NCBI RefSeq assembly: GCF_000426665.1
Contig: NZ_AUFU01000001.1
Coordinates: 310,001 to 374,000, forward strand
Source of the DNA: Centipeda artemidis DSM 19719
GTDB lineage: Bacteria; Bacillota; Negativicutes; Selenomonadales; Selenomonadaceae
Reading direction: 5' to 3'
Length of the DNA stretch: 64,000 nucleotides
Shown: positions 1-64,000 of the stretch, piece by piece
How the letters are laid out: every line of letters begins with the position of its first letter
Numbering within the stretch: position 1 is the stretch's first letter
The notes under the pieces: generated by a model
Database searches by the model: none
Told to the model about the DNA's origin: nothing
What the model saw: the letters and a program-made list of their open reading frames with translations, nothing else
Translations under genes and position numbers: made by a program

Positions 1-166
1 CCATCACTGAGAACATAACGAGCACTGCCTCGAGGACGTTAAAGTTCGTAAAGAGCATCGCTCCGGAGAAAATTCCGATAATGAGCGACATATAAACTTC
101 CTTCGTCCACAGTGCGAGCGCGATCGTAATGACCGGAGGAAGTACGGACCATGCGGATTCCGCCAT
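1..166 (-). CDS. NhaC-family Na+/H+ antiporter, N-terminal fragment (cut by window edge)
   Basis: The first 55 codons of a minus-strand gene run off the left edge. Translation starts MAESAWSVLPPVITIALALW and continues through a hydrophobic stretch with TKEVYMSLIIGIFSGAML. The PP-x-ITI-x-LAL and TKEVY-x-SL pattern is typical of the start of NhaC-type sodium/proton antiporters, which are inner-membrane exchangers. The gene has its own promoter (224-252) and sits after the terminator of the LPS operon, so it is probably transcribed separately. Only the N-terminus is visible, so the family call rests on this short motif. A related transporter of the same superfamily is possible. Confidence 0.6.
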   Translation of the reverse strand, partial: MAESAWSVLPPVITIALALWTKEVYMSLIIGIFSGAMLFTNFNVLEAVLVMFSVM

Positions 167-223
167 TGTTTAACCCACTTTCCGAGCGCACGGACGGCGC
201 TCTGCATTTTTCAATCGGTGTTT

Positions 224-252
224 ATTTTATAACAAACGAAGATGCGAATCAA
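224..252 (-). promoter_or_regulatory. Probable sigma70-type promoter for the NhaC-like gene
   Basis: On the minus strand TTGATT (247-252) and TAAAAT (224-229) are separated by 17 bases. They lie about 60-85 bases upstream of the antiporter start. Confidence 0.5.
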
Positions 253-283
253 GATACATATTTTGCGAGTTCCTCCGCCCATA

Positions 284-317
284 ACAAAAGCTCCTCGAAG
301 AAGTCTCTCCAAGGAGC
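284..317 (-). terminator. Probable rho-independent terminator of the LPS operon
   Basis: On the minus strand GCTCCT (312-317) pairs with AGGAGC (290-295), with partial pairing between them, and is followed by TTTTGTT. It lies just beyond the leftmost copy of the 26-bp repeat. That fits its being the original terminator of lptB before the cassette at 349-879 was inserted. Confidence 0.5.
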
Positions 318-322
318 GCTCG

Positions 323-348
323 CGTTCAAAGGGAGAAGTTCTCGCCCA
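323..348. repeat. 26-bp direct repeat, left copy (duplicate of lptB 3' end)
   Basis: This 26-bp stretch is identical to 880-905, which encodes the last residues of LptB (GENFSL) and its stop codon. Flanking bases differ on both sides. The two copies bracket a 531-bp segment carrying two overlapping small genes. That looks like an attL/attR pair or a duplication made during insertion. Confidence 0.8.
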
Positions 349-351
349 TGG

Positions 352-600
352 CTATGCCAAACGCTTATATCGGGCGGGGGGTATGCGCGGCGCGGCGGAC
401 GTTTCTTCCAGCGTTGCCAGTCGCGACTGTATCAGCTCCTCTATCGTGCGGTATGCCGTATGCATACATGCTTGAAATTCGTTATGGGGATCAGACGCGA
501 GCATCTTCGCGGCGTCATCTTTATAAAATTTTACATCCTCCATAATCTCCGTCATCATATCCGCGAGCATATCACGCGTCACATCATCACGCAGTCTCAT
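352..600 (-). CDS. Hypothetical protein, 82 aa (second gene of the lptB-3' cassette)
   Basis: A small soluble, largely helical protein starting MRLRDDVTRDMLADMMTEIM. It is acidic in the first half and ends in a basic, proline-containing tail. I do not recognise the family. Its ATG overlaps the stop of the preceding 85-aa gene in an ATGA, so the two are translationally coupled and probably work together. It stops just short of the left 26-bp repeat. There is no signal peptide or membrane segment. A toxin-antitoxin or immunity-type pair, or a phage remnant, is possible but not shown by the sequence. Confidence 0.6.
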   Translation of the reverse strand: MRLRDDVTRDMLADMMTEIMEDVKFYKDDAAKMLASDPHNEFQACMHTAYRTIEELIQSRLATLEETSAAPRIPPARYKRLA

Positions 601-854
601 TTGAGTCCCCTCCTTTTCATCTCTTCTTGTGCGTTTACAATTTGCCGCCGGAAATTAGCGATTTCCATTTCCCAATGACGAACAATCCCTGACCGATACT
701 GTTCGCTCCTCAGGTGATAATCTGTCACATAATCTTCCGGATGGACTATTTTATTTCTGTGCTTTTCGATTTGCTCTAAATTATGGCGAATGGAGGAACG
801 AAGTCCCTTATCACCGTATTTTGTATAATCTATAGCAAATAGTTGCAAATCCAT
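597..854 (-). CDS. Hypothetical protein, 85 aa (first gene of the lptB-3' cassette)
   Basis: A small charged protein starting MDLQLFAIDYTKYGDKGL and ending in a lysine/arginine-rich helix (AQEEMKRRGLK). It begins 28 bases after the lptB stop behind a GAGGTGAGGGG ribosome-binding region and overlaps the next gene by four bases. The coding sequence is visibly richer in A and T than the surrounding LPS genes, which fits recent acquisition. I do not recognise a family. The N-terminus is faintly reminiscent of small phage structural or toxin-cassette proteins, but this is weak. Confidence 0.6.
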   Translation of the reverse strand: MDLQLFAIDYTKYGDKGLRSSIRHNLEQIEKHRNKIVHPEDYVTDYHLRSEQYRSGIVRHWEMEIANFRRQIVNAQEEMKRRGLK

Positions 855-879
855 GAAAGCCCCTCACCTCGTACGGCTA

Positions 880-905
880 CGTTCAAAGGGAGAAGTTCTC
901 GCCCA
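880..905. repeat. 26-bp direct repeat, right copy (true lptB 3' end)
   Basis: Identical to 323-348. This copy contains the functional LptB C-terminal codons and stop. Insertion at this point leaves lptB intact, as is common for elements that integrate at gene 3' ends. Confidence 0.8.
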
Positions 906-1602
906 GGTAGAATTTCCGTGCGACAGGGCTGTCGGCGATGGTTTGGCTGTCGCCCTCGAGGAGGAGCTTGCCCTCGCTGAGGAGGTAGACGCGGTCGACG
1001 ATGTGCAGCGTCTCGCGGACGTTGTGGTCGGTGATAAGGATGCCCATACCGCGCTGGCGCAGGTACTCGATAATCTCTTGGATATCGGCGACGGCGAGCG
1101 GATCGACGCCCGCGAACGGCTCGTCGAGCAGGATGAACTGCGGCTCGAGTGCGAGACAGCGTGCGATCTCAACGCGCCGACGCTCACCGCCCGAGAGCTC
1201 CGTGCCGCGCCGATCACGCACATGACCGATATGGAACTCCTCGAGAAGTCCGTCGAGCCGATGTTTTTGCTCCGCCTTGGAGAGTTTCGTCGTCTCGAGG
1301 ATCGCGGCGATGTTCTCCGTGACGGTGAGCTTGCGGAAAATGGACGGCTCCTGCGTGAGGTAGCTGATGCCGAGCGCTGCGCGCCGGTACATGGGGTAAT
1401 CTGTGATGCAAATGTCGGAGAGATAGACGTCTCCGTGTGTGGGCTGCTCAAGTCCCACGATCATGTAGAACGTCGTCGTCTTGCCCGCACCGTTGGGGCC
1501 TAGAAGTCCGACGATCTCCCCTTTGTCTACGCGGACGGAGATGCGGTCGACGACCGTGCGGCTGCCGAATTTCTTGACGAGATTTCGGGATTCGAGATGC
1601 AA
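883..1602 (-). CDS. lptB: LPS export ABC transporter ATPase LptB
   Basis: A 239-aa cytoplasmic ATPase that powers LPS extraction from the inner membrane with LptF/LptG. Visible motifs are Walker A GPNGAGKTT (about 34-42), signature LSGGERRR and Walker B FILLDEPFAGVDP, followed by the H-loop DHNVRET. Length and motifs match the family. The start is a TTG with a G-rich ribosome-binding site placed in the lptA-lptB gap. The N-terminus (HLESRNLVKKFG) aligns with the usual LptB start, and no better ATG exists. It follows lptA by 12 bases. No lptF/lptG permease is seen in this window. The last six codons lie inside the 26-bp repeat. Confidence 0.95.
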   Translation of the reverse strand: MHLESRNLVKKFGSRTVVDRISVRVDKGEIVGLLGPNGAGKTTTFYMIVGLEQPTHGDVYLSDICITDYPMYRRAALGISYLTQEPSIFRKLTVTENIAAILETTKLSKAEQKHRLDGLLEEFHIGHVRDRRGTELSGGERRRVEIARCLALEPQFILLDEPFAGVDPLAVADIQEIIEYLRQRGMGILITDHNVRETLHIVDRVYLLSEGKLLLEGDSQTIADSPVARKFYLGENFSL

Positions 1603-1614
1603 GATGCCGCCCCC

Positions 1615-2307
1615 TTACTCCGTCACCGGCGTGCCGTCGTCCGCGAGATAGACGGTCATATGATTGCTCCGCGCGATGTTGTTCGCCTGGATGACCCACG
1701 CATTCCCGTCGAGGACAACGTAAGGGCGCTCCGCCTTGCCGTAGTAGTCCATACGGTCGCCGCCGCCCTCCATGTCGCGCGGGGGGCTCACAAGATGCGC
1801 GTTCCCCGTGCCGATATAATGCTCTTCTTTGAGCCATCCCTCAATGTGGTCTGCGGAAAAGGTGCCGTCCGCGCTTGTAATCGTTCCGCCTGATGCCGCG
1901 AGGATACGGTCTCCCTGTCCCGGATAATAATCAGCCTGAGGGCCAGTAAAGGTACGATCCGCCTTGACCATCCGTACGCTGCCGATCGCCTGCCAGTGCT
2001 CCTGCCCTGCGGCAAAGAGACGGTCGCAGGAGAGCTGCATATCGTCGCGCACAGCATGGACGCCGCCCTCGACCGTCCCCTCCTGCGTTTTGATATTATA
2101 GGTGGCACGCTGCCCCTCGATATGCCCCGTACCCTGCTCCATACGCACGTTGTTTTCCGCCGTGACAAGTCCCGTCTGCGTGTTATAACTGAGGGAATCC
2201 GCCGTGAGCGATGTCGGCTCGTTCGAGCCCGCCGCAGATGCCATCGTGGAGAATGCGCCCGCCGCAAGCAGCAATAGAATCCCACGATAGAGTTTCTTCT
2301 TCGTCAT
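1615..2307 (-). CDS. lptA: Periplasmic LPS-binding protein LptA
   Basis: A 230-aa exported protein that bridges inner and outer membranes in LPS transport. The N-terminal signal peptide (KKKLYRGILLLLAAGAF, cleavage after about ASA at 24-26) is followed by an OstA-type repeat beta-jellyroll with patterns such as LTADSLSYN and VTAENNVRMEQGTG. Its start overlaps the lptC stop in an ATGA, so it is coupled to lptC. lptB follows 12 bases later, giving the usual lptC-lptA-lptB order. It is somewhat longer than enterobacterial LptA. Confidence 0.9.
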   Translation of the reverse strand: MTKKKLYRGILLLLAAGAFSTMASAAGSNEPTSLTADSLSYNTQTGLVTAENNVRMEQGTGHIEGQRATYNIKTQEGTVEGGVHAVRDDMQLSCDRLFAAGQEHWQAIGSVRMVKADRTFTGPQADYYPGQGDRILAASGGTITSADGTFSADHIEGWLKEEHYIGTGNAHLVSPPRDMEGGGDRMDYYGKAERPYVVLDGNAWVIQANNIARSNHMTVYLADDGTPVTE

Positions 2308-2846
2308 TTCGACGCCCCCTTTTCTATCCGCGCGTTTCCTTCGATACGAAACTGCCGGAATTCATCCATGCTCATGATGCGGTCGCCTGTCGCGCGCAGA
2401 TCATCGCGCTCTACCTGTGCATCACCCGTCGCGGTAAGAGTCCCCTCTGTTGAGGTCCATTTGAGTTCATTTGCCATGAGGCTCGCACCGTCGCTCATTG
2501 CAGCGTTCACACTGCCCGTGAGCACAACATCCCGTGTCTCGTGATCCATGTGCCCCTCATCCGCGTGCAGTGTGAGTGTCCGCCCGTCCTCGCTGTAGAA
2601 GGTGCCTTCTATCCCCTGCATACTCGTATCCTGTGTATCAATGTCAACAGTCATCTGCTGCGCGGTGAGCGTCCATACTGTGCGCCCGTCGCGTTCCTCG
2701 CTGAGCGTATTATTCTCGTAGGACATGATGCGCGGCGCATCGGAGACCTCTGATGAGGTTGGCGGCTGCGGTGCGGTCGATATTGCCCACACGATAAGGA
2801 GGATCAGGAATGCCGCAGCACCACCGTAGAGATATTTTTTCTGCAC
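2304..2846 (-). CDS. lptC: LPS export bitopic protein LptC
   Basis: A 180-aa protein with one N-terminal membrane helix (YGGAAAFLILLIVWAIS) and a periplasmic OstA-like beta domain. It passes LPS from the LptBFG complex to LptA. I chose the GTG at 2846: it sits two bases after the stop of the upstream acyltransferase with an AGGAGGAGGGG sequence at good distance. Longer frames would reach far into that gene. The domain carries the family pattern of repeated VxLTGxVxA and LxWTSxEG strands. The stop overlaps the lptA start by four bases. Confidence 0.88.
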   Translation of the reverse strand: MQKKYLYGGAAAFLILLIVWAISTAPQPPTSSEVSDAPRIMSYENNTLSEERDGRTVWTLTAQQMTVDIDTQDTSMQGIEGTFYSEDGRTLTLHADEGHMDHETRDVVLTGSVNAAMSDGASLMANELKWTSTEGTLTATGDAQVERDDLRATGDRIMSMDEFRQFRIEGNARIEKGASK

Positions 2847-2848
2847 CG

Positions 2849-3763
2849 TTACGTCCCCTCCTCCTGTGCGACCGACATGTGATGCTTGCCCGTGCGCTGC
2901 TGTTCCGGCGCGGTGTTCCACCGGTGCTGAAACCAAATCCACTGGGTCGGGTTCTCACGGATGATGCGCTCGACGATCGCCGTCATCTGCACGGTAAATT
3001 CATACAGGTCGCGGTCGCTGTCCCCCGTATTCGGGCAGCGCATAATCTCGCCGATGACGACCCGATGCCTGCCGTTTGGTTGGCGGAGGATAAAGGCAGG
3101 CAGCACAGGCGATTTGAACTTACGCGAGAAGACCGCGGGGCCAAGCGGCGTCGATGCCGTCCGCCCGAGGAACTCGATAAATGCGCCGCCGGGGCCGCCG
3201 TCCTGATCGGCGAGGAATCCGAGGATGCGCCCGCCCTTCAGCGCACGTGCCGCCGCGAGCAGTTCACTCGTACCGCGCGAGAAGATCTCAACGTGGATCG
3301 TCGCGCGCAGATCGTCCAAAACGCGCGTATACTGGATGTTCGGCTGCGGCTTTGCAATCGCGCTGACGGGCATTCCATTCAGTGTAAACGCCGCCGAAAG
3401 CCATTCCCAGCATCCGATATGTCCTGTGAGCACGACGACGCCGCGCCCCTCTGCAAGGGCTTCCTCCATACGTTCCATATGGTCAATCTCAATATAGTCT
3501 CCGAGGTTTTTCTCATTGAGCATCGGCATGGCAAGGATATCGAGAACGTTGCGCGCCATGTTGATGAATGAAGCCCGCACAAGCCGCTTTGCCTCCGCTT
3601 CACCGATGCCGAGCGCGGGCATCATCTGCGCGACGGCGCGGCGGCGCATTTTTGCAATGATGAGGTAGTAGAGGTTGCCGAGTACCCACCCGACCGCGAG
3701 CAGGATGGGGCGCGGCGTACGGCACGCGATATAGCTGAGCAGCATTAAAGTATTATACAGCAC
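2849..3763 (-). CDS. Lipid A acyltransferase, LpxL/HtrB family (first copy)
   Basis: A 304-aa membrane-associated acyltransferase that probably adds a secondary acyl chain to Kdo2-lipid A. The catalytic HX4E motif is visible as HIGCWE (GVVVLTGHIGCWEW). A hydrophobic N-terminus (LYNTLMLLSYIAC) would anchor it to the inner membrane. The GTG start at 3763 has AAGGAGGT ten bases upstream. It lies between kdsC and lptC in the LPS operon. A second paralogue is at 39950-40825. Which one is LpxL-like and which LpxM/LpxP-like cannot be told from sequence alone. A 115-base gap separates it from kdsC. Confidence 0.88.
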   Translation of the reverse strand: MLYNTLMLLSYIACRTPRPILLAVGWVLGNLYYLIIAKMRRRAVAQMMPALGIGEAEAKRLVRASFINMARNVLDILAMPMLNEKNLGDYIEIDHMERMEEALAEGRGVVVLTGHIGCWEWLSAAFTLNGMPVSAIAKPQPNIQYTRVLDDLRATIHVEIFSRGTSELLAAARALKGGRILGFLADQDGGPGGAFIEFLGRTASTPLGPAVFSRKFKSPVLPAFILRQPNGRHRVVIGEIMRCPNTGDSDRDLYEFTVQMTAIVERIIRENPTQWIWFQHRWNTAPEQQRTGKHHMSVAQEEGT

Positions 3764-3878
3764 GGTGCACCGCACCTCCTTATACCTATGATCCAAAGCG
3801 CACATCAGCCGATCAAGGGCACGCCTATCTTGATGCTTCTGCGCATGATGTTATCATAACACCGCTGGGACAGATGTC

Positions 3879-4436
3879 TCACTGTGCAATTTCATCCTCG
3901 TTCTGTAAAAAAACTGTCAACACATCATTCCAAAGCCCCTGAGACTTCAGGATGATCTCGTAAATTTCGCGCACCGCACCGCGTCCGCCCGAAGCGGCGG
4001 CAATGATTTGCACGGCATCGCGCACCTCGGGGACGGCGTCGCCCACGGCGCACGGCAACCCGACGCGGCGCAGGATCGGCAGATCGACAATATCGTCGCC
4101 GATATAGGCGATCTCCTCATCCAACAGCCCCGTCCGCTCCTTGATGTCCGCATAGGCGGCGCGTTTATCGAGACTTCCTTGATAAACGCGGTCGATATGC
4201 AGCTCCTGTGCACGGTTCGCAACGATGGAGGAGGCACGTCCCGTGATGACGGCAGTATTGATGCCCACCTTCCGTGCAAGCGAGATGATCAGCCCGTCAC
4301 GTGCGAAAAACGGCTTATAGAGTTCGCTCCCATCCGGGGCGACGTAGATGCTCCCGTCCGTGAGCACGCCGTCCACATCGAGAATGACGAGCTTGATTTT
4401 TTTCGCCCGCCCAACGGCATCTTCTCGTATCGGCAT
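3879..4436 (-). CDS. kdsC: 3-deoxy-D-manno-octulosonate 8-phosphate phosphatase KdsC
   Basis: A 185-aa HAD-superfamily phosphatase that removes phosphate from Kdo-8-P, the third step of Kdo synthesis. The nucleophile motif DVDGVLTDG is near residue 20, with a second motif VITGRAS and the magnesium motif YIGDDIVDLP. The compact, cap-less length matches tetrameric KdsC. The start overlaps the kdsD stop by one base. It follows kdsA and kdsD, so all Kdo-making enzymes except the activating kdsB lie in order. Confidence 0.93.
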   Translation of the reverse strand: MPIREDAVGRAKKIKLVILDVDGVLTDGSIYVAPDGSELYKPFFARDGLIISLARKVGINTAVITGRASSIVANRAQELHIDRVYQGSLDKRAAYADIKERTGLLDEEIAYIGDDIVDLPILRRVGLPCAVGDAVPEVRDAVQIIAAASGGRGAVREIYEIILKSQGLWNDVLTVFLQNEDEIAQ

Positions 4437-5422
4437 CAGACGACCCCCTGCCTGAGGAGATCCGTCAAATGGACGATACCGACGGGCACGCCCGCCGCAT
4501 CAACGACGGGCAGGACGGTGACGGGGCGCGGCTTATGCGCCTCCATCACATGCAGAGCAGCCGCCGCCATCTTATCCGGTGCGATCGTAAGCGGCGTTGC
4601 GAACATGATGTTCTGCACCTCCTCGTCGAGGAAGGTATAGTCCTTCGCAAGGGCGCGGCGGATGATGCCGTCGGTGACAAGACCGATGAATTTGCCGTTG
4701 GCGTCGACGACGGACGCTGCGCCGAGTCCCTTGTCCGTCATGACAAAGAGGGCGTCCTTCGCACTCGTATGATAGGAGACGACCGGGTTCTCGTCGCTCG
4801 TATGCATGACGTTCGCCACGGTGAGGAGAAGCCTGCGCCCGAGCGCGCCGCCCGGATGAAAGAGCGCGTAATCCTCCTTCTTAAAGTCGCGCGCCGCCAT
4901 GAGCGCCATCGCGATGGCATCGCCCATCGCGAGCGTCGCGGTCGTCGAGCTCGTCGGCGCGAGTCCGAGGGGACAAGCCTCGCGTTCCACACCGATGTCA
5001 ATGTAAAAATCCGCGCTGCGCCCGAGCTGGGACTGCCGCCGTCCGCACATAGCGATGATGCGCGCGCCGATGCGGTGAATGATGGAGAGAATATTGACGA
5101 CCTCATTCGACTCGCCGCTGTTGGAGATGGCAATCACGATGTCGTCCGTCGTCACCATGCCGAGATCGCCGTGAAACGCCTCGGCTGGGTGCATGAAGAA
5201 CGCGGGCGTCCCCGTGCTCGCGAGCGTCGCCGCGATCTTGCGCCCCACGTGCCCGGATTTGCCCATGCCTGTCACGACGACACGCGCCTTGCACTCTAGG
5301 ATCGCGCGTACCGCCGCCTCAAATTCGTCGTCGATGCGCTCTTTGAGCCGCGCAACCGCCTGTGCCTCAAGGTCAAGCGTCTCGACGGCTTTTTCCTGTA
5401 TCATGCTCGTATGCAAAGACAT
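4436..5422 (-). CDS. kdsD: Arabinose-5-phosphate isomerase KdsD (KpsF/GutQ family)
   Basis: A 328-aa cytosolic enzyme converting ribulose-5-phosphate to arabinose-5-phosphate for Kdo synthesis. An N-terminal SIS domain (GMGKSGHVGRKIAATLAS, then ISNSGESNE and the histidine-containing MHPAEAFHGDLG) is followed by two CBS domains in the C-terminal third. Length is the family norm. It begins 9 bases after the kdsA stop. Confidence 0.93.
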   Translation of the reverse strand: MSLHTSMIQEKAVETLDLEAQAVARLKERIDDEFEAAVRAILECKARVVVTGMGKSGHVGRKIAATLASTGTPAFFMHPAEAFHGDLGMVTTDDIVIAISNSGESNEVVNILSIIHRIGARIIAMCGRRQSQLGRSADFYIDIGVEREACPLGLAPTSSTTATLAMGDAIAMALMAARDFKKEDYALFHPGGALGRRLLLTVANVMHTSDENPVVSYHTSAKDALFVMTDKGLGAASVVDANGKFIGLVTDGIIRRALAKDYTFLDEEVQNIMFATPLTIAPDKMAAAALHVMEAHKPRPVTVLPVVDAAGVPVGIVHLTDLLRQGVV

Positions 5423-5431
5423 ATCCCCCGC

Positions 5432-6259
5432 TCAGACTAATTTTTTACGCACGACTTCATAGATGGCAAGCGCGTCCTTCAGCAGATCCTCGAGCTTGTC
5501 GAGGTAGACCATGTTTGCACCGTCCGAAAGGGCTTCGGGCGGGTTGTCATGCACCTCGAGGAAAAGCCCGTCGACACCCGCGCCGACCGCAGCACGTACA
5601 AGGTACTCCACGAACTCGCGCTGCCCCGACGAGCTCGTCCCCGCACCGCCCGGCAGCTGTACGCTGTGCGTTCCGTCAAAGATGACGGGATAGCCGAAGC
5701 TGCGCATGATGGGGAACGAACGCATATCGACGACGAGGTTGTTGTATCCAAAGCTCGCCCCGCGCTCCGTGAGGAGAATCTTCTCGCTGCCGCTCTCATG
5801 GATTTTGTCGACGACGTTGCGCATATCGTTCGGCGAGAGAAACTGCCCCTTTTTCACGTTGACGATCGCGTTCGTCTGTGCCGCCGCATGGAGGAGATCC
5901 GTCTGACGCGAAAGGAACGCCGGGATCTGGAGGATGTCGACAACCTCCGCTGCAGGCCGTGCCTGATGCGTCTCGTGAATGTCGGTGACGACGGGGACGC
6001 CGAGCTCCTTTTTGATGGTCTTGAGGAGTTTCAACCCCTCCTTCAGCCCCGGACCGCGGAAACTGTGGAATGCGGAGCGGTTCGCCTTGTCAAAGGATGC
6101 CTTGAACACATAGGGGATGCCGAGACGATCGGTGATCTCCTTGATGCCGCGGCCGATCATGAGCGAGCGGTCAAGTCCCTCGAGGACACACGGCCCTGCG
6201 AGCAGAACAAGCGGCTCACCGCCGCCGATCTCAAAATTCGCCAGCTTCACTTTGTTCAT
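5432..6259 (-). CDS. kdsA: Kdo-8-phosphate synthase KdsA
   Basis: A 275-aa cytosolic aldolase condensing phosphoenolpyruvate with arabinose-5-phosphate. Diagnostic stretches are LLAGPCVLE, the phosphate-binding [20 protein letters not shown], and the C-terminal [11 protein letters not shown]. The cysteine in AGPC is the position that separates metal-dependent from metal-independent KdsA, so a divalent metal is likely. Two ATGs lie six bases apart (6265 and 6259). The AGGAG sits correctly only for 6259, so that one is chosen. A strong internal promoter precedes it (6308-6336). Confidence 0.94.
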
Positions 6260-6307
6260 CTTCATGGCTCCTTTCAATCTACAAGCAGTAGCACGGTATG
6301 TAGTTCT

Positions 6308-6336
6308 ATTATAAAGAACTCTCGCGCCGCGGTCAA
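6308..6336 (-). promoter_or_regulatory. Internal promoter for kdsA and downstream LPS genes
   Basis: Minus strand TTGACC (6331-6336), a 17-base spacer and TATAAT (6308-6313), about 50 bases upstream of kdsA. The kdsB stop codon TGA lies inside the -35 box. Confidence 0.7.
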
Positions 6337-7067
6337 TCGGCAGCGTGTCTCCGATACACTTCGTTGACCGCGGCGAGGTCTTCCTCGGTGTCGACGCCGA
6401 TGAATACGGCGTCCGTTTCGACGACGCGGATGCGGTACCCGTTCTCGAGAGCGCGGAGCTGTTCGAGGGATTCGGACAGCTCGAGCGGCGTCTGTGCCAT
6501 TCGCGCGTAGGCGAGCAGAAAGTCGCGGCGGTAGGCGTAGATGCCGATGTGCTTATAGACCTTTGCCCCCGGAACGCGCGCATACGGGATGCGGGCGCGT
6601 GAGAAATAGAGCGCGTTGCCGCTTTTATCCGTAATTACCTTGACGTTGTTCGGGTTCTCCTGCTCTTCTTCGTCCGTGATTTCAGTCTTTGCCGTTGCCA
6701 TCGCGAGCCGGTCGTCCGCAAGGAACGGCTCGACAAGTGCATCGATCACAGACGGCTCGATCAGCGGCTCGTCCCCCTGCACGTTGATGATGAGGTCGTA
6801 GTCCGTCATCCGTGCCGCCACCTCGGCGAGCCGATCCGTCCCCGTCGCATGGTCGGCGCCCGTCATAACGGCATGCCCGCCGTGCGCCTCCACCACCGTG
6901 CGGATACGCTCGTCGTCGGTTGCGACGACAACGTCCTGCACGAAACGCGCCTGCAGAGCCCTCTCATAGACGCGGACGATCATCGGTTTGCCCGCAATCT
7001 CGCGCAGGGGCTTCCCGGGCAGACGCGTCGATGCGTAGCGCGCGGGGATGATGCAGAGGACCTTCAC
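6333..7067 (-). CDS. kdsB: CMP-Kdo synthetase KdsB
   Basis: A 244-aa cytidylyltransferase that activates Kdo with CTP before transfer to lipid A. The N-terminal nucleotide-binding motif [16 protein letters not shown] is followed by [20 protein letters not shown] and [10 protein letters not shown], all family signatures. The start is a GTG at 7067. It lies 32 bases after the Kdo-transferase fusion gene, so donor synthesis and transfer are co-expressed. Confidence 0.94.
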
Positions 7068-7099
7068 GATGCTTCACCTGATTTCATAAAACTACGGAT

Positions 7100-9625
7100 T
7101 TACGACGGCATATTGCCGCCGCGCAGTTTTTCCGCGAGCTGGCGTTTGAGCTCTTGGAAAAACTCCTCCCGCCCCTTTTGGAGCGTGACCTCGACGGAGA
7201 TGACATACATGGGAATGCGCCACTTTGCGCGAACCACGTCGCCCGGCACCTTCACCGCGTCTTTTTCCGTGATGACGATCGCCTCGACGCCAAGCGTTTC
7301 CGCGCGGTAGAGCACCTCCGCCATATCGCGCTCGCCGTAGTCGTGATGATCCGGATAGCGCATACTCTCGACCATCTCGATGCCAAGGTCGGCAAGGGTC
7401 TGTTCAAAGGAGGCGGGGTTTCCGATCGCAGAGACGGCAAGCACTTTCTTGCCTTCCATCTCGGTCACGGGCACGCCGCCCGCTGCGATATCCTCGTACC
7501 AGTCCGAGAGCCGCACAAATTGGCGCGGCTGATGGATACTCTCGAGGATGAGTCCGTCCTGGTTGTAGCTGCGGAACGTCTCCCAAATGTGCGCGATGGC
7601 GCCCGGCGCCGCCTGATCCACCTTCGTCATGAGGCAGACATCCGCGCGGTCGATATGCGAGAGCGGTTCGCGCAGCGTCCCGCGCGGCAGCAGGTAGCCG
7701 TTGCCAAAGACGTTGACGGCATCGACGAGCAGAATATCCATATCGCGCTCGAGCTGCCAGTGCTGATAGCCGTCGTCGAGGATGGCAACCTCCGCGCCGA
7801 AATGCTCGATGGCGTAGCGCCCCGTCACGGCGCGCTGCGCGCCGATGAGCACGGGAACGTTCGGCAGATGCTTTGCAAGCATGAACGCCTCGTCCCCCGC
7901 CGTCTCCGCGTCCATCTTCAGCGTATGTCCGTCGGAAACGATGCCGACCTCGCCGCGCCATTTGGCACGGTAGCCGCGGTTGAGAATCGCGACACGATAG
8001 CCCATATCGGAGATCTCACGCGCGAGATGCTGCGCGGTCGGCGTTTTGCCCGTGCCGCCGACGGTGACGTTGCCGAGGCTGATGACGTAGCAGCCGAGCC
8101 GCTCCTTCTTTGCCCAGCCCCACCGGTACATGGTGAGTTTGAGGTTGACCAGCTGCTCGTAGATGAGCGAGAACACATAGAACACGCCCATGATGAGCCT
8201 GCGCGAAATGCCGCGCACCTCTTTATCATGCACGAGATCGATGAAGTATGTCTGAAAGTTCGCGACCTTCTGCGTCGCGCGGACGCGATGCCCGACAATC
8301 CGCTCCTGCGCACGAATGGAGCGGCGCGATTCATAGGTTTCAAGCATCTCGACAAGAATGCGTGCAGATTTCTCCGACGCGCCTTTGTTCTCGTTGATGA
8401 TGGCAAGGGTCTCCGCCTCGAGCCGCGCACGCTCCGCAGCGTCGCCAAAGAGACGCAGCGTTTCGCGCGTCAGCTCTTCACCGTTCGTTACGGTGACGAC
8501 GGCATTGCGGTTGCGGAACAGCGCGTGAATGTCCTTGAAATTGAACATCTGATTGCCGACGATGATCGCCTTGCCATGCGCCGCGGGTTCCAGGATATTG
8601 TGCCCGCCGTGCGGGATGAGACTGCCGCCGATGTAGATGACATCGCCGAGTCCATAGACGCGCCCGAGCTCGCCCACCGTGTCGAGAATAACGATGTCCT
8701 CGCCGCGCGCGGCGTCTCCTTTTTGCAGCTCCTTGCGCGTCGTAACGGTAAAGCCCGCCTTGCGGCAAAGGTGCTCCACCTCCATGGTGCGCAGCACCTC
8801 GCGCGGCGCAATGATCAGGCGCACGCCCGGGTCTTTCTCGCGCACCGCCTTGAATGCGGCGAGGACAAGCTCCTCCTCCCCGCGATGGGTCGAGCCCGCG
8901 ATCATGATCCGGCTTGCGCCCGAAAGTCCAAGTTCCTCGATGAGCGCGGCGCGCTCCTCCGCGCTGACGCTCGTATACGCCTGGTCGAATTTTGTATTGC
9001 CCGTCACCGTGACCAGCTCGCGCGGCGCGCCGAGACGCATGATATAGTCGGCGTCGATGGAGGACTGCATGGCAAAGCATTTCACCGTGCCGATCATCTC
9101 GCGCAGCATTCCAAAGAGGTATTTGTACTGCTTGACGCTGCGATCGCTGATGCGCCCGTTGACCATCATGACGGGTACGTCGAGCTGCTTCGCTTTTTTG
9201 AGGAAATTCGGCCAAAGCTCCGTCTCAACGGGCAGGAATACGCGCGGCCGGATGCGCCCCACAACGCGCGAGGCAAGGAAGGGCAGATCGAGCGGGAAGT
9301 AGATGATGGCGTCCGCGTCCTTGATGATGCGGTGCGCCATCTCGTAGCCGCCCGTCGTAACGACCGAGACGAGGATGGGGCTGTCCGGGAACACCTTGCG
9401 GAACTCGCGTACGAGCGGGCTCGTCGCGACGATCTCGCCGACGGACGCTGCATGCACCCATATCGCATTTTTCCCCGCGACCTTGTCGATGGTCTCCTGC
9501 GGGTAGAATCCAAAGCTCTGTTTGATGCGCTCGATAAACCCGCGCTCCCGTGTCGCACGCAACACGAAAATCGGTATGATGATGGTGACAATGAGGATCG
9601 CCGCTAGATTGTAGAGGAATCTCAT
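7100..9625 (-). CDS. waaA-lpxK: Kdo transferase WaaA fused to tetraacyldisaccharide 4'-kinase LpxK
   Basis: One 841-aa frame carries two usually separate enzymes. Residues 1 to about 430 are WaaA (KdtA): a membrane-anchoring N-terminal helix, then WVHAASVGE, PVETELWPNF, VNGRISDRS, IAGSTHRGEE and the C-terminal GGSLIPHGGHNILEPAA. Residues from about 470 are LpxK: ISLGNVTVGGTGKTP (Walker A, near 517), LNRGY, DEAFMLA, ILDDGYQHWQL and LLPRGTLREP. It would phosphorylate the lipid A precursor and add Kdo at the inner membrane. There is no stop or frameshift between the halves. The start overlaps the msbA stop in ATGA. Confidence 0.95.
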   Translation of the reverse strand: MRFLYNLAAILIVTIIIPIFVLRATRERGFIERIKQSFGFYPQETIDKVAGKNAIWVHAASVGEIVATSPLVREFRKVFPDSPILVSVVTTGGYEMAHRIIKDADAIIYFPLDLPFLASRVVGRIRPRVFLPVETELWPNFLKKAKQLDVPVMMVNGRISDRSVKQYKYLFGMLREMIGTVKCFAMQSSIDADYIMRLGAPRELVTVTGNTKFDQAYTSVSAEERAALIEELGLSGASRIMIAGSTHRGEEELVLAAFKAVREKDPGVRLIIAPREVLRTMEVEHLCRKAGFTVTTRKELQKGDAARGEDIVILDTVGELGRVYGLGDVIYIGGSLIPHGGHNILEPAAHGKAIIVGNQMFNFKDIHALFRNRNAVVTVTNGEELTRETLRLFGDAAERARLEAETLAIINENKGASEKSARILVEMLETYESRRSIRAQERIVGHRVRATQKVANFQTYFIDLVHDKEVRGISRRLIMGVFYVFSLIYEQLVNLKLTMYRWGWAKKERLGCYVISLGNVTVGGTGKTPTAQHLAREISDMGYRVAILNRGYRAKWRGEVGIVSDGHTLKMDAETAGDEAFMLAKHLPNVPVLIGAQRAVTGRYAIEHFGAEVAILDDGYQHWQLERDMDILLVDAVNVFGNGYLLPRGTLREPLSHIDRADVCLMTKVDQAAPGAIAHIWETFRSYNQDGLILESIHQPRQFVRLSDWYEDIAAGGVPVTEMEGKKVLAVSAIGNPASFEQTLADLGIEMVESMRYPDHHDYGERDMAEVLYRAETLGVEAIVITEKDAVKVPGDVVRAKWRIPMYVISVEVTLQKGREEFFQELKRQLAEKLRGGNMPS

Positions 9626-11352
9626 ACGTCGCCCCCCTGAAACTGAATGTCATAGAGATGCCGATAGAGCCCGCCCTTTGCGAGAAGCTCTTCGTGCGTC
9701 CCCTGCTCTACGATATGCCCCGCGTCGATGACATAAATGCGGTCGGCGTTGAATATAGTTGAAAGGCGGTGCGCGATGACAAAGCTCGTCCGCCCGACCA
9801 TGAGCCGGTCGAGCGCCGCCTGCACGATCTTCTCGCTCTCCGTATCAAGCGCGGACGTCGCCTCATCGAGGATGAGGATGCGCGGATCCTTGAGGATCGC
9901 ACGCGCGATCGCGATGCGCTGGCGCTGACCGCCCGAAATACTCACACCGCGTTCGCCAATCTGCGTATCGTAGCCGCGCTCGAGCTCCATGATGAAGTTG
10001 TGCGCGTTCGCAGCCCGTGCCGCCTCCTCGATCTCTGCATCTGTCGCATCGAGGCGGCCATAACGGATGTTCTCGCGAATCGTCGTTGAAAAGAGCATCG
10101 TCTCCTGCGGTACAAGCCCAATCTGCCCGCGCAGGGAAGCGAGCGTCACATCGCGGATATCGTGCCCGTCAATGAGAATCGTGCCGCTGTCGACCTCGTA
10201 AAACCGCGGAATGAGATTCGCGATGGTTGATTTGCCCGCGCCCGAGGGGCCGACAAAGGCGACCATTTCTCCCGGGGCGGCATCGAGCGTCACGCCGCTG
10301 AGCGCCGCGTGCCCCTCCTTGTAAGAAAACGTAACGTTCTCGAAGCGGACATGCCCCTCCACGGGCGGCAGGGGCTGCGCCCCCGGTTGATCCGTGATCG
10401 ACTCTTTAAGATCCACAACGGAAAAGACGCGATCCACCGCAGCCATCGCCTTTTGAAGGTTGCCGTAGATGCGCGAGAGACGCTTTACGGGATTTGCAAG
10501 GTTCACTGCATAGGTAAGGAACGCGACGAACGCTCCCGCCGTGATGTCACCGTTGACAACCTCATAGCCGCCGAACCACACGATGAACGTCACGGCGATC
10601 GCCGCGAGAAACTCGACCGTTGGGGTCAGCATACTCGTCTGCTGGACGTTCTTCATCACGGCGTCAAAGTTGCGGTTGTTGCAGTTGACGAAGCGATCGA
10701 TTTCATAGTCCTCGCGCACGAACGACTTGACCACGCGCGTTGCGGCAAAGCTCTCCTGCAGGAGCGCCGTGATTTCCGCGAGCCGTGCCTGAATAACGCC
10801 GCTTGACTTCTTAATCTTCCGCCCGAAGATCTTCATCGCCTGCCCGACCATCGGAATAACAACAAGCGTTAAGAGAGAGAGCTTCCAATCGAGATAGAAC
10901 ATGAGAACGAGCGATCCGACAAGGATACACCCCTCCGTCACCATATCGATGAGATTGTCCACAAGCGCCGCCTGTATCGCGGCAACGTCATTCGTGACAT
11001 AGCTCATGATCTCGCCCGTCTGGTGGCGATCGTAGTACGCAAGCGGCATCCGCTGGAACTTGCGGAACATGACCTCGCGCACATCGATGATGACCTTCTG
11101 CCCGATGTAGGAGACAAGATAAGACTGCCCGAAGTAAAAAATCCCGCGCAGGAAGAAAATCACAACGATGCCCACGCAGATCGCGTTGAGCAGCGCCATA
11201 TTCTTATCCGCGAGGACATCGTCGATCATGTCCTTGATGATCCAAGGGACGTATAGATTCGCCGACGAGGCAAGGATAATGCACAAGACGGCGAGTGCAA
11301 ATTTCTTTGCATACGGCTGCATGTAGGCAAGCAGTCTCTTGTAATTCTTCAT
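9622..11352 (-). CDS. msbA: Lipid A flippase MsbA (ABC exporter)
   Basis: A 576-aa half-transporter with an N-terminal six-helix ABC exporter domain and a C-terminal nucleotide-binding domain. Walker A is GPSGAGKST, Q-loop LVPQETMLF, signature SISGGQRQR, and Walker B RILILDEATSALD. It flips core-lipid A across the inner membrane. Position between lpxB and waaA-lpxK supports MsbA over a drug exporter. The gene starts 24 bases after lpxB and its stop overlaps the next start by four bases. Confidence 0.9.
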   Translation of the reverse strand: MKNYKRLLAYMQPYAKKFALAVLCIILASSANLYVPWIIKDMIDDVLADKNMALLNAICVGIVVIFFLRGIFYFGQSYLVSYIGQKVIIDVREVMFRKFQRMPLAYYDRHQTGEIMSYVTNDVAAIQAALVDNLIDMVTEGCILVGSLVLMFYLDWKLSLLTLVVIPMVGQAMKIFGRKIKKSSGVIQARLAEITALLQESFAATRVVKSFVREDYEIDRFVNCNNRNFDAVMKNVQQTSMLTPTVEFLAAIAVTFIVWFGGYEVVNGDITAGAFVAFLTYAVNLANPVKRLSRIYGNLQKAMAAVDRVFSVVDLKESITDQPGAQPLPPVEGHVRFENVTFSYKEGHAALSGVTLDAAPGEMVAFVGPSGAGKSTIANLIPRFYEVDSGTILIDGHDIRDVTLASLRGQIGLVPQETMLFSTTIRENIRYGRLDATDAEIEEAARAANAHNFIMELERGYDTQIGERGVSISGGQRQRIAIARAILKDPRILILDEATSALDTESEKIVQAALDRLMVGRTSFVIAHRLSTIFNADRIYVIDAGHIVEQGTHEELLAKGGLYRHLYDIQFQGGDV

Positions 11353-11376
11353 AGCTCTCCCGGTGAAAATAAAAAT

Positions 11377-12510
11377 TTATGCGCGCCGCGCCAGAGCGAT
11401 GATCTTCTCCGCGACACGGTGCGCAGCATGTTTTTCTCCAAGACACGCGACAGCGCGCGCAAGGCGCTCGGTCACATAGGAGCGATCCTCTCCGTCCCAG
11501 ATGATACGCTCCATCTCCGCCGCGATGCGCCGCGGCTCGACGTCGCCCTGCAGGAGTTCGGTCTCAAAGGTCTCTCCAAGGAGGATGTTCGGCAGGGAAA
11601 ACCGCTCCACATCGACGAGCAGACGCCCGACAATGTAGGACAGCATCGAGAGCCGATAGAGCACGACCGCAGGCAGCCCCATAATCGCCGCCTCCATCAC
11701 GACCGTCCCCGACGTAGCCATCGCCGCGCGTGCAATGCCCATGAGCGCATAGCGCGCGTCACGGGCAAGCATCACGGGTACGGACGCCGCCGCAAGGTGC
11801 GCGGCAAGCCGCTCCTCGTCGACGCCCCCCGCAACAGGCAGAAAAAAACGCCGCGCAGGATCCGCCGCTGAGAGAATCTTCGCCGCGCCGAGCATCGCGG
11901 GGAGGAGCCGTTCGATCTCCTCACGGCGGCTGCCCGGCATGAGCAGGATGGGAACCTCGCCGTCCGCGATGCCGAAATGCCGGCGTGCCTCTTCGGGCGG
12001 CAGCTCCGCCCGTACCGTATCCACGAGAGGGTTGCCGACGAACGAGATGTTCGCCCCCGCCGCCTCATACGGCGCGAGCTCATGCGGGAAGATCGCCACG
12101 AGCTCGTCCGCGATCTTTGCGCAGTCCTTCGCGCGCCCCTTGCGCCACGCCCATGCAGAAGGGGGAATATAAGAAAAGACGGGGATGCCCCGCTCTTTTG
12201 CCCGCTTTGCGAGCCGCCAGTTAAAGTCCGGATAGTCGATGATGACGAGCACATCCGGACGCTCCTCCTCCATGAGCCGCGTGAGGTCGTCGAGGAGGGC
12301 AAGAATGCGGCGCAGATTCATCAGCACCGCCGAGATGCCCATGACGTTGTAGTCCGTATAGTTTTGGCGGAGCACAACGCCTGCCTCCGCCATCCGCGCC
12401 CCGCCGAAGCCGATGAGCGAAACCTCCGGATCGATCGCCCGCAGTTCCCGCGCGAGCGCCGCCCCGTGCAGGTCGCCCGAAGTCTCGCCCGCCGACAGCA
12501 TGATCTTCAC
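11377..12510 (-). CDS. lpxB: Lipid-A-disaccharide synthase LpxB
   Basis: A 377-aa GT19 glycosyltransferase joining lipid X and UDP-diacylglucosamine. Visible motifs are SAGETSGDLHGA at the N-terminus, IGFGGARM, IDYPDFNWRLAK, PSAWAWRKGRA, LPGSRREEI and SGTVVMEAA. A TTG frame opens six bases earlier, but AAGGAGG is eight bases from the GTG at 12510, so that start is preferred. It lies 18 bases after lpxI, which supplies its substrate. Confidence 0.94.
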   Translation of the reverse strand: MKIMLSAGETSGDLHGAALARELRAIDPEVSLIGFGGARMAEAGVVLRQNYTDYNVMGISAVLMNLRRILALLDDLTRLMEEERPDVLVIIDYPDFNWRLAKRAKERGIPVFSYIPPSAWAWRKGRAKDCAKIADELVAIFPHELAPYEAAGANISFVGNPLVDTVRAELPPEEARRHFGIADGEVPILLMPGSRREEIERLLPAMLGAAKILSAADPARRFFLPVAGGVDEERLAAHLAAASVPVMLARDARYALMGIARAAMATSGTVVMEAAIMGLPAVVLYRLSMLSYIVGRLLVDVERFSLPNILLGETFETELLQGDVEPRRIAAEMERIIWDGEDRSYVTERLARAVACLGEKHAAHRVAEKIIALARRA

Positions 12511-12528
12511 CGGCAAGACCTCCTTCTC

Positions 12529-13332
12529 TTAGAGCGCCGCGATCGTGATGCCGTTCGCCTCCGCAAGTGCAACGGCGCGTTCCTTGTCGATGAAGAGCGT
12601 TTTGCCCGCCTCGATCGCGAGCGCCGACGCCTTGACGGCAACAAGGGATTCGATGGTATCCAGCCCGACCGCGGGCACATCGAATCGGCTGTCCTGCTGC
12701 GGCTTTGCCGCCTTCGCGACGACGGCGCCGCTGCCCGCAAGCTGCCCGCCGCGGCGGATGCAGGCGTCCGTCCCCTCGATTGCCTCGAGCGCCATAACCG
12801 CCCTATCCTTCACAACGGCAGTCTGCCCGACGTCGAGACGCCCGATCTCACGTGCCATTTGGAGACCGAACTCCATATCGCGGCGCTCCACCTCGCTCGG
12901 TGCGCGGCTCGTGAGTGTCCCCTCCGCCGGCATGAGCGGACGAATGAGCGCCGTCTGATCGAGCGGCGTCACGCCGATCTTCATCAAGGCGCCGACGAAC
13001 ATCATCATGATGGTATCGTCGTTCTGATTCGGCAGCTGCATCAGCATCCCGCGCAGCATCTCGTCCGGCACGATCGCCCCGGTGAAGAGGAGTTCCTTCG
13101 TCACCTTGCCGATCATCGTGACCTTTTTGATCTCCTCCTGCTGCAAATACGCAAGGATGGAAGCGATCTGACCGATGCTGATCTCGCGATAGACATTTGC
13201 CGCATCCTTCAGCTCCGGATCCGTATCCGGCAGAAGCGCAACCGCATGCACCTCATAGCCGAGCGCACGCGCCGCACGTGCACACGCAGCAGGCAGATGT
13301 CCGACGCCTGCGAGCAGACCTATTTTTTCCAT
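12529..13332 (-). CDS. lpxI: UDP-2,3-diacylglucosamine pyrophosphatase LpxI
   Basis: A 267-aa member of the LpxI (DUF1009) family, which hydrolyses UDP-diacylglucosamine to lipid X. This branch replaces LpxH in Negativicutes and alphaproteobacteria. The N-terminus IGLLAGVGHLPAACARAA, the central MIGKVTKELLF, the NDDTIMMMF stretch and the C-terminal FDVPAVGLDTIE are recognisable. It lies directly between lpxA and lpxB as expected for the pathway. The ATG has GGGGAGAG upstream. Confidence 0.92.
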   Translation of the reverse strand: MEKIGLLAGVGHLPAACARAARALGYEVHAVALLPDTDPELKDAANVYREISIGQIASILAYLQQEEIKKVTMIGKVTKELLFTGAIVPDEMLRGMLMQLPNQNDDTIMMMFVGALMKIGVTPLDQTALIRPLMPAEGTLTSRAPSEVERRDMEFGLQMAREIGRLDVGQTAVVKDRAVMALEAIEGTDACIRRGGQLAGSGAVVAKAAKPQQDSRFDVPAVGLDTIESLVAVKASALAIEAGKTLFIDKERAVALAEANGITIAAL

Positions 13333-13344
13333 GAATCTCTCCCC

Positions 13345-14157
13345 TTACTCATCCTCGTGACGTTCCCGGCAGATGCCGCGCTCCGCGTTGCGGAGGAAGC
13401 GCAGGAGATGGTCGATCTCCTCGCAGGAATCCACCTCCTGCTCGATGACGGCGATCGCCTGCGTGAGGTTCAGCCCCGAGCGGTAGAGGATCTTGTACGC
13501 CTGCTTGATGCGGCGGCGCACATTGATGGGAATGCCCGCGCGCGAGATGCCGACGCTGTTGAGACCGACGGCACGTGCAGGATGTCCGTCCACCATCGTG
13601 AACGGCACGACGTCCTGCACGAGTTTTGACGTGCCGCCGATCATCGCGTTGCGCCCAATCTTCACAAACTGATGCACGCCCGCCATGCCGCCGATCACAA
13701 CGCCATCCTCGACGATGGCATGTCCTGCGAGCATCGCCGCATTGCTCATGATGATGCGGTTGCCGAGGATGCAGTTATGCGCAATATGCGTATACGCCAT
13801 GAGGAGGCAGTCGTCTCCGATGCGCGTCTCCTCTCCCTCGCCCGTCGCGCGGTGCACCGTCGCGCACTCGCGAATCGTCGTGCGGTCGCCGATGAACGTA
13901 TAGCTCTTTTCGCCTTTGAATTTCAGATCCTGCGGCACTTCGCCGATGGAAGCGCCTTGAAAAATATGGCAGTCCCGGCCGATCTTCGTCCACTCTTTGA
14001 TCACGGCGTGCGGTTCGATCTTCGTCCCCTCGCCGATCTCAACATGATCCGAGATGACCGCGTAGGGGCCGATCTCCACGTTCCGCGCGATGCGCGCCGT
14101 CGGCGCAACGACGGCGGTGTCATGGATATAGGCGATAACCTTGCTGCTGCCTGTCAT
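13345..14157 (-). CDS. lpxA: UDP-N-acetylglucosamine acyltransferase LpxA
   Basis: A 270-aa left-handed beta-helix acyltransferase catalysing the first lipid A step. Hexapeptide repeats run from about residue 15 to 190 (VVAPTARIARNVEIGPYAVI and so on). The catalytic histidine region reads YTHIAHNCILG. A helical C-terminal domain follows NSVGISRAGI. AAGGAG sits at normal distance from the ATG. A 170-base gap separates it from fabZ. Confidence 0.95.
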   Translation of the reverse strand: MTGSSKVIAYIHDTAVVAPTARIARNVEIGPYAVISDHVEIGEGTKIEPHAVIKEWTKIGRDCHIFQGASIGEVPQDLKFKGEKSYTFIGDRTTIRECATVHRATGEGEETRIGDDCLLMAYTHIAHNCILGNRIIMSNAAMLAGHAIVEDGVVIGGMAGVHQFVKIGRNAMIGGTSKLVQDVVPFTMVDGHPARAVGLNSVGISRAGIPINVRRRIKQAYKILYRSGLNLTQAIAVIEQEVDSCEEIDHLLRFLRNAERGICRERHEDE

Positions 14158-14160
14158 CTA

Positions 14161-14327
14161 TTTCAACTCCTTCAGCCCCGGCGTCTCCGCTAGGGCAGAC
14201 ATATTCCACTCTCTGCTATAATCCTGCGTGAGCATCGCATATTCACATCGAAAAATCCGCCGAAAACGGGCTTTTTCCTTTCTGAGCGTGGATTATGTCC
14301 TTTTATCCTGTATTTATGGCTCTTTTT
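14161..14327. other. Intergenic region between fabZ and lpxA
   Basis: 167 bases with no clear gene, unlike the tight spacing elsewhere in this operon. On the minus strand a 14-codon open frame (starting MSALAETPGL) ends three bases before the lpxA ATG and contains its ribosome-binding site, so it could couple translation. There is no convincing promoter or terminator. A CCG-AAAA-CGG stem with a following T-rich stretch on the plus strand is too short to trust. Confidence 0.3.
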
Positions 14328-14768
14328 TCAGATTTCATCCCCATTTTTCAGGGCAAATTTGAAATCTGCTGCCGCCACGAGTTCGTCGTTGACATAGGCA
14401 TCCGCGTGCAGCACGCCGAACACGCCGCGCACGCGCACAAGCTCCGCCTTTGTCACCACCACGTCGCCGGGGACGACGGGGCGTTTGAATTTCACATTTT
14501 CCATCCCGCCAAAAAGCGCGATCTTGCCGCGGTGTTCGTCCGGATAGAGCATCGTGACGCCGCCGACCTGCGCCATTCCCTCAAGGAGCAGTACGCCCGG
14601 CATAATCGGGTGCCCGGGGAAATGACCGAGGAAGAACGGCTCGTTCATCGTCACGCACTTGATGCCCGTTGCCGATTTGAACGGAACCAGATCGACGATA
14701 CGATCCACAAGCAGCATCGGCGGACGATGCGGCAGAATCTGCTGAATCTCATTGATGTCCAAAGTCAT
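14328..14768 (-). CDS. fabZ: 3-hydroxyacyl-ACP dehydratase FabZ
   Basis: A 146-aa hot-dog-fold dehydratase of fatty acid elongation. The active-site histidine motif HFPGHPIMPGVLLLEGMAQ is intact, preceded by LPHRPPMLLVDRI. The ATG at 14768 lies one base after lpxC. The upstream in-frame extension is discarded because it overlaps lpxC and lacks a ribosome-binding site. Its place between lpxC and lpxA is the classical arrangement that balances phospholipid and lipid A synthesis from hydroxyacyl-ACP. Confidence 0.95.
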   Translation of the reverse strand: MTLDINEIQQILPHRPPMLLVDRIVDLVPFKSATGIKCVTMNEPFFLGHFPGHPIMPGVLLLEGMAQVGGVTMLYPDEHRGKIALFGGMENVKFKRPVVPGDVVVTKAELVRVRGVFGVLHADAYVNDELVAAADFKFALKNGDEI

Positions 14769-14769
14769 G

Positions 14770-15594
14770 CTAATTCCCCTTCTCTGCAATCTGCTTCGCC
14801 AGTGCCGTGTTGAGCGCGTGCCCCGACGCCACCGCTACGATATGCCCCCGGATGATGCCCGCCAAACGGATGTCTCCGATCACATCGAGAATCTTGTGGC
14901 GCACCAGCTCGTTCGGGAAGTGCAGCGGATTCAGCCACCCCTCGTCGTTATAGACAATGACCGTCTCGAGCGATCCGCCAAGTCCGAGGCCGTGCGCGCG
15001 CAGCGCCTCAATTTCCTTTTCATAGGCGATCGTCCGCGCCGGTGCGATCTCCCGCGCGTACGTCTCCGGCGTAACCTCCACGTCGAAATACTGCACGCCG
15101 ATAAGCGGATGCTCGTTGAGCGACGTGAACGAGACGCGCAGCCCGTCGTACGGCAGCGCCATCACAAACCGGCTGCCGTCGTCCACACGATAGATGCGGT
15201 CAATGACCATCGTCCTGCGCTCCGCTGCCTGCTCCACCGTCCCGGTGTCCGCGATGAGGTTAAAAAAAGTGTGCGCACTGCCGTCCACGACGGGCGGTTC
15301 CTCCGCATCGAGCGTTATAAGGCAGTTATCGACCCCATGCACATGCAGTGCGCTCATCAAATGCTCGATCGTGAAGAATTTCAGCGCCCCCGCGCCAATC
15401 GTCGTTGCACGCAGCGTCGCCGTCACGTTTGCCGCAACGGCGGCGACGGGCGGCTCCTCCGGCAGATCCGAGCGTCCGAACAGGATGCCCGTCCCGGGCG
15501 GTGCCGGCGCGAGTTCCATATGAACCCGGCGTCCCGAATGTAGCCCGATGCCGTCATAGACCGCACGCGCCGCCAGCGTTCTTTCTTTTTGCAA
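14770..15594 (-). CDS. lpxC: UDP-3-O-acyl-N-acetylglucosamine deacetylase LpxC
   Basis: A 274-aa zinc deacetylase, the committed step of lipid A synthesis. Zinc-ligand regions are visible as FFTIEHLMSAL near the middle of the first domain and HKILDVIGD (HxxxD) near the C-terminus. GIGLHSGRRV marks the N-terminus. The start is TTG at 15594 with AGGAGG eight bases upstream; no alternative ATG fits the family start. It is the first gene of the LPS operon and has a promoter at 15639-15667. Confidence 0.94.
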   Translation of the reverse strand: MQKERTLAARAVYDGIGLHSGRRVHMELAPAPPGTGILFGRSDLPEEPPVAAVAANVTATLRATTIGAGALKFFTIEHLMSALHVHGVDNCLITLDAEEPPVVDGSAHTFFNLIADTGTVEQAAERRTMVIDRIYRVDDGSRFVMALPYDGLRVSFTSLNEHPLIGVQYFDVEVTPETYAREIAPARTIAYEKEIEALRAHGLGLGGSLETVIVYNDEGWLNPLHFPNELVRHKILDVIGDIRLAGIIRGHIVAVASGHALNTALAKQIAEKGN

Positions 15595-15638
15595 GCGATC
15601 GCCTCCTGCGAATTCTGTCGCATTTCAATCCACGATAC

Positions 15639-15667
15639 ATGATACTAAAAATTTTGCGAACTTGCAA
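15639..15667 (-). promoter_or_regulatory. Promoter of the lpxC-led LPS operon
   Basis: Minus strand TTGCAA (15662-15667), a 17-base spacer and TATCAT (15639-15644), about 45 bases upstream of the lpxC TTG start. It lies back to back with the ssrA promoter, with -35 boxes only five bases apart. Confidence 0.6.
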
Positions 15668-15672
15668 GAGAT

Positions 15673-15701
15673 TTGACAGACGATATAACATCTGATAATA
15701 T
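15673..15701 (+). promoter_or_regulatory. Promoter of ssrA (tmRNA)
   Basis: A consensus -35 TTGACA (15673-15678), a 17-base spacer and -10 TAATAT (15696-15701). Transcription should start near 15708, about 25 bases before the mature tmRNA 5' end. Confidence 0.85.
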
Positions 15702-15732
15702 AAGGGCAAGCAAATCACATGCTTCCGGTACC

Positions 15733-16084
15733 GGGGATGTAATGGTCTCGACGGGGATGGGCGGTATGTGGACAGCGAGCCGGGGGGTCATCAACCCGTT
15801 AGTAAGGTGAAAACTTTTATTAAACATAAAAGCAAACGAAGACTACGCTCTGGCGGCTTAAGCCAGCCCCTTTCCGACCGTCTCCCGCACGGACGGAGCA
15901 AGGGGTCAAACGCGGGATACCCGGGAGCCATCGCACGATAACTCTCAGGGGAAATCAATCGTGATCGGCAGCGCATACCTTGTCTGCGGGGGATGCGTCG
16001 CCTAAATAAAAGCACAGACTGCGCTCGGAGAAGCCCATGTGACGTTATCTTCGGACAGGAGTTCGATTCTCCTCATCTCCACCA
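15733..16084 (+). ncRNA. ssrA: Transfer-messenger RNA (tmRNA), SsrA
   Basis: One-piece tmRNA of about 352 nt. The 5' end GGGGATG pairs with CATCTCC before the 3' ACCA to form the tRNA-like acceptor stem. The 3' part contains the T-arm GGAGTTCGATTCTCC. The tag frame starts at the resume codon GCA (15832) and reads ANEDYALAA followed by TAA (15859-15861), a typical degradation tag. It rescues ribosomes stalled on broken mRNA together with SmpB. CCA is encoded. It lies between the divergent lpxC operon and the end of the tetrapyrrole island. Confidence 0.97.
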
Positions 16085-16097
16085 AATGAATACGACA

Positions 16098-16135
16098 AAT
16101 CCCGCGCGGGGAATTTCTCCGGCGCGGGATTTTTT
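16098..16135 (+). terminator. Rho-independent terminator of ssrA
   Basis: A 10-bp GC-rich perfect stem (16098-16107 with 16122-16131), a 14-base loop and a run of Ts. It lies 14 bases after the tmRNA 3' end. Confidence 0.9.
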
Positions 16136-16201
16136 CATTGCCGTAATATATTCGGAGCATCGTGCTCCTGTATCCTTCAATGCGTCACAGCAGCACGCCT
16201 T

Positions 16202-18241
16202 TTAGAACCGATACGTATAGTTGAGCATATAGTTCACAGGCGTTGACCAATAAACCGAACCGGAGTGTCCGAGATTATCCTCCCGATCAAGCAGGTTGTC
16301 GATCAAGAGAGAGAGCTCACTGTGCTCATCCGGTCGGTAGGTTGTGTTCCACGATGTGAGAAGATAAGGTTTGCACGCGTAAGAATGCTCCTTGGAAGGG
16401 GTCTGCACACGGTCGGCGAGATACGAAGCCGAAAGCGCAGACGTCCATTTGCCGTGTGCATAGGAAATACCGCCCGTCAGCTGAATCTTGCCGAATTTCC
16501 GATCCCAGTAACTCTTGGACGCGTCTCCGGATTTCCTGCTCACGGGGTTCTGCCATGTCAGTCCCCAATTGTAGGTGAACCCATGCTTGCCTGTGATCGT
16601 ATCTGACAGTTCAACCCCCGTATTGCGGAAGTCCTCGTTGACGTAGGTATAGACGGCTGACCCGGTCTTTTTATCAACCGATGCCGTAATATTGTCCTTG
16701 ATACGCATATGGAACAGCGCCGCGCGCAGGCGGTGCGCCCCGTGATCCTTCTTCCAGCCGATCTCGTAATTGACGCCCGTCTGCGGTTTCAATCCCGGAT
16801 TCGGCGTCGCGCGGTCATTCAAATTGTACATCTGTGAGAAGGTCGGCATCTTAAAGGATTGGGCGATGTTCAGATACAGACTGCTCTCTTTGTCCAGCTT
16901 GTGCAGGAACTGTCCTGCCATGCTGAAATTGCTGAAATTTGAACCGTTGCTTTCGCCTGTTGTCCACGTCTCGCGCATCCCGAAAACCCCCGTGTTGCGC
17001 TCGTCAAATTTCTGCGTCCACTGCGCAAACAGTCCCCAGTTATTACGTGCATAATGGAGCGTGTCCTTTTCCGCTGTCGAAATTGTTGCGAGTTTGCGAT
17101 AGTCCTCGCGTGCGAGACTCATGCCGGCAATCAGACTTGATTTCTCGCCGAACTTCCAGTCATGCTGTGCGTCAACCCCATAGCTGCGGTTGCGCTCGCG
17201 GCTTTGATACCAGTTGGCAGACGTCTTTTGCGTGCCGGTCGTACGTCTGCCGGTGCGCTGACTGATGTAGGTCGGTCCATCGCCTTTGGATTCCGTCGTG
17301 TTGAAATACAGATCGACCTTCCAGTCATGCGCCTTATAATGCAGCTGCATCGTGTGCTGATCCGTCTCGTACATACGCGTATTGTATGGTTCTCCTGCTT
17401 TGATTCTTGCAGTGGGAAGCGTATAGTCAACACGATCGATAAATCGCTTATACCGCGCCTCGGTATTGTAATAGTGATACACCATATCCCACGAGGGACT
17501 GATGCGGTAGTTCAGCGCGAGATCCTCCTTCTTTACCTTATCGACATCGGTATGATTTTCGCCAAAGAGCAATTTGGTTCCGCTGTCGTTCGTCAATTTC
17601 AAATCGGACGCACTGATTCTGCCGACTTCCCCCCAGCGTTTTACGTGATAGCTGAGTCCAAAGCGCTCGTTGCCGACACTGACGCCATAAGCACGCTGCC
17701 CAAAATTACCCGCGCCAACGGTAACGGAATTTTCTCCGCCCTTTTTCGTAATGATATTGACGACGCCGCTCATCGCCTCGCTGCCGTAGAGAACGGAACC
17801 GCTTCCCTTAACGATCTCGATGCGCTCGATATTCTCCGCCGCCATTGCGTCGAGATTATATTTCCCGCGCCACGCAACGGGATTTCCGTTGACAAGAATG
17901 AGTGCATCTCCCTCTACGCCCCGGATATTGACCTCGTTCGTCATTGTCCCCATCGACGCGCCGCCGGGTCCAAAGGTTTTATAGGTCAGCCCGTTGACTT
18001 TGCTCAGCACATCGGCGGCACTTTTCGCCCCGCTCTGCGCGATCTCCTCGCGCGTGATTACCGTCGTTGACGCCGGCGTGTCGAGCTCTTTAGTTTCGAC
18101 GCGCTGCGCGGTGACGATAACGTCATCCAGAGTATAAACAGGCATGACGTCTGCATCTTGTCCCCCCCCGGCGGATACAATTCCGTTCACGCCGGAAAGA
18201 ATCGCGGTAATTACCGCTGTTTGCAGCAGTTGCTTTTTCAA
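16202..18241 (-). CDS. TonB-dependent outer-membrane receptor (third tandem copy)
   Basis: A 679-aa receptor with a signal peptide (KKQLLQTAVITAILSGVNG, cut after about VSA), a TonB box-like region YTLDDVIVTAQRVET, a plug domain (NVNGLTYKTF..., VNIRGVEGDALILVNG, GSGSVLYGSEAMSGVVNIIT) and a 22-strand-type barrel ending in YTYRF with the terminal aromatic residue needed for BAM. The start is TTG behind AAGGAGG. It probably takes up a corrinoid, haem or metal chelate using TonB energy. It is the last gene of the island. The first 75 residues closely match the two upstream copies, but the barrel differs. A G8 tract lies at the signal-peptide end. Confidence 0.92.
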   Translation of the reverse strand: MKKQLLQTAVITAILSGVNGIVSAGGGQDADVMPVYTLDDVIVTAQRVETKELDTPASTTVITREEIAQSGAKSAADVLSKVNGLTYKTFGPGGASMGTMTNEVNIRGVEGDALILVNGNPVAWRGKYNLDAMAAENIERIEIVKGSGSVLYGSEAMSGVVNIITKKGGENSVTVGAGNFGQRAYGVSVGNERFGLSYHVKRWGEVGRISASDLKLTNDSGTKLLFGENHTDVDKVKKEDLALNYRISPSWDMVYHYYNTEARYKRFIDRVDYTLPTARIKAGEPYNTRMYETDQHTMQLHYKAHDWKVDLYFNTTESKGDGPTYISQRTGRRTTGTQKTSANWYQSRERNRSYGVDAQHDWKFGEKSSLIAGMSLAREDYRKLATISTAEKDTLHYARNNWGLFAQWTQKFDERNTGVFGMRETWTTGESNGSNFSNFSMAGQFLHKLDKESSLYLNIAQSFKMPTFSQMYNLNDRATPNPGLKPQTGVNYEIGWKKDHGAHRLRAALFHMRIKDNITASVDKKTGSAVYTYVNEDFRNTGVELSDTITGKHGFTYNWGLTWQNPVSRKSGDASKSYWDRKFGKIQLTGGISYAHGKWTSALSASYLADRVQTPSKEHSYACKPYLLTSWNTTYRPDEHSELSLLIDNLLDREDNLGHSGSVYWSTPVNYMLNYTYRF
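18162..18169 (-). repeat. G8 homopolymer in signal-peptide region of the third receptor
   Basis: Eight consecutive Gs on the coding strand encode Gly-Gly-Gly just after the predicted signal-peptide cleavage region. Loss or gain of one base would shift the frame and silence the receptor. Confidence 0.8.
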
Positions 18242-18358
18242 AGTTTTTCCTCCTTTTTGGCGCTGTACACCATTTCAGCGCGATATTTATTCACATACCG
18301 CCCCGCATGGACACGGTGCTGCCGCATCCATGCAGATATGACGGCGATATGTTTAATT

Positions 18359-20311
18359 TTAGAACCGATATGTGTACGACAGGCGATAGTTCCGCGGAAG
18401 CGACCAGTATTCGTGCTGAATGATCGGATTCTCTCGATTGAGTATGTTATAGACGCCGAACGAGAGCGTCTGATCGGGCGTTACTTCATAGCTCATCGTG
18501 AGCTGTCCCTCGATGCGGTTGGGGATTTTGTGATCCGGTTTTCCTGATGCGGTTTTCCCGGTCAGTGTATAATATGCCCACTGCCGCCCTGCCGTAACAT
18601 ACCAGTCCGTACTGATGCGCAGCTTATCTTTGCGGTACAGGAGTCCTGCAAAATACTGTTGGTGCGCATCCGACTGTCTCCATTCCCCCTTCTCTCTTGC
18701 ACGCGGATTTGCGTAGTATCCGCCGATTCGTGCCTGTAGATTTGGCGTAATCTGCTTGTGATACTCCAACTCGATGCCGATGTTTCGGAACTCGTCCCCA
18801 TTTGTCTGTATATCAAATTTTTCATGAGTAACCGGGTCTTCCTCTACCGCCCAGACAAATTGATTTTTGACCGCCATGCGGAATACTGCGACCCTGAGCG
18901 ATTCTTTATTGTCGCCAAACTTGACTCCCGTCTCGTAGTTCCACCCGACCTGCGGTTTCATCGGATACAGCTTGAATACGTTCCGCTTCGTGAACCAAGA
19001 GTTGACCGCCGGCATCTCGAACGATTTTCCGATATTGACATACCATGAGGCTTTTGGCGTGATTTTGTAAACCGTCTGGATCTGCGGGAGAAATACGTTC
19101 TGGCGCCGCTCATAGGTATTCTTCTTGACGATATGCTCGCGCATGCCAAGTGTTGCGGAGAACCGATTGCTGAGCCGCCGTGTGTAAGAGAAAAACGCGG
19201 CGTAGGAATCACGTTCCAAATGCGCTTCTGTTTTTACGTTATTCAGATAGTTTTCACGATGAAATTCAAGTCCGCCGACGAGACTGTCCTTGCCCTCACG
19301 AAAATTCCACGCCTTCTGGACTTCGAAATGATATGCGTTGGAATTGGTATCGGAGCTGGCATCCTTGGTCATGGGACGAACTTCCTGCCGTATCCACGCA
19401 AACTTGCTGTGCCACTGCCGATCGGCATCATCATAAGTCACGCCGACACGCTGCTGTCTATAGTGATACCGCCGTGACGCTTTGAGCTTTGACCAGTCGC
19501 GCAGGGCGGGTTGGTAATCGTACTCGTTCGTTGTGGAATCGGTATCGTTATAGGCATAGGTAGCGGTTAGTTTATCGGTAATACGCAGGCTGAGAAACGC
19601 ACTGTCCTTTGTCCCGGCTTCGCGGCTCTTGCGTGTCGTGGTTGTTGTCGGCGTTTTGAAAAAAATGCGGCTCGTTTGGTGAACAGGCTTTCTGTAATCT
19701 CTGCGGTAGGAGAATATCACATGCTCATTCCCGACCATGACGCCATAGTTTTTATCATAGCTGCCGACAGCACCCGTAACGTGCCCCTGCACCTTCTTCC
19801 CCTCCGGCTTCTTCGTGATGATATTGATGACGCCGCCCATTGCCTCCGCACCGTAGAGAACCGATCCCGCCCCCTTCACGATTTCGATTTTCTCAATGGC
19901 ATCCACGGGAATCGAGTTCAGCATAGAATTATAGTTCAGCAAATTCGCCGGAGTCCCGTCAATGAGCAAAAGGGTTCCTCGGTCAAGTCCTCGGACACTG
20001 AGACGCGAGAACATGCCGCCGTATTGCTCGCCGCCATGTCCATAGGCGCTTGAGTTCAGTCCCGGCACGCGTTCAAGCGCTTCGTATGCCGTAACGGCGC
20101 CGCTGTCTTTCAGCTGCTGCTCTGTAATTACAGTCGTCGTCGCGGGCGTGTCCAAATCTCTGGTCTCAACGCGCTGTGCGGTGACAACCACATCGTCAAG
20201 TGTATACTCATCGAGTTTCGAGGCATCTTGTTCTCCTCCTGCGGACACAACTCCATTTATACCGGAGAGAATCGCAGTGATGACAGCCGTCTGCAGCAGT
20301 TGTTTCTTCAA
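18359..20311 (-). CDS. TonB-dependent outer-membrane receptor (second tandem copy)
   Basis: A 650-aa receptor with signal peptide KKQLLQTAVITAILSGING, TonB-box region YTLDDVVVTAQRVETRD, plug motifs RLSVRGLDRGTLLLIDG and GAGSVLYGAEAMGGVINIIT, and a barrel ending in RLSYTYRF. TTG start with AAGGAGGAACAG upstream. It is closer to the first copy than to the third: the plug and barrel align over their length (for example NIGKSFEMPAVNSWF against NVGRSFETPAVNSPY). In contrast to the other copies its signal region reads GGA GGA GAA, without a long G tract, so it would not be slippage-prone. Substrate unknown; context suggests a tetrapyrrole. Confidence 0.92.
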   Translation of the reverse strand: MKKQLLQTAVITAILSGINGVVSAGGEQDASKLDEYTLDDVVVTAQRVETRDLDTPATTTVITEQQLKDSGAVTAYEALERVPGLNSSAYGHGGEQYGGMFSRLSVRGLDRGTLLLIDGTPANLLNYNSMLNSIPVDAIEKIEIVKGAGSVLYGAEAMGGVINIITKKPEGKKVQGHVTGAVGSYDKNYGVMVGNEHVIFSYRRDYRKPVHQTSRIFFKTPTTTTTRKSREAGTKDSAFLSLRITDKLTATYAYNDTDSTTNEYDYQPALRDWSKLKASRRYHYRQQRVGVTYDDADRQWHSKFAWIRQEVRPMTKDASSDTNSNAYHFEVQKAWNFREGKDSLVGGLEFHRENYLNNVKTEAHLERDSYAAFFSYTRRLSNRFSATLGMREHIVKKNTYERRQNVFLPQIQTVYKITPKASWYVNIGKSFEMPAVNSWFTKRNVFKLYPMKPQVGWNYETGVKFGDNKESLRVAVFRMAVKNQFVWAVEEDPVTHEKFDIQTNGDEFRNIGIELEYHKQITPNLQARIGGYYANPRAREKGEWRQSDAHQQYFAGLLYRKDKLRISTDWYVTAGRQWAYYTLTGKTASGKPDHKIPNRIEGQLTMSYEVTPDQTLSFGVYNILNRENPIIQHEYWSLPRNYRLSYTYRF

Positions 20312-20360
20312 AACTGTTCCTCCTTAATTTTTCAATTGTTCTGGGCAACATATTATGCGA

Positions 20361-20396
20361 GCGTCTAACGGCACGCTGCTCCGTGCGGTTAGACGC
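20361..20396. repeat. Intergenic 15-bp stem hairpin between receptors 1 and 2
   Basis: GCGTCTAACGGCACG and CGTGCGGTTAGACGC form a stem with one mismatch and a six-base loop, 22 bases after the first receptor's stop on the minus strand. There is no T tract, so an mRNA-stability or attenuation hairpin is more likely than a strong terminator. Two smaller hairpins (18260-18281 and 18305-18333) occupy the next intergenic gap. Confidence 0.6.
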
Positions 20397-20417
20397 TGTA
20401 CGATGCATATGATTATC

Positions 20418-22388
20418 TTAGAAGCGATAGGTGTAGGACAGACGATAGCTCCGCGGGAGCGACCAATGCTCATTGTCATTGATTGGATTATCTCGGTCAA
20501 GCAGGTTATAAACGCCGAACGATACGGTCTGCACTGGAGAAATCGTATATTCCATCGTCAGATTTCCCTCAATACGATTCGGTATTGCATGATCCGACTT
20601 CCCGCTGCTTGCTCCGTAAACACCGGTCAGGAGATATGCCGACGGCTGTCTCTTTGCCGTAACGTACCAATCCGTGTTAAGGCGCAGCTTATTGACATGG
20701 TACTGGAGCCCTGCAAAGAGCTGAACCCGTGCATCAGACTGTGTCCAATCGCCGTTGCTGCTCTTTGCCTTGGGATTCCCGTAGTAACCGCCGGTACGAA
20801 TGCTCAGGCGGTCGCTGAGCTGCCTGCTGTATTCCAGCTCAATTCCCGTGTTCTTGAACTTGTCGAGATTGGTCTGTACCCACGTATCGGGGTCACCGCC
20901 CGAAATCACCGTATTCTCTTTCACCCATTTGAACTTGTTATTGATGTCCATATGGAAGAGCGCGACTTTCAGCGATTCTTTCACGTCGCCGAACTTGATG
21001 CCCGTTTCGTACGTCCATCCATCCTGCGGATTGAGTCGATACCGTGTCGACACCTTGGCACTGTAGTAGGGCGAGTTCACCGCGGGAGTTTCAAACGACC
21101 TGCCTACGTTCACGTACCACGAAGCGCGTGGGCTCATCTTGTAGAGGGTCTGCACCTGTGGCAGGAAGATGCTCTGCCCCCGGTCGTACCCGTTTCCCTT
21201 AACAAAATGCTCGCGAATCCCAAGCGTTGCTGAGAATCGATCGTTCATTTGACGTGTATAGGCTGCAAAAACGGCATACTGATCGCGATGGAGACTGCCA
21301 TGATTTGCGGAATGACGCTTGACATGCCCTTCGCGATGGAAATCAAATCCCGCGACGAGGGTATCAAGCCCGCCGCGCAGATCCCATTTCTTCTGTGTGT
21401 CAAAGTTCCAACTCGTCGCATCCGTGTCTGTAGTGCTGTCGGCATTGAGCGGGCGCGTCGTATGCTTGAGATAGGCAAGGCTTGATTTCAGCCCCGTATG
21501 CTTGTCGTCATAGATGAGCGCGAATCGGTTGGTCTTATACTCGTAGCGATAGTGCTTATACGGCGTGACCCAGTCTTTTACATGCGTATCATACTTAAAC
21601 TCCCGATGCCCGCGGTCAGTTTCATTGTACGTATAATTTGCAGTCAGCTTATCGCTCAGGCGCAGGTTGAGAAAGATGGAATCCCGCATCGAATTATCGC
21701 TGGATTTGCGCGTAAAGTTCCGCCCTGCGTACGTGTACGGAAACATCCGGTTATACTGGGAAATCTCCTTGCGGTATTCTTTCTTATACTGAATACTAAA
21801 ATTCTGCCCTGAGACTGCAATTCCATAGTTCTTCTCATGACTGCCAATCATCCCTGTGACACTTCCATGAAGTTTATCATCAGTGGGTTTCTTTGTAATG
21901 ATATTGATAACGCCCGCCATCGCCTCCGCACCATAGAGAACGGAGGATGCTCCCTTAACGACCTCAATCTTTTCGATGGACTCGACGGGGATCGCATTCA
22001 TCATCTGATTATAGTTCATGAGGTTAGCGGGGCTGCCGTCAATCAGTACCAATGTCCCCTTATCCAATCCGCGGATATTGATGCGGGAGAGATCAATACT
22101 CCCCTCGCCTGCAGGACCGTAAGAATATGCATTCACTCCCGGTATACGCTCGAGTGCATCAAACGCCGTCTGCGCGCCGCTGTCCTTCAGCTGCTGCGCG
22201 GTGATCACCGTCGTCGTCGCGGGCGTATCCAAATCCTTGGTTTCGACGCGCTGTGCGGTGACAACCACATCGTCGAGCGTATACTCATCGAGTTTTGATG
22301 TATCTTGTCCCCCCCCTGCGGACACAACTCCATTCATACCGGAGAGAATTGCCGTGACGACCAACGTCTGTAAGAGGCTTTTCTTCAT
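20418..22388 (-). CDS. TonB-dependent outer-membrane receptor (first tandem copy)
   Basis: A 656-aa receptor: signal peptide KKSLLQTLVVTAILSGMNG, TonB-box region YTLDDVVVTAQRVETKD, plug with INIRGLDKGTLVLIDG and GASSVLYGAEAMAGVINIIT, then a barrel ending RLSYTYRF. The ATG at 22388 is chosen because the longer frame has no signal peptide and overlaps the radical SAM gene; GGAAAGGAAATG gives ribosome binding. It starts 41 bases after that gene, continuing the same transcription direction. Paralogous to the two downstream receptors. A G8 tract lies at codons about 25-27. Confidence 0.92.
   Translation of the reverse strand: MKKSLLQTLVVTAILSGMNGVVSAGGGQDTSKLDEYTLDDVVVTAQRVETKDLDTPATTTVITAQQLKDSGAQTAFDALERIPGVNAYSYGPAGEGSIDLSRINIRGLDKGTLVLIDGSPANLMNYNQMMNAIPVESIEKIEVVKGASSVLYGAEAMAGVINIITKKPTDDKLHGSVTGMIGSHEKNYGIAVSGQNFSIQYKKEYRKEISQYNRMFPYTYAGRNFTRKSSDNSMRDSIFLNLRLSDKLTANYTYNETDRGHREFKYDTHVKDWVTPYKHYRYEYKTNRFALIYDDKHTGLKSSLAYLKHTTRPLNADSTTDTDATSWNFDTQKKWDLRGGLDTLVAGFDFHREGHVKRHSANHGSLHRDQYAVFAAYTRQMNDRFSATLGIREHFVKGNGYDRGQSIFLPQVQTLYKMSPRASWYVNVGRSFETPAVNSPYYSAKVSTRYRLNPQDGWTYETGIKFGDVKESLKVALFHMDINNKFKWVKENTVISGGDPDTWVQTNLDKFKNTGIELEYSRQLSDRLSIRTGGYYGNPKAKSSNGDWTQSDARVQLFAGLQYHVNKLRLNTDWYVTAKRQPSAYLLTGVYGASSGKSDHAIPNRIEGNLTMEYTISPVQTVSFGVYNLLDRDNPINDNEHWSLPRSYRLSYTYRF
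22309..22316 (-). repeat. G8 homopolymer in signal-peptide region of the first receptor
   Basis: Eight Gs on the coding strand at the same codon position as in the third receptor, again encoding Gly-Gly-Gly before Gln-Asp. Confidence 0.8.
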
Positions 22389-22429
22389 AAAAACATTTCC
22401 TTTCCCTATAAAAATTAGTTCATCTATCT

Positions 22430-23488
22430 TTACATGCGGTTCTTTGCATGAGAGATACTTCCTTGTACGCCGCCCGCTGCATGGGCGATGACGGCGCGCT
22501 TCATGCCGCACTCGGCACTATCTGTGCCCGCGGTGTGCATCCGCGCGAAGCATCCGCCGCCGCACGCGGCGAGTGTATCGCAGGAGCGGCAGCGCGCCAT
22601 GCCGTCATGCACGAGCGCGGCGACCGCGCGTTCGCGTTCCTTGGAGATGCCCTGCATGACATTGCCGAGGAAGAACCGCACGTCCCCGAAGAACGAGGAA
22701 CACGCATAAATGCCGCCGTCCGCCTGCACGAACGCCGCCTCGCCGCGCAGGACAAAGCAGTGCTCGAACGCCTCCATGCGCCCGCACGCGAGCGCGCCGC
22801 AGCGTTCCGTCTGCGTGAGGGCGATGCGGATGCCCGTGAGCGCGGCGAGTTCGTCGAGGCGGCGGCAGAGCGCCGTGACCGCCGCCGCGGTCTCCGCCTT
22901 CCCCGCGGGGACGAGCCCTCTCCCGCGCCCCTGCCCGCGCAGGAGGTCAAGCCCGATGCGCCGCACGTTGCCGAGGTAGTATGCGAGCTCGGCGAGTCCC
23001 GGTAGATCGCGGACATTCTCGCGCGAGACGACCGCAGTCACGCCGACGGGTATCCGCAGGGCGCGCAGTACCTCCATGCCGCGCATGACGGCGGCAAAAG
23101 AACCCGCACCGTTAGGGAGCTTGCGCAGGTGGTCATGTACCGCCGCGCGCCCGTCAATGCTCACGCCGATGCCGACGCGGTGCCGGTGCAGGAAGCGCGC
23201 GCGCTCCTCGGTGAGGAGAGAGCCGTTCGTCTGCACCTGCATCCGCGCGGGGATGTGCTCCGTTTCGACATAGCGCACGATTTCCTCGATCAGGTGGAAC
23301 GCGAGCAGCGGCTCTCCGCCGCTGAACTGGAGGACAAAGGGCGTGCCGCCCGTCGCGGCGAGAGAGATTGCGCGCCGTGCCGTCTCAAAATCCATCGTCT
23401 CGCGCCGCATCTCCGCCGCGTAGCAGTAGCGGCAGGCGAAGTTGCAGTCCCCCGTCAGCGCGAGCACAAGCAGCTTGCAGTGTTTCAT
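22430..23488 (-). CDS. Radical SAM enzyme with C-terminal SPASM-like cysteine region
   Basis: A 352-aa enzyme. The SAM-cluster motif CNFACRYC (CxxxCxxC, residues 15, 19, 22) is followed by the SAM-binding FSGGEPLL near 55 and VQTNG. The C-terminal third holds many cysteines (CGALAC, a GGIYACSSFFG segment, LGNV, CRSCDTLAACGGGC), the pattern of SPASM domains that bind auxiliary [4Fe-4S] clusters. Relatives include sulfatase and peptide maturases and the haem enzymes AhbC, AhbD and NirJ. No obvious peptide substrate gene lies nearby, so in this operon a tetrapyrrole or a nitrogenase-like partner is a reasonable but unproven substrate. It follows the permease by 13 bases. Confidence 0.88.
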   Translation of the reverse strand: MKHCKLLVLALTGDCNFACRYCYAAEMRRETMDFETARRAISLAATGGTPFVLQFSGGEPLLAFHLIEEIVRYVETEHIPARMQVQTNGSLLTEERARFLHRHRVGIGVSIDGRAAVHDHLRKLPNGAGSFAAVMRGMEVLRALRIPVGVTAVVSRENVRDLPGLAELAYYLGNVRRIGLDLLRGQGRGRGLVPAGKAETAAAVTALCRRLDELAALTGIRIALTQTERCGALACGRMEAFEHCFVLRGEAAFVQADGGIYACSSFFGDVRFFLGNVMQGISKERERAVAALVHDGMARCRSCDTLAACGGGCFARMHTAGTDSAECGMKRAVIAHAAGGVQGSISHAKNRM

Positions 23489-23501
23489 CCGCGCCGCTCC
23501 G

Positions 23502-24536
23502 TCACGAGAGCATCCGCCGATTTTTCCGCAGGAGATAGAGGAAATACGGCGTGCCGAGCAGTGCAGTCATGATACCGACGCGAATCTCGATGGGGTCGAG
23601 GACGATGCGCCCGAGCGTATCGCAGAACACAAGCAACATCCCGCCCGCAAGGATGCTCGCGGGGAGCAGACGCCTGTGGTCGGGACCGACGATCATGCGC
23701 ATCATATGCGGCACGATGAGTCCGACAAATCCGATGTTGCCGCTGATGCAGACGCCCGTCGCCGTTGTCATGGACGCGACGGCAAGCAGAATGAGACGAT
23801 AGCGCGTGACGGGCATCCCGACGGCGCGCGCCTCGACGTCGCCGAGGACGAGGATGTTGAGGTGGCGCGCCATGAAGAGCATGACGGCAAGCCCGATGCA
23901 GATGGGTCCCACGCCGAGCAGGACATGCTCCCAGCGGCGATAGTCGAGGCTGCCGATCGTCCAAAAGAGATATTGCTGCATTTTCTGCTCGCTGATGACG
24001 GTCAAGATGCCCGCCGTAATCGCGCCGAGCAGCATGCCGACGACGACGCCCGCGAGGAGCAGCATCATCACGGGAATCTTGCCGTGCCGCATGGACAGCA
24101 TGACCGTGAGGGAGACCGCCGCGAGCGAGCCGAGGAAGGCAAACATCGGCAAAAAGAACATGCTCTCCTCCGATAGCCCGAGCGAGATCGCGATGACCGC
24201 GCCGACCGCCGCGCCGCTCGACACGCCGATGATGCCGGGGTCGGCGAGCGGGTTGCTGAAAATGCCCTGCATGACCGTCCCCGACGCGCCGAGGCTCGCG
24301 CCGACCATCAGCCCGACGAAGGTACGGGGAAAGCGGATATGCCAGAGCACCGCTTCCTGCTCGGGCGTGACCGCAACGTCCGTGAGCACGGGCAGCCCCG
24401 CCGCGTGTGCGAGCGAGGCGAGCACCTGCACAAAGGAAATATCAAACTGTCCCCACGAGAGCGAGAACAACGACACGAGAATAAGCAGCACTCCCATGAC
24501 GGGCGCAAGCGCGCGCAGTGAAAATTTTCTAGGCAT
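23502..24536 (-). CDS. BtuC/FecCD-type ABC transporter permease
   Basis: A 344-aa polytopic permease with about ten membrane segments. Family signatures are RFPRTFVGLMVGASLG, MQGIFSNPLADPGIIGVSSG and the C-terminal GFVGLIVPHMMRMIVGPDHR, where the ATPase contacts it. It should carry a corrinoid, haem or siderophore across the inner membrane together with the ATPase at 27911-28747 and the lipoproteins at 33837-35824. The start overlaps the stop of the NifK-like gene by eight bases, a tight coupling of transport to the reductase. A longer frame upstream is rejected because it runs inside that gene. Confidence 0.93.
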   Translation of the reverse strand: MPRKFSLRALAPVMGVLLILVSLFSLSWGQFDISFVQVLASLAHAAGLPVLTDVAVTPEQEAVLWHIRFPRTFVGLMVGASLGASGTVMQGIFSNPLADPGIIGVSSGAAVGAVIAISLGLSEESMFFLPMFAFLGSLAAVSLTVMLSMRHGKIPVMMLLLAGVVVGMLLGAITAGILTVISEQKMQQYLFWTIGSLDYRRWEHVLLGVGPICIGLAVMLFMARHLNILVLGDVEARAVGMPVTRYRLILLAVASMTTATGVCISGNIGFVGLIVPHMMRMIVGPDHRRLLPASILAGGMLLVFCDTLGRIVLDPIEIRVGIMTALLGTPYFLYLLRKNRRMLS

Positions 24537-25824
24537 GGTCTCCCCCCTTTTCCGCACGGCGGATCGCCCGCCGGATATGATCGTTCCAAAGATATTCCTG
24601 CGCGTATGCCGCGCCGCGCAGTCCCATGAGCGGCGCATCGGTCAAAAGCACCGCGTCGGGTGCGGGCTGAGCAATATGAAAGCGCGCGACCGCATCCTCG
24701 GGCGGCACCCCCGCAGTCTCGCTGCCGCTCCCAAGGAAGATTCCCTCACGGAGCGCCGCAATCGCCGCGCGCCCCGGGGCGCTCTCGGGCGCGGCGATCT
24801 CGTCCGCAATATCCGCGGCGTATCGCTCCGCCAGGCCGCCAAAGTCCTCCATCAGCACGGTCAGACGCCCCATATCCGCCCATTCGCCGCGCAGTGCGTG
24901 AGCGATGCCCAGTGCCGCAGACGGCGGCGCCGCGATGACGGCGCGCTCGTACCAGAGATCGCCCCACATGCTCTTTGCCGCGTTGATGCGGAAGAAGATC
25001 TGCCGCTGTACCCGCTCCGCCTCGGTAAGCGCGGCGTCGATACGCGGCGCGCGCAGGGCATCGTTGATCTCCGTGAGCCAGCGGCGCGTTCCCTCGACGC
25101 CGTACGGCGGAAGCGGCGCAATGTACGGCACATCGGTCGTTTGCTCCAAATATGCCGCAAGCTCCGCGCCGAGTTCGGCGTGAACGACGATGTTCAGCTC
25201 CGCCGTGCCGAGCGTCTCGAGCTCCGCCGCCGTACATCCGCCGCCCACCGGCGCGCCGATCGTATAGCCCGACAGTTCGAGAAGCCGCATTAGCTCGCAC
25301 AGATCATTCCCCGCGCGCAGATAGGCGGGCGTCAGCCCGAGGAGGTTGACGCGTCCGGGCGTCCGCGCCGCCCTCCGGGGGGCGATCTCCTCCATACAGG
25401 CGCGCGCGGCTTTTCGGTAGCCCGCGGCGAACATGCCGCCGAGCCCGCCGCTGTCAAAGGCGGCGACGCGGGGAAAGCCCATGCCGCGCGCGATGCTCCG
25501 CACATCGTCGCCGATGAGCCCCGCCGCGCAGCTGTTTTCCACCGCGAGCAAGGCGGGCGGCGGGTCGAGATGCGGCGCAAGCGTCTCGCGGATGTACTCC
25601 TCCGCGCCGAACACGATGGCGTCATTGTCGAGCTGCGTTGAAATCATGCGCTGCGCAATCATCGGGCACTCCTGTTCGAGCGTCCGCATCGCGTAAAAAT
25701 AGCACCACATGGGGCCGTTGACGGCGATGAGCGCGTCCTGAATCCCTGCGAAAAATCCCGCGGCGCCCGCGAGCGCGCAGGAATCCGAATGCCGGCAGAC
25801 GCTTTGAAACGCGTCCTCAGGCAT
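24529..25824 (-). CDS. Nitrogenase-like component 1 beta-type subunit (NifK/BchB-related)
   Basis: A 431-aa protein of the nitrogenase component 1 superfamily. Three cysteines sit where P-cluster ligands lie in NifK-like proteins: C16 in SDSCALAGAA, C41 in VNGPMWCYFY and C99 in VENSCAAGLIGDD. The length is that of BchB/BchN-type rather than true NifK. It should pair with the neighbouring NifD-like protein and receive electrons from the NifH-like protein. ATG at 25824 overlaps the NifD-like stop by eight bases. A G7 tract near the C-terminus (24542-24548) encodes Lys-Gly-Gly-Asp. Not a dinitrogenase: no nifE, nifN or nifB is present. Substrate unknown, possibly a tetrapyrrole. Confidence 0.85.
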   Translation of the reverse strand: MPEDAFQSVCRHSDSCALAGAAGFFAGIQDALIAVNGPMWCYFYAMRTLEQECPMIAQRMISTQLDNDAIVFGAEEYIRETLAPHLDPPPALLAVENSCAAGLIGDDVRSIARGMGFPRVAAFDSGGLGGMFAAGYRKAARACMEEIAPRRAARTPGRVNLLGLTPAYLRAGNDLCELMRLLELSGYTIGAPVGGGCTAAELETLGTAELNIVVHAELGAELAAYLEQTTDVPYIAPLPPYGVEGTRRWLTEINDALRAPRIDAALTEAERVQRQIFFRINAAKSMWGDLWYERAVIAAPPSAALGIAHALRGEWADMGRLTVLMEDFGGLAERYAADIADEIAAPESAPGRAAIAALREGIFLGSGSETAGVPPEDAVARFHIAQPAPDAVLLTDAPLMGLRGAAYAQEYLWNDHIRRAIRRAEKGGDHA

Positions 25825-27115
25825 AGAGCACGCCCCCTTCCCGCCGCCGCGCCGCACAGCGCCGCATACAGTCGATGCGCAGTTCCTCCCCGCGCCGCCC
25901 CGCCACGGGCAGCATCGGGAGGAAGATTTGCCGCAGACGCGGATTCGCGAGCTCATGCGTCGTCAGCACGAAGTCCGCCGCCGCGTAAAAGGGCTCCGCG
26001 TCGCGCTCCGCAATCACGGGCGCGGAACTCGCCTCCCGCACGCGCCGCTCCATCTCCGCGCGGTCGTCCGGCAGATAGGCGTCGAGAATCACCACGCCCG
26101 TGAGCACAACGCCCAGTTCCTCGAGCAGACGGCAGAGCGGTTCCGGCTTAAAATACCGCACGGCACGCCCGACGGCGAGCACGACGCGTTTTCCCGCGAG
26201 TGCGTCCCGTCCCGCGGCAAGCACCGCGTCAAACGCCGTACGCTCCTGCGCAATCAGCTCCTCCGCCGCCTCCTCGCGTCCCGTGAGCGCACCGATACGC
26301 GCGATCCAGCGCAGCGTCTCTCCCATGCCGACGGGGTAGATGTCCCCTGCGCAGACGATGCCGAACCGCTCCGTGAGGAGACGGGCAAAGTCCCGCACCT
26401 CCCGTTCGTGCGCCGCGTCCCCTTCCCTGCCGAGCAAAACGGAGAACTCTGCGGCGGGCACGGCTTTTAGCTCGGCGAGCGAGAGATAGGAGGGGAACTG
26501 AAGGACATCCCGCACGCCGAGTGCCGCGAGCAGACGCCGCACCTCGCGGACGTATTCGCCCGACGCGCCGCCGCAGTCGCCGAGAAGGACGGCGCGCCCC
26601 TGCTTTTTTTCCGCCGACGGCTCCATAAAGTTCTCGGCAAGCAGACGCATCGTCTCCAAATAGCCGCCGAAGTATTCGCCGTCGAGAAACCCGTGCGATT
26701 TCAGCGCGATGACGGGAATCCCGTATTCCTCCGCCGCCTCCTCTGCGATGCGCTCCGCATCGTCGCCGATGACGCCCGCCACGCACGACGAGACGATGAA
26801 GATTGCCTCCGGATGCGCGTTCATGACAACGTGGTCGAGACAGCGGCGCAGCAGCTCCTCGCCGCCGAACACCGCCTCGTCCTCGGCGATCCCGCTCACA
26901 AAGAGCGGCACAGCCCCGCGCTCCTCCGCAGCACCGCGCGCCATGCTGCGGTAATGCGCCCCGGTCTCTAATGTACGCGCGATATGGGCGCACGCGCGCG
27001 GGCTGTGGAACACGACCGCCACGCCGCGCACATAGGCAAGCGCGCGCCAAACGCCCGGCATCGCGCAGCTGCAGTTCGTCCGGCGAAAGATGAGCCGCTT
27101 TGCCTCAGTTGCCAT
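25817..27115 (-). CDS. Nitrogenase-like component 1 alpha-type subunit (NifD/BchN-related)
   Basis: A 432-aa superfamily member. Conserved cysteines are C15/C17 in NCSCAMPG, C42 in HSPRACAH and C111 in [12 protein letters not shown], matching the spacing of the three cluster ligands in NifD, plus the typical [10 protein letters not shown] just before. It would form a heterodimer or heterotetramer with the next gene product and hold an iron-sulfur cluster at the interface. The ATG at 27115 gives this N-terminus; the much longer upstream frame is antisense-like noise inside the NifH-like gene. It overlaps the NifH-like stop by eleven bases. Confidence 0.85.
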
Positions 27116-27914
27116 AGGACTCCACCAATGCCTCCAGCTCCTCAAACTCCATCGACTGCGGGACGGAGAGCCGGTCGTTCGTCTCAATCGCGCGCGCAAG
27201 CCTGCGGTAGACCTCCGCCTGCGCATCCTCGGGCGCGTGCTCGATGACCGTCTTGCGCCGAATCTCCGCCGCGTGGACGATCTGCGCGCGCGGTACGAAC
27301 GCGATGAGACGCGTATTGAGACGCGCGGCAAATGCCGTGAGCAGTTCCTCCTCGCGCGCGACGTTGCGGCTGTTGCCGATGATGCCGCCGAGCCGGACGC
27401 TGCCGCGCGCGGCGAAGCGCGCGACGCCCTTTGCGATGTTGTTCGCCGCATAGAGACTCATCAGCTCGCCTGAGGAGACAATGTAGATCTCCGTCGCATA
27501 TCCCTCGCGAATCGGTACGGCGAACCCGCCGCAGACCACGTCGCCGAGGACGTCATAGAGCACGATGTCCTCGTCCTCGATGGCATGCAGCGCCTTCAGC
27601 CGCTCCAGCGCGACGATGATGCCGCGCCCCGCACAGCCGACGCCGGGGTCGGGACCGCCCGCCTCGATGCATTTGATGTCGTGCCAGCCCGTGTGAACGA
27701 TGTCCGAGAGCTGCGCCGTGCCCTTTTTCTCGCGTTCGATATCGAGCACTGTCTCTTTGCAGATGCGACCGAGCAGCAGGCGCGTGGAATCGTTCTTCGG
27801 GTCGCATCCGATCTGACAGACGTGCCGCCCCATCTCCGCAAACGCCGCCGAGACGTTCGACGCGGTCGTCGATTTTCCGATGCCGCCCTTGCCGTAAAAC
27901 GCGATTTTCTTCAT
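27105..27914 (-). CDS. NifH/BchL/CfbC-type ATP-dependent reductase
   Basis: A 269-aa iron protein. The P-loop GKGGIGKST (residues 8-16), switch region CDPKNDSTR and both cluster cysteines are present: C94 in [12 protein letters not shown] and C128 in [10 protein letters not shown]. These residues hold a [4Fe-4S] cluster between two subunits, so the protein should be a functional ATP-driven electron donor to the NifD/NifK-like pair downstream. Similar proteins act in chlorophyll (BchL), F430 (CfbC) and methylthio-alkane (MarH) systems. It overlaps the BtuD-like ATPase by four bases (ATGA), placing a redox enzyme inside a transport operon. Confidence 0.92.
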
Positions 27915-28747
27915 GCCGTCGCTCCTTTGTCCTCGGATACCGCAAGCAGCGGTGAGAGCGTGCGCCGCTCCGACTCCGTAAACACCTCGATATGCCCCGT
28001 CCGCGCGTTCTCCGCGACGCGCACGGGCGTGCCGTACGCGAGGGAGAGGGTCTCCTCGCGCATGACCGCCTCCGGCGCGCCGTCCGCCACGATGCCGTCC
28101 GCCCCGATGAGCAGAAGCCGCGAGCAGAACCGTGCGGCGAGGGACAGCTCATGCACGACGAGCATCGCGGTGCGCCCGGCGGCGCAGAGTTCACTGCACA
28201 GGCGAAAAATCTCTTCCTGATAGATGAAATCAAGCCCCGTCGCCGGTTCGTCGAGCAGGAGGAGCGGCGCTTGCTGTGCAAGGATCTTTGCGAGCAGGAC
28301 GCGCTGACGCTGACCGCCCGAGACCTCCTGCACCGCCTTGTCACGGATGTCCCAGACGCCCGTGTACTCCATCGCGGCGCGGACGATTTCCTCGTCCTCC
28401 GGCCCCTCCTGCTCGTAGAATTTCAGATAGGGATAGCGCCCCGCCATCACGATGTCGTGCGCCGTGTAGCCGAAGGAGATGGCAACCTGCTGTTGGAGGT
28501 AGGAGACGAGGCGCGCGCAGTCCTTCTCCCCGTACCTATCGACGGGGCGCCCGTAGAGGAGCGCCTCACCCGCATGGGGCGCGAGCAGCCCGCGCATCGT
28601 CTTGAGGAGGGTACTTTTGCCCGCACCGTTCGAACCGATGATGCCGACGAGTTCGCCGCGCCCGACGGTGAAATTCATATGGTGCAGAATCGTATGATGC
28701 CGTGCATAGCCGACGGACAAATCGCGCGCCTCAAGAACAGCGTTCAT
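27911..28747 (-). CDS. BtuD/FecE-type ABC transporter ATPase
   Basis: A 278-aa ATPase with Walker [10 protein letters not shown], signature VSGGQRQRV, Walker [14 protein letters not shown] and an H-loop VVHELS. It belongs to the cobalamin/haem/siderophore importer class and should energise the permease at 23502-24536. ATG has AAGGAGG nearby. A 93-base gap with no clear promoter separates it from the ChlD-like gene. Its stop is fused to the NifH-like start. Confidence 0.92.
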
Positions 28748-28840
28748 AAAAGACCTCCTTTCAAGAGCAATAATGTATTCGGTATCGATTGCCGTAAGGC
28801 ATAACCTACGTCGACGAAGCGTTTGCCAAAAATGACGACG

Positions 28841-30772
28841 CTAGGCGCCAAAATCCCGCGTCACGCCTTTGACAAGATGTAAAATTCTCTGTACCGACAA
28901 CTCTTCGATCGTATAACACGGCGCGTGCATCCGCGCCGCAATCTGCGCCGCGAGGTGCAGGCGCACAAGGTCCTGCTCGGTATCGAGAACGAGAGCGCGG
29001 ACGCCCGTATTCCCGATGGTCTCCGCCGCCGTGAGCGCCGCCTGCGCGGGGTCTTCTCCCTCCGGTGCGGCAGTCGCCCGCCCGTCCGTGAGGAGCACCA
29101 GCAGCGTCTCCGCGAGTTCCCCGCGCCGCGCCGCCCCCGCGAGATGCAGGAGCGCTTCGGACAGACCTGCCGCGAGCGGCGTGCGCCCTCCCGTCGGCAG
29201 TTCCCGCAGCAACCGCTGTGCCAGCTCCACGCTGCGCGTCAGCGGCAGCAGTGTCTCGGCACGATCGCGGCGAAACGCGACGAGACCCACGCGGTCACGG
29301 CGCACATACGCCTCTCGCAGGAGGGCGAGCATCGCCCCCTTCACCGCGCGCATCCGCGCGCGCGCCGCCATCGACCCGCTCGCATCCACGACAAAGAGGA
29401 TATTCGCACCGCGTTTTCGCTCGCGCACCGCACGCCGCAGATCGCTCCGCGCGATGACGATGCGCCGCCCGTCCGCCGCACTGCGGCGCAGGCGCTGATA
29501 GGGCGCGGCGGCGCGCAGTGTCGCGGCAAGGGCAATATCATGCTCCCGTTCGCGCGCGGCGGCATCACGCACCATGCGCCCGCCCGCCGTGCTCGCCGCC
29601 GTCAGGCGCTTGCCGCTGCCCGCTCCCACGGCGCGCCGCTCCCGCGTAAAATCCAGCAGCGGCATCGTCATCTGTGCGAGCGCGTCGAATATCGCGTCCG
29701 TACCGCCCCCGACAGGATTCTGCGGCGGCTCCGCGTCACCCAAATCGCCGCCGTCCTCGTCCGCGCTTTCCTCCGTGCGCTCCTCGGTCGGGGATTCGTC
29801 GGCACGGGAATCATCCCCTGCGGCATCTCCCACCTCGGGATGATCTCCCTGCGATGCATCCTGCCCCTGCTCTTCCTGCGCCGTATCGTCCGCATCCTGC
29901 GTGTCGCCGTCCGCACCGTCCCCCTCATTTTCCTCCGCACTCTGCGGGGGCGCGGGCATCTCGGGCGGCGCGCTCATGCGGTGCGGCAGGACGTAGAGCG
30001 CCGCCTCCTCCATATCGGAGGGCAGGAGATAGGCGCGTCCCGCGAGGGCGGCAATCGCGCGTGCCGTCTCCGTGAGAAACAGCTCCGCGCGGTTGCCCGC
30101 ACAGCGCGCCCGCACGACGAACTCCGCCGCAAGCGTGCGCATCGCGGAGGAGACGGCAACATCCGCAAGACGCTCCCGCGCCGCCGCAATAGACGCGCCA
30201 AGTTCCTCCTCCGCCGCACAATAGTCTGCGGCAAATGACTCGGGCGCACGGCTGTAGGCACAGGCACGGCGGACAACGGCACGCCGCTCCACCGCATCGT
30301 CCGCCCCCGAGAGCGAGACGAACATGCCGAATCCGTCGAGCACGGCGGCGGGCAGTGTGCCCTCAGCGGGATTCATCGTCCCGACGAGAATGACGGAGGA
30401 GTCCTCCGCCGCCGCGGCAAGCGCCGCGTGGAGGAAGGGGCGCGGCAATAGATTTGCCTCGTCGAGGAGGAGCAGACCGCCCGCCGCGCGCCGGAGAATG
30501 CCCGGCTGTGCCGTGCGTACGCCGTCCGCGAGCAGGCGCTCGATGTCCGTGCCGCCGAATACCATATCGTCGGTTGCACCGAGCGGGAGCTGCGTGAGTT
30601 TCCCCACCTGCGGGAGCGCGCCCGCCGCGCGTACGAGGAGCGTCTTTGCCGTTCCCTGCGCGCCCGAGAGGAGAAGCCCTCCCGCGCGCGGATTGACGAG
30701 GGCGATCAGGAGCGCACGCTTTGCCGCCGTCTGTCCGACAATCGCGGACAGGGGATAAACAGTATTTTTCAT
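28841..30772 (-). CDS. ChlD/BchD-like chelatase subunit (AAA+ plus VWA domain)
   Basis: A 643-aa protein. The N-terminal AAA+ domain has Walker A GAQGTAKT (37-44) and LLLLDEANLL. A long acidic linker rich in Asp, Glu and Gln occupies about 276-350. The C-terminal von Willebrand A domain has an intact MIDAS motif VVDASGSM (near 460). This is the layout of magnesium- and cobalt-chelatase D subunits, which with the I subunit act as an ATP motor on a CobN/BchH-type large subunit. The ATG at 30772 overlaps the stop of an 18-codon mini-frame. The longer upstream frame lies in chlI and is rejected. Unlike many ChlD proteins the Walker A looks functional. Confidence 0.9.
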   Translation of the reverse strand: MKNTVYPLSAIVGQTAAKRALLIALVNPRAGGLLLSGAQGTAKTLLVRAAGALPQVGKLTQLPLGATDDMVFGGTDIERLLADGVRTAQPGILRRAAGGLLLLDEANLLPRPFLHAALAAAAEDSSVILVGTMNPAEGTLPAAVLDGFGMFVSLSGADDAVERRAVVRRACAYSRAPESFAADYCAAEEELGASIAAARERLADVAVSSAMRTLAAEFVVRARCAGNRAELFLTETARAIAALAGRAYLLPSDMEEAALYVLPHRMSAPPEMPAPPQSAEENEGDGADGDTQDADDTAQEEQGQDASQGDHPEVGDAAGDDSRADESPTEERTEESADEDGGDLGDAEPPQNPVGGGTDAIFDALAQMTMPLLDFTRERRAVGAGSGKRLTAASTAGGRMVRDAAAREREHDIALAATLRAAAPYQRLRRSAADGRRIVIARSDLRRAVRERKRGANILFVVDASGSMAARARMRAVKGAMLALLREAYVRRDRVGLVAFRRDRAETLLPLTRSVELAQRLLRELPTGGRTPLAAGLSEALLHLAGAARRGELAETLLVLLTDGRATAAPEGEDPAQAALTAAETIGNTGVRALVLDTEQDLVRLHLAAQIAARMHAPCYTIEELSVQRILHLVKGVTRDFGA

Positions 30773-30825
30773 AGCGTATCGAGCCGCGACATGCCGCACG
30801 GCAGAGCGCGCAAAAGTATCCTCAT
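30769..30825 (-). CDS. Possible 18-codon coupling mini-ORF between the ChlI- and ChlD-like genes
   Basis: The frame M-R-I-L-L-R-A-L-P-C-G-M-S-R-L-D-T-L begins with an ATG overlapping the chlI-like stop (ATGA) and ends with a TGA overlapping the chlD-like ATG (ATGA). It fills the whole 45-base gap between the two genes. The chlD-like start has no good ribosome-binding site, so ribosomes may be handed over through this frame. Expression is not shown. Confidence 0.35.
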   Translation of the reverse strand: MRILLRALPCGMSRLDTL

Positions 30826-31841
30826 GCGAGAATCTCCCCCACGCGCGCCCAGTCGACGACCGTCTCCTCAAAGGGACGGCGGCGCACGCGGTGGGCAAGA
30901 GCGAGATGCGCCGCCGCGCGCAGGTCGTCCGCCGCGATGGCGTCGCGTCCTTCGTAAGCGGCATGGGCGAGCGCCGTCTTGATGAGCACAATGTCGCTGC
31001 GGTGACCGTCAACGCCGAGTTCGAGTGAGATCCGCGCCGCCTTGTCGATGCTCTCATCATCCGGAACGAGCGATGCAAGCCGCTCCTGCGCGCGGGCGAT
31101 GTGCGCGGCAAGCGCCGCCTGCTCCCCCGCATACGCCTCCGCGAACGCCGCAGGTTCGCGCTCGTAGGCAAGGCGGCGGCGCACAACCTCGGCGCGCTGC
31201 GCGGCGTCGCGTTCGCCGCGAATCTCCACGGACAGCGCGAATCGGTCGAGCAGCTGCGGGCGCAGCTCGCCCTCCTCGGGATTCATCGTCCCGACGAGCA
31301 CGAACCGCGCGGGATGCGCGTAGGAGATGCCCTCGCGCTCCACGGTATTGACGCCCATCGCCGCCGCGTCGAGGAGGATGTCGACGATGTGATCCTCGAG
31401 CAGGTTCACCTCGTCCACATAGAGGATGTTGCGGTTCGCTGCGGCGAGAATGCCCGGCTCGAACTTTTTCTTCCCCTCGAGAATCGCCGCCTCAATGTCC
31501 AGCGTCCCCGCGACGCGATCCTCCGTCGCGTTCACAGGCAGCTCCACGACGCGCATGGGGTGCGTCTCTTCGGCGAGCTGTTCCCCCGCCGCGACTTTTT
31601 CCATGCAGTCGGCACAAAGCGTTTCGCCCGTCGGCGCACATCGATAGCGACAGCCGCGCACGGTATGCAGCGGCGGCAGCAGCGCCGCGAGCGAGCGCAC
31701 CGCCGTTGACTTCGCCGTGCCTTTCTCCCCACGCAGCAGCACACCGCCGAGCGTCGGATCGATAACGTTCAAAATGAGCGCAAGTTTCATCTCGTCCTGC
31801 CCGACAATGGCTGCAAAGGGATATGTATACTCCTGTTTCAT
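30822..31841 (-). CDS. ChlI/BchI-like chelatase AAA+ ATPase
   Basis: A 339-aa AAA+ motor. Walker A GEKGTAKST lies near residue 38; Walker B is ILYVDEVNLLEDH; sensor region VGTMNPEEGELRPQLLDRF. Four cysteines (64, 68, 76, 79: CRYRC...CADC) form a zinc-ribbon-like insert seen in several ChlI relatives. It should form a hexameric ring with the ChlD-like subunit to drive metal insertion or removal by the CobN-like subunit. The ATG at 31841 is preferred over a TTG one codon earlier. It starts 21 bases after the receptor gene. Confidence 0.92.
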   Translation of the reverse strand: MKQEYTYPFAAIVGQDEMKLALILNVIDPTLGGVLLRGEKGTAKSTAVRSLAALLPPLHTVRGCRYRCAPTGETLCADCMEKVAAGEQLAEETHPMRVVELPVNATEDRVAGTLDIEAAILEGKKKFEPGILAAANRNILYVDEVNLLEDHIVDILLDAAAMGVNTVEREGISYAHPARFVLVGTMNPEEGELRPQLLDRFALSVEIRGERDAAQRAEVVRRRLAYEREPAAFAEAYAGEQAALAAHIARAQERLASLVPDDESIDKAARISLELGVDGHRSDIVLIKTALAHAAYEGRDAIAADDLRAAAHLALAHRVRRRPFEETVVDWARVGEILA

Positions 31842-31862
31842 CAAAAACCTCAGTCGAATATG

Positions 31863-33752
31863 TTAGAACTCGTAGGTCAGTCCCGCTTGGAAGAAACGTC
31901 CCTGACCGGGATAATACTTGCTGTTATACACCGGGTACTGCGCGTTCGTAAGGTTCAGCAGCTTCACATAAGCGCTCGTATGCGCATCGATCGCATAATC
32001 GACATTCAAATCGACGATCGTATAACTCTTCTGTCCAAATACCGTGCGGTCGAGCCCTGCTCCCATCGTTGCATTCAGATTGGCCGTCCATGCGCCCGCA
32101 CCATAGCGAATGCCGATGCGGTAGCCGTTCGGCCGCGCGTTCGTATTCTCCCAAACGAGCCCCTGCCCCGTTCCTTTGTCACGCTCCGTACGAATGTAGG
32201 AGTAGCCGAGATCGTAGCTCCACTCCTTACTCAGTTCTTGCCGGTAGGTCAGTTCCAGCCCCCGCTTCTTCTCCAAGTCGATATTCGTCGCATAGTAGTC
32301 GGAGAAATTCGGCGTCGTCCAACGAATCGCATCGTGGATTTTGCTTTGGAACACACTCAGCTCAAGGGACTTCTTCGCATCAAAAGCATGGCGCACGCCG
32401 ATCGTCTCCGTATGTCCGCTCTCGGGCTTCAGATTGCGGTTGCCGTACATGCCGCCCCATGGGCTGACGCTGTGGTAAAAGAGATCGTCCGCCTGCGGCG
32501 CGGCGAACACCCTGCCCCACGATGCGTAGAGCTGCGTCTTGTCGCTGGCCGCATAGTTCACGGCGAGCTTCGGCGTATAATGTGTGCCAAACGTACTGTG
32601 ATGATCCATCCGCACGCCCGGGATCAGCGACCATTTCCCATGTTCAAACGTATCCTGCACATAGAGCGCCGTATTTGTCAGCCGCTCCCCATCGTAGCCA
32701 TTCGCAAGGTTCGTCGAGCTGCTGCGGTGCCATTCCGCCCCTGCAACAAGGCGATGGTTCTTCCCGAGCTGCCACCCGTTCTGATAGTCGACACCCGTGA
32801 GGCGGGATTGGAACGCCCCGCTGAACTTCATGGATTTATAGTTGTCAAAGACACGCAGAACGCCCGGCGTCGTCGTATTTTCCTTAAAATTGTACGAAGC
32901 GCTCCAGTCGTTATAAAGCCGGTCCACATGGTCGGTGTTCCCAAATTGCAGGTTATGGCTGTTTCCGTCAAGCCTATGATGCACAACCGAAAGAGTCAGC
33001 GAATCGCCCGCGCCGAGTTTCTTATCGACACGCAGGCTCAGTTCGTTGTTGCGGTAGTCGCTTTTCGGCATTTTCCGCGTCTCACCGTCCGATTTATAAC
33101 GCATATAGCCGCGTCGGTCGATGCCGCCCGCAATACTCCAGCTCCAGTCCCCCGCGCTGCCCTCGTGCATGACGCGGTACTCCTGCGTGCTCCACGCCCC
33201 CGCAGCCACATCGATTGTCGTACGATTCTCCTTACCGCGCTTCGTGATGATGTTGATCACGCCGCCCGCCGCATCACTGCCGTAGAGTGCCGATCCACCG
33301 CCCTTCACGATCTCAATACGCTCAATCATCGACATGGGCGGCACTTCCTTCAGTGACGCGCCCGCTCTGCCGCTCCCCGTTCCCTGATCACTGTTGATGC
33401 GTCGGCCGTCAACGAGCACGAGGACTCGATCATCGCCGTTCAGTCGTACCATGTCCTGCATACCTGACTGCATGACGACGACACCGTTTACATGAGAGAT
33501 CGCCTCCGCAGCGTTGCGGTAGTGATTCTCCGCGATCTCCTCGGCGGTCACAACCGCGACGTTCGCCGCCGTCTGAGAAACCTGAGTGGGCACGCGCTCC
33601 GCCGTCACAACGACATCCGGCAGTGTATATGTATCACGATCTTGCACCTCATTTGCATACACATCGTTAGTACAATACCCCCCCGTCAGCAGTGCAACCG
33701 CAACAGCAGCCGAGAGTTTTCGATGTGCATTCTTTGTGTTCCATGCGTTCAT
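31863..33752 (-). CDS. TonB-dependent outer-membrane receptor (BtuB-like, upstream copy)
   Basis: A 629-aa receptor. The signal peptide (KLSAAVAVALLTGGYC... VYA) precedes TonB-box region YTLPDVVVTAERVPT, plug motifs DMVRLNGDDRVLVLVDGRR and GGGSALYGSDAAGGVINIIT, and a barrel with LYVQDTFEHGKWSLIPGVR, GRVFAAPQADDLFY and terminal GLTYEF. Size and layout are closest to the small BtuB-like receptors. It differs clearly from the three tandem receptors at the end of the island. ATG has AGGAGGAACTGAA. Placed directly after the binding-protein genes, it is the best candidate for the corrinoid or tetrapyrrole receptor of this operon. A G7 tract lies in the signal peptide. Confidence 0.92.
   Translation of the reverse strand: MNAWNTKNAHRKLSAAVAVALLTGGYCTNDVYANEVQDRDTYTLPDVVVTAERVPTQVSQTAANVAVVTAEEIAENHYRNAAEAISHVNGVVVMQSGMQDMVRLNGDDRVLVLVDGRRINSDQGTGSGRAGASLKEVPPMSMIERIEIVKGGGSALYGSDAAGGVINIITKRGKENRTTIDVAAGAWSTQEYRVMHEGSAGDWSWSIAGGIDRRGYMRYKSDGETRKMPKSDYRNNELSLRVDKKLGAGDSLTLSVVHHRLDGNSHNLQFGNTDHVDRLYNDWSASYNFKENTTTPGVLRVFDNYKSMKFSGAFQSRLTGVDYQNGWQLGKNHRLVAGAEWHRSSSTNLANGYDGERLTNTALYVQDTFEHGKWSLIPGVRMDHHSTFGTHYTPKLAVNYAASDKTQLYASWGRVFAAPQADDLFYHSVSPWGGMYGNRNLKPESGHTETIGVRHAFDAKKSLELSVFQSKIHDAIRWTTPNFSDYYATNIDLEKKRGLELTYRQELSKEWSYDLGYSYIRTERDKGTGQGLVWENTNARPNGYRIGIRYGAGAWTANLNATMGAGLDRTVFGQKSYTIVDLNVDYAIDAHTSAYVKLLNLTNAQYPVYNSKYYPGQGRFFQAGLTYEF
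33678..33684 (-). repeat. G7 homopolymer in signal peptide of the BtuB-like receptor
   Basis: Seven Gs on the coding strand encode the Gly-Gly of LLTGGYC inside the signal peptide. Confidence 0.75.
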
Positions 33753-33763
33753 TTCAGTTCCTC

Positions 33764-33793
33764 CTATATGTTTGAAAGCGGGATATATATCAT
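33764..33793 (-). CDS. Possible 9-codon leader frame before the BtuB-like receptor
   Basis: ATG at 33793 lies five bases after GAGGAGG. The frame reads M-I-Y-I-P-L-S-N-I and stops at a TAG that touches the ribosome-binding site of the receptor. It could couple or attenuate translation. Too short to be certain. Confidence 0.25.
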   Translation of the reverse strand: MIYIPLSNI

Positions 33794-33836
33794 CGCGTCC
33801 TCCTCATACAGGAACGGACGCGCATGATCCGACTGT

Positions 33837-34826
33837 CTAGCGCTTGACCGCCGTGAGGTGCAGCCCGTCGGGCTGCGCGAACGCGTCGCCGTACGCCATG
33901 TACGCAATTTCCTGCGCGCCGAATACGATGTCCTGCGAACCGTTGTAGATGTAGCCCTCGCGCGGTTCGCGCAGTGCGCCTGTCTTGATTGCCTTCAGTG
34001 TTGCGAGCGCGGGATCACCGAGGTATTTCTCACGGAACGCGGCGACATCATACGTGCCGTGCGCGTTGTAGGTCGGCAGGAAAAGAATGTCGGGGTCGAT
34101 GGCGACGAGCTGTTCCTTCGTCATGACCTGCCCCGTGTGTATCCCCAGCTCCGCCATGCCGTTCTTCACGCCCGCATAACCGCACGCGTCGTCAAAGGTC
34201 GATCCGATGCCGCCGTACGAGCTCATGAGCGAGATGAGGACAACGGTCTTGCGCTCCGCTGTCGGGATCTTGCTTGTCTCTTCCTTCAGCGCCGCGAGTT
34301 TTTCATCCATTTGCCGCACGAGGTCTTCCCCGCGCGCCGGCTCTCCCGCCGCCGCGGCGAGGAGCGTGACGGTCTCTCGTATCTCGTCGATGCTGCGCAC
34401 GCCCTTGCAGACGACGACGGGGATACCGAGATCGCGCAGGCTGTCGACGATCGTGATGTCTCCCCAGTCGGGCGCGACGACGAGATCGGGATGCAGCGCC
34501 ATGAGCTGCTCGCTCGTCGGCATTCCGATTTTCTCGGGGATATTCTGCGCGATCCCCGCAATGTTCGAGCTGACGGGATCATCCGCGAGTGCGTTGATCG
34601 CCGCCATGCGCTCGGGCTCGACCAGTCCGAGCATGGTGATGTCGGTGCTGAGGGAGAGCGTCACGATATGCTTCGGTTTTTCTGCAAAATGCGTGACATG
34701 CCCCTGTATATCGGTGACGTCGTAGCCGCCCTGCGGCACATTCTGCGCCGTGTCCCTGCCGCAGCCCGCGAGCGCGAGCATGAAGAGGAGCAGGACGGCA
34801 ATCGAGAGTCGTATTTTTTTCATCAT
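33837..34826 (-). CDS. BtuF-like ABC transporter substrate-binding lipoprotein (second copy)
   Basis: A 329-aa lipoprotein: signal ending LALAGC (lipobox) and a class III binding-protein fold with a rigid central helix (EIRETVTLLAAAAGE...). Characteristic stretches are GHVTHFAEKPKHIVTL, LGLVEPERMAAI and HPDLVVAPDW. It would carry a corrinoid, haem or metal chelate to the BtuC/FecCD permease. It shares the C-terminal pattern YNGSQ-x-IVFGAQE...YGDAFAQP with the upstream gene, so the two arose by duplication. The start overlaps the upstream stop (ATGATGA). Confidence 0.9.
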   Translation of the reverse strand: MMKKIRLSIAVLLLFMLALAGCGRDTAQNVPQGGYDVTDIQGHVTHFAEKPKHIVTLSLSTDITMLGLVEPERMAAINALADDPVSSNIAGIAQNIPEKIGMPTSEQLMALHPDLVVAPDWGDITIVDSLRDLGIPVVVCKGVRSIDEIRETVTLLAAAAGEPARGEDLVRQMDEKLAALKEETSKIPTAERKTVVLISLMSSYGGIGSTFDDACGYAGVKNGMAELGIHTGQVMTKEQLVAIDPDILFLPTYNAHGTYDVAAFREKYLGDPALATLKAIKTGALREPREGYIYNGSQDIVFGAQEIAYMAYGDAFAQPDGLHLTAVKR

Positions 34827-35824
34827 TCACCCTCCACGGCGGTCAAATGACGGTTCGTCGGCTGTGCAAATGCGTCGCCGTAGAGCATCGCCGCCGTCTC
34901 CTGCGCGCCGAACACGATGTTCTGCGAGCCGTTGTAGACATAGTGCCCCCATGGATGCTTGATATGCCCCTCGCGCACCGCCGTCATCTGCGCGAGCGAC
35001 GGGTCGCTCATGTACTCGCGCCCGTAGGTTTCCTCGTTCGAGCTCGGAATCCGATAGGACGGGAGGAAGATATAGTCGGGGTTCGCCGCGACGAGCTGTT
35101 CCTTCGTCATGACCGTCCCGCTCTTATTCCCCGCCGCCGCCTTTGCGTTGATCGCGCCCGCGTAGTCGCACATGACGTCAAAGCTGCACCCCGCGCCGCC
35201 GTAGCCCGCCATGATGGAGATAAAGGCGACGCTCTTGCCGCGCTCCTCCTCGGGTACGGCGTCCACGCGTGCCTTGAGCGCCGCGAGCTCCGTCTGCATC
35301 ATTTCGACGAGCTTTGCCCCGCGCTCCGGCTCGCCCACGGCATCCGCCGCAAGACGGATGTTGTAGATCACATCGTCGAGATTGCGCACCTGCCGGCACG
35401 CGACGACGGGAATACCGAGCGCGCGGAGGGCGTCGACCTGCTCGGCGGGCATGAAGGGAATCGTAAAGATGAGATCGGGCTTCATGGACGCCGCCTTTTC
35501 CACCGAGGGCATCCGCGGGATCGCGTTCGGCACGCGCTGCGCGTATGCCGCCACGTTTGAGCGCATCGGATCGGTGTGCAGCTCGTCGACGGAGATCATG
35601 CGCTCCGGCTCGACGAGTCCGAGCACGATCTCGTCCATCGACATGGAGTAGGTCATGATGCGCTGCGCCTTTGCAGGCACCTCGACCTTCGTCCCCTGCG
35701 CGTCGGTGACGAAATGCTTCTCCGCGGGCTTTGCCGCCTGATCGCTCCCACATCCTGCACCGATGATGGTCAGTAAAAATAGGACGAGCAGTAAAATGCC
35801 GCCTAGTCGTTTATCCGTCCGCAC
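34823..35824 (-). CDS. BtuF-like ABC transporter substrate-binding lipoprotein (first copy)
   Basis: A 333-aa lipoprotein with signal ILLLVLFLLTIIGAGC (lipobox GAGC) and a periplasmic binding-protein fold: GTKVEVPAKAQRIMTYS, LGLVEPERMISVDE, KPDLIFTIPF. The GTG at 35824 is chosen because it has GGAGG just upstream and gives a proper signal peptide; it overlaps the CobN-like gene by 14 bases. Probably serves the same permease as the next gene, perhaps with a different ligand range. Confidence 0.88.
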   Translation of the reverse strand: MRTDKRLGGILLLVLFLLTIIGAGCGSDQAAKPAEKHFVTDAQGTKVEVPAKAQRIMTYSMSMDEIVLGLVEPERMISVDELHTDPMRSNVAAYAQRVPNAIPRMPSVEKAASMKPDLIFTIPFMPAEQVDALRALGIPVVACRQVRNLDDVIYNIRLAADAVGEPERGAKLVEMMQTELAALKARVDAVPEEERGKSVAFISIMAGYGGAGCSFDVMCDYAGAINAKAAAGNKSGTVMTKEQLVAANPDYIFLPSYRIPSSNEETYGREYMSDPSLAQMTAVREGHIKHPWGHYVYNGSQNIVFGAQETAAMLYGDAFAQPTNRHLTAVEGE

Positions 35825-38800
35825 GTTCCTCCAGCTCTCCTTCCATCGACAGATAGAGTTCCCGCAGCTGCGCAAGGGTCTCCTCCTGCGCCCGCCAAAG
35901 TCCGCGGTGCGCCGCTTCGAGCAGTGTCTCCGCGATGCGGTGCAGCGCCCACGGGTTCACCTCGTTCATCCATTCCCGCATGTCCTCGTCGAGCGCATAT
36001 TTTTCGGCATACTTCTCATACATCCAGTCCTCCATGACCGCGCTCGTCGCATCCCATTGGTAGCTGTGCGCGAGATAGGAGGCGAGGTCGGAGGCGCCCT
36101 TGTAGCCGTGTTTTTTCATGCCGTTGATAAATTTCGGATTCATCGCCTCGGCGCGGAAGATGCGCTTTGCCTCCGCCTGCACCGTGCGGACGCAGGTGCG
36201 CCGCCGGTCGGAGCTGTCGCCGCTGTAGGAGCGCGGCGCTTTCCCCGTGAGGGCGCGCACGGTCGCGATCATACCGCCGTGGTACGCGTTGAAATCGTCC
36301 GAGCTGAACATGTGCGTCTCGCGGTTGTCCTCGTTCTTGATTGTGACCACAAGCCCCGCCATGCGCCGCCGAAAGATCTCCGGTTCGTAATTGCCGCACA
36401 CGCCGCCGCTGTAGGCGTGTCCGGAAAAGCGCGTATAGACGGCGGCGAGGTCGTCAAGCGTTTCCCACTCCTTGGATTCGAGCAGTGCGCCGATGCCCGC
36501 GCCGTATGCGCCGGGCGGGTCGCCGAAGATGCGGTAGGACGCCTTTTCCCATGCGGTCGCTTCGGTTTCACCCGCCGCGATCAGCTCCGCCGCGTCCTCC
36601 TCCATATGTTTTCGGACATAATTCTCCTCGTGGGATTCGTCGAGCGTGCCCGCCATGCGTGCCGCCTCGTCGAGCCAGCGCGCGCCGTCGGGCATGGTAT
36701 CGCGGAACAGTCCGCTGATGCGCCCCGTAACGTCGATGCGCGGACGCCCGAGCTCCGCAAGCGGGATGACCTCGATGGCGCGCACGCGCCCGCTTGGCTG
36801 CTGCCATACGGGGCGTATGCCCATGAGGTAGAGGAACTCGGCGATGCACTGTCCGTGACTGCGCATGTTTGAACCCGCCCAGAGGACGATGCCGACCGCC
36901 TCGGGGTAATGCCCCTCTTCCCTGATATAGTCCTCGATCACGGCGTCGCCGAGCTGCTTTCCAAGCTCCCACGCCGCGGGCGAGGGGAGTGTGCGCGGGT
37001 CGATGCCGAAGAAGTTCCGCCCCGTCGGCAGGAGATCTGCGCCGCCGCTCGACGGCGCACCGCCCGGCGCAGGCTCGATGTACGCGCCCGAGAGCGCGGT
37101 GATCGTATGCACGATCTCCTCGTCCGTGCGCCGCAGATTCGGCACGATGTCCGTGCAGATATAGGAGAGCACGCACACGAGCTGCGGGCGCATCTGTGCG
37201 CGGCATTCCCCGGCGGTTAGAGTTTCCATGACCGCATTCACGGCGTCCGGCGAGAAATCGCGCGCCATCAGTGCGGCGATGAGACGCGTGCCAAGCTCTT
37301 CAAGGCGGTCGAGCGCCATCCCGTAGGTTGTCCCGTCGGGGAGCAGTGTCCCGCCCGCATCGAGCAGTGCGTCGTAGTCATATCCCTGCCCTTCGGCGAG
37401 CACGCGCGTCAGTGCGGGAATATCGCCGTTGTCCATGCGGACGAGGGATTTCACATAATCGACAAGATCGTCCTCGGGCGGCATCCGTCCGAGTACATGA
37501 AGCCCCGTGCGAATCTGGAGATTTTTAAGATCTGTGATGTAGTTGTGCAGGCGCAGCGCATACGATTCGAAGTCCTCTTCCTCGGGCACCTCGTCCTCGA
37601 GATGCGCCGCGCGCGCCGCTTCGCGCACAAGCTCCGCGGCGGCGTCCGCCAATTCGGGCTGCGTGCGGGCAAAATGCCCGTACTCATCGAGTGCGCGCTC
37701 GAGCTCCGCAATATCGTCGCACGCGCCTGCAAGGCTCATCGGCGGCGAGAGGTGACTGATGAGACACGCCGCCCCACGCCGTTTCGCCTGAATACCCTCG
37801 CCGACAATCGTCATCCAGTAGGGATAGATGTCGGGCAGGTCGCCGATGGAGATGTCGGGGTAGCACGAGGGCGAGAGTCCCGCGTTCTTGCCCGGGAGCC
37901 ATTCAAGCGAGCCGTGCGTCCCGACGTGTACAACGGCGTCCACACGGCGTACCGTGCGCAGCCAGTGATAGAACGCAAGATAGTGATGCGTCGGCGCGGC
38001 GTCGGGCGAGTGGAGGAGTTTCCCCGGATCCTCGCCGAATCCGCGCGGCGGCTGTATCGTGATGAGGATATTTCCCTTTTCGATGCCGGGCAGGATAAAG
38101 GCATCGTCCGCGACGAGCACATCGCCCGGCAGTTCGCCCCAATCCGCGCACATGCGCTCCTGCACGCGCGCGGGCAACGTCAAAAAGTAATCGCGGTAGT
38201 CCGCCGCGGAGAGCCGTCCGCACGCATTTCGAATCTGCTCGTCGGTCAGATAGCGGCGGTCGTTCGTCGCCTGCGCCGTGATCTCGTCCATGAGCGCCTG
38301 CGCCGTCTCGGGGATGTCCTCGACGCAGTATCCCGCCTCCTTCATCGCGCGCAGGAGACGCACGACGCTCTCGGGCGAGTCCAGCCCCGCCGCACTGCCG
38401 ATGCTCGCGTTCGTGGGCGGATAGTTGTGGAAAATAACGGCGATCTTCTTCTCCGCATTTGCTTTGCGCCGCAGCACGGCATAGCGGTGCGCGCGCCGCG
38501 CGAGGAGTTCCATGCGCTCGGGGAGCGCGACATAGATGGAGAGCCCGTCGTCCATGCGCTGCTTTGCCGCAATCGGCACGGCATGGATAACGCCGTCGAA
38601 CTCCGGCAGACTCACGCTGATGGAGACCTCCATCGCATTCATCCCGATGAGAGAGTCCTCCCACTCCGCGCGCTCCGCTAGTATCGTGTACGCCTGTAAC
38701 CACGGCACGCCGAGCCGAACAAGTTCCTCGATCGGCGTCCCCGCCGCGTGCAGGGAAAATTTCAAGCAGCTCACGACGACATCGACCGCCGGCTCCCCGT

Positions 38801-39494
38801 CACGGTAAAAATATCGGTGCAGCGTCTCCGCAAAGGGCGGCGCGCCGAGCTCCGCGTTCGCAAGCGTATTCGTAAAGACGGGGACGACGTTCAGCCCCGC
38901 CGCCTCAAAGGCACGCGCGAGCGCCGTATGATAGGTGAAATCGCCCATGATCCACTCGGAGCGGTAGAACACAATGCCCGCCGTCGGGCGCGCAGGGTCG
39001 ACGTGCGCCGCACGGTACGCCGCGATGTCCGCGCAGTCCCCCCGGTAGTCCGGGTGCCATACGCCGTGCCACGGCTGTTCCTGCGGCACAGGCACCGCTC
39101 CCGTATAGCCGCCGAAGCGCGCCGCGAGATAGAGCATCGCACCGCGCACATTCTCCTCCCCGTCAAAGCGGAAATAGCGGCGCAGCTCCATGAGATCGTC
39201 GTCCGTCATCCCGAACGAAATCCGCTCCGCGCCGCTGTTCTCGACGAGGAACGCATGGCATTTCTGTACGCGCAGGAGGTACGCGGACGCACGCTGAAGA
39301 AACGGACGGTCAAGTCCCGTCCCCATCCACAGGAAGAGCACGGCGTCTGCCGCCGCCGCGGCGCGCATGTGATCGGGCGTCCATGCATCCTCCCCCTGCA
39401 CATAGTACGCCGCACAGGAGATGCCCTCCGGCAGCACAAGCCGCCCCGCCATATAATAATTTCGCGATACATTCGTATAAAAGGCGATATGCAT
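35811..39494 (-). CDS. cobN: CobN-like metallo-tetrapyrrole chelatase large subunit
   Basis: A 1227-aa member of the CobN/BchH family. Family blocks are HVGTHGSLEWLPGK (near 525), SCYPDISIGDLPDIYPYW, GEGIQAKRRGAACLISHL, SNMRSHGQCIAEFLYLMG, and ELGRPRIDVTGRISGLFRD (near 915). The usual reaction is ATP-dependent cobalt insertion into a corrin ring with an I/D motor, here the ChlI- and ChlD-like proteins of the same operon. The same fold also serves Mg-chelatase and the haem-iron-removing HmuS proteins of Bacteroidetes, so insertion versus removal, and the metal, are open. No signal peptide, so cytosolic. First gene after a cobalamin riboswitch. Confidence 0.92.
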   Translation of the reverse strand: MHIAFYTNVSRNYYMAGRLVLPEGISCAAYYVQGEDAWTPDHMRAAAAADAVLFLWMGTGLDRPFLQRASAYLLRVQKCHAFLVENSGAERISFGMTDDDLMELRRYFRFDGEENVRGAMLYLAARFGGYTGAVPVPQEQPWHGVWHPDYRGDCADIAAYRAAHVDPARPTAGIVFYRSEWIMGDFTYHTALARAFEAAGLNVVPVFTNTLANAELGAPPFAETLHRYFYRDGEPAVDVVVSCLKFSLHAAGTPIEELVRLGVPWLQAYTILAERAEWEDSLIGMNAMEVSISVSLPEFDGVIHAVPIAAKQRMDDGLSIYVALPERMELLARRAHRYAVLRRKANAEKKIAVIFHNYPPTNASIGSAAGLDSPESVVRLLRAMKEAGYCVEDIPETAQALMDEITAQATNDRRYLTDEQIRNACGRLSAADYRDYFLTLPARVQERMCADWGELPGDVLVADDAFILPGIEKGNILITIQPPRGFGEDPGKLLHSPDAAPTHHYLAFYHWLRTVRRVDAVVHVGTHGSLEWLPGKNAGLSPSCYPDISIGDLPDIYPYWMTIVGEGIQAKRRGAACLISHLSPPMSLAGACDDIAELERALDEYGHFARTQPELADAAAELVREAARAAHLEDEVPEEEDFESYALRLHNYITDLKNLQIRTGLHVLGRMPPEDDLVDYVKSLVRMDNGDIPALTRVLAEGQGYDYDALLDAGGTLLPDGTTYGMALDRLEELGTRLIAALMARDFSPDAVNAVMETLTAGECRAQMRPQLVCVLSYICTDIVPNLRRTDEEIVHTITALSGAYIEPAPGGAPSSGGADLLPTGRNFFGIDPRTLPSPAAWELGKQLGDAVIEDYIREEGHYPEAVGIVLWAGSNMRSHGQCIAEFLYLMGIRPVWQQPSGRVRAIEVIPLAELGRPRIDVTGRISGLFRDTMPDGARWLDEAARMAGTLDESHEENYVRKHMEEDAAELIAAGETEATAWEKASYRIFGDPPGAYGAGIGALLESKEWETLDDLAAVYTRFSGHAYSGGVCGNYEPEIFRRRMAGLVVTIKNEDNRETHMFSSDDFNAYHGGMIATVRALTGKAPRSYSGDSSDRRRTCVRTVQAEAKRIFRAEAMNPKFINGMKKHGYKGASDLASYLAHSYQWDATSAVMEDWMYEKYAEKYALDEDMREWMNEVNPWALHRIAETLLEAAHRGLWRAQEETLAQLRELYLSMEGELEERADG

Positions 39495-39531
39495 AACGCC
39501 GATAACTCCTTGTTATAATACTCCGGGAAAT

Positions 39532-39556
39532 AAAAAAATCCACCCTTCGGTGGATT
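39532..39556 (-). terminator. Riboswitch expression-platform terminator
   Basis: AATCCACC/GGTGGATT stem (39549-39556 with 39537-39544), four-base loop, then a run of seven Ts with one A on the minus strand. It lies between the cobalamin aptamer and the CobN-like gene, 38 bases before its start. Expected to form when cobalamin is bound. Confidence 0.85.
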
Positions 39557-39639
39557 CTACGCGCCGAGCTGCGGCACAATGCGGTCAATGCTCTGCCGAC
39601 GCTGCAAATCCCCTCCCCATCGCTCGTGGGTCAAACGGT

Positions 39640-39880
39640 GACTGTCGGTAGGGCAGTTCTCCCGGCTCAGGTTCACAGCTCCTCTGCACCTTCCCAAAGC
39701 AACAGCTTCAGTGGCTCTATCGAAAGACGCACATTTTCACCTTTCGGCGAAAACATCGCGCTTTTCTGCAAATTCGCTCCCCAATACGGTGGCGTGACCG
39801 CGCCGGAAACGCTCCGGCTTCTCTATTAAATCCTTGCGGATACCCAACCCGTGCAGTACAGGCGGTACACCACGCAAGAT
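39640..39880 (-). promoter_or_regulatory. Cobalamin riboswitch (aptamer)
   Basis: Reading the minus strand, the conserved blocks appear in the right order: GCGGTCACGCCACCGTAT (39784-39801), GCCACTG (39709-39715), GGGAAGGTGC (39686-39695) and the B12 box AGCCGGGAGAACTGC (39653-39667). Followed by a terminator, it should switch off the CobN-led operon when adenosylcobalamin is plentiful. Outer boundaries are approximate. Confidence 0.9.
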
Positions 39881-39925
39881 GCTGCGTGCACCGCTCTCTC
39901 TGCACATTCTATATTATTCGCGCTT

Positions 39926-39953
39926 ATTATAACATTGATTTTATTCTTGTCAA
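39926..39953 (-). promoter_or_regulatory. Strong promoter of the cobalamin-regulated island
   Basis: Minus strand TTGACA (39948-39953), 16-base spacer, TATAAT (39926-39931). The -35 box overlaps the stop codon of the upstream lpxL gene. The predicted leader RNA is about 425 bases and contains the riboswitch. Confidence 0.8.
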
Positions 39954-40825
39954 GTGCTGCGCTCACGAATAGATTTCCATCGATCGTGCAGCCAAAACCA
40001 TTCCTCCGGGTATTTCCGCACCCATGCCTCGATACGATCGTTGACGTACTGCGTCGTTTGGCGGATATCCGCTTCCTTATCCTCGGTCTTGGGCGCACGG
40101 ATCGCAGGCTCGACGAGGAGCACATGATGCCCGTTCGGCTCCCGATGCATGAACACGGGAAAAATCGGAACGCTCCGGAACCGTCCGATGGACGCCGCGC
40201 CTGTGAACGCGTTCGTCTCCTGTCCGAAAAAATCGATGATGATGCCGTCACGCAGGCTCGGATCCTGATCGCTGATGAGCCCGATGATCCAGCCCTCGGC
40301 GAGCATCCGGAACATCTCACGCACACTGCTGCTGTAGGTAATGTGCATCCCGACGAGTGTGCGGTACTCATTGATGAAGCGATCCATCCCCGCCGAGGAC
40401 TGCTTCTTGGCGACGCCGACGAGCGGGTAGCCCGCACAGGCGAACGCCCCTCCCATGAGCTCCCAGTTGCCGCTGTGCGAGGTTGCAAAGATCGCGCCCT
40501 TGCCCTCCGCCATGACGGCGTTCAGCTCGTCCACCGCGCCGACGATCGTCACATAGTCCGACATGCGTTTCTTCATTACCGGGAAACGCAGCACTTCCAT
40601 GAGCATCGTGCCAAAGCGCAGGCTGCTCGCACGCGCGATGCGATCCGCCTCCGCCGCGTCCGTATGCAGGCAACGCATGACCTGTTCACGCGCGAGCCGC
40701 TTGCGTTTTGCAGGGACGAAGATCCATGCGATTTTTGCGAGCGCTTCGCCGAGCAGCATCGCCGCGGTATGGGGCAGCAGACAGATGAGACGGCTGAGGA
40801 GTTTTACCGCATAGTAGGAAAGCAT
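39950..40825 (-). CDS. Lipid A acyltransferase, LpxL/HtrB family (second copy)
   Basis: A 291-aa membrane-associated acyltransferase. The catalytic HX4E is HSGNWE (IFATSHSGNWELMGG), followed by VGVAKKQSS and LISDQDPS. An N-terminal hydrophobic segment (LLSRLICLLPHTAAMLLG) anchors it. It begins one base after lpxD, so it belongs to the envelope cluster. With the copy at 2849-3763 this gives two secondary acyltransferases, enough for a hexa-acyl lipid A. Confidence 0.9.
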   Translation of the reverse strand: MLSYYAVKLLSRLICLLPHTAAMLLGEALAKIAWIFVPAKRKRLAREQVMRCLHTDAAEADRIARASSLRFGTMLMEVLRFPVMKKRMSDYVTIVGAVDELNAVMAEGKGAIFATSHSGNWELMGGAFACAGYPLVGVAKKQSSAGMDRFINEYRTLVGMHITYSSSVREMFRMLAEGWIIGLISDQDPSLRDGIIIDFFGQETNAFTGAASIGRFRSVPIFPVFMHREPNGHHVLLVEPAIRAPKTEDKEADIRQTTQYVNDRIEAWVRKYPEEWFWLHDRWKSIRERST

Positions 40826-40826
40826 C

Positions 40827-41846
40827 TCAGGCGTCCCCGGAGAGCTTCTTTTCGAGCGCCTTCAGCTTTTTCGCCATTTCCGGCAAACGGCGGATCGCCG
40901 CCTGTACGCGCAGCCACTCCGCGTGGGACTGCACGGGGAAGCCCGCACCGAACGTTCCCTCCGGCATGTCGCCGATGATGCCCGAGCGCGCGGCATAGAC
41001 CGAATTCGCGCCGATGTTGATGTGTCCGACCGTGCCGACCTGCCCGCCGAACGTGACGTTGTGCCCGACCTTCGTCGAGCCGGAGATGCCTGTCTGCGCG
41101 ACGATAAGGCAGTTCGCCCCGATATTGCAGTTGTGCCCGATGTGGACGAGGTTGTCGATCTTCGTCCCCTTGCCGATGACGGTTGCGCCGAGTGTCGCGC
41201 GGTCGATGCCGACATGGGCACCGATCTCAACGTCGTCCTCGATAACGACGCCGCCGACCTGCGGCACCTTTGTATGTACGCCCCGCTCCGTCGTAAAGCC
41301 GAAGCCATCCGCGCCGATGACCGCACAGCTGTGAATCGTGCAGCGCGCCCCGACGCGGCAGTGCTCGCGCACAACGGCGTTCGGGTAGAGCGTCGTCCCG
41401 TCGCCGATCTCGCTGTACTGCCCGACGTAGGTATGCGGATAGAGCGTCACGCCTGCGCCGATCACAGCGTTGTCGTCCACATAGGCAAAGGGCAGGACGG
41501 TCGCGCCCGCGCCGATGCGGACGCCTGCGCCGATGTACGCCTCGTCGCTCACACCGACCGGGTGGTCGATCGCAGGAGTAAAGATCGCGAGCAGCTTTGC
41601 AAACGCAGCCTTGGGATCGTCCACATAGATCACCGCACACGAAAAGCCCTCCGTGCCGCCGGGCAGAAGGAGGGCACCCACGCGCCCTTCGCAGGCGCGT
41701 GCCTCATCAATATGCGGGGGCACGGCAAAGGCGAGATCGTTCACGCCCGCCTCATCGAGAGCGGCAAGGCTTTTTATGATGCGTCCGGTGTCGCCGCCCG
41801 CCCTGCCGCCAACCAGTACAGCAATCTCACTGACTGTCTTTTCCAT
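40827..41846 (-). CDS. lpxD: UDP-3-O-acylglucosamine N-acyltransferase LpxD
   Basis: A 339-aa acyltransferase for the third lipid A step. An N-terminal uridine-binding domain (about 1-100) is followed by a left-handed beta-helix of hexapeptide repeats (YIGAGVRIGAGATVLPFAYV) and a helical C-terminus (RRLPEMAKKLKALEKKL). The catalytic histidine region LVHIGHNCNIG is intact. It lies after the Skp-like genes, as in many Gram-negatives, but 25 kb away from lpxC-fabZ-lpxA because the tetrapyrrole island and ssrA lie between. Confidence 0.95.
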   Translation of the reverse strand: MEKTVSEIAVLVGGRAGGDTGRIIKSLAALDEAGVNDLAFAVPPHIDEARACEGRVGALLLPGGTEGFSCAVIYVDDPKAAFAKLLAIFTPAIDHPVGVSDEAYIGAGVRIGAGATVLPFAYVDDNAVIGAGVTLYPHTYVGQYSEIGDGTTLYPNAVVREHCRVGARCTIHSCAVIGADGFGFTTERGVHTKVPQVGGVVIEDDVEIGAHVGIDRATLGATVIGKGTKIDNLVHIGHNCNIGANCLIVAQTGISGSTKVGHNVTFGGQVGTVGHINIGANSVYAARSGIIGDMPEGTFGAGFPVQSHAEWLRVQAAIRRLPEMAKKLKALEKKLSGDA

Positions 41847-41860
41847 GCATGATTCCCCTT

Positions 41861-42292
41861 TTATTGAAGTTTTTGAATGACTTCATCGGTCAGATCTGTG
41901 CCGCCGGAGATGACGGTCGGGTACTTCTTTGAGCTGTCCATCACGACGTCGAGTTTCTTGTCCTTTACAATCTCTTGGACGGCAGCGTCCATCTTCTGTT
42001 CGAGCTGAACGCTGTAGACTTGGTTCAGCCCCGCCATCTTGCGTTGGGCGTCCATCTGTACCTGCTGTGCTTCCTCCGGCGTCATATTGGGGTTCGCCTG
42101 GAACCGCTGCTGTGCCTCCGCCTGTGCCTCGGCGAGCTTCGTATTGGCTTCCGCAACGAGAGATTGCAGCTGCGGTGCTTCATTCTGCACACGCTCACGA
42201 TCGACCGTGCCGACATGCACCTGGCCGCAGCCCGCCGTAAAGATACTCGCCGCAAGAAGGACAGCCGCAGGGGCTGCGCTGAAATATTTCAT
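41861..42292 (-). CDS. Skp/OmpH-family lipoprotein
   Basis: A 143-aa exported protein with a lipobox (IFTAGC) rather than a simple signal peptide, then a helical arm region rich in Gln, Ala and Glu (AEANTKLAEAQAEAQQRF) and the Skp end motif DLTDEVIQKLQ. It should chaperone outer-membrane proteins in the periplasm while tethered to a membrane. ATG at 42292 has AAAGGAAC upstream; the earlier ATG at 42310 overlaps the upstream gene and is less likely. 14 bases before lpxD. Confidence 0.85.
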   Translation of the reverse strand: MKYFSAAPAAVLLAASIFTAGCGQVHVGTVDRERVQNEAPQLQSLVAEANTKLAEAQAEAQQRFQANPNMTPEEAQQVQMDAQRKMAGLNQVYSVQLEQKMDAAVQEIVKDKKLDVVMDSSKKYPTVISGGTDLTDEVIQKLQ

Positions 42293-42306
42293 GGATAAAG
42301 TTCCTT

Positions 42307-43353
42307 TCATTCTTTGATGCTCTGCATTTCCTGCACCATCTCCGCTGTGATATCACGCGCCGTCACGGAGACAAGCGGAGTTCGCCGCACGGGAGCAAAT
42401 GCATCTGCCCCCGGCAGATGTGCCGCGGCGCGCTCCTCGGGCGCGGCGAGGACGAGGGAGAGCTTGTGCATGAGCGCGAGCTTTGCCGCGCGGCTGCGCA
42501 CGTCGCGTAAAATCTGCTCCTCAAGGGCATCCGCACTGCTGCGTACCTGCGCCAAGCGCAGGGCGCGCTGCGCCGCCGCACTGCGCGCTTCCTGTGCCTC
42601 CTGCGCACGCTTCATCATCTGCGCGCCGCGTTCCTCCGCTGCGGCGCGCAGACGATCCGCCTCCGCTTTCTGCGCGGCGACGGTCTCCCCCGCGCGCGCC
42701 GTCCATGCTGCCTCCTGCGGCTCGATGCGCGCCGCGACACGTGCCGCAATCTCATCCCGCCACGCATTGTAGAGCGCAATTTGACGCGCCCCGCGCTCGG
42801 TCTTAAGCGCATCTAGCTGCTGCTCCCAGCCCGCGCGCTCGCGAGCAAGCTCCTCCTCGGAGACGCGCAGCCCGTGCATGGCGCGCTGATTGTCGATCTT
42901 GAGGTTGAGGTTGAGGATCGCGTTCAGATACTCGTCGTCGATCGCCTTACTGCGCGCCTTGTAGTCCGCCTCCGTTTCCTTTGCATAGACCTCCATCAGG
43001 CGTTTGCGCTCACGTTCAAGTGCAACGCGCGCCCCGATGACAGTCTGCGCGTTCTTTTGCCACACGGAGTCATCAAATGGCGCGGGATCTGCATCAGGCG
43101 GAGTAACCTCCTGTGCGGCCGGCATATCCTCTATGCGCAGCGAAAGCATGCGTTCCTCGGCGCGAAGCTGCACGAGACGTTCATAGGCGGGGTGTGCCGC
43201 GAGTACCTCCGTGATTCGAAGAAAAGCAATATCGCTCTCTTCGGAAGCATGCTCTTTTTTGGGAGTGAGGAACATGAGGAGCAGGAGAATCAGCAGCAGC
43301 GCCGCTCCCCCCGCAAGAATCTGCCCGCGCCTTGTGTGCCAAAGTTCGCGCAT
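42307..43353 (-). CDS. Large membrane-anchored coiled-coil protein, Skp-like C-terminus
   Basis: A 348-aa protein. One N-terminal membrane helix (ILAGGAALLLILLLLMFL) is followed by a long, strongly charged helical region rich in Ala, Glu and Arg with heptad-like spacing (about 150-310). The last residues, VTARDITAEMVQEMQSIKE, resemble the ends of the two flanking Skp proteins (DLTDEVIQKL, DITQDVIKQL). It therefore looks like an enlarged, membrane-tethered Skp relative acting in the periplasm. No characterised homologue is known to me. It sits between the two Skp genes. Confidence 0.65.
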   Translation of the reverse strand: MRELWHTRRGQILAGGAALLLILLLLMFLTPKKEHASEESDIAFLRITEVLAAHPAYERLVQLRAEERMLSLRIEDMPAAQEVTPPDADPAPFDDSVWQKNAQTVIGARVALERERKRLMEVYAKETEADYKARSKAIDDEYLNAILNLNLKIDNQRAMHGLRVSEEELARERAGWEQQLDALKTERGARQIALYNAWRDEIAARVAARIEPQEAAWTARAGETVAAQKAEADRLRAAAEERGAQMMKRAQEAQEARSAAAQRALRLAQVRSSADALEEQILRDVRSRAAKLALMHKLSLVLAAPEERAAAHLPGADAFAPVRRTPLVSVTARDITAEMVQEMQSIKE

Positions 43354-43444
43354 ACGCCCGTCTCCTCCCGCGCTTTCCTATAAAAATGTACCGAGCAGCG
43401 CTCTGCCCGGTACATATGCGCATGTCAATATCGTAGGATGTGGA

Positions 43445-43909
43445 TTACTTGCTGAGCTGCTTGATGACATCCTGCGTGATGTCCTGTCCGCCATAGACCA
43501 CAGCGCCCTTATCGATGACGACGGAGAGTCCCTTCTTCTCCGCGACGCTCTTCACGGCGTCCTGAATGCTCTTCTCAATCGGCTCCATCAGCTCTTCATT
43601 CTTCTGCTGAAGGCGCTGACTCGTCTGCTGATAGTAATCGGATTTCTCCTGATCATTCATGTTTGCCGACTTCGACTCAAAATCCGCCTGTGCCTCCTGC
43701 GCAGCCTTCTGCATCTCTGCACTGGCCGCCGCGAGCTGCGGATGCTGGCTGCCGACCTGACGGTAGTCCACAACACCGACCGCGGACGACGCCGCCGACG
43801 CAATGCCCGAGCCGCTCTGCGTGAGCGCGAGCGCGACCACCGAGCCGACGAAGACGACGGCGATGAGGATGCTGATGAATTTAACCTGCTTCTTCTCAAG
43901 TTTGATCAT
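43445..43909 (-). CDS. Periplasmic chaperone Skp/OmpH
   Basis: A 154-aa protein with an N-terminal hydrophobic export segment (KFISILIAVVFVGSVVALAL), then VGVVDYRQVGSQHPQL, the usual Skp opening, long helical arms, and the closing GGQDITQDVIKQLSK. It holds unfolded outer-membrane proteins for BamA. The ATG at 43909 is chosen from AAAAGGAGA upstream. It has its own promoter (43964-43992). Confidence 0.88.
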   Translation of the reverse strand: MIKLEKKQVKFISILIAVVFVGSVVALALTQSGSGIASAASSAVGVVDYRQVGSQHPQLAAASAEMQKAAQEAQADFESKSANMNDQEKSDYYQQTSQRLQQKNEELMEPIEKSIQDAVKSVAEKKGLSVVIDKGAVVYGGQDITQDVIKQLSK

Positions 43910-43963
43910 GAAAAAATCTCCTTTTCCTATTAAGAAACTCCGGCACGAATGCCGAATGCACTC

Positions 43964-43992
43964 ATTATAACAAAGAGTGCGCCGCAATTCAA
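43964..43992 (-). promoter_or_regulatory. Promoter for the skp-lpxD segment
   Basis: Minus strand TTGAAT (43987-43992), 17-base spacer, TATAAT (43964-43969), about 55 bases upstream of the Skp start. Confidence 0.65.
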
Positions 43993-43994
43993 TA

Positions 43995-44633
43995 TCATTT
44001 TGCTTTGCGATAAGAGGAAAGCGCGTTTTCAAGATTCATCGCGATCAGCTTATCGTCTTGAAAGGTCACGCGGGCTACGCGTCCGTTGGGTACCGCCCAC
44101 CCGTAGATCTCTGTCTCGGCTCCCGGGACGACGCTCTCGCCGAGCTTCGTCCCGTCCGCACCAAGCGCATAGCGTACGCCCACAAGGTTCATCCCGTAGG
44201 TGAGCGTATCGTATTTTGCCTTGGTCACGGAACCGTTCACCGTCTCGGCAATCTCATCCGTTGCACGGAGCTCCTTGCTGACGAGCCGCGGATAAGAGAG
44301 CGGATTGTTGAGCCAATTCTCATGCAGGAACGTGCATGTGACCACTTTGTAGGGACCGTCCTGCCACTCATAGGTATCCGTGTAGACGCCGCTCTCGATA
44401 CTCTTACCAACGTGGCGTCCCTTTCCGTACATTGCCTCGACATCGCCGCGCGTCATCCCCGGTTCGATAGAAGCAAAATTCTCGGCGGTAATCACCTGCT
44501 GCGGGTCGCGCTCTCCCTGAAGAGCCCCCGATCCCGGCACACGCTCCGCCGACTTTCCTCCGCAGCCCATGATCAGCATGGACGAGACAACAAAGACGGC
44601 GGCTGCAAGACCTTGCTTTTTAATGTTCACCAT
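43995..44633 (-). CDS. BamE/SmpA-like outer-membrane lipoprotein
   Basis: A 212-aa lipoprotein with signal and lipobox LIMGC. Residues about 45-110 (ENFASIEPGMTRGDVEAMYG...) match the SmpA/OmlA (BamE) fold: PGMTxxDVxxxxG, then a tyrosine/tryptophan-rich strand (YTDTYEWQDG). A second similar segment follows (KYDTLTYGMNLVGVRYALG...). It may assist the BAM complex; location with bamA and skp supports this. The C-terminal half is longer than classical BamE. It has its own promoter at 44708-44736. Confidence 0.65.
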   Translation of the reverse strand: MVNIKKQGLAAAVFVVSSMLIMGCGGKSAERVPGSGALQGERDPQQVITAENFASIEPGMTRGDVEAMYGKGRHVGKSIESGVYTDTYEWQDGPYKVVTCTFLHENWLNNPLSYPRLVSKELRATDEIAETVNGSVTKAKYDTLTYGMNLVGVRYALGADGTKLGESVVPGAETEIYGWAVPNGRVARVTFQDDKLIAMNLENALSSYRKAK

Positions 44634-44707
44634 GGCTTCCCCCTCTTTCTCCGTGCCCTTACGGGCACAACTCTCCTAAAAATTCCCCGCAGAATAGTTA
44701 TGTCTCA

Positions 44708-44736
44708 ATCATACACCATACGGCGTAATTCCGCAA
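44708..44736 (-). promoter_or_regulatory. Promoter for the BamE-like gene
   Basis: Minus strand TTGCGG (44731-44736), 17-base spacer, TATGAT (44708-44713), within the 122-base gap after the glycosyltransferase gene. A GTGCCC/GGGCAC hairpin (44653-44668) in the leader has no T tract. Confidence 0.5.
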
Positions 44737-44755
44737 GATAAACACATAAAACCGC

Positions 44756-46213
44756 TTACTCCTTCTGTGCCGCACGCCGGTAGATGCGCAGCTTCGTCTT
44801 CTGCGCGGGCATCTCGCCAAGCAGCTCCCACTCCTCCGCCGCAAAATTCTCGGTAAAAGCGTCGAAGGCGTGCCGCTCCACCACAAGATAGACCGTGCGG
44901 TCACGCGGCAGCTCGTCGAGCGGAAGGAACGGCATAACGTTCTTGCTGTTCCAGCTCATCTCCTTTGGTGCACGCACCGCAATCTCCTCGCGCGCCGCGA
45001 GCTCATACATCGTGTGCCCCGTATAGTACGGAACGGTCGCCGTATAGTCGCCGTAACAAACGAGCAGATCGTCGGCTTGCATCTGCGGGCGGATGAGCGC
45101 CGCCGCTTCCTTCCCGCTGAAATGCCCGTCGTGCATCGCGTAATTCGTCACGAGGAGCACCACGGCGAGGTACATCCCGACGCCCACCGTCCCTGCAGCG
45201 CGCAGGACGCGAGGATTTTGCAGCAGCAGACGCGCCGTGAGAATCGCCGTCGGCAAAAAAGCGGGGAAGCTGTATGTCGGGTACTTCGTCGCCATGCACT
45301 GAAAGAACAGCGGCACGACAATCGCCCAAACGAGCAGGAACTGCGCACGCACATCGATCGCAGTGCTCACGCGCCACGCGCGAAAGAGTGCGAGCGGCAG
45401 CGCAAAGCTCCACGGAAACATGCCGAGGAAATAGATACCGAGATAGAAGTACCACACGTTCCACTGTGCATGCTCGGAGACCGTCGCGCGCAGGACATTG
45501 TGAATTCCCAGGAACGTATTCACGAAATCTGCGCCGTGCGTCAGATACATATAACAGTACCATGGTGCGCAGACCGCGAGGTAGACCGCGAGCCCCGTCA
45601 GAATCCGAATGCGCACGAGTGCACCAAAGTCCCGCCGCAGTACGAGAAATACGAAGATAACCAGACCGGGCAGGAGAATCCCGATGGGTCCTTTGGTCAA
45701 TGTCGCCAATCCCGCACAGGCATACGCGGCGTAGAAATATCCTCGCCCGCCCGTTTCGTAGCCGAGGAAAAACGCCGCAAGCGTCCCCCCAAAAAAGACA
45801 AAAAGGCTCATATCCGTAAGAATGAGCTTCGCAAGCACGGCATAGAGCACACAGGAGCCGAGGATCAGCGTCGACCAAAAGGCTGTCCGCTCGTCATAGA
45901 GGCGCCGCGCAAAGGCGTAAGTCAAGAGAAGCCCGAAAACACCGAAGAGGGCGGGGAAAAACCGCGCGGCAAAATCTGTCACACCGAACGCAGAAAACGC
46001 CGCGATCAGCTCCCAGTAAAAGAAGATGGGCTTATCATACCAATAATTGCCATAGATCTGCGGCGAGAGATAATCCCCCGCAGCGAGCATTTCCTTCGCG
46101 GTCTCGGCATAGTTCACCTCGACAGGTGCCGTAACGGGCAGGGCAGCGTTGCCCCAAAAATAGAGGACGGCGAGCAGAAAGAGCGTGCCGCCGTATTTCA
46201 GACTGTCGTTCAT
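44756..46213 (-). CDS. ArnT/PMT-like lipid-linked sugar glycosyltransferase
   Basis: A 485-aa polytopic membrane protein of the GT39/GT83 (ArnT-like) class. The first periplasmic loop holds the catalytic acidic pattern (EVNYAETAKEML), then YWYDKPIFFYW, TKGPIGILLPG and many hydrophobic helices. It would move a sugar from undecaprenyl phosphate to lipid A or another envelope acceptor on the periplasmic face. It overlaps the GT2 gene by four bases; that enzyme likely makes its lipid-linked donor. No arnA or arnB gene is seen, so aminoarabinose is not implied. Confidence 0.8.
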   Translation of the reverse strand: MNDSLKYGGTLFLLAVLYFWGNAALPVTAPVEVNYAETAKEMLAAGDYLSPQIYGNYWYDKPIFFYWELIAAFSAFGVTDFAARFFPALFGVFGLLLTYAFARRLYDERTAFWSTLILGSCVLYAVLAKLILTDMSLFVFFGGTLAAFFLGYETGGRGYFYAAYACAGLATLTKGPIGILLPGLVIFVFLVLRRDFGALVRIRILTGLAVYLAVCAPWYCYMYLTHGADFVNTFLGIHNVLRATVSEHAQWNVWYFYLGIYFLGMFPWSFALPLALFRAWRVSTAIDVRAQFLLVWAIVVPLFFQCMATKYPTYSFPAFLPTAILTARLLLQNPRVLRAAGTVGVGMYLAVVLLVTNYAMHDGHFSGKEAAALIRPQMQADDLLVCYGDYTATVPYYTGHTMYELAAREEIAVRAPKEMSWNSKNVMPFLPLDELPRDRTVYLVVERHAFDAFTENFAAEEWELLGEMPAQKTKLRIYRRAAQKE

Positions 46214-47157
46214 ACCTCCTCCTCTTTCGCCGCCCCCTGCCGGTTATCCTGCGCGATGAGGTAGAGCGGGCGGTTTTTGACCTCCTGCAGGATGCGCGCG
46301 ATATATTCTCCGCAGATGCCGAGCATCATCATCTGCATCCCGCCGAAAAAAGCACAGCAGACGACGATAGTCGACCATCCCGGCACCGTCTCACCGCGCA
46401 TGGTCTCAAAGAGAACATGCAGGAAGAGCAGTACGGAAAAGAGCGCCGAGAGCATTCCAACGTAGAACGCGGCGCGCAGCGGCTGCACCGAATACGCAAG
46501 GATACCGTCGAGTGCAAACGAAATCATCTTGTGCAGGGAGAACTTCGACTGCCCGGCGAATCGCTCGTGTGCCACAAACTCCACAATTGTCTTACGAAAT
46601 CCCATCGAGCCGACGATACCGCGGATGAACCGTGCATGTTCGCGGTAACGGCGCAGTGCAAGGACGGCTTTCCTGTCCATCAGACGGAAATCCGACCCGC
46701 CCTCTTGAATCTCTACATCCGAAAGTGCGTTGAGAAGACGATAGTAATATTTTGACGTCAGACGTTTGAGGAGGGACACGCCCTCGGTCGTCAGACGTAC
46801 GGTCTGTACAATCTCAAAGCCCTCTTCCCATTTTTTGATGAGTTCCGGCAGAAGTTCGGGGGGATGCTGCATGTCGCCGTCCATCGTGATCACGGCATCA
46901 CCATCCGCATGGTCGATGCCGCAGGTCAGCGCGATCTGGTGCCCCGCATTGCGCGCCAGGAAGATCGACTGCACGTGTCGATCCGCCGCGCCGAGTTCCA
47001 GGAGGATCTCCCTGCTGCCGTCGCGGGAGCCGTCGTCCACAAATAGGAGTTCGTAGTCATAGGGGAGCGCTGCCATTACGCCGGCGATGCTGCGCGCAAA
47101 ATGCGCAATGTTGTCCTCCTCGTTGTAAACGGGAACAACAATGGAAATTCGTTTCAC
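46210..47157 (-). CDS. GT2 glycosyltransferase, ArnC/DPM1-like (undecaprenyl-phosphate sugar transferase)
   Basis: A 315-aa enzyme: N-terminal GT-A domain with VVPVYNEEDNI, FVDDGSRDGS, the metal-binding MDGDMQHPP and EGGSDFRLMD, then two C-terminal membrane helices (AAFYVGMLSALFSVLLFLHV and FGGMQMMMLGICGEYIARI). Proteins of this type transfer a sugar from a nucleotide donor to undecaprenyl phosphate. The start is GTG at 47157, with the AGGAGG farther upstream than usual, so the exact start is uncertain. Coupled to the ArnT-like gene. Confidence 0.85.
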   Translation of the reverse strand: MKRISIVVPVYNEEDNIAHFARSIAGVMAALPYDYELLFVDDGSRDGSREILLELGAADRHVQSIFLARNAGHQIALTCGIDHADGDAVITMDGDMQHPPELLPELIKKWEEGFEIVQTVRLTTEGVSLLKRLTSKYYYRLLNALSDVEIQEGGSDFRLMDRKAVLALRRYREHARFIRGIVGSMGFRKTIVEFVAHERFAGQSKFSLHKMISFALDGILAYSVQPLRAAFYVGMLSALFSVLLFLHVLFETMRGETVPGWSTIVVCCAFFGGMQMMMLGICGEYIARILQEVKNRPLYLIAQDNRQGAAKEEEV

Positions 47158-47201
47158 TATGCAGTCTGCGCCTCCTCTCCCCTATTGTACGGCAGTTTTC
47201 C

Positions 47202-48515
47202 CTAGAAGTTGCCAATCAATCTGAGCCACGCATCATGTCGGTCAACGAGACCTGCAAGGCTAAGGAAGTCGTGCAGCTTGTAGCGCAGTTCGAGTTCCCC
47301 TGTGCCGCTCTCCGTAAAGTGCTCATAGCGGAGCAGCCAGCGCGGATGGAACGCATACAGCCCCGCGACAGAGAGTTCCCCCCCGCGCAGGTCATAGCGC
47401 AGTTCTCCCGTTAAATGCGGCAGGAGTGTGCGCGCATAGCCGATCCGCCCGTCAAAGCGAACATCCTCCGGAGCAACATCCGCCTCCACATAGAGTTCCT
47501 CGCGGGCACTGAGCATCTGTCCTGCGTGCAGACGCACGTTCAGATTGCGCCGTGCGTGGTCGTTCCCCTGCGCCGAACGCCCAATATCAAGCCACCCGGT
47601 AAGGCGCAGGCGATAACGCGTCGTATCCGTGCGGCACATAACGCTCATGCGCTCGCCCGGCGTGATCTCAACATGCGAAACCAGATGCAGCCGTCGAAAG
47701 TCACTCCCGCTGTCAATCACACCGGAAAGCTGCCGCTCAAAATCCGTGCGATGCTGCTCGATAAAGGCAACCGGCACACCGACCATGCGGTTGACCTCCG
47801 CCTCCAGGACAGAGCGCCGCGTGAGCAGCGTTACGTTCGGTATGGTGTCGGAGCGCATCGAAAGATCGACCGTCCGCACAACGGGCAGCCGCGGATAAAC
47901 CGTCAGATGCACATGTGCCGTCCGATCCACATCGATATCATAATCCGCACGAAACGACGGCAGGTGTTCTTCCATATAATCTGTCAATCGGCGCTTTAAC
48001 GCGCCTGACGCCCAGTCCGTCGCCGCAACAGGCAGGCCAATGAGCGCATCGGAAAAGACCTGCTCCGCGCCGGTCAAATCCTCTCGCACGAGCGCCTCCA
48101 CCGCGGGAGGCATTCCCTCCACCTCTGCCGTGACCGTGACCGACGTAATCGTGTCCGCCCACGGGGCAAGCGTGATCTCAACAACAGCGGATACATCCGG
48201 TCGGACATGCACTCCGGTGACGGTATAGCCGACGAGCAGGCGGTCAAAGACCGCACCGATGATTTGCTCCTCCTCTGCAGGAGCAATCTCAGAGATCCGC
48301 CGTCCTTCCATGCGTTCCGCCGCGATTGCCGCGACCGTGCGCTCCATGCGCGCACGTACGAGCAGTGGGATAGGCTGCGCTCCCGTCACAACTGCCGTCG
48401 CCCCATCCACCCGCAGCTCTCCCGCAAAGACGGGCGATGCGCAGAAGAGAACGAGCAGGCATACGAATGCACGCCCCCACCCCGGAAGTACCGCCGGGGG
48501 ATGCCCCCCGCGCAT
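47202..48515 (-). CDS. Exported protein, probable outer-membrane beta-barrel of the BamA cluster
   Basis: A 437-aa protein of unknown function. The signal peptide (AFVCLLVLFCASPVFA) leads to a N-terminal half with POTRA-like alternation (VTGVHVRPDVSAVVEITL, VHLTVYPRLPVV) and a C-terminal half of amphipathic strands (LRLTGWLDIG, GELRYDLRGGEL, LLRYEHFTESG, GELELRYKL) ending in a terminal phenylalanine (LIGNF), as BAM substrates do. The ATG overlaps the bamA stop by one base, so the two are coupled. A BamA-linked assembly factor or porin-like protein are both possible. Confidence 0.6.
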   Translation of the reverse strand: MRGGHPPAVLPGWGRAFVCLLVLFCASPVFAGELRVDGATAVVTGAQPIPLLVRARMERTVAAIAAERMEGRRISEIAPAEEEQIIGAVFDRLLVGYTVTGVHVRPDVSAVVEITLAPWADTITSVTVTAEVEGMPPAVEALVREDLTGAEQVFSDALIGLPVAATDWASGALKRRLTDYMEEHLPSFRADYDIDVDRTAHVHLTVYPRLPVVRTVDLSMRSDTIPNVTLLTRRSVLEAEVNRMVGVPVAFIEQHRTDFERQLSGVIDSGSDFRRLHLVSHVEITPGERMSVMCRTDTTRYRLRLTGWLDIGRSAQGNDHARRNLNVRLHAGQMLSAREELYVEADVAPEDVRFDGRIGYARTLLPHLTGELRYDLRGGELSVAGLYAFHPRWLLRYEHFTESGTGELELRYKLHDFLSLAGLVDRHDAWLRLIGNF

Positions 48516-50440
48516 TAGAACGTGCCGCCGACGCGGAAGTGTACGCGTCCGCCCTGCGAGCCGCGCCCATAGTCAAGGCGCAGCGGACCGATCGGCGTAT
48601 TGAGCCCGAGCCCGATGCCGACGCTGCCGTGCATATTGGACGGCTTAAAGCCGCTGTCCCACGCACCGCCAAAATCAGTGAAGAGTGCGCCCGTCACCTT
48701 CGAGACGATCGGGAAGCGGTATTCAATCGAGGCAAGCGCCATGCGGTCGCCGCGGAACTGATCCTCACGGTAGCCGCGGATCGTATCCTGTCCGCCGACA
48801 CGGTACTGGTTGTACTCCGAGATCGACCCGCTGCCGATGCCGTACTGTCCCCGCACAGCAAAGACCTGCGCATGTCCCGCCTTGAAATAATGCGTGTCGC
48901 TGATCGTGTATTTCCGGAAGCTGAAGTCACCGCCAAAACCTGCAAACTCCGCCGAGATCGAGGTACGTGCGCCCATCGTAGGCTCATAGACATTGTCGCG
49001 CGTATCCGTCACATGTTCGAGCGTAATGCTGCGCGTCGTTCCAAAGTTCTTCTTGCGCCAAACCATATCGCCGCTGCGATCGCCCGCATTGCCCGTCTCC
49101 GTATGTTTGACATATTCGTCCTTACGGTTGCGCAGGGTGATAAAGTTGGTCGAATACTCGCTCATCGGACGGCTGAGCGTGAACTCTCCGCCCGCATACT
49201 TGCGCATGAACGACTCCTTGTGATTGCCGTTCGCATCATAGTCGTCATATTCGTAGGTGCGGTTGTAGAGACGCAGGGTCCCCGCAGTCTCCTTTTTATC
49301 GAGCCACGGACGGCGGTACATGAACGTATAGCCCCGTGCATCCGTATCGTCGCCGCTCATCTCGTAGCTGATGCTGATGGTATCGCCCACGCCGCGGAAG
49401 TTCGTGTCGCTGATGCTGATCATACCGACCATGCCGTCCTGACTCGAGTACCCTGCACCAATACCGAACGATCCCGTGCGCTTCTCCTTAACGTCAATCT
49501 CCATGATGACCGCATTCGGCTCAATACCGGGGTTCATCTTAACGTTGACATCCTCGAAATAGCCCAGATTGTAGACGCGCTGCATACTGCGGCGCGCCAT
49601 GTTCGCATTGAACGGCTCGCCCGGCTTTTGGCGCATCTCACGCAGGATCACACGATCCTTTGTCTTTTTATTCCCCTTGACCTTGTACCCCTCAAGATTG
49701 CCCTCGCTGATTTTAATGGTGAGCGTGCCGTCCTGTGCGATGTTGAGATCCGTGATTTTTGCGAGAATATAACCGTCTGCGCGGTATTTCTCCTGAATCG
49801 CCTGCACGTTTTCCTGTAATGTGCGCGAGTTCAGCAGCTCCCCCTGCTTCACCGTGATAAGCCCCATCAGGGTCTCCGTAGACTCGGCGGTATTGCCCTC
49901 AATCTTCACTTCCTTGAGCAGCGGGTTCTCGAGGACATAGTAGGTGAGCACAATCCCTTCCGGCACGGATTCAAATACGGGATAGAGGTCGTAAAAATAG
50001 CCCGTAGCATAGATCGCATCGCGGTCTTTCGTCAGTCCCTCCTCCGTCACTGTATCTCCAACGTGCAGTGTCAATGCGCCGCGTGCCGCCGACTCGGTCG
50101 CCTCGGCTGCACCCTTGAAGTTGATCTCCACAATGGTTTTTCCAACAACGGACATCATGCTGGTCTCGATCGCTTCCTCAGCGGGGCGCTTCTCCGCCCA
50201 TGCCGCTGCACGCCCATCCGTTGATACAACGGCGGTATCGTCGGTGGTCAGTGGCTCAGCTTGTGCGGGGGCAGTCTCGGCCGACGCGGGCGCAGGCGTT
50301 CCTGCCATCTCTGCGGCGGCGCTTGCCGCACCTGCGTCCTGTGTCTCCTCTGCCGCAAATCCATGCGGGAGTCCGGATGCGGACACACCAAGTCCAAGAG
50401 CTACGGCACATGCAAGTCTTTGATATCTTTTACTGTTCAA
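48515..50440 (-). CDS. bamA: Outer-membrane protein assembly factor BamA
   Basis: A 641-aa Omp85 protein. Signal peptide, an Ala/Pro-rich spacer, then about three POTRA domains (VVGKTIVEINFKG, LLKEVKIEGNTAEST, GYKVKGNKKTKDRVIL) and a 16-strand barrel with the conserved VGGQDTIRGYRED loop motif and a terminal VGGTF. It inserts beta-barrel proteins into the outer membrane. Fewer POTRAs than the five of E. coli fits Negativicutes. The start is TTG behind GTAGGAGG. It follows the single-membrane-span gene by 19 bases. Confidence 0.95.
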   Translation of the reverse strand: MNSKRYQRLACAVALGLGVSASGLPHGFAAEETQDAGAASAAAEMAGTPAPASAETAPAQAEPLTTDDTAVVSTDGRAAAWAEKRPAEEAIETSMMSVVGKTIVEINFKGAAEATESAARGALTLHVGDTVTEEGLTKDRDAIYATGYFYDLYPVFESVPEGIVLTYYVLENPLLKEVKIEGNTAESTETLMGLITVKQGELLNSRTLQENVQAIQEKYRADGYILAKITDLNIAQDGTLTIKISEGNLEGYKVKGNKKTKDRVILREMRQKPGEPFNANMARRSMQRVYNLGYFEDVNVKMNPGIEPNAVIMEIDVKEKRTGSFGIGAGYSSQDGMVGMISISDTNFRGVGDTISISYEMSGDDTDARGYTFMYRRPWLDKKETAGTLRLYNRTYEYDDYDANGNHKESFMRKYAGGEFTLSRPMSEYSTNFITLRNRKDEYVKHTETGNAGDRSGDMVWRKKNFGTTRSITLEHVTDTRDNVYEPTMGARTSISAEFAGFGGDFSFRKYTISDTHYFKAGHAQVFAVRGQYGIGSGSISEYNQYRVGGQDTIRGYREDQFRGDRMALASIEYRFPIVSKVTGALFTDFGGAWDSGFKPSNMHGSVGIGLGLNTPIGPLRLDYGRGSQGGRVHFRVGGTF

Positions 50441-50459
50441 AGGGAAACCTCCTACTCGG

Positions 50460-51011
50460 CTATTCTCTTAAAATCTTACCGCCGACCTGCATCAGACGCT
50501 GCATGTCGCGGGTGGGAATCGTCTCATGGGAACCTGTCCGCGGCGCCGGCGCCTGCGTCTCTTGCGGCTGCGCGGCGTTTGGTACACGCTCCTCCTGCGG
50601 TGCGGAGGGGGCTGCCGCCGTTTGCGCTGCGCCCTCGGTTTCTGCGGCGGTATGTGCCGCCTGTTCCGTCTGCACAGGTACCGTCACAGGTGCACGTGTC
50701 TCAATGCGCTGCTCCTGCGGCGGAGCAGCGGGTGGGGTCGGTACTGCCTGCGCCCGCTCTGCGGGCGGTGCTTCGCTCCACGACACCACCGCCCATACGG
50801 CCGCTGCCGCAAGGGGCGGAACGAGCCACCGCAGGACGCGGCGCACTCGTTTTCTGCGCGCTGCGGCGAGACGGGAGAGCTCCGCATGCGCGAGCATGAC
50901 CTTCAGATCACCTGCGAGATCGTCCTCACCCGCAATGGCATCCGCCGCACCCGAGAGCCAGTCACGGGCAGCACAGATAGACTTCTGCCGTTCTTGGCGA
51001 TCCACATCCAT
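50460..51011 (-). CDS. Single-span membrane protein, candidate anti-sigma factor
   Basis: A 183-aa protein not recognised as a family. Residues 1-60 are soluble and helical (SICAARDWLSGAADAIAG...), followed by a basic patch (RRKRVRRVLRW), one membrane helix (LVPPLAAAAVWAVVSW) and a Pro/Ala/Gln-rich periplasmic tail ending in a short conserved-looking segment (MQRLMQVGGKIL). The in-to-out topology and position right after a sigma factor resemble anti-sigma factors, but no zinc motif is present. It has its own promoter and leads into bamA. Confidence 0.55.
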   Translation of the reverse strand: MDVDRQERQKSICAARDWLSGAADAIAGEDDLAGDLKVMLAHAELSRLAAARRKRVRRVLRWLVPPLAAAAVWAVVSWSEAPPAERAQAVPTPPAAPPQEQRIETRAPVTVPVQTEQAAHTAAETEGAAQTAAAPSAPQEERVPNAAQPQETQAPAPRTGSHETIPTRDMQRLMQVGGKILRE

Positions 51012-51042
51012 CGCCGCACCTCCTTTTGCACAGATATTTTAG

Positions 51043-51072
51043 ATTATACTACAAGCAGGGTAATAGATTCAA
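51043..51072 (-). promoter_or_regulatory. Promoter ahead of the membrane protein and bamA
   Basis: Minus strand TTGAAT (51067-51072), 18-base spacer, TATAAT (51043-51048), starting just inside the end of the sigma factor gene. Confidence 0.6.
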
Positions 51073-51075
51073 GTC

Positions 51076-51702
51076 TTACCAGTACTGCATAAACCGCGAG
51101 AGCATTCCGCGTATGCGGCGAATGCCGCTCTGCTGCAGCCGATAGATATGCGCGGGGGTCACATCGAGCATCTGCGCCATCGTCTGCGCCCCGGTTCCGC
51201 CGATGGTAACGCCCTCCAAGACGCGGCGCTCCTGCAGCGGCAGACGTGCCATCGCATCACCAAGCACACCGACGAGCGCATGATGCTCTGCAAGTTCGGG
51301 GACGGAGGGCTGCACGGCGGCGATCAGTTCCTTTGCCGTCTCATGCATTTCATCCGATGCCTCGAGACAGGGGAGATCCACCGTTCCCTCACGCCGCAGG
51401 AAATCCAGAATGCATCCCCGCACCCGGTGTACCGCATAGAGGCTGAAGGCAACACCGCGCGCCGGGTCATAGCGCTCGACCGCCTCAATGAGACCGATGG
51501 TTCCCTCCTGTACCGCATCCATGACGGCAGGCAGTGCACGATACGGCATCACCTCCCGAAAGACGAGCGGCTGATATGCCTCGATGATGCGCCGCCGCGC
51601 CCCCTCGTCTCCCTTCTCCTTATAGGCGCGCCAGAGCGCACGCTCCTCGTCGGGGCGCAGTTTCTTGACGGCAGAGAGTTTTTTCACATAATCTGCAAAC
51701 AT
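51076..51702 (-). CDS. Sigma-70 family RNA polymerase sigma factor
   Basis: A 208-aa alternative sigma factor. Region 2 is clear (DAVQEGTIGLIEAVERYDPARGVAFSLYAVHRVRGCILDF) with the core-binding and -10 recognition parts; region 4 with its helix-turn-helix ends the protein (LPLQERRVLEGVTIGGTGAQTMAQMLDV then HIYRLQQSGIRRIRG). It resembles sigma-28/sigma-B-type proteins more than ECF factors. It lies 28 bases after tamB and before a membrane protein and bamA. That suggests control of envelope genes, which the sequence does not prove. Confidence 0.85.
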   Translation of the reverse strand: MFADYVKKLSAVKKLRPDEERALWRAYKEKGDEGARRRIIEAYQPLVFREVMPYRALPAVMDAVQEGTIGLIEAVERYDPARGVAFSLYAVHRVRGCILDFLRREGTVDLPCLEASDEMHETAKELIAAVQPSVPELAEHHALVGVLGDAMARLPLQERRVLEGVTIGGTGAQTMAQMLDVTPAHIYRLQQSGIRRIRGMLSRFMQYW

Positions 51703-51730
51703 GGTCTCACCTCTTTTCCTGAAGCATATT

Positions 51731-54700
51731 CTAGAACCGAATCCGCGCCTCTACGCCGAGCAGATGCTTCCCGCTTTCGTCACGATCGTAGGATATGCCG
51801 AATTTATCATTGAAATCATACTGGATGCCATAGCGATGCTTATCGGCCGCGCCGCCAAGTCCCTGTACATAGCGGACAAGCACGCGGTCGCCAAGATATT
51901 TCCCTATCTCGATGTTATACTCGTCCTCATGTTTTTTGATCGCCTCATCATCCTTGGTTTCAAACAACGCACCGCTGCCGCTCGAAATGCGGAGCACATC
52001 GAGCCGGAGGAAGTTCTTCACCGTATCCTCCACCTCTGAAAGGATGCTCATCTGAAGCCCGATCGACAACAGATCTGCCGCCGTGATGCCGCTCTCTCCA
52101 TTGTTATAGGCACTGCGCAATGTGAGCATCCGAATAATCTCCTCTTCGGACATCTCCGGCGATGACCCCAACTTGAAATCCATATGATCGAGCGGTCCGT
52201 GTGCAGAGAGGTATACCCGCGTGCGGGAGAGCTGCGCCTGCGCATAGAAATCGATCTCCGGGAGGAACGACTCCATCTGATTAAACGTCGCCGTACCCTC
52301 GCGAATCTTGAACACTGTGCGCAGATAGCTGACCGTATCGCCGCGTCGCACACTGATCTGTCCCGTCGTGCGCGGATGCCGGGTCGTCCCGCCAAAATGC
52401 ACATGCCCCGAGGGATGCATATCGTAGAGATTTGGACTAAAGAAATGCACATGGCGATCGACCGAAAGATCCACATCCAGGATGATATTCGGCAGCGTAT
52501 CTTCCGTATCCGGAAGTGATGGAATGGAGATGAGCGCGCGGTCAATATCGATCGTGCCCGAAATCTTCGGCAGCGTCTCTCCCCAATAGGTATCCTCCGT
52601 GAGATGCAGCGTCCCGGTAAAAGGCCCGTCGTAGAACGATGTTTTGAGCTCAAGCGCGTTCATGACAAGTGTGAAATCGTAGGCAGTCGGACGGACGCCG
52701 CTCAGCTTTGTTTGTCCCGTCAGCATATAGCCGCCCGATCCCATCCGTCCCGTGCAGGTGCGCACGGCAAGGGAATCCCCGAGTGCATCAATCTGCACCT
52801 GCATTTCTGTTATAGGAATTTCTACGCCCTTAATTTTAACGGCACCGCCCGCAACGCGCAGAGAACCTTCAATGCGCGGTGCCGCGAGCGATCCCTGCAC
52901 ATGCAGGCCGCCCTCCGTCTTTCCGAGCGCCCATTCCACACTATTAGAGAACACAGGCAGCAGCGAGAGATCGGCGTTGTCGAGCGACAGCGTGAGATCG
53001 ATCTGCTCGTAGGAGCTGAGCGTTTCGCCGCGCTCCGCCGTCAGGGCGCGCACGGGCAGTTTTCCATGGGCACTTGCCGTATAGGCAACACCGTCGATCG
53101 TTTTTTTCACCGTAAGGCTGCTGAGTTCAATGACGGAGCCGCGCAGCTGTGCCGCTCCCGTCAGCTCGTCAAAGGCGGAACCGCGAATGCCGCCGTTCAC
53201 TGCCGTGAGATTCATATCCACCTCGGGACTCTGCGTATTGCCCCCGATATGCACTGTGGCCGACGCCGTTCCCGTCACCTCGTCGGGGATGCCTGCGAGA
53301 CCGGTGAACATGCCAAGCGCAATATCCGACGCTGTGATGTTCACGTTCGACGTGCCGTAAAAATCAGCCGTTCCCGCAGCGGAGAACGTTCCGCTTCCCT
53401 GTTTCCCCGCGAGCGTCTTGATCGTCAATACATGGTTGACATATGAAATATCCACTGCGACGTCGGTCACGGGATAGCCCGCGACCGTCCCCTCTGAAAT
53501 TGTCCCCGTCAGCACGGCGGACGGGTTGTCCCGGGTTCCGCCAAAGGATGCACGGCTGGTAATTTTACCCGCGATGCGATCCTCTTTTTGATCTGCAAGC
53601 GCGAGGAGTGCTCCCACATCAAAGTTTTCCATATCCATCGTCCCGTGCAGGGCTTCCGTCTGCGTATCGTAACGCAGATTTGCCGTCACACTGCCGGACT
53701 CGCCCTGACGGAATCCGGTATGATCCATCTCGACGATACCGTTTTCATAATGAACGATGCTCCGAATCTCCGTCAGCTCGGTGCCGTTCATCACGATGCG
53801 GTCCGCTTTGAGATCTCCGCGGAAAATGGGATGAGAGATAGAGCCCACAATCTTGCCGTCAAACGTGCCGTGTCCCTCCACCTCATAGGGGAGTTTGTGC
53901 TGGAACCGTTTCATATCAAGATCACGCACCTCGGCATCAAGGTCAAGAATCCCTTGTGACGTAACGGTTCCGTTCAGCACCATATCGACCATCGGTGAGA
54001 AGATATGGAACACCTGCAGACGAATGATGCCGTTCTCCATGAAATAGTCGCCGTCCATCCCTGAGAGGAGGACACCGCCGTAGCTGCCGCGGTAGAAATG
54101 CACATAGCCGACGGCATGGGGGTTATCGAGGGTTCCTGTGAATTTGATGATATTATCGATATTGCCCGTAATCGGCTGATCCGGTGCCACAAGAGCCGCG
54201 ACATCCTCCATGCGCGCACCGATGGTGTCGATTTGCAGATCAATATTGCGTGCGCCTGTAAAACCGACCGTACCGTTCACAAGCCAGACCACGCGCCCAT
54301 TTCGTTCCATTGAAAAATCATGGATACCAACCCCGGAGAGAGAGCCCTCTGCGCGAAAGATTAAGCTGTCAAACGGCTGATACATCAATGTGCCGCGCGT
54401 TGCCGACACCTGCAGTGTGACCTGAGGGTCATGGATATCGCCGCGCACCGTCCCGCTGAAATCCGAGAATCCGGAACAATTGATGCGGTCGTCAAGTCGA
54501 TTCAGCAAAGAGAGATCGACGTGACCGCCGTAAAAGCGCAGATCAAGCGCAGAACCGCCTATAATCTGCCCCTCGATGCCAAGATCCGTATCATTCGGCA
54601 GATTGAGACTGAGGAAATCGATCGTGATGTCCCCGCCCTGCATCGCAAAGGATGCGCTCGCACGTTCCACAGGAATATTGCGGTACATGCCGTTCATCAC

Positions 54701-56068
54701 GTTGGCACTGCCGGATAGGGACAGCGCCGTCCGATCCGTGCCGTGCCCGACAATACCGAGATCGGCATCAAGAGCTCCCTCAATGCCGACTGGCAGAGCA
54801 GCATCGACGTCCACAGAGAGCCGCGCGAGCTGCACGCCCTTCGTCGTCAGATGCGCGATATAAGAAAGGTCGGATGTATCAAGCCTTCCCTCGCCCGCAA
54901 TCGTGCCGCCAAATGCCGATGCCGAGAGGTCATGAAACGAAAGGACGCCGGCGTCATAGGAGACATCCGCCGATGCATCCGTAAACGGAACGCCGTAAGC
55001 GGTTCCCTGCGCCGCTGTGAGTTTGCCTGCGGCCGCAAAATCGCTCACGGTTCCGGTCAGCCGAACATCCGCCGTAACATCGCCTTCGTACGGCGCATTT
55101 TTGAGAATTTTCCCCACGGCAAAATCCTGTGCCCGCACATTGAGATCGAGATACGGCTCTTCCGTGTCAAAGCGGATCGTTCCGTCGATGCGCGCAGTTT
55201 CCCCCTCTGCCTCCGCTGTCGCCGCGATGTAGAATTCTCGCTCGTTAAAGTGCAGTGCTGCGCTCCGGAGCGTTGTTTCCGTCCCATAGAGCAGCGCCGT
55301 CCCTTCCAGCCCGTCCGCGCGTCCATCTAACGCAAGTACGCCGTCCGTGCGCGTCATCAGCCCCTCAATGTGAGAAGCACGGAGCGTGTGAATTGTGATT
55401 TCTGCAGGAAGTGTTCCCTGCGGGAGCAGATCAAGTACGGGCAGGAGATCCGCACCATCTGCCGTACAGAGGAGCTTCTGCGTCCCCCCTGCCGTCTCTC
55501 CCCGCACCCGCAGTATTATGCCTGAGAGATCCCCGGCGAGATCCCATGCAGCTTCACCGCGATCAATATCTACCGTCCCCGTAATGCCGGTTGCCGACGC
55601 CGCACGACCGTCGGCCGTGATGTCCGCCTCCGCATCCGCAACGCGGATGCGCCCCGTGAAGGTACTCGGCTCCGTCGTTTCCGGAACCAAATCGGCATAA
55701 TTCCACGACCCATCCGCACGCTGCACAATATGCGCATGTGCCCCTATAAGACGAATCTCGTCAACAGATGCTTCGGGCGACGAAAGCAACGAAAGCAGGC
55801 GCAGCGTCACCCGCGCCTCATCGGCGCGCAGGACAGCCTCCGCCTGCTTATCGTAAATCACAATATCGTCAATCGACACCTCATGCAGCGAGAGAATCCG
55901 CACCGCACCGATGTGCACGTCCGTTCCGAGCGTCTGCGCCGCGAGACTCTCCGCCATCGCGCCGATCTGCGTCATGAACGCCTGCGCGCGCAGGATGTGG
56001 ATGCCGGCTGCCGCGCAGACAAGGATTGCGGCGAGTATCGCAATCCCGACATACGCTTTCCGTCTCAT
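51731..56068 (-). CDS. tamB: Translocation/assembly protein TamB (AsmA-like)
   Basis: A 1445-aa envelope-spanning protein. An N-terminal membrane anchor (YVGIAILAAILVCAAAGIHI) is followed by a very long run of repeated beta strands (LxGTxxDxD, VxLxGTVSDF patterns) forming the lipid-conducting groove, and the C-terminal DUF490 domain (TGQISVRRGDTVSYLRTVF, FNQMESFLPEIDFYAQAQL, SSPEMSEEEIIRMLTL). The last residue is F, as for a partner of an Omp85 protein. It probably moves phospholipids between the membranes. No tamA gene is visible, so BamA may be the partner. 34 bases after tolC. Confidence 0.93.
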   Translation of the reverse strand: MRRKAYVGIAILAAILVCAAAGIHILRAQAFMTQIGAMAESLAAQTLGTDVHIGAVRILSLHEVSIDDIVIYDKQAEAVLRADEARVTLRLLSLLSSPEASVDEIRLIGAHAHIVQRADGSWNYADLVPETTEPSTFTGRIRVADAEADITADGRAASATGITGTVDIDRGEAAWDLAGDLSGIILRVRGETAGGTQKLLCTADGADLLPVLDLLPQGTLPAEITIHTLRASHIEGLMTRTDGVLALDGRADGLEGTALLYGTETTLRSAALHFNEREFYIAATAEAEGETARIDGTIRFDTEEPYLDLNVRAQDFAVGKILKNAPYEGDVTADVRLTGTVSDFAAAGKLTAAQGTAYGVPFTDASADVSYDAGVLSFHDLSASAFGGTIAGEGRLDTSDLSYIAHLTTKGVQLARLSVDVDAALPVGIEGALDADLGIVGHGTDRTALSLSGSANVMNGMYRNIPVERASASFAMQGGDITIDFLSLNLPNDTDLGIEGQIIGGSALDLRFYGGHVDLSLLNRLDDRINCSGFSDFSGTVRGDIHDPQVTLQVSATRGTLMYQPFDSLIFRAEGSLSGVGIHDFSMERNGRVVWLVNGTVGFTGARNIDLQIDTIGARMEDVAALVAPDQPITGNIDNIIKFTGTLDNPHAVGYVHFYRGSYGGVLLSGMDGDYFMENGIIRLQVFHIFSPMVDMVLNGTVTSQGILDLDAEVRDLDMKRFQHKLPYEVEGHGTFDGKIVGSISHPIFRGDLKADRIVMNGTELTEIRSIVHYENGIVEMDHTGFRQGESGSVTANLRYDTQTEALHGTMDMENFDVGALLALADQKEDRIAGKITSRASFGGTRDNPSAVLTGTISEGTVAGYPVTDVAVDISYVNHVLTIKTLAGKQGSGTFSAAGTADFYGTSNVNITASDIALGMFTGLAGIPDEVTGTASATVHIGGNTQSPEVDMNLTAVNGGIRGSAFDELTGAAQLRGSVIELSSLTVKKTIDGVAYTASAHGKLPVRALTAERGETLSSYEQIDLTLSLDNADLSLLPVFSNSVEWALGKTEGGLHVQGSLAAPRIEGSLRVAGGAVKIKGVEIPITEMQVQIDALGDSLAVRTCTGRMGSGGYMLTGQTKLSGVRPTAYDFTLVMNALELKTSFYDGPFTGTLHLTEDTYWGETLPKISGTIDIDRALISIPSLPDTEDTLPNIILDVDLSVDRHVHFFSPNLYDMHPSGHVHFGGTTRHPRTTGQISVRRGDTVSYLRTVFKIREGTATFNQMESFLPEIDFYAQAQLSRTRVYLSAHGPLDHMDFKLGSSPEMSEEEIIRMLTLRSAYNNGESGITAADLLSIGLQMSILSEVEDTVKNFLRLDVLRISSGSGALFETKDDEAIKKHEDEYNIEIGKYLGDRVLVRYVQGLGGAADKHRYGIQYDFNDKFGISYDRDESGKHLLGVEARIRF

Positions 56069-56102
56069 AGGTCTCCTCTGCGGGGAGCATCATTCGCTCC
56101 TA

Positions 56103-57632
56103 TTATTTGCTCATGCTCTTATCATAGGCGTCGTGCGCTGCATTTACATGCTGTACTGCCTGCGCTGCTGACGCAGATGTAGGAACGCCGGGCGTCTCAC
56201 GTACGGTATCCCCCTTCGGGGTCTCAAAGAGCGCGTCATCATGCAGCCGCGCCGCCTCACGTGCTCCTTTGGCACGCTTGCCTTCTTCCTCCGCCGCGCG
56301 GTACTGCATGGCATCAAGATCGACGGGAACGCCCATCGCACTATCGAGGGTCGCCTTTCCCGTATTGTAGGAATAGAGCGCCGTATAGTAGTTCATGCGC
56401 GCCGTCGTCAAATCGTCCGATGCACGCATGACCTCAAGGTTCGTCCCTACGCCTGCATTATAGCGTACACGTGCAATTTTATAATTTTCCTCTGCCTGCG
56501 CAACTGCTGTCTCCGTCGTCGCGATGTTCTGCTCCGCTGCACGCAGATTCAAATATGCCGTACGTATATCGAGACGAACCTGCTCCTCTGTCGCGGCACG
56601 CGCCTCTTCCGCCTTGCGCAGCGACGCCTTTGCAGAACGTACCTGCGCTGCGGTCACGCCGTTGTCGAAGAGGTTCCACGACAGACTCAGCCCCGCAGCC
56701 CACTGATTACTGCTCGTATGATCGTCCTTAAAGGCATTCTCGCCCGCAATTGAGCGTGTCGCCGCTGCACTGACCGTCGGATGATAGCCCGCCTCTGCCG
56801 CACGTACGCTCGCCTCTGCCTGTTTTACCGCATAATGTGCTGCCGCTGCATCCGCACGGTAGAGAAGTCCGTAGTCCGTGCAGTCTTCAAGTGCGAGATC
56901 GTATTTCGTATAGCGCAGCTCATCATCAATTTGCAGTTCCGTATCCGTCGGCAGACCGATGACATTGTTGAGGGTCGCAACCGCCACCTGATAGTTGTTC
57001 TGTGCCGTCGTGAGCGCCTGCTTTGCATTTGCAAGATCGACCTCGGAGGCAAGCACATCGGCGCGCGCGACCGTGCCGACGCGCAGCTGCGCGTTGACGT
57101 CCGAGAGATGCGTCGTCATTGTCGCCACAGCGTCCTCACGCACCTTCACGAGATTGCGCGCCTGCAGGATGTTGAAATAATCCGTCGTCGCCGTCAGGCG
57201 AATCGACTGTTTCGTCTGCTCGAGTGTAAGATCTGCAGAGTTCAGTCCGTAACGTGCCGCTTTCCGCTGTGCATTCAGTGTCGCATTATAGACGGGCATC
57301 GAGACCGTACCCGTATTGCCGTAGTTATAATCATATTTAATGCCGGTCAATCGCGCCTGCTCATACGCCTCGCCGCCGATACGGTTCGCCGTCGACTCCC
57401 ATGTGAGCGTCGGTCCCATCGACCGATTCGCCTTCGAGAGCGCCCAGCGTGCACTATCGACATCCGTCAGTGATTCTTTGATAGTACGATTATTATTGAG
57501 AGCCATCTGCACGCTGTCGGAGAGGCTCACCTTGACCGTCTCCGCCGAAACCGTCCCGGTAAAAAGACCAATCGCCGCAGTCAGTGCGAGTGCCCGTGCA
57601 AGACGCTTCGCAAATTTTTCCCCTTTGTCCAA
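56103..57632 (-). CDS. TolC-family outer-membrane efflux protein
   Basis: A 509-aa trimeric channel protein. The signal peptide (ARALALTAAIGLFTGTVSA) precedes two OEP repeats, with LSDSVQMALNNNRTIKES at the start and a second LRAAEQNIATTETAV region, both helical. The C-terminal tail is charged and disordered. The TTG at 57632 has GAGGAGGAAAG eight bases upstream and is preferred over an ATG at 57653 that has none. It heads the envelope cluster and has a promoter at 57728-57756. Pump partners are not in this window. Confidence 0.9.
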   Translation of the reverse strand: MDKGEKFAKRLARALALTAAIGLFTGTVSAETVKVSLSDSVQMALNNNRTIKESLTDVDSARWALSKANRSMGPTLTWESTANRIGGEAYEQARLTGIKYDYNYGNTGTVSMPVYNATLNAQRKAARYGLNSADLTLEQTKQSIRLTATTDYFNILQARNLVKVREDAVATMTTHLSDVNAQLRVGTVARADVLASEVDLANAKQALTTAQNNYQVAVATLNNVIGLPTDTELQIDDELRYTKYDLALEDCTDYGLLYRADAAAAHYAVKQAEASVRAAEAGYHPTVSAAATRSIAGENAFKDDHTSSNQWAAGLSLSWNLFDNGVTAAQVRSAKASLRKAEEARAATEEQVRLDIRTAYLNLRAAEQNIATTETAVAQAEENYKIARVRYNAGVGTNLEVMRASDDLTTARMNYYTALYSYNTGKATLDSAMGVPVDLDAMQYRAAEEEGKRAKGAREAARLHDDALFETPKGDTVRETPGVPTSASAAQAVQHVNAAHDAYDKSMSK

Positions 57633-57727
57633 AAATCTTTCCTCCTCGTGCATAAGCAGGATGCACCCGAGCGGCAGGCTGCTCCAAAAATATGTCAATA
57701 TGATAAAATCTATTGACAGGCTATCTC

Positions 57728-57756
57728 ATTGTATCAGTTGACGCATTTTTTTTCAA
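57728..57756 (-). promoter_or_regulatory. Promoter of the tolC-tamB envelope operon
   Basis: Minus strand TTGAAA (57751-57756), 17-base spacer, TACAAT (57728-57733). It is divergent from the crotonase promoter. Confidence 0.65.
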
Positions 57757-57801
57757 TTAAATTATGGATTAACCGCCAAAATATCGCATTCCATGCCGTC
57801 A

Positions 57802-57831
57802 TTGACCAAATGCCCTAAAATATTTTATAAT
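57802..57831 (+). promoter_or_regulatory. Promoter of the crotonase gene
   Basis: TTGACC (57802-57807), 18-base spacer, TATAAT (57826-57831), 45 bases before the start codon, followed by AAAAGGAGG. Confidence 0.75.
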
Positions 57832-57875
57832 GTTCATAGATTTTTGAACAAGGCTGTGCCAAAAAGGAGGCTCTC

Positions 57876-58649
57876 ATGTACGAACATATCAAGCTCGCCG
57901 TCGAGGACGGTGTCGCAACGATCACCATTGACCGCCAAAAGGCAAACAACGCCCTCAACACGCAGATGTTCCGCGACTTCATTGCGACCGTCGAACACTG
58001 TGATGCGAACAACGCAGTCAAAATCATCATCGTCACAGGCGCGGGCAAGAATTTCTCCGCCGGCGGCGACATCAACGAGATGGCGACGTTCGAGTTCATC
58101 AGCTACGAGCTATCCATGCTCACGGGCGAGGCATCGCTCGCGCTCAAGAAATGCTCGAAGCCCGTCATCGCCATGATCAACGGCGCGGCGGCAGGCGGCG
58201 GCTGCGGCATCGCCCTCGGCGCGGACTTCCGCATCATGACCGAGTCGAGCTACCTCCTCACCGCGTTCTCGAACGTCGCGCTCCCGGGCGACACGGGCTG
58301 CATCTACCACCTCCATCAGATCGTCGGCCTCGCAAAGACCGCGGAACTCATGGCATTCAGCGCCCCCGTCTACGGCGAGGAGGCGCTCTACCTCGGACTC
58401 GCCACGCGTCTCGCGGCTGAAGGGTCGCTCCTTGAGGAGACGCAGACTTTCGCAGAAAAACTCCTGCGCCGCCCTCTCGGCGCGATCGCCATGCAGAAGC
58501 AGCTCTACTATGAAATCTTCTACCGGGAATACATGAACTACAGCCGCCTCGAGGCGGAAAATCTCGCCAAGGCGGGCGCATCCGCCGACCATCGCGAAGC
58601 AGTCACAGCCTTCCTCGAAGGACGCAAACCGAAGTTCAATCAAGGATGA
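57876..58649 (+). CDS. Enoyl-CoA hydratase/isomerase (crotonase) family protein
   Basis: A 257-aa crotonase-fold acyl-CoA enzyme. Oxyanion-hole segments are NFSAGGDI (59-66) and GAAAGGGCGIALGADFRI (from 103). At the usual second catalytic glutamate position the sequence reads VALPGDTGCIYHL, with Asp139. Such an acidic residue is seen in PaaG-like isomerases rather than in typical hydratases, so an isomerase or other acyl-CoA reaction is possible. It is a single-gene unit with its own promoter and terminator, so the pathway is not shown by context. Confidence 0.8.
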   Translation: MYEHIKLAVEDGVATITIDRQKANNALNTQMFRDFIATVEHCDANNAVKIIIVTGAGKNFSAGGDINEMATFEFISYELSMLTGEASLALKKCSKPVIAMINGAAAGGGCGIALGADFRIMTESSYLLTAFSNVALPGDTGCIYHLHQIVGLAKTAELMAFSAPVYGEEALYLGLATRLAAEGSLLEETQTFAEKLLRRPLGAIAMQKQLYYEIFYREYMNYSRLEAENLAKAGASADHREAVTAFLEGRKPKFNQG

Positions 58650-58666
58650 GTTGATTCCGTATATAG

Positions 58667-58834
58667 AAAGGGGCTGCAACGAAATAGTGTTTTTACACAA
58701 TTTCGTTGCAGCTTCTTTTTCTATATGACGTAAGAAACACAATATGTAGTGTATTTACCAAATACTAAACGCAACAAAACAGGTATCTGAATGTGATACC
58801 TGTTTTGTTGTGGGCATTTCGTTACAGCCCCTTT
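58667..58834. repeat. 168-bp element with 19-bp inverted ends (MITE-like)
   Basis: AAAGGGGCTGCAACGAAAT at 58667-58685 is mirrored at 58816-58834 with one mismatch. Inside lies a nested stem (58673-58712) and a perfect 16-bp hairpin CAACAAAACAGGTATC/GATACCTGTTTTGTTG (58772-58810, 7-base loop). It is AT-rich with no coding capacity. This resembles a miniature inverted-repeat element. No target-site duplication was found by eye. Its hairpins also separate the convergent crotonase and scrB genes. Confidence 0.55.
58673..58720 (+). terminator. Terminator of the crotonase gene
   Basis: GCTGCAACGAAAT pairs with ATTTCGTTGCAGC around an AGTGTTTTTACACA loop, followed by TTCTTTTT. It is part of the 168-bp inverted-repeat element. 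Confidence 0.75.
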
Positions 58835-58876
58835 TGATTTCAAATTGTTTTTGAGGTGTTTCCCGGCGTCAGACGC

Positions 58877-60334
58877 CTACCCGTTTCTTCCTCCCTCGAA
58901 ATGCAGCGGCTCGAGTTCCCACAGGACGCCCGAAATCTGCTCCATATCGACGTCGGAGAAGATCCGCATCGTTGGGCGGATGTTCTTCTCAGGGAAGAGC
59001 GCGATCGTCGCCGCCTCCTCACCGTGCTGGAAGAACACCTCCACCGCGCCGCGATCGACATACATCCGCAGGGAGAGCGTCTGCTCGGCATAGAGCTTGA
59101 ATTTCCGCTCGCCGCGCCCGCCGCGCTTCATGCCCGTGCGGTCGATGCGCATGACCTGAGCGAGACGATCGTACCGCAGCACGAGTTTTTCAAGACCAAA
59201 GAGCAGCTCCACCGAGACGCTGTACGCATCGCCGAGCGTCAGATCCAAAAGGATTTCCGTCAGATCGTAGAGCGTTGTGCTGAACTCGCTCTCCCCCGCC
59301 GCCTCCAGCGCGCGCTCCGTCTCGCGGTGGCGCAGCGCCTTTAGCTCGCGCACAGGTTCGGAGAAGATATGCCCCTGCCGCAGCGTCAGGACACGCGGCA
59401 GCGTGAGACTGTGCATCCAGCCTTCCTCGCGCGAAGGGTAGTCCGCCTCGCGGTCGGGCATTCCCATCCAGCCGATGAGGATGTGCCGCCCCTCATGCGT
59501 CATGACCTGCGGCGCGTAGAAATCAAATCCGTGATCAAGCTCCTTGAACCGCCCGTGCATCAGCATCTCCATCGCATCGATCGACGCGTGCCCCGCGATG
59601 TAGCCCGCCTGATAGATATTTTGCCGGTCATAATCGCGCGCGGGTACGCCCTGCGGGCAGAACACGAGCACATCATAGTCGCCGAATGAGAGCAGGTTCG
59701 GACATTCCCACATATAACCGAAGTCCTTCAGCTGCGTCTTGAGCTCGCCGAGGCACTCCCATCCATAGGGCTGCTCCCGGTAGATGAGCACACAGCCGCG
59801 CTCATCCGTTGTCTGCGCGCCAATGACGAGATGCCGCGTTCCCTCCCGGTCAAAGAGATAGGGATCGCGAAAATGCGCCGTAAATCCTGCGGGCGGCCCT
59901 TTGATGATGATCTCTTCCTTTTGAACCGCCCCCCGCACGAATGTACCGAACCGCTGTGCAGAACTGCGGACGCCCGCCTCGTCCTTTGCGTTGCAGGTAT
60001 AGAGGACGCGCAGCCGCCCGTCCTCCACAGTGCCGCAGCCGGAATAACATCCGTCCTTATCATGCGCGTCGCTCGGCCAGAGCGCGAGCGTCGGCATCGT
60101 GTAGGTACAGAAATCACGTGTAGACGTATGTGCCCACGACTTATTTTTATGCGCGCAGCCAAAGGGATTCCACTGATAGAAAATATGGTACGCGCCGTCA
60201 TGATACACGAGCCCGTTCGGGTCGTTGATGAGACCGAACGGCATCTCGATATGCAGACGGTTGTGCAGATGATGCACCGGCGGGAATCCCGCCGCGATCC
60301 GCGCATCGATCTCCACTTTGTCAAAATGCTCCAC
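58877..60334 (-). CDS. scrB: Sucrose-6-phosphate hydrolase (GH32 family)
   Basis: A 485-aa cytosolic GH32 beta-fructosidase that splits sucrose-6-phosphate to glucose-6-phosphate and fructose. Catalytic signatures are the nucleophile block GLINDPNGLVYHDG, FRDPYLF and the acid/base MWECPNLLSFG, followed by a C-terminal beta-sandwich. No signal peptide. A GTG three codons earlier (60343) overlaps the PTS stop, but GAGGAG is well placed only for the GTG at 60334. It follows the sucrose PTS gene and uses its product. Confidence 0.92.
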   Translation of the reverse strand: MEHFDKVEIDARIAAGFPPVHHLHNRLHIEMPFGLINDPNGLVYHDGAYHIFYQWNPFGCAHKNKSWAHTSTRDFCTYTMPTLALWPSDAHDKDGCYSGCGTVEDGRLRVLYTCNAKDEAGVRSSAQRFGTFVRGAVQKEEIIIKGPPAGFTAHFRDPYLFDREGTRHLVIGAQTTDERGCVLIYREQPYGWECLGELKTQLKDFGYMWECPNLLSFGDYDVLVFCPQGVPARDYDRQNIYQAGYIAGHASIDAMEMLMHGRFKELDHGFDFYAPQVMTHEGRHILIGWMGMPDREADYPSREEGWMHSLTLPRVLTLRQGHIFSEPVRELKALRHRETERALEAAGESEFSTTLYDLTEILLDLTLGDAYSVSVELLFGLEKLVLRYDRLAQVMRIDRTGMKRGGRGERKFKLYAEQTLSLRMYVDRGAVEVFFQHGEEAATIALFPEKNIRPTMRIFSDVDMEQISGVLWELEPLHFEGGRNG

Positions 60335-60339
60335 TGCAC

Positions 60340-62217
60340 TCACTCCTCGGGGCGGAAGAATGTGAAGGTCAGACCGAACGCGACGGCAAAGCCAACCGCG
60401 TTGACGAGAATGTACTCAACGAGATGATCCATATAGAGCAGCGTGCCGGGCAGCACCGTGATGCCCATGCCCGTCCCGGCGAGGTGCAGGAAGCCCGCCA
60501 CAGCGCCCGCGCACGCACCGCCCGCGAGGCCGTAGAGGAACGGCTTCATGAACCGCAGATTGATGCCAAAGATCGCAGGCTCCGTGATTCCGAGGAACGC
60601 CGGCACCGCCGAGGAGATGTAAAGCGCACGCTTTTTCGCGTCGTGCGTGCGCGCAGCCACCGCGACCGCCGCGCCGCCCTGCGCCACGATCGCGCCCGTG
60701 ATGATGGCGTTGAACGGATCCACGCCCGTCGTCGCGAGGAGCTGTACCTCGAGCGCGTTGAACACATGATGCACGCCAAAGACGACGATCACTTGATGCA
60801 CACCGCCGACGATAAAGCCGCCGATGCCGTACGGCAGTTCAAGGAACGCGCGCACCGCGCCGAAGATCCCGATCTCGAGCGTGTGCATGATGGGACCGAT
60901 CACGAGCAGACCGAGCAGCATCGAGACGAGCAGCGTCAGGAACGGCGTGACGATGAGATCGATGATGTCCGGCACAAAGGTCTTGAACCACTTTTGCAGA
61001 CGTGCCGCAAAGATGCCGAGCACAAGTGCGGGGAGCACCGAGCCTTGGTAGCCGACCACGGGGATCGGAATGCCGAAGAGCTCCATGCTGAGCGGTACGG
61101 CGTCGCCCGATGCAATTGCGTAGGCGTTCGGGAGCTGCGGTGCAACGAGCATCAGCCCGAGCACGATGCCGATGACCGGCGTCCCGCCGAATCGATTCAT
61201 CGTCGACCAGCAGACGAGCGCGGGGAGGAATGCAAACGCCGTATCCGTGAGGATCTGGCTCATACGCAGGAGATTCTCGTTCATCTCGATGCCGAGACTC
61301 TGCACCATCCCGCGCAGTCCCATGAAAAGGCCTGTCGCAACAAGCACCGGAATGACCGGAACAAAGACATCGCCGAGCGTGCGCGAAATCTTTTGCAGCG
61401 GCGTCATCTGATCGTACGCCTCCTGCTTACCGTTTGACGCGCCCGCGAGATTCGTCCCCGCGACGAACGCCTCGTATACCTTATCGACAAAGCCCGTGCC
61501 GAGGATGATCTGATACTGCGCGGCGGCAAAGAACTGCCCCTTCACCCCGTCGATATTCTCGATCGCCTTCTCGTCGATGATCGATTTATCATTTACAATG
61601 AGGCGCAGACGCGTCGCGCAGTGCTCCGCAGAGCGCACATTGCCCACACCGCCGACGTATTTCCAAATGAGCTTTGCGACGCGCTCCTCCTTCGGCAGAT
61701 TAGGGTCGATGTTGGTCTCCGCTGCTGCCATGACGGATGCCCGTTCCGCAGAGCCTGCCGGCTCTTCCGCAGCGTCATCGCCGCCCGAGGAAATCTCCGC
61801 TCCGTCCAGCGTGAGCGTGATCTTCCCATAGTCCGCCGCATTCGTCACGAGGACGGGCGTCGTTGTCTCGTAGCCCGCCGCCTTGATGCCCGCAGGATCG
61901 AACTCGAGCAGGAGCTGTCCGCGCTTTACCGTATCGCCCTGTGCGACATGCGCCGTAAAATGCTCTCCCGCAAGCTTCACGGTATCCACGCCGACGTGGA
62001 TCAAGAGATCCATCCCGTCTGAAGAATGAATCCCGATGGCGTGCTTCGTATCGAAGAGCACCGTCACCTCGCCGTCCACCGGCGAAACGACGCGCCCCTC
62101 GGGATCGGCAATCGCAGCGCCGCGCCCCATCGCACCGCTCGCAAATGCCGGATCCGATACCTCCGAAAGAGGAATGAGCCGCCCGCGCAGCGGGCTGTCA
62201 ATACGAACGTCCTGCAT
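60340..62217 (-). CDS. scrA: Sucrose-type PTS permease, fused EIIA-EIIB-EIIC
   Basis: A 625-aa phosphotransferase permease. Residues 1 to about 150 are an EIIA-Glc-like domain (phospho-His74 in MDLLIHVGVDTV, partner His59), 175-260 an EIIB domain (phospho-Cys200 in RSAEHCATRLRL), and 290-620 an EIIC membrane domain of the glucose/sucrose class (FLGITEPAIFGIN). The A-B-C order, with EIIA at the N-terminus, is less usual than B-C-A. Sucrose as substrate is inferred from the adjacent scrB. It heads the operon with a promoter at 62261-62288. Confidence 0.9.
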   Translation of the reverse strand: MQDVRIDSPLRGRLIPLSEVSDPAFASGAMGRGAAIADPEGRVVSPVDGEVTVLFDTKHAIGIHSSDGMDLLIHVGVDTVKLAGEHFTAHVAQGDTVKRGQLLLEFDPAGIKAAGYETTTPVLVTNAADYGKITLTLDGAEISSGGDDAAEEPAGSAERASVMAAAETNIDPNLPKEERVAKLIWKYVGGVGNVRSAEHCATRLRLIVNDKSIIDEKAIENIDGVKGQFFAAAQYQIILGTGFVDKVYEAFVAGTNLAGASNGKQEAYDQMTPLQKISRTLGDVFVPVIPVLVATGLFMGLRGMVQSLGIEMNENLLRMSQILTDTAFAFLPALVCWSTMNRFGGTPVIGIVLGLMLVAPQLPNAYAIASGDAVPLSMELFGIPIPVVGYQGSVLPALVLGIFAARLQKWFKTFVPDIIDLIVTPFLTLLVSMLLGLLVIGPIMHTLEIGIFGAVRAFLELPYGIGGFIVGGVHQVIVVFGVHHVFNALEVQLLATTGVDPFNAIITGAIVAQGGAAVAVAARTHDAKKRALYISSAVPAFLGITEPAIFGINLRFMKPFLYGLAGGACAGAVAGFLHLAGTGMGITVLPGTLLYMDHLVEYILVNAVGFAVAFGLTFTFFRPEE

Positions 62218-62260
62218 ATCAAATCCCCCCTATAAAATTTTTCCTTGAAATCCCCCGGAT

Positions 62261-62288
62261 AATTTATGATTCCTTCTATTGAAGTCAA
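62261..62288 (-). promoter_or_regulatory. Promoter of the sucrose operon
   Basis: Minus strand TTGACT (62283-62288), 16-base spacer, TAAATT (62261-62266), about 45 bases before the PTS gene. Confidence 0.55.
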
Positions 62289-62303
62289 GTGTACTAAGTT
62301 CCC

Positions 62304-62332
62304 TTTCACTTGTCAATAAAGGCGCAGTGAAA
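62304..62332. promoter_or_regulatory. Possible operator between divergent promoters
   Basis: TTTCACT (62304-62310) and AGTGAAA (62326-62332) form an inverted repeat with a 15-base spacer, located between the sucrose and EIIA-Gut promoters. A regulator binding here could affect both. The protein is not identified. Confidence 0.3.
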
Positions 62333-62335
62333 GAA

Positions 62336-62364
62336 TTTACAAGGAGAAACCGTTGTGGTACAAT
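62336..62364 (+). promoter_or_regulatory. Promoter of the glucitol-type EIIA gene
   Basis: TTTACA (62336-62341), 17-base spacer, TACAAT (62359-62364), 45 bases before the ATG at 62410. Confidence 0.65.
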
Positions 62365-62409
62365 GAGATTCATATGAATTTCGGGTCATCATTCAGGGAG
62401 GTCATACGA

Positions 62410-62772
62410 ATGAGCGTAAAATACGAAATCACATCCACCGCCATCGGCAAGCTGGCGCGTAAATTCCTTGAAACGAACAACAGCGTGATCCTGCTCGACG
62501 ACGGCACGCATCCCAACCTCGCCGAGATGGTGGTCGAGCATACCCCGGGTGAGCTGAAAGAGGATATTTCCGTCGGTGACACGCTCACCGTTGGAAAGCA
62601 AAAATACAAGGTCACACGGGTCGGCGAGAACGCCAACGATACCATCCGCGAGAACGGACACTGCACACTGCTCTTTAACACAACCGGCTCGATGCCCGGG
62701 CAGATCGAAGTCGAGGGCGGCAGCGTCCCCTCGCTCATGCAGGGACTCACCTTTTCTTTTGCAGGAAAATAA
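62410..62772 (+). CDS. Orphan PTS glucitol/sorbitol-type EIIA (GutA/SrlB family)
   Basis: A 120-aa soluble protein. The pattern VVEHTPGELKEDISVGD, then YKVTRVGENANDTIRENGH, matches the EIIA-Gut fold, with His44 as the likely phosphorylation site. ATG at 62410 follows AGGGAGG; an earlier in-frame start would lie upstream of the predicted transcription start. No EIIB/EIIC-Gut gene is nearby, so it may have a regulatory phosphoryl-carrier role or serve a distant permease. It is followed by a small membrane protein 23 bases later. Confidence 0.75.
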   Translation: MSVKYEITSTAIGKLARKFLETNNSVILLDDGTHPNLAEMVVEHTPGELKEDISVGDTLTVGKQKYKVTRVGENANDTIRENGHCTLLFNTTGSMPGQIEVEGGSVPSLMQGLTFSFAGK

Positions 62773-62795
62773 TCGCATCGTTTTGGGAGACTTTC

Positions 62796-63296
62796 ATGGA
62801 ATGTTTTAACCATCCCGGTGCGCCTTCCGTTGCGTCCTGCGAGGAGTGTCATAAGCACCTATGCCGCATTTGCGCCGTTGATCTGGGTTCATTCATCCTC
62901 TGCCCAACATGTTTCTCCAACTTCATTGCGATGCAGGAAAAACATATAAGATCACTGCGCCGCCGTTTCATTGTAGGGATTGTCTTGGTCGTACTCTTTG
63001 TACTTCCCTATGTACGCGGCATTGGCAGCTTCTCAGACTTGACCGAGCTCCTGCTGCTTGCTCTTTGGATACTGTCGTTCCCCATTTCCCTCTACATAAT
63101 GAGAGGCGCCCCCGACCCATATGTCCCCACATCGTTTTCCGCCGCCGGCAATCTGGCTCTTTTTCACTGGTTCACAGCGCTGCTCATCGCGCCCGTCAAT
63201 CTGATACGCGCCTATCGCAGCTATCATGATTTTTCTGTCGCTGTCGCGAGCAATAAAGCCCATTTAGAAGATGTCATCAAAGCCGGCAGCCTGTAA
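62796..63296 (+). CDS. Zinc-ribbon/B-box-like membrane protein, unknown function
   Basis: A 166-aa protein. The first 40 residues hold a Cys/His zinc-binding pattern (CFNHPGAPSVASCEECHKHL, CRICAVD, CPTCF), like the B-box-type finger often seen at the N-terminus of small bacterial membrane proteins. Two or three membrane helices follow (FIVGIVLVVLFVLPYV, LLLLALWILSFPISLYIM, and ALFHWFTALLIAPVNLI). Function not known. It has a GGGAGA ribosome-binding site, shares the EIIA promoter and ends at a terminator. Confidence 0.7.
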   Translation: MECFNHPGAPSVASCEECHKHLCRICAVDLGSFILCPTCFSNFIAMQEKHIRSLRRRFIVGIVLVVLFVLPYVRGIGSFSDLTELLLLALWILSFPISLYIMRGAPDPYVPTSFSAAGNLALFHWFTALLIAPVNLIRAYRSYHDFSVAVASNKAHLEDVIKAGSL

Positions 63297-63305
63297 CACA
63301 ATCAG

Positions 63306-63350
63306 AAAGAGACTACTGCACGAGGAAGGTTCGTGCAGTAGTCTCTTTTT
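63306..63350. terminator. Bidirectional terminator between convergent genes
   Basis: A perfect 18-bp stem (63306-63323 with 63331-63348) with a 7-base loop and T run on the plus strand. On the minus strand the stem ends in TTTCTG, so it may also serve fbp. Confidence 0.85.
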
Positions 63351-63373
63351 GTTATCAGACGTAGTCTTCTCTT

Positions 63374-64000
63374 TCACTCCGGCTTGATATGCCCGCTCTG
63401 ATACGCATGCAGCAATTCATGCAGGTCGGCGATCTCGGCGGCGATCACGGCGCCGCGGTCAGTGTCCCGCACGATGGTCTGCCGCGATTGGAGTTCGACG
63501 GTCTGCGAGACGGACTCGATGTCTTGGTTCTCCTTGAGCGCGTCTCTGACGCTCGCGATCTGCTGATGCTGGAGCAGGCGCAGGCCGCGCGAGTTGTAGA
63601 TCAGCGTATAGCCGGAGATGCCCGTCTTGGCGCGGAAGGCGGCGGCGAATCCACCGTCGATGACGAGCGCGCGACCGCCCGCGCGCAGGGGGCTCTCCCC
63701 TTTTTTCACCTTGACGGGGACATGCCCATTGATGATGTGTCCGCGCTTCGGGTCGAGGTCAAATTCCTCCAATATTTTCTCGCAGATGCGCTCGTCCTTG
63801 ATCAGGCGGAAATATGGATCGGACGGCTCCTCCCATGTGCTCTCATCGGCAATGAACGAGCGTTCAAAGGTCGTGAACGAGCGCCCCGACGTCGGCGCGA
63901 GCAGGCCGCACCACAGGAAATACATGAAGTCGAGCCCTTCCTGCGTGTGCGCGTTCCACGCTTCGCGCGCCTTTTCCTCGCAGAAATCCATCCATGCACG
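63374..64000 (-). CDS. fbp: Fructose-1,6-bisphosphatase class III, C-terminal part (cut by window edge)
   Basis: The last 208 residues of a Firmicutes-type class III FBPase. The sequence MYFLWCGLLAPTSGRSFTTF, then GHIINGHVPVKVKKGESP, ALVIDGGFAAAFRAKTG and SGYTLIYNSRGLRL, is diagnostic. The enzyme is cytosolic and gluconeogenic. The frame stays open to the window edge; the N-terminal two thirds (normal length about 640 residues) lie outside. It ends at the shared terminator. Confidence 0.92.
   Translation of the reverse strand, partial: RAWMDFCEEKAREAWNAHTQEGLDFMYFLWCGLLAPTSGRSFTTFERSFIADESTWEEPSDPYFRLIKDERICEKILEEFDLDPKRGHIINGHVPVKVKKGESPLRAGGRALVIDGGFAAAFRAKTGISGYTLIYNSRGLRLLQHQQIASVRDALKENQDIESVSQTVELQSRQTIVRDTDRGAVIAAEIADLHELLHAYQSGHIKPE

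Follow-up and report, generated by a model that had tools for sequence, protein, structure and literature searches.

Gene organization of the locus

The sequence analysed is a 64,000-nt stretch of Centipeda artemidis DSM 19719 (GCF_000426665.1, NZ_AUFU01000001.1, 310,001-374,000), hereafter called the window. The genome, labelled G000, is Selenomonas-like; among named relatives, Selenomonas sp. F0473 is the nearest (88% for NflD, one of the proteins described below). At the locus, a promoter, a cobalamin riboswitch and a terminator-like hairpin are followed by a gene cluster that begins with cobN. The whole arrangement lies on the minus strand; the first-pass annotation of this DNA had named no strand.

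The cobN gene (35811..39494), whose start codon (ATG, 39494) is located 3' of AAGGAG, encodes the large subunit of a class I cobaltochelatase (TIGR02257, 912 bits; cut-off, 822). It is followed by genes for two BtuF-like (Peripla_BP_2) substrate-binding proteins (34823..35875 and 33837..34826; PF01497, 1.3e-21 and 2.9e-20, respectively), a TonB-dependent receptor of the B12 or siderophore type (31863..33752), a ChlI-like AAA+ chelatase motor subunit (30822..31844; assigned by profile matches), a ChlD-like chelatase subunit with a VWA domain (28841..31186; a mechanically defined ORF, the true start of which lies further in) and an ABC ATPase of the corrinoid/haem/iron-chelate type (27911..28747). 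Next are three genes of a nitrogenase-like trio: nflH for a NifH/CfbC-like iron protein (27105..27914), nflD for a nitrogenase component-1-like subunit (25817..27115; ATG at 27115 assigned by homology, with the longest ORF starting from 27451) and nflK for a second such subunit (24529..25824; ATG at 25824 supported by a ribosome-binding site, with the ORF starting from 25956). Genes for a FecCD-type permease (23502..24638) and a radical SAM protein (22430..23488; profile matches) complete this part of the cluster. Three more TonB-dependent receptors of similar size, all on the minus strand, form a possible tail (20418-22511, 18359-20311 and 16202-18241), beyond which a tmRNA is located (15733-16084).

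From cobN to the radical SAM gene, all genes are on one strand and either overlap or are separated by no more than 93 nt, as judged from mechanical ORF starts. Gaps of 106 and 117 nt occur at the tail receptors, and their membership in the operon is therefore uncertain. Other promoter-like sites found on the same strand between 20300 and 39990 match at best 9/12, and the terminator-like sites on this strand of the same region are all inside genes except for a stem of 5-6 pairs at the end of chlD (28850-28833). The first-pass annotation had placed the whole chelatase and reductase set under the riboswitch; short gaps and the lack of a rival promoter above 9/12 support such a corrinoid-controlled operon spanning both sets of genes, and we infer a single transcript.

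The leader region

The promoter, TTGACA-16-TATAAT (39953..39926), matches at 12 of 12 positions and contains TG before the second hexamer; TTGACA shares bases with the stop codon of an lpxL-like gene (39950-40825). In the surrounding 2 kb, four promoter-like sites were found (0.8 expected from shuffled sequences), among which this one alone reaches 12/12. A covariance-model search, proposed in the first-pass annotation as a check, yielded a significant match to the cobalamin riboswitch family RF00174 (39862..39635; 70.2 bits; gathering score, 31.5; E = 2.8e-15), aligned over the full length of the model (1-189 of 189), and no second match at the gathering score was found within the 64-kb window. 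A B12-box-like sequence, AGCCGGGAGAACTGCC, is aligned within this match at 39667..39652, and we take it to be the B12 box. The promoter, the complete riboswitch ahead of a CobN-led operon and the B12 box had thus all been read correctly; the riboswitch and this reading of it are by themselves ordinary. In comparison with the RF00174 class, the window has a full-length aptamer, a promoter and a terminator-like hairpin, but no clear L5-L13 pairing: a search for at least five paired bases found none in the window leader. Alternative folds of the leader also exist. The aptamer scores below its orthologue in genome G013 (70.2 vs 94.7 bits), and promoter, aptamer and hairpin are all kept between the two.

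An intrinsic-terminator-like hairpin, AGAATCCACC-GAAG-GGTGGATTTT (39558..39535), is located 76 nt 3' of the aptamer and is followed by a T run; the fold of 39560-39530 has a predicted energy of -14.0 kcal/mol. The hairpin and T run of the terminator described earlier are both present, whereas its description as an eight-bp GC stem is inaccurate because the stem has 10 pairs, 4 of which are G-C. Such hairpins were surveyed within 230 nt 3' of the aptamer in 21 leaders from the window operon or related operons. Under a looser rule, they were detected in 18 of the 21 leaders, all at -12.7 kcal/mol or below. Applied to 840 segments drawn at random from these loci, this rule gave 52 hairpins, of which 12 reached -12 or below. 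An earlier, stricter rule, to which this control does not apply, gave hairpins in 12 of 19 leaders. The three leaders without a call under the looser rule are L048 and L078, which lack a hairpin, and L077, which was skipped as its L13 motif was not located and in which a hairpin is present under the stricter rule.

A P13-L13-like hairpin, AGTCACC...CGAGCGAT...GGGGATTT (39643..39606), was identified, the 5' and 3' strands of which pair at -10.6 kcal/mol; the motif CGAGNGAT is found in 20 of the 21 leaders. Its 3' strand, GGGGAUUU (39606-39613), is a candidate antiterminator strand. The antiterminator pairing in the window was calculated at -7.4 kcal/mol, compared with -4.1 +/- 2.0 for shuffled arms, with a fraction of 0.063 of the shuffles being as good, and this fraction is 0.05 or less in just 4 of 18 leaders. 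Conservation of the pairing was not borne out: over 18 leaders, the arms paired with their own partners at a mean of -7.3 and with swapped partners at -7.0. Because own arms hardly beat swapped arms, the putative antiterminator is retained as a proposal for the window alone.

Chelatase and transport genes

Among solved relatives, the window protein is closest to CobN (7c6o, 777 bits), followed by ChlH (506 bits) and HmuS (376 bits). Together with the TIGR02257 score, which exceeds the cut-off, and the ChlI and ChlD motor subunits encoded alongside, this comparison separates it from the HmuS/BtuS group (376 vs 777 bits) and supports the corrinoid-related purpose, as opposed to general iron or haem supply, that the first-pass annotation had argued for. 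All 14 genomes of the genus encode CbiK and CbiC. They are therefore likely to make corrinoids de novo with early cobalt insertion, a step for which CobN would not be needed. In L090 (15969-19690, genome G072), cobN is found as two consecutive ORFs, and in several genomes CobN was matched in two blocks.

The transport genes are ambiguous in sequence, fitting corrinoid, haem or siderophore uptake, and do not decide the question of purpose. For the first receptor, the B12 receptor is the best NCBIfam model (TIGR01779, TonB-B12), far under its cut-off (200 vs 599.7 bits), and among solved relatives the colicin I receptor (96 bits) exceeds BtuB (76 bits). The other TonB-dependent receptors match siderophore models best. 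The ABC ATPase is nearer the cut-off of the haem model (213/261 bits) than that of the corrinoid model (226/537 bits), and FhuB and BtuC models score alike for the permease. The idea that CbiZ is a fixed component of the cassette was not borne out: only 5 of the 14 genus genomes have a CbiZ-like gene with it, and no match was found in the window or anywhere in G000. The family match of the CbiZ-like gene lies under the CbiS cut-off (60 vs 250 bits).

The nitrogenase-like trio nflHDK

Neither NflD nor NflK reached the cut-off of any NCBIfam model listed at E = 1e-8. The trio falls below nitrogenase models (NifH, TIGR01287, 384 vs 394; NifE, 99 vs 505), the models for F430 synthesis (CfbC, 372 vs 402; CfbD, 38 vs 268) and those for DPOR/COR (e.g. 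BchL, 212 vs 345; BchB, 68 vs 490). In alignments of 15 rows, with NflD residues numbered from 27109, C15, C40 and C109 of NflD and C18 and C43 of NflK are kept in all rows, and C101 of NflK is kept in 12. The spacing of these six cysteines resembles, as we take it, that of the P-cluster ligands of nitrogenase, which would set the trio apart from CfbCD, DPOR and COR.

Among solved structures, NflD matches 9fmg/9d9u best (E = 1.1e-23), an entry that is labelled 'Nitrogenase' and that we assume to be methylthio-alkane reductase. At the position aligned with a cysteine of 9fmg_A, presumably a ligand of the metal cofactor, none of the 15 NflD rows has a cysteine, the alignment being gapped there. 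An iron-molybdenum-type cofactor is therefore less likely, and the missing cysteine is compatible with a tetrapyrrole substrate. Few nitrogenase-like tetrapyrrole reductases are known, namely DPOR, COR and CfbCD, according to one account (PMC7242693). Like them, nflHDK encodes NifH-like and NifD/K-like proteins and lies beside tetrapyrrole chelatase genes; unlike them, it comes under no NCBIfam model at its cut-off and stands under a cobalamin riboswitch.

A second NflD was detected in 9 of 14 genus genomes. In L056, L057 and L058 (genomes G012, G005 and G011, respectively), a second nflD-nflK pair is located away from cobN; nflH was recognized in L056 alone of the three, and in all three Ser replaces the third conserved Cys of the second NflK. 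In L055 (13905-19199, G032), a cobalamin riboswitch is followed by a gene for a CbiK-like protein, a relative of sirohydrochlorin cobaltochelatase (190 bits; cut-off, 400), and then by nflHDK.

Distribution and conservation

CobN is encoded in all 14 genus genomes, with nflHDK no more than a few kb away in each. An RF00174 match stands at the head of the orthologous operon in 13 of them (the window, L040, L042, L045, L046, L047, L048, L050, L051, L052, L094, L095 and L096), that is, in all 13 with a readable head; in the remaining genome, G008, the contig begins inside cobN, and the G005 operon was read across the record start. Elsewhere in the family, G029, G113 and G148 also have RF00174-headed operons. 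In most relatives, the riboswitch is followed by a receptor or binding-protein gene, the radical SAM gene, chlI and chlD, and then by cobN and nflHDK. As gene order varies among relatives, the linked unit is the operon rather than a riboswitch-cobN pair.

In a sample of 300 Negativicutes genomes, taken as the same set for both counts, the NflD family was found in 73 genomes from 29 of 97 genera (NflD profile, E = 1e-70 or better) and CobN in 103 (E = 1e-100). Both occur in 68 genomes, NflD alone in 5 and CobN alone in 35, counts that are uncorrected for the relatedness of the genomes. Twenty diverse loci were compared: nflD and nflK are present in all 20, nflH in 19 (no nflH lies beside nflD in L081), cobN in 15, a BtuC-like permease gene in 12, chlI in 11, the radical SAM gene in 10 and a CbiZ-like gene in 8 within the stretch. 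For the five loci lacking cobN in the examined stretch (L080, L082, L084, L085 and L091), cobN-like genes lie 736 bp beyond L082 and 260 bp beyond L084 (33% identity in the latter); L080, L085 and L091 have theirs on separate contigs.

Nine of the 20 diverse loci contain RF00174, with 18 matches in 363,041 bp; the density in those 20 genomes (223 matches in 53.6 Mb) would predict 1.5, ignoring genome relatedness. On the same footing, an aptamer lies less than 500 bp 5' of nflH on the same strand in 7 of 20 loci (L077, L078, L084, L086, L087, L088 and L090) against 0.02 expected. In a sample of the phylum, NflD was detected in 3 of 398 genomes (E = 1e-50), all from its own family, in a sample that perhaps lacks Dehalobacter and Acetobacterium.

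The closest described arrangement is operon-2 of Dehalobacter restrictus, which contains a cobalamin riboswitch, transporters, two CbiZ, CobN and Mg-chelatase subunits and is reported to be induced 346-fold upon corrinoid starvation (PMC4285132). It shares with the window the cobalamin riboswitch and terminator (predicted there), BtuFCD-like transport, CobN and the chelatase motor, and it differs in having CbiZ, which is absent from the window genome and represented by CbiZ-like genes in some relatives. The word 'nitrogenase' occurs 0 times in the main text of that paper, to which the comparison was confined, with gene lists in figures and supplements outside it. No publication joining a nitrogenase-like enzyme and CobN under a cobalamin riboswitch was found in our literature search, which left subscription journals mostly uncovered. 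The unusual part of the locus, which the first-pass annotation had not singled out, is a NifHDK-like reductase travelling with CobN-ChlID and chelate-import genes.

Functional interpretation

The aptamer, the promoter, the terminator-like hairpin, the gene order and its conservation were established by computation. Read together, they most probably represent a terminating RF00174 OFF switch that controls an operon for the uptake and processing of corrinoids in a Selenomonas-like bacterium. RNA polymerase would start just 3' of the promoter at 39953-39926. With the presumed ligand, a corrinoid, bound to the aptamer, P1 and P13-L13 would be held and GGGGAUUU (39613-39606) would be locked in P13; the hairpin at 39558-39535 would then form and transcription would stop short of cobN. 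When corrinoid is scarce, GGGGAUUU may pair with the 5' arm of the terminator (fold of 39640-39549), and polymerase would read through at least the genes from cobN to the radical SAM gene. The receptors, binding proteins and BtuCD-like transporter would import a corrinoid, which may be processed by CobN-ChlI-ChlD, the radical SAM enzyme and the ATP-dependent nitrogenase-like reductase. An ON switch or a degenerate riboswitch, to which the alternative leader folds, the missing L5-L13 contact and the lower bit score than that of the G013 orthologue might point, is quite unlikely given the retention of promoter, aptamer and hairpin in G013 and the presence of the hairpin in 18 of 21 leaders. Published cobalamin riboswitches of the same class also repress: in a B. 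subtilis reporter, twelve from Sporomusa ovata and Veillonella parvula are described as functional and repressing (PMC9600662). The V. parvula mutA riboswitch, from a related bacterium, is likewise a cobalamin riboswitch with P13-L13 (PMC9600662), but it controls methylmalonyl-CoA mutase; a similar arrangement is found in G000 at L066 (see below) and not here.

More tentatively, the neighbouring genes suggest the corrin ring or its cobalt as the target of the reductase. NflHDK might be an unrecognized tetrapyrrole-type member of the nitrogenase superfamily that, under B12 shortage, works with CobN-ChlI-ChlD and the radical SAM protein to reduce imported corrin-type rings or to re-metallate them. 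Negativicutes would in this way gain the use of metal-free, oxidized or otherwise unusable corrinoids that are out of reach of other bacteria. We hold this proposal with somewhat less than even confidence. The riboswitch gives the question of the substrate a handle, as it indicates when the enzyme is wanted. A corrinoid substrate would mean an extra chemical step in the B12 salvage of Negativicutes and would explain why a CobN-type chelatase is kept despite early cobalt insertion by CbiK.

Three other functions of the operon were weighed against corrin processing. CobN-ChlID may instead complete de novo B12 synthesis by ordinary late cobalt insertion, with the nitrogenase-like genes as bystanders. 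ChlID with CobN has been described as the signature of cobalt insertion in the aerobic pathway (PMC8123684), and the Dehalobacter operon likewise places CobN and chelatase subunits under a cobalamin riboswitch (PMC4285132). We nevertheless consider late insertion improbable: the presence of CbiK and CbiC in 14 of 14 genus genomes, and in G000 a cobalamin riboswitch 319 nt 5' of the cbiK match, make early insertion available, and nflHDK is embedded among transporter genes, with CobN found in 68 of the 73 genomes containing NflD. Slightly more improbable still in our estimation is a role in haem-iron supply, in which CobN would be an HmuS/BtuS-like dechelatase, the receptors would import haem and the riboswitch would be a mere regulatory borrowing. 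In the HmuS/BtuS haem systems, a CobN-superfamily protein is likewise accompanied by TonB-dependent receptors and an ABC transporter, the CobN-like HmuS and BtuS have been tied to haem iron in Bacteroides (PMC12583661, PMC6460266), and the receptors, permease and ATPase of the window show roughly equal fits to B12 models and to haem or siderophore models. This ambiguity of the transport genes, together with the lack of CbiZ, slightly weakens the main explanation and slightly raises that of haem supply. In contrast to HmuS/BtuS, however, the window protein is much closer to CobN and passes the TIGR02257 cut-off, ChlI and ChlD motor genes are present, and the operon begins with a cobalamin riboswitch in each of the 13 genus genomes with a readable head.

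We give still less weight to a reductase of the methylthio-alkane type, which would supply methionine when B12-dependent methionine synthesis fails, although methionine salvage would be useful under B12 shortage and 9fmg/9d9u is the best solved relative of NflD. The aligned cysteine is absent from all 15 NflD sequences, and the recognized neighbours, among many that are unassigned, are chelatase and transport genes.

Other cobalamin riboswitches in the genome

In total, ten RF00174 matches were identified in the whole genome of G000. The riboswitch located 5' of the cbiK match (C3:95115-95891) is at L065 16211-16402 (C3:96210-96401, minus strand). Another, at L066 15110-15336 (C1:511109-511335, minus strand), lies ahead of methylmalonyl-CoA mutase genes and meaB; the mutase is a B12-dependent enzyme, and a riboswitch for the Veillonella mutase is described in the literature (PMC9600662, PMC7160235). 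A further match is located ahead of a nickel/cobalt-type ABC permease gene, and the match in L060 is followed by a binding-protein gene and a receptor gene. Large ORFs are present downstream of the matches in L062, L063 and L064. In L064 (C1, minus strand), two cobalamin aptamers are arranged in tandem (14594-14765 and 15034-15213; 101.7 and 37.8 bits, respectively) and are followed by one ORF of 819 amino acids and another of 3,921 amino acids lacking an NCBIfam match at E = 1e-15.
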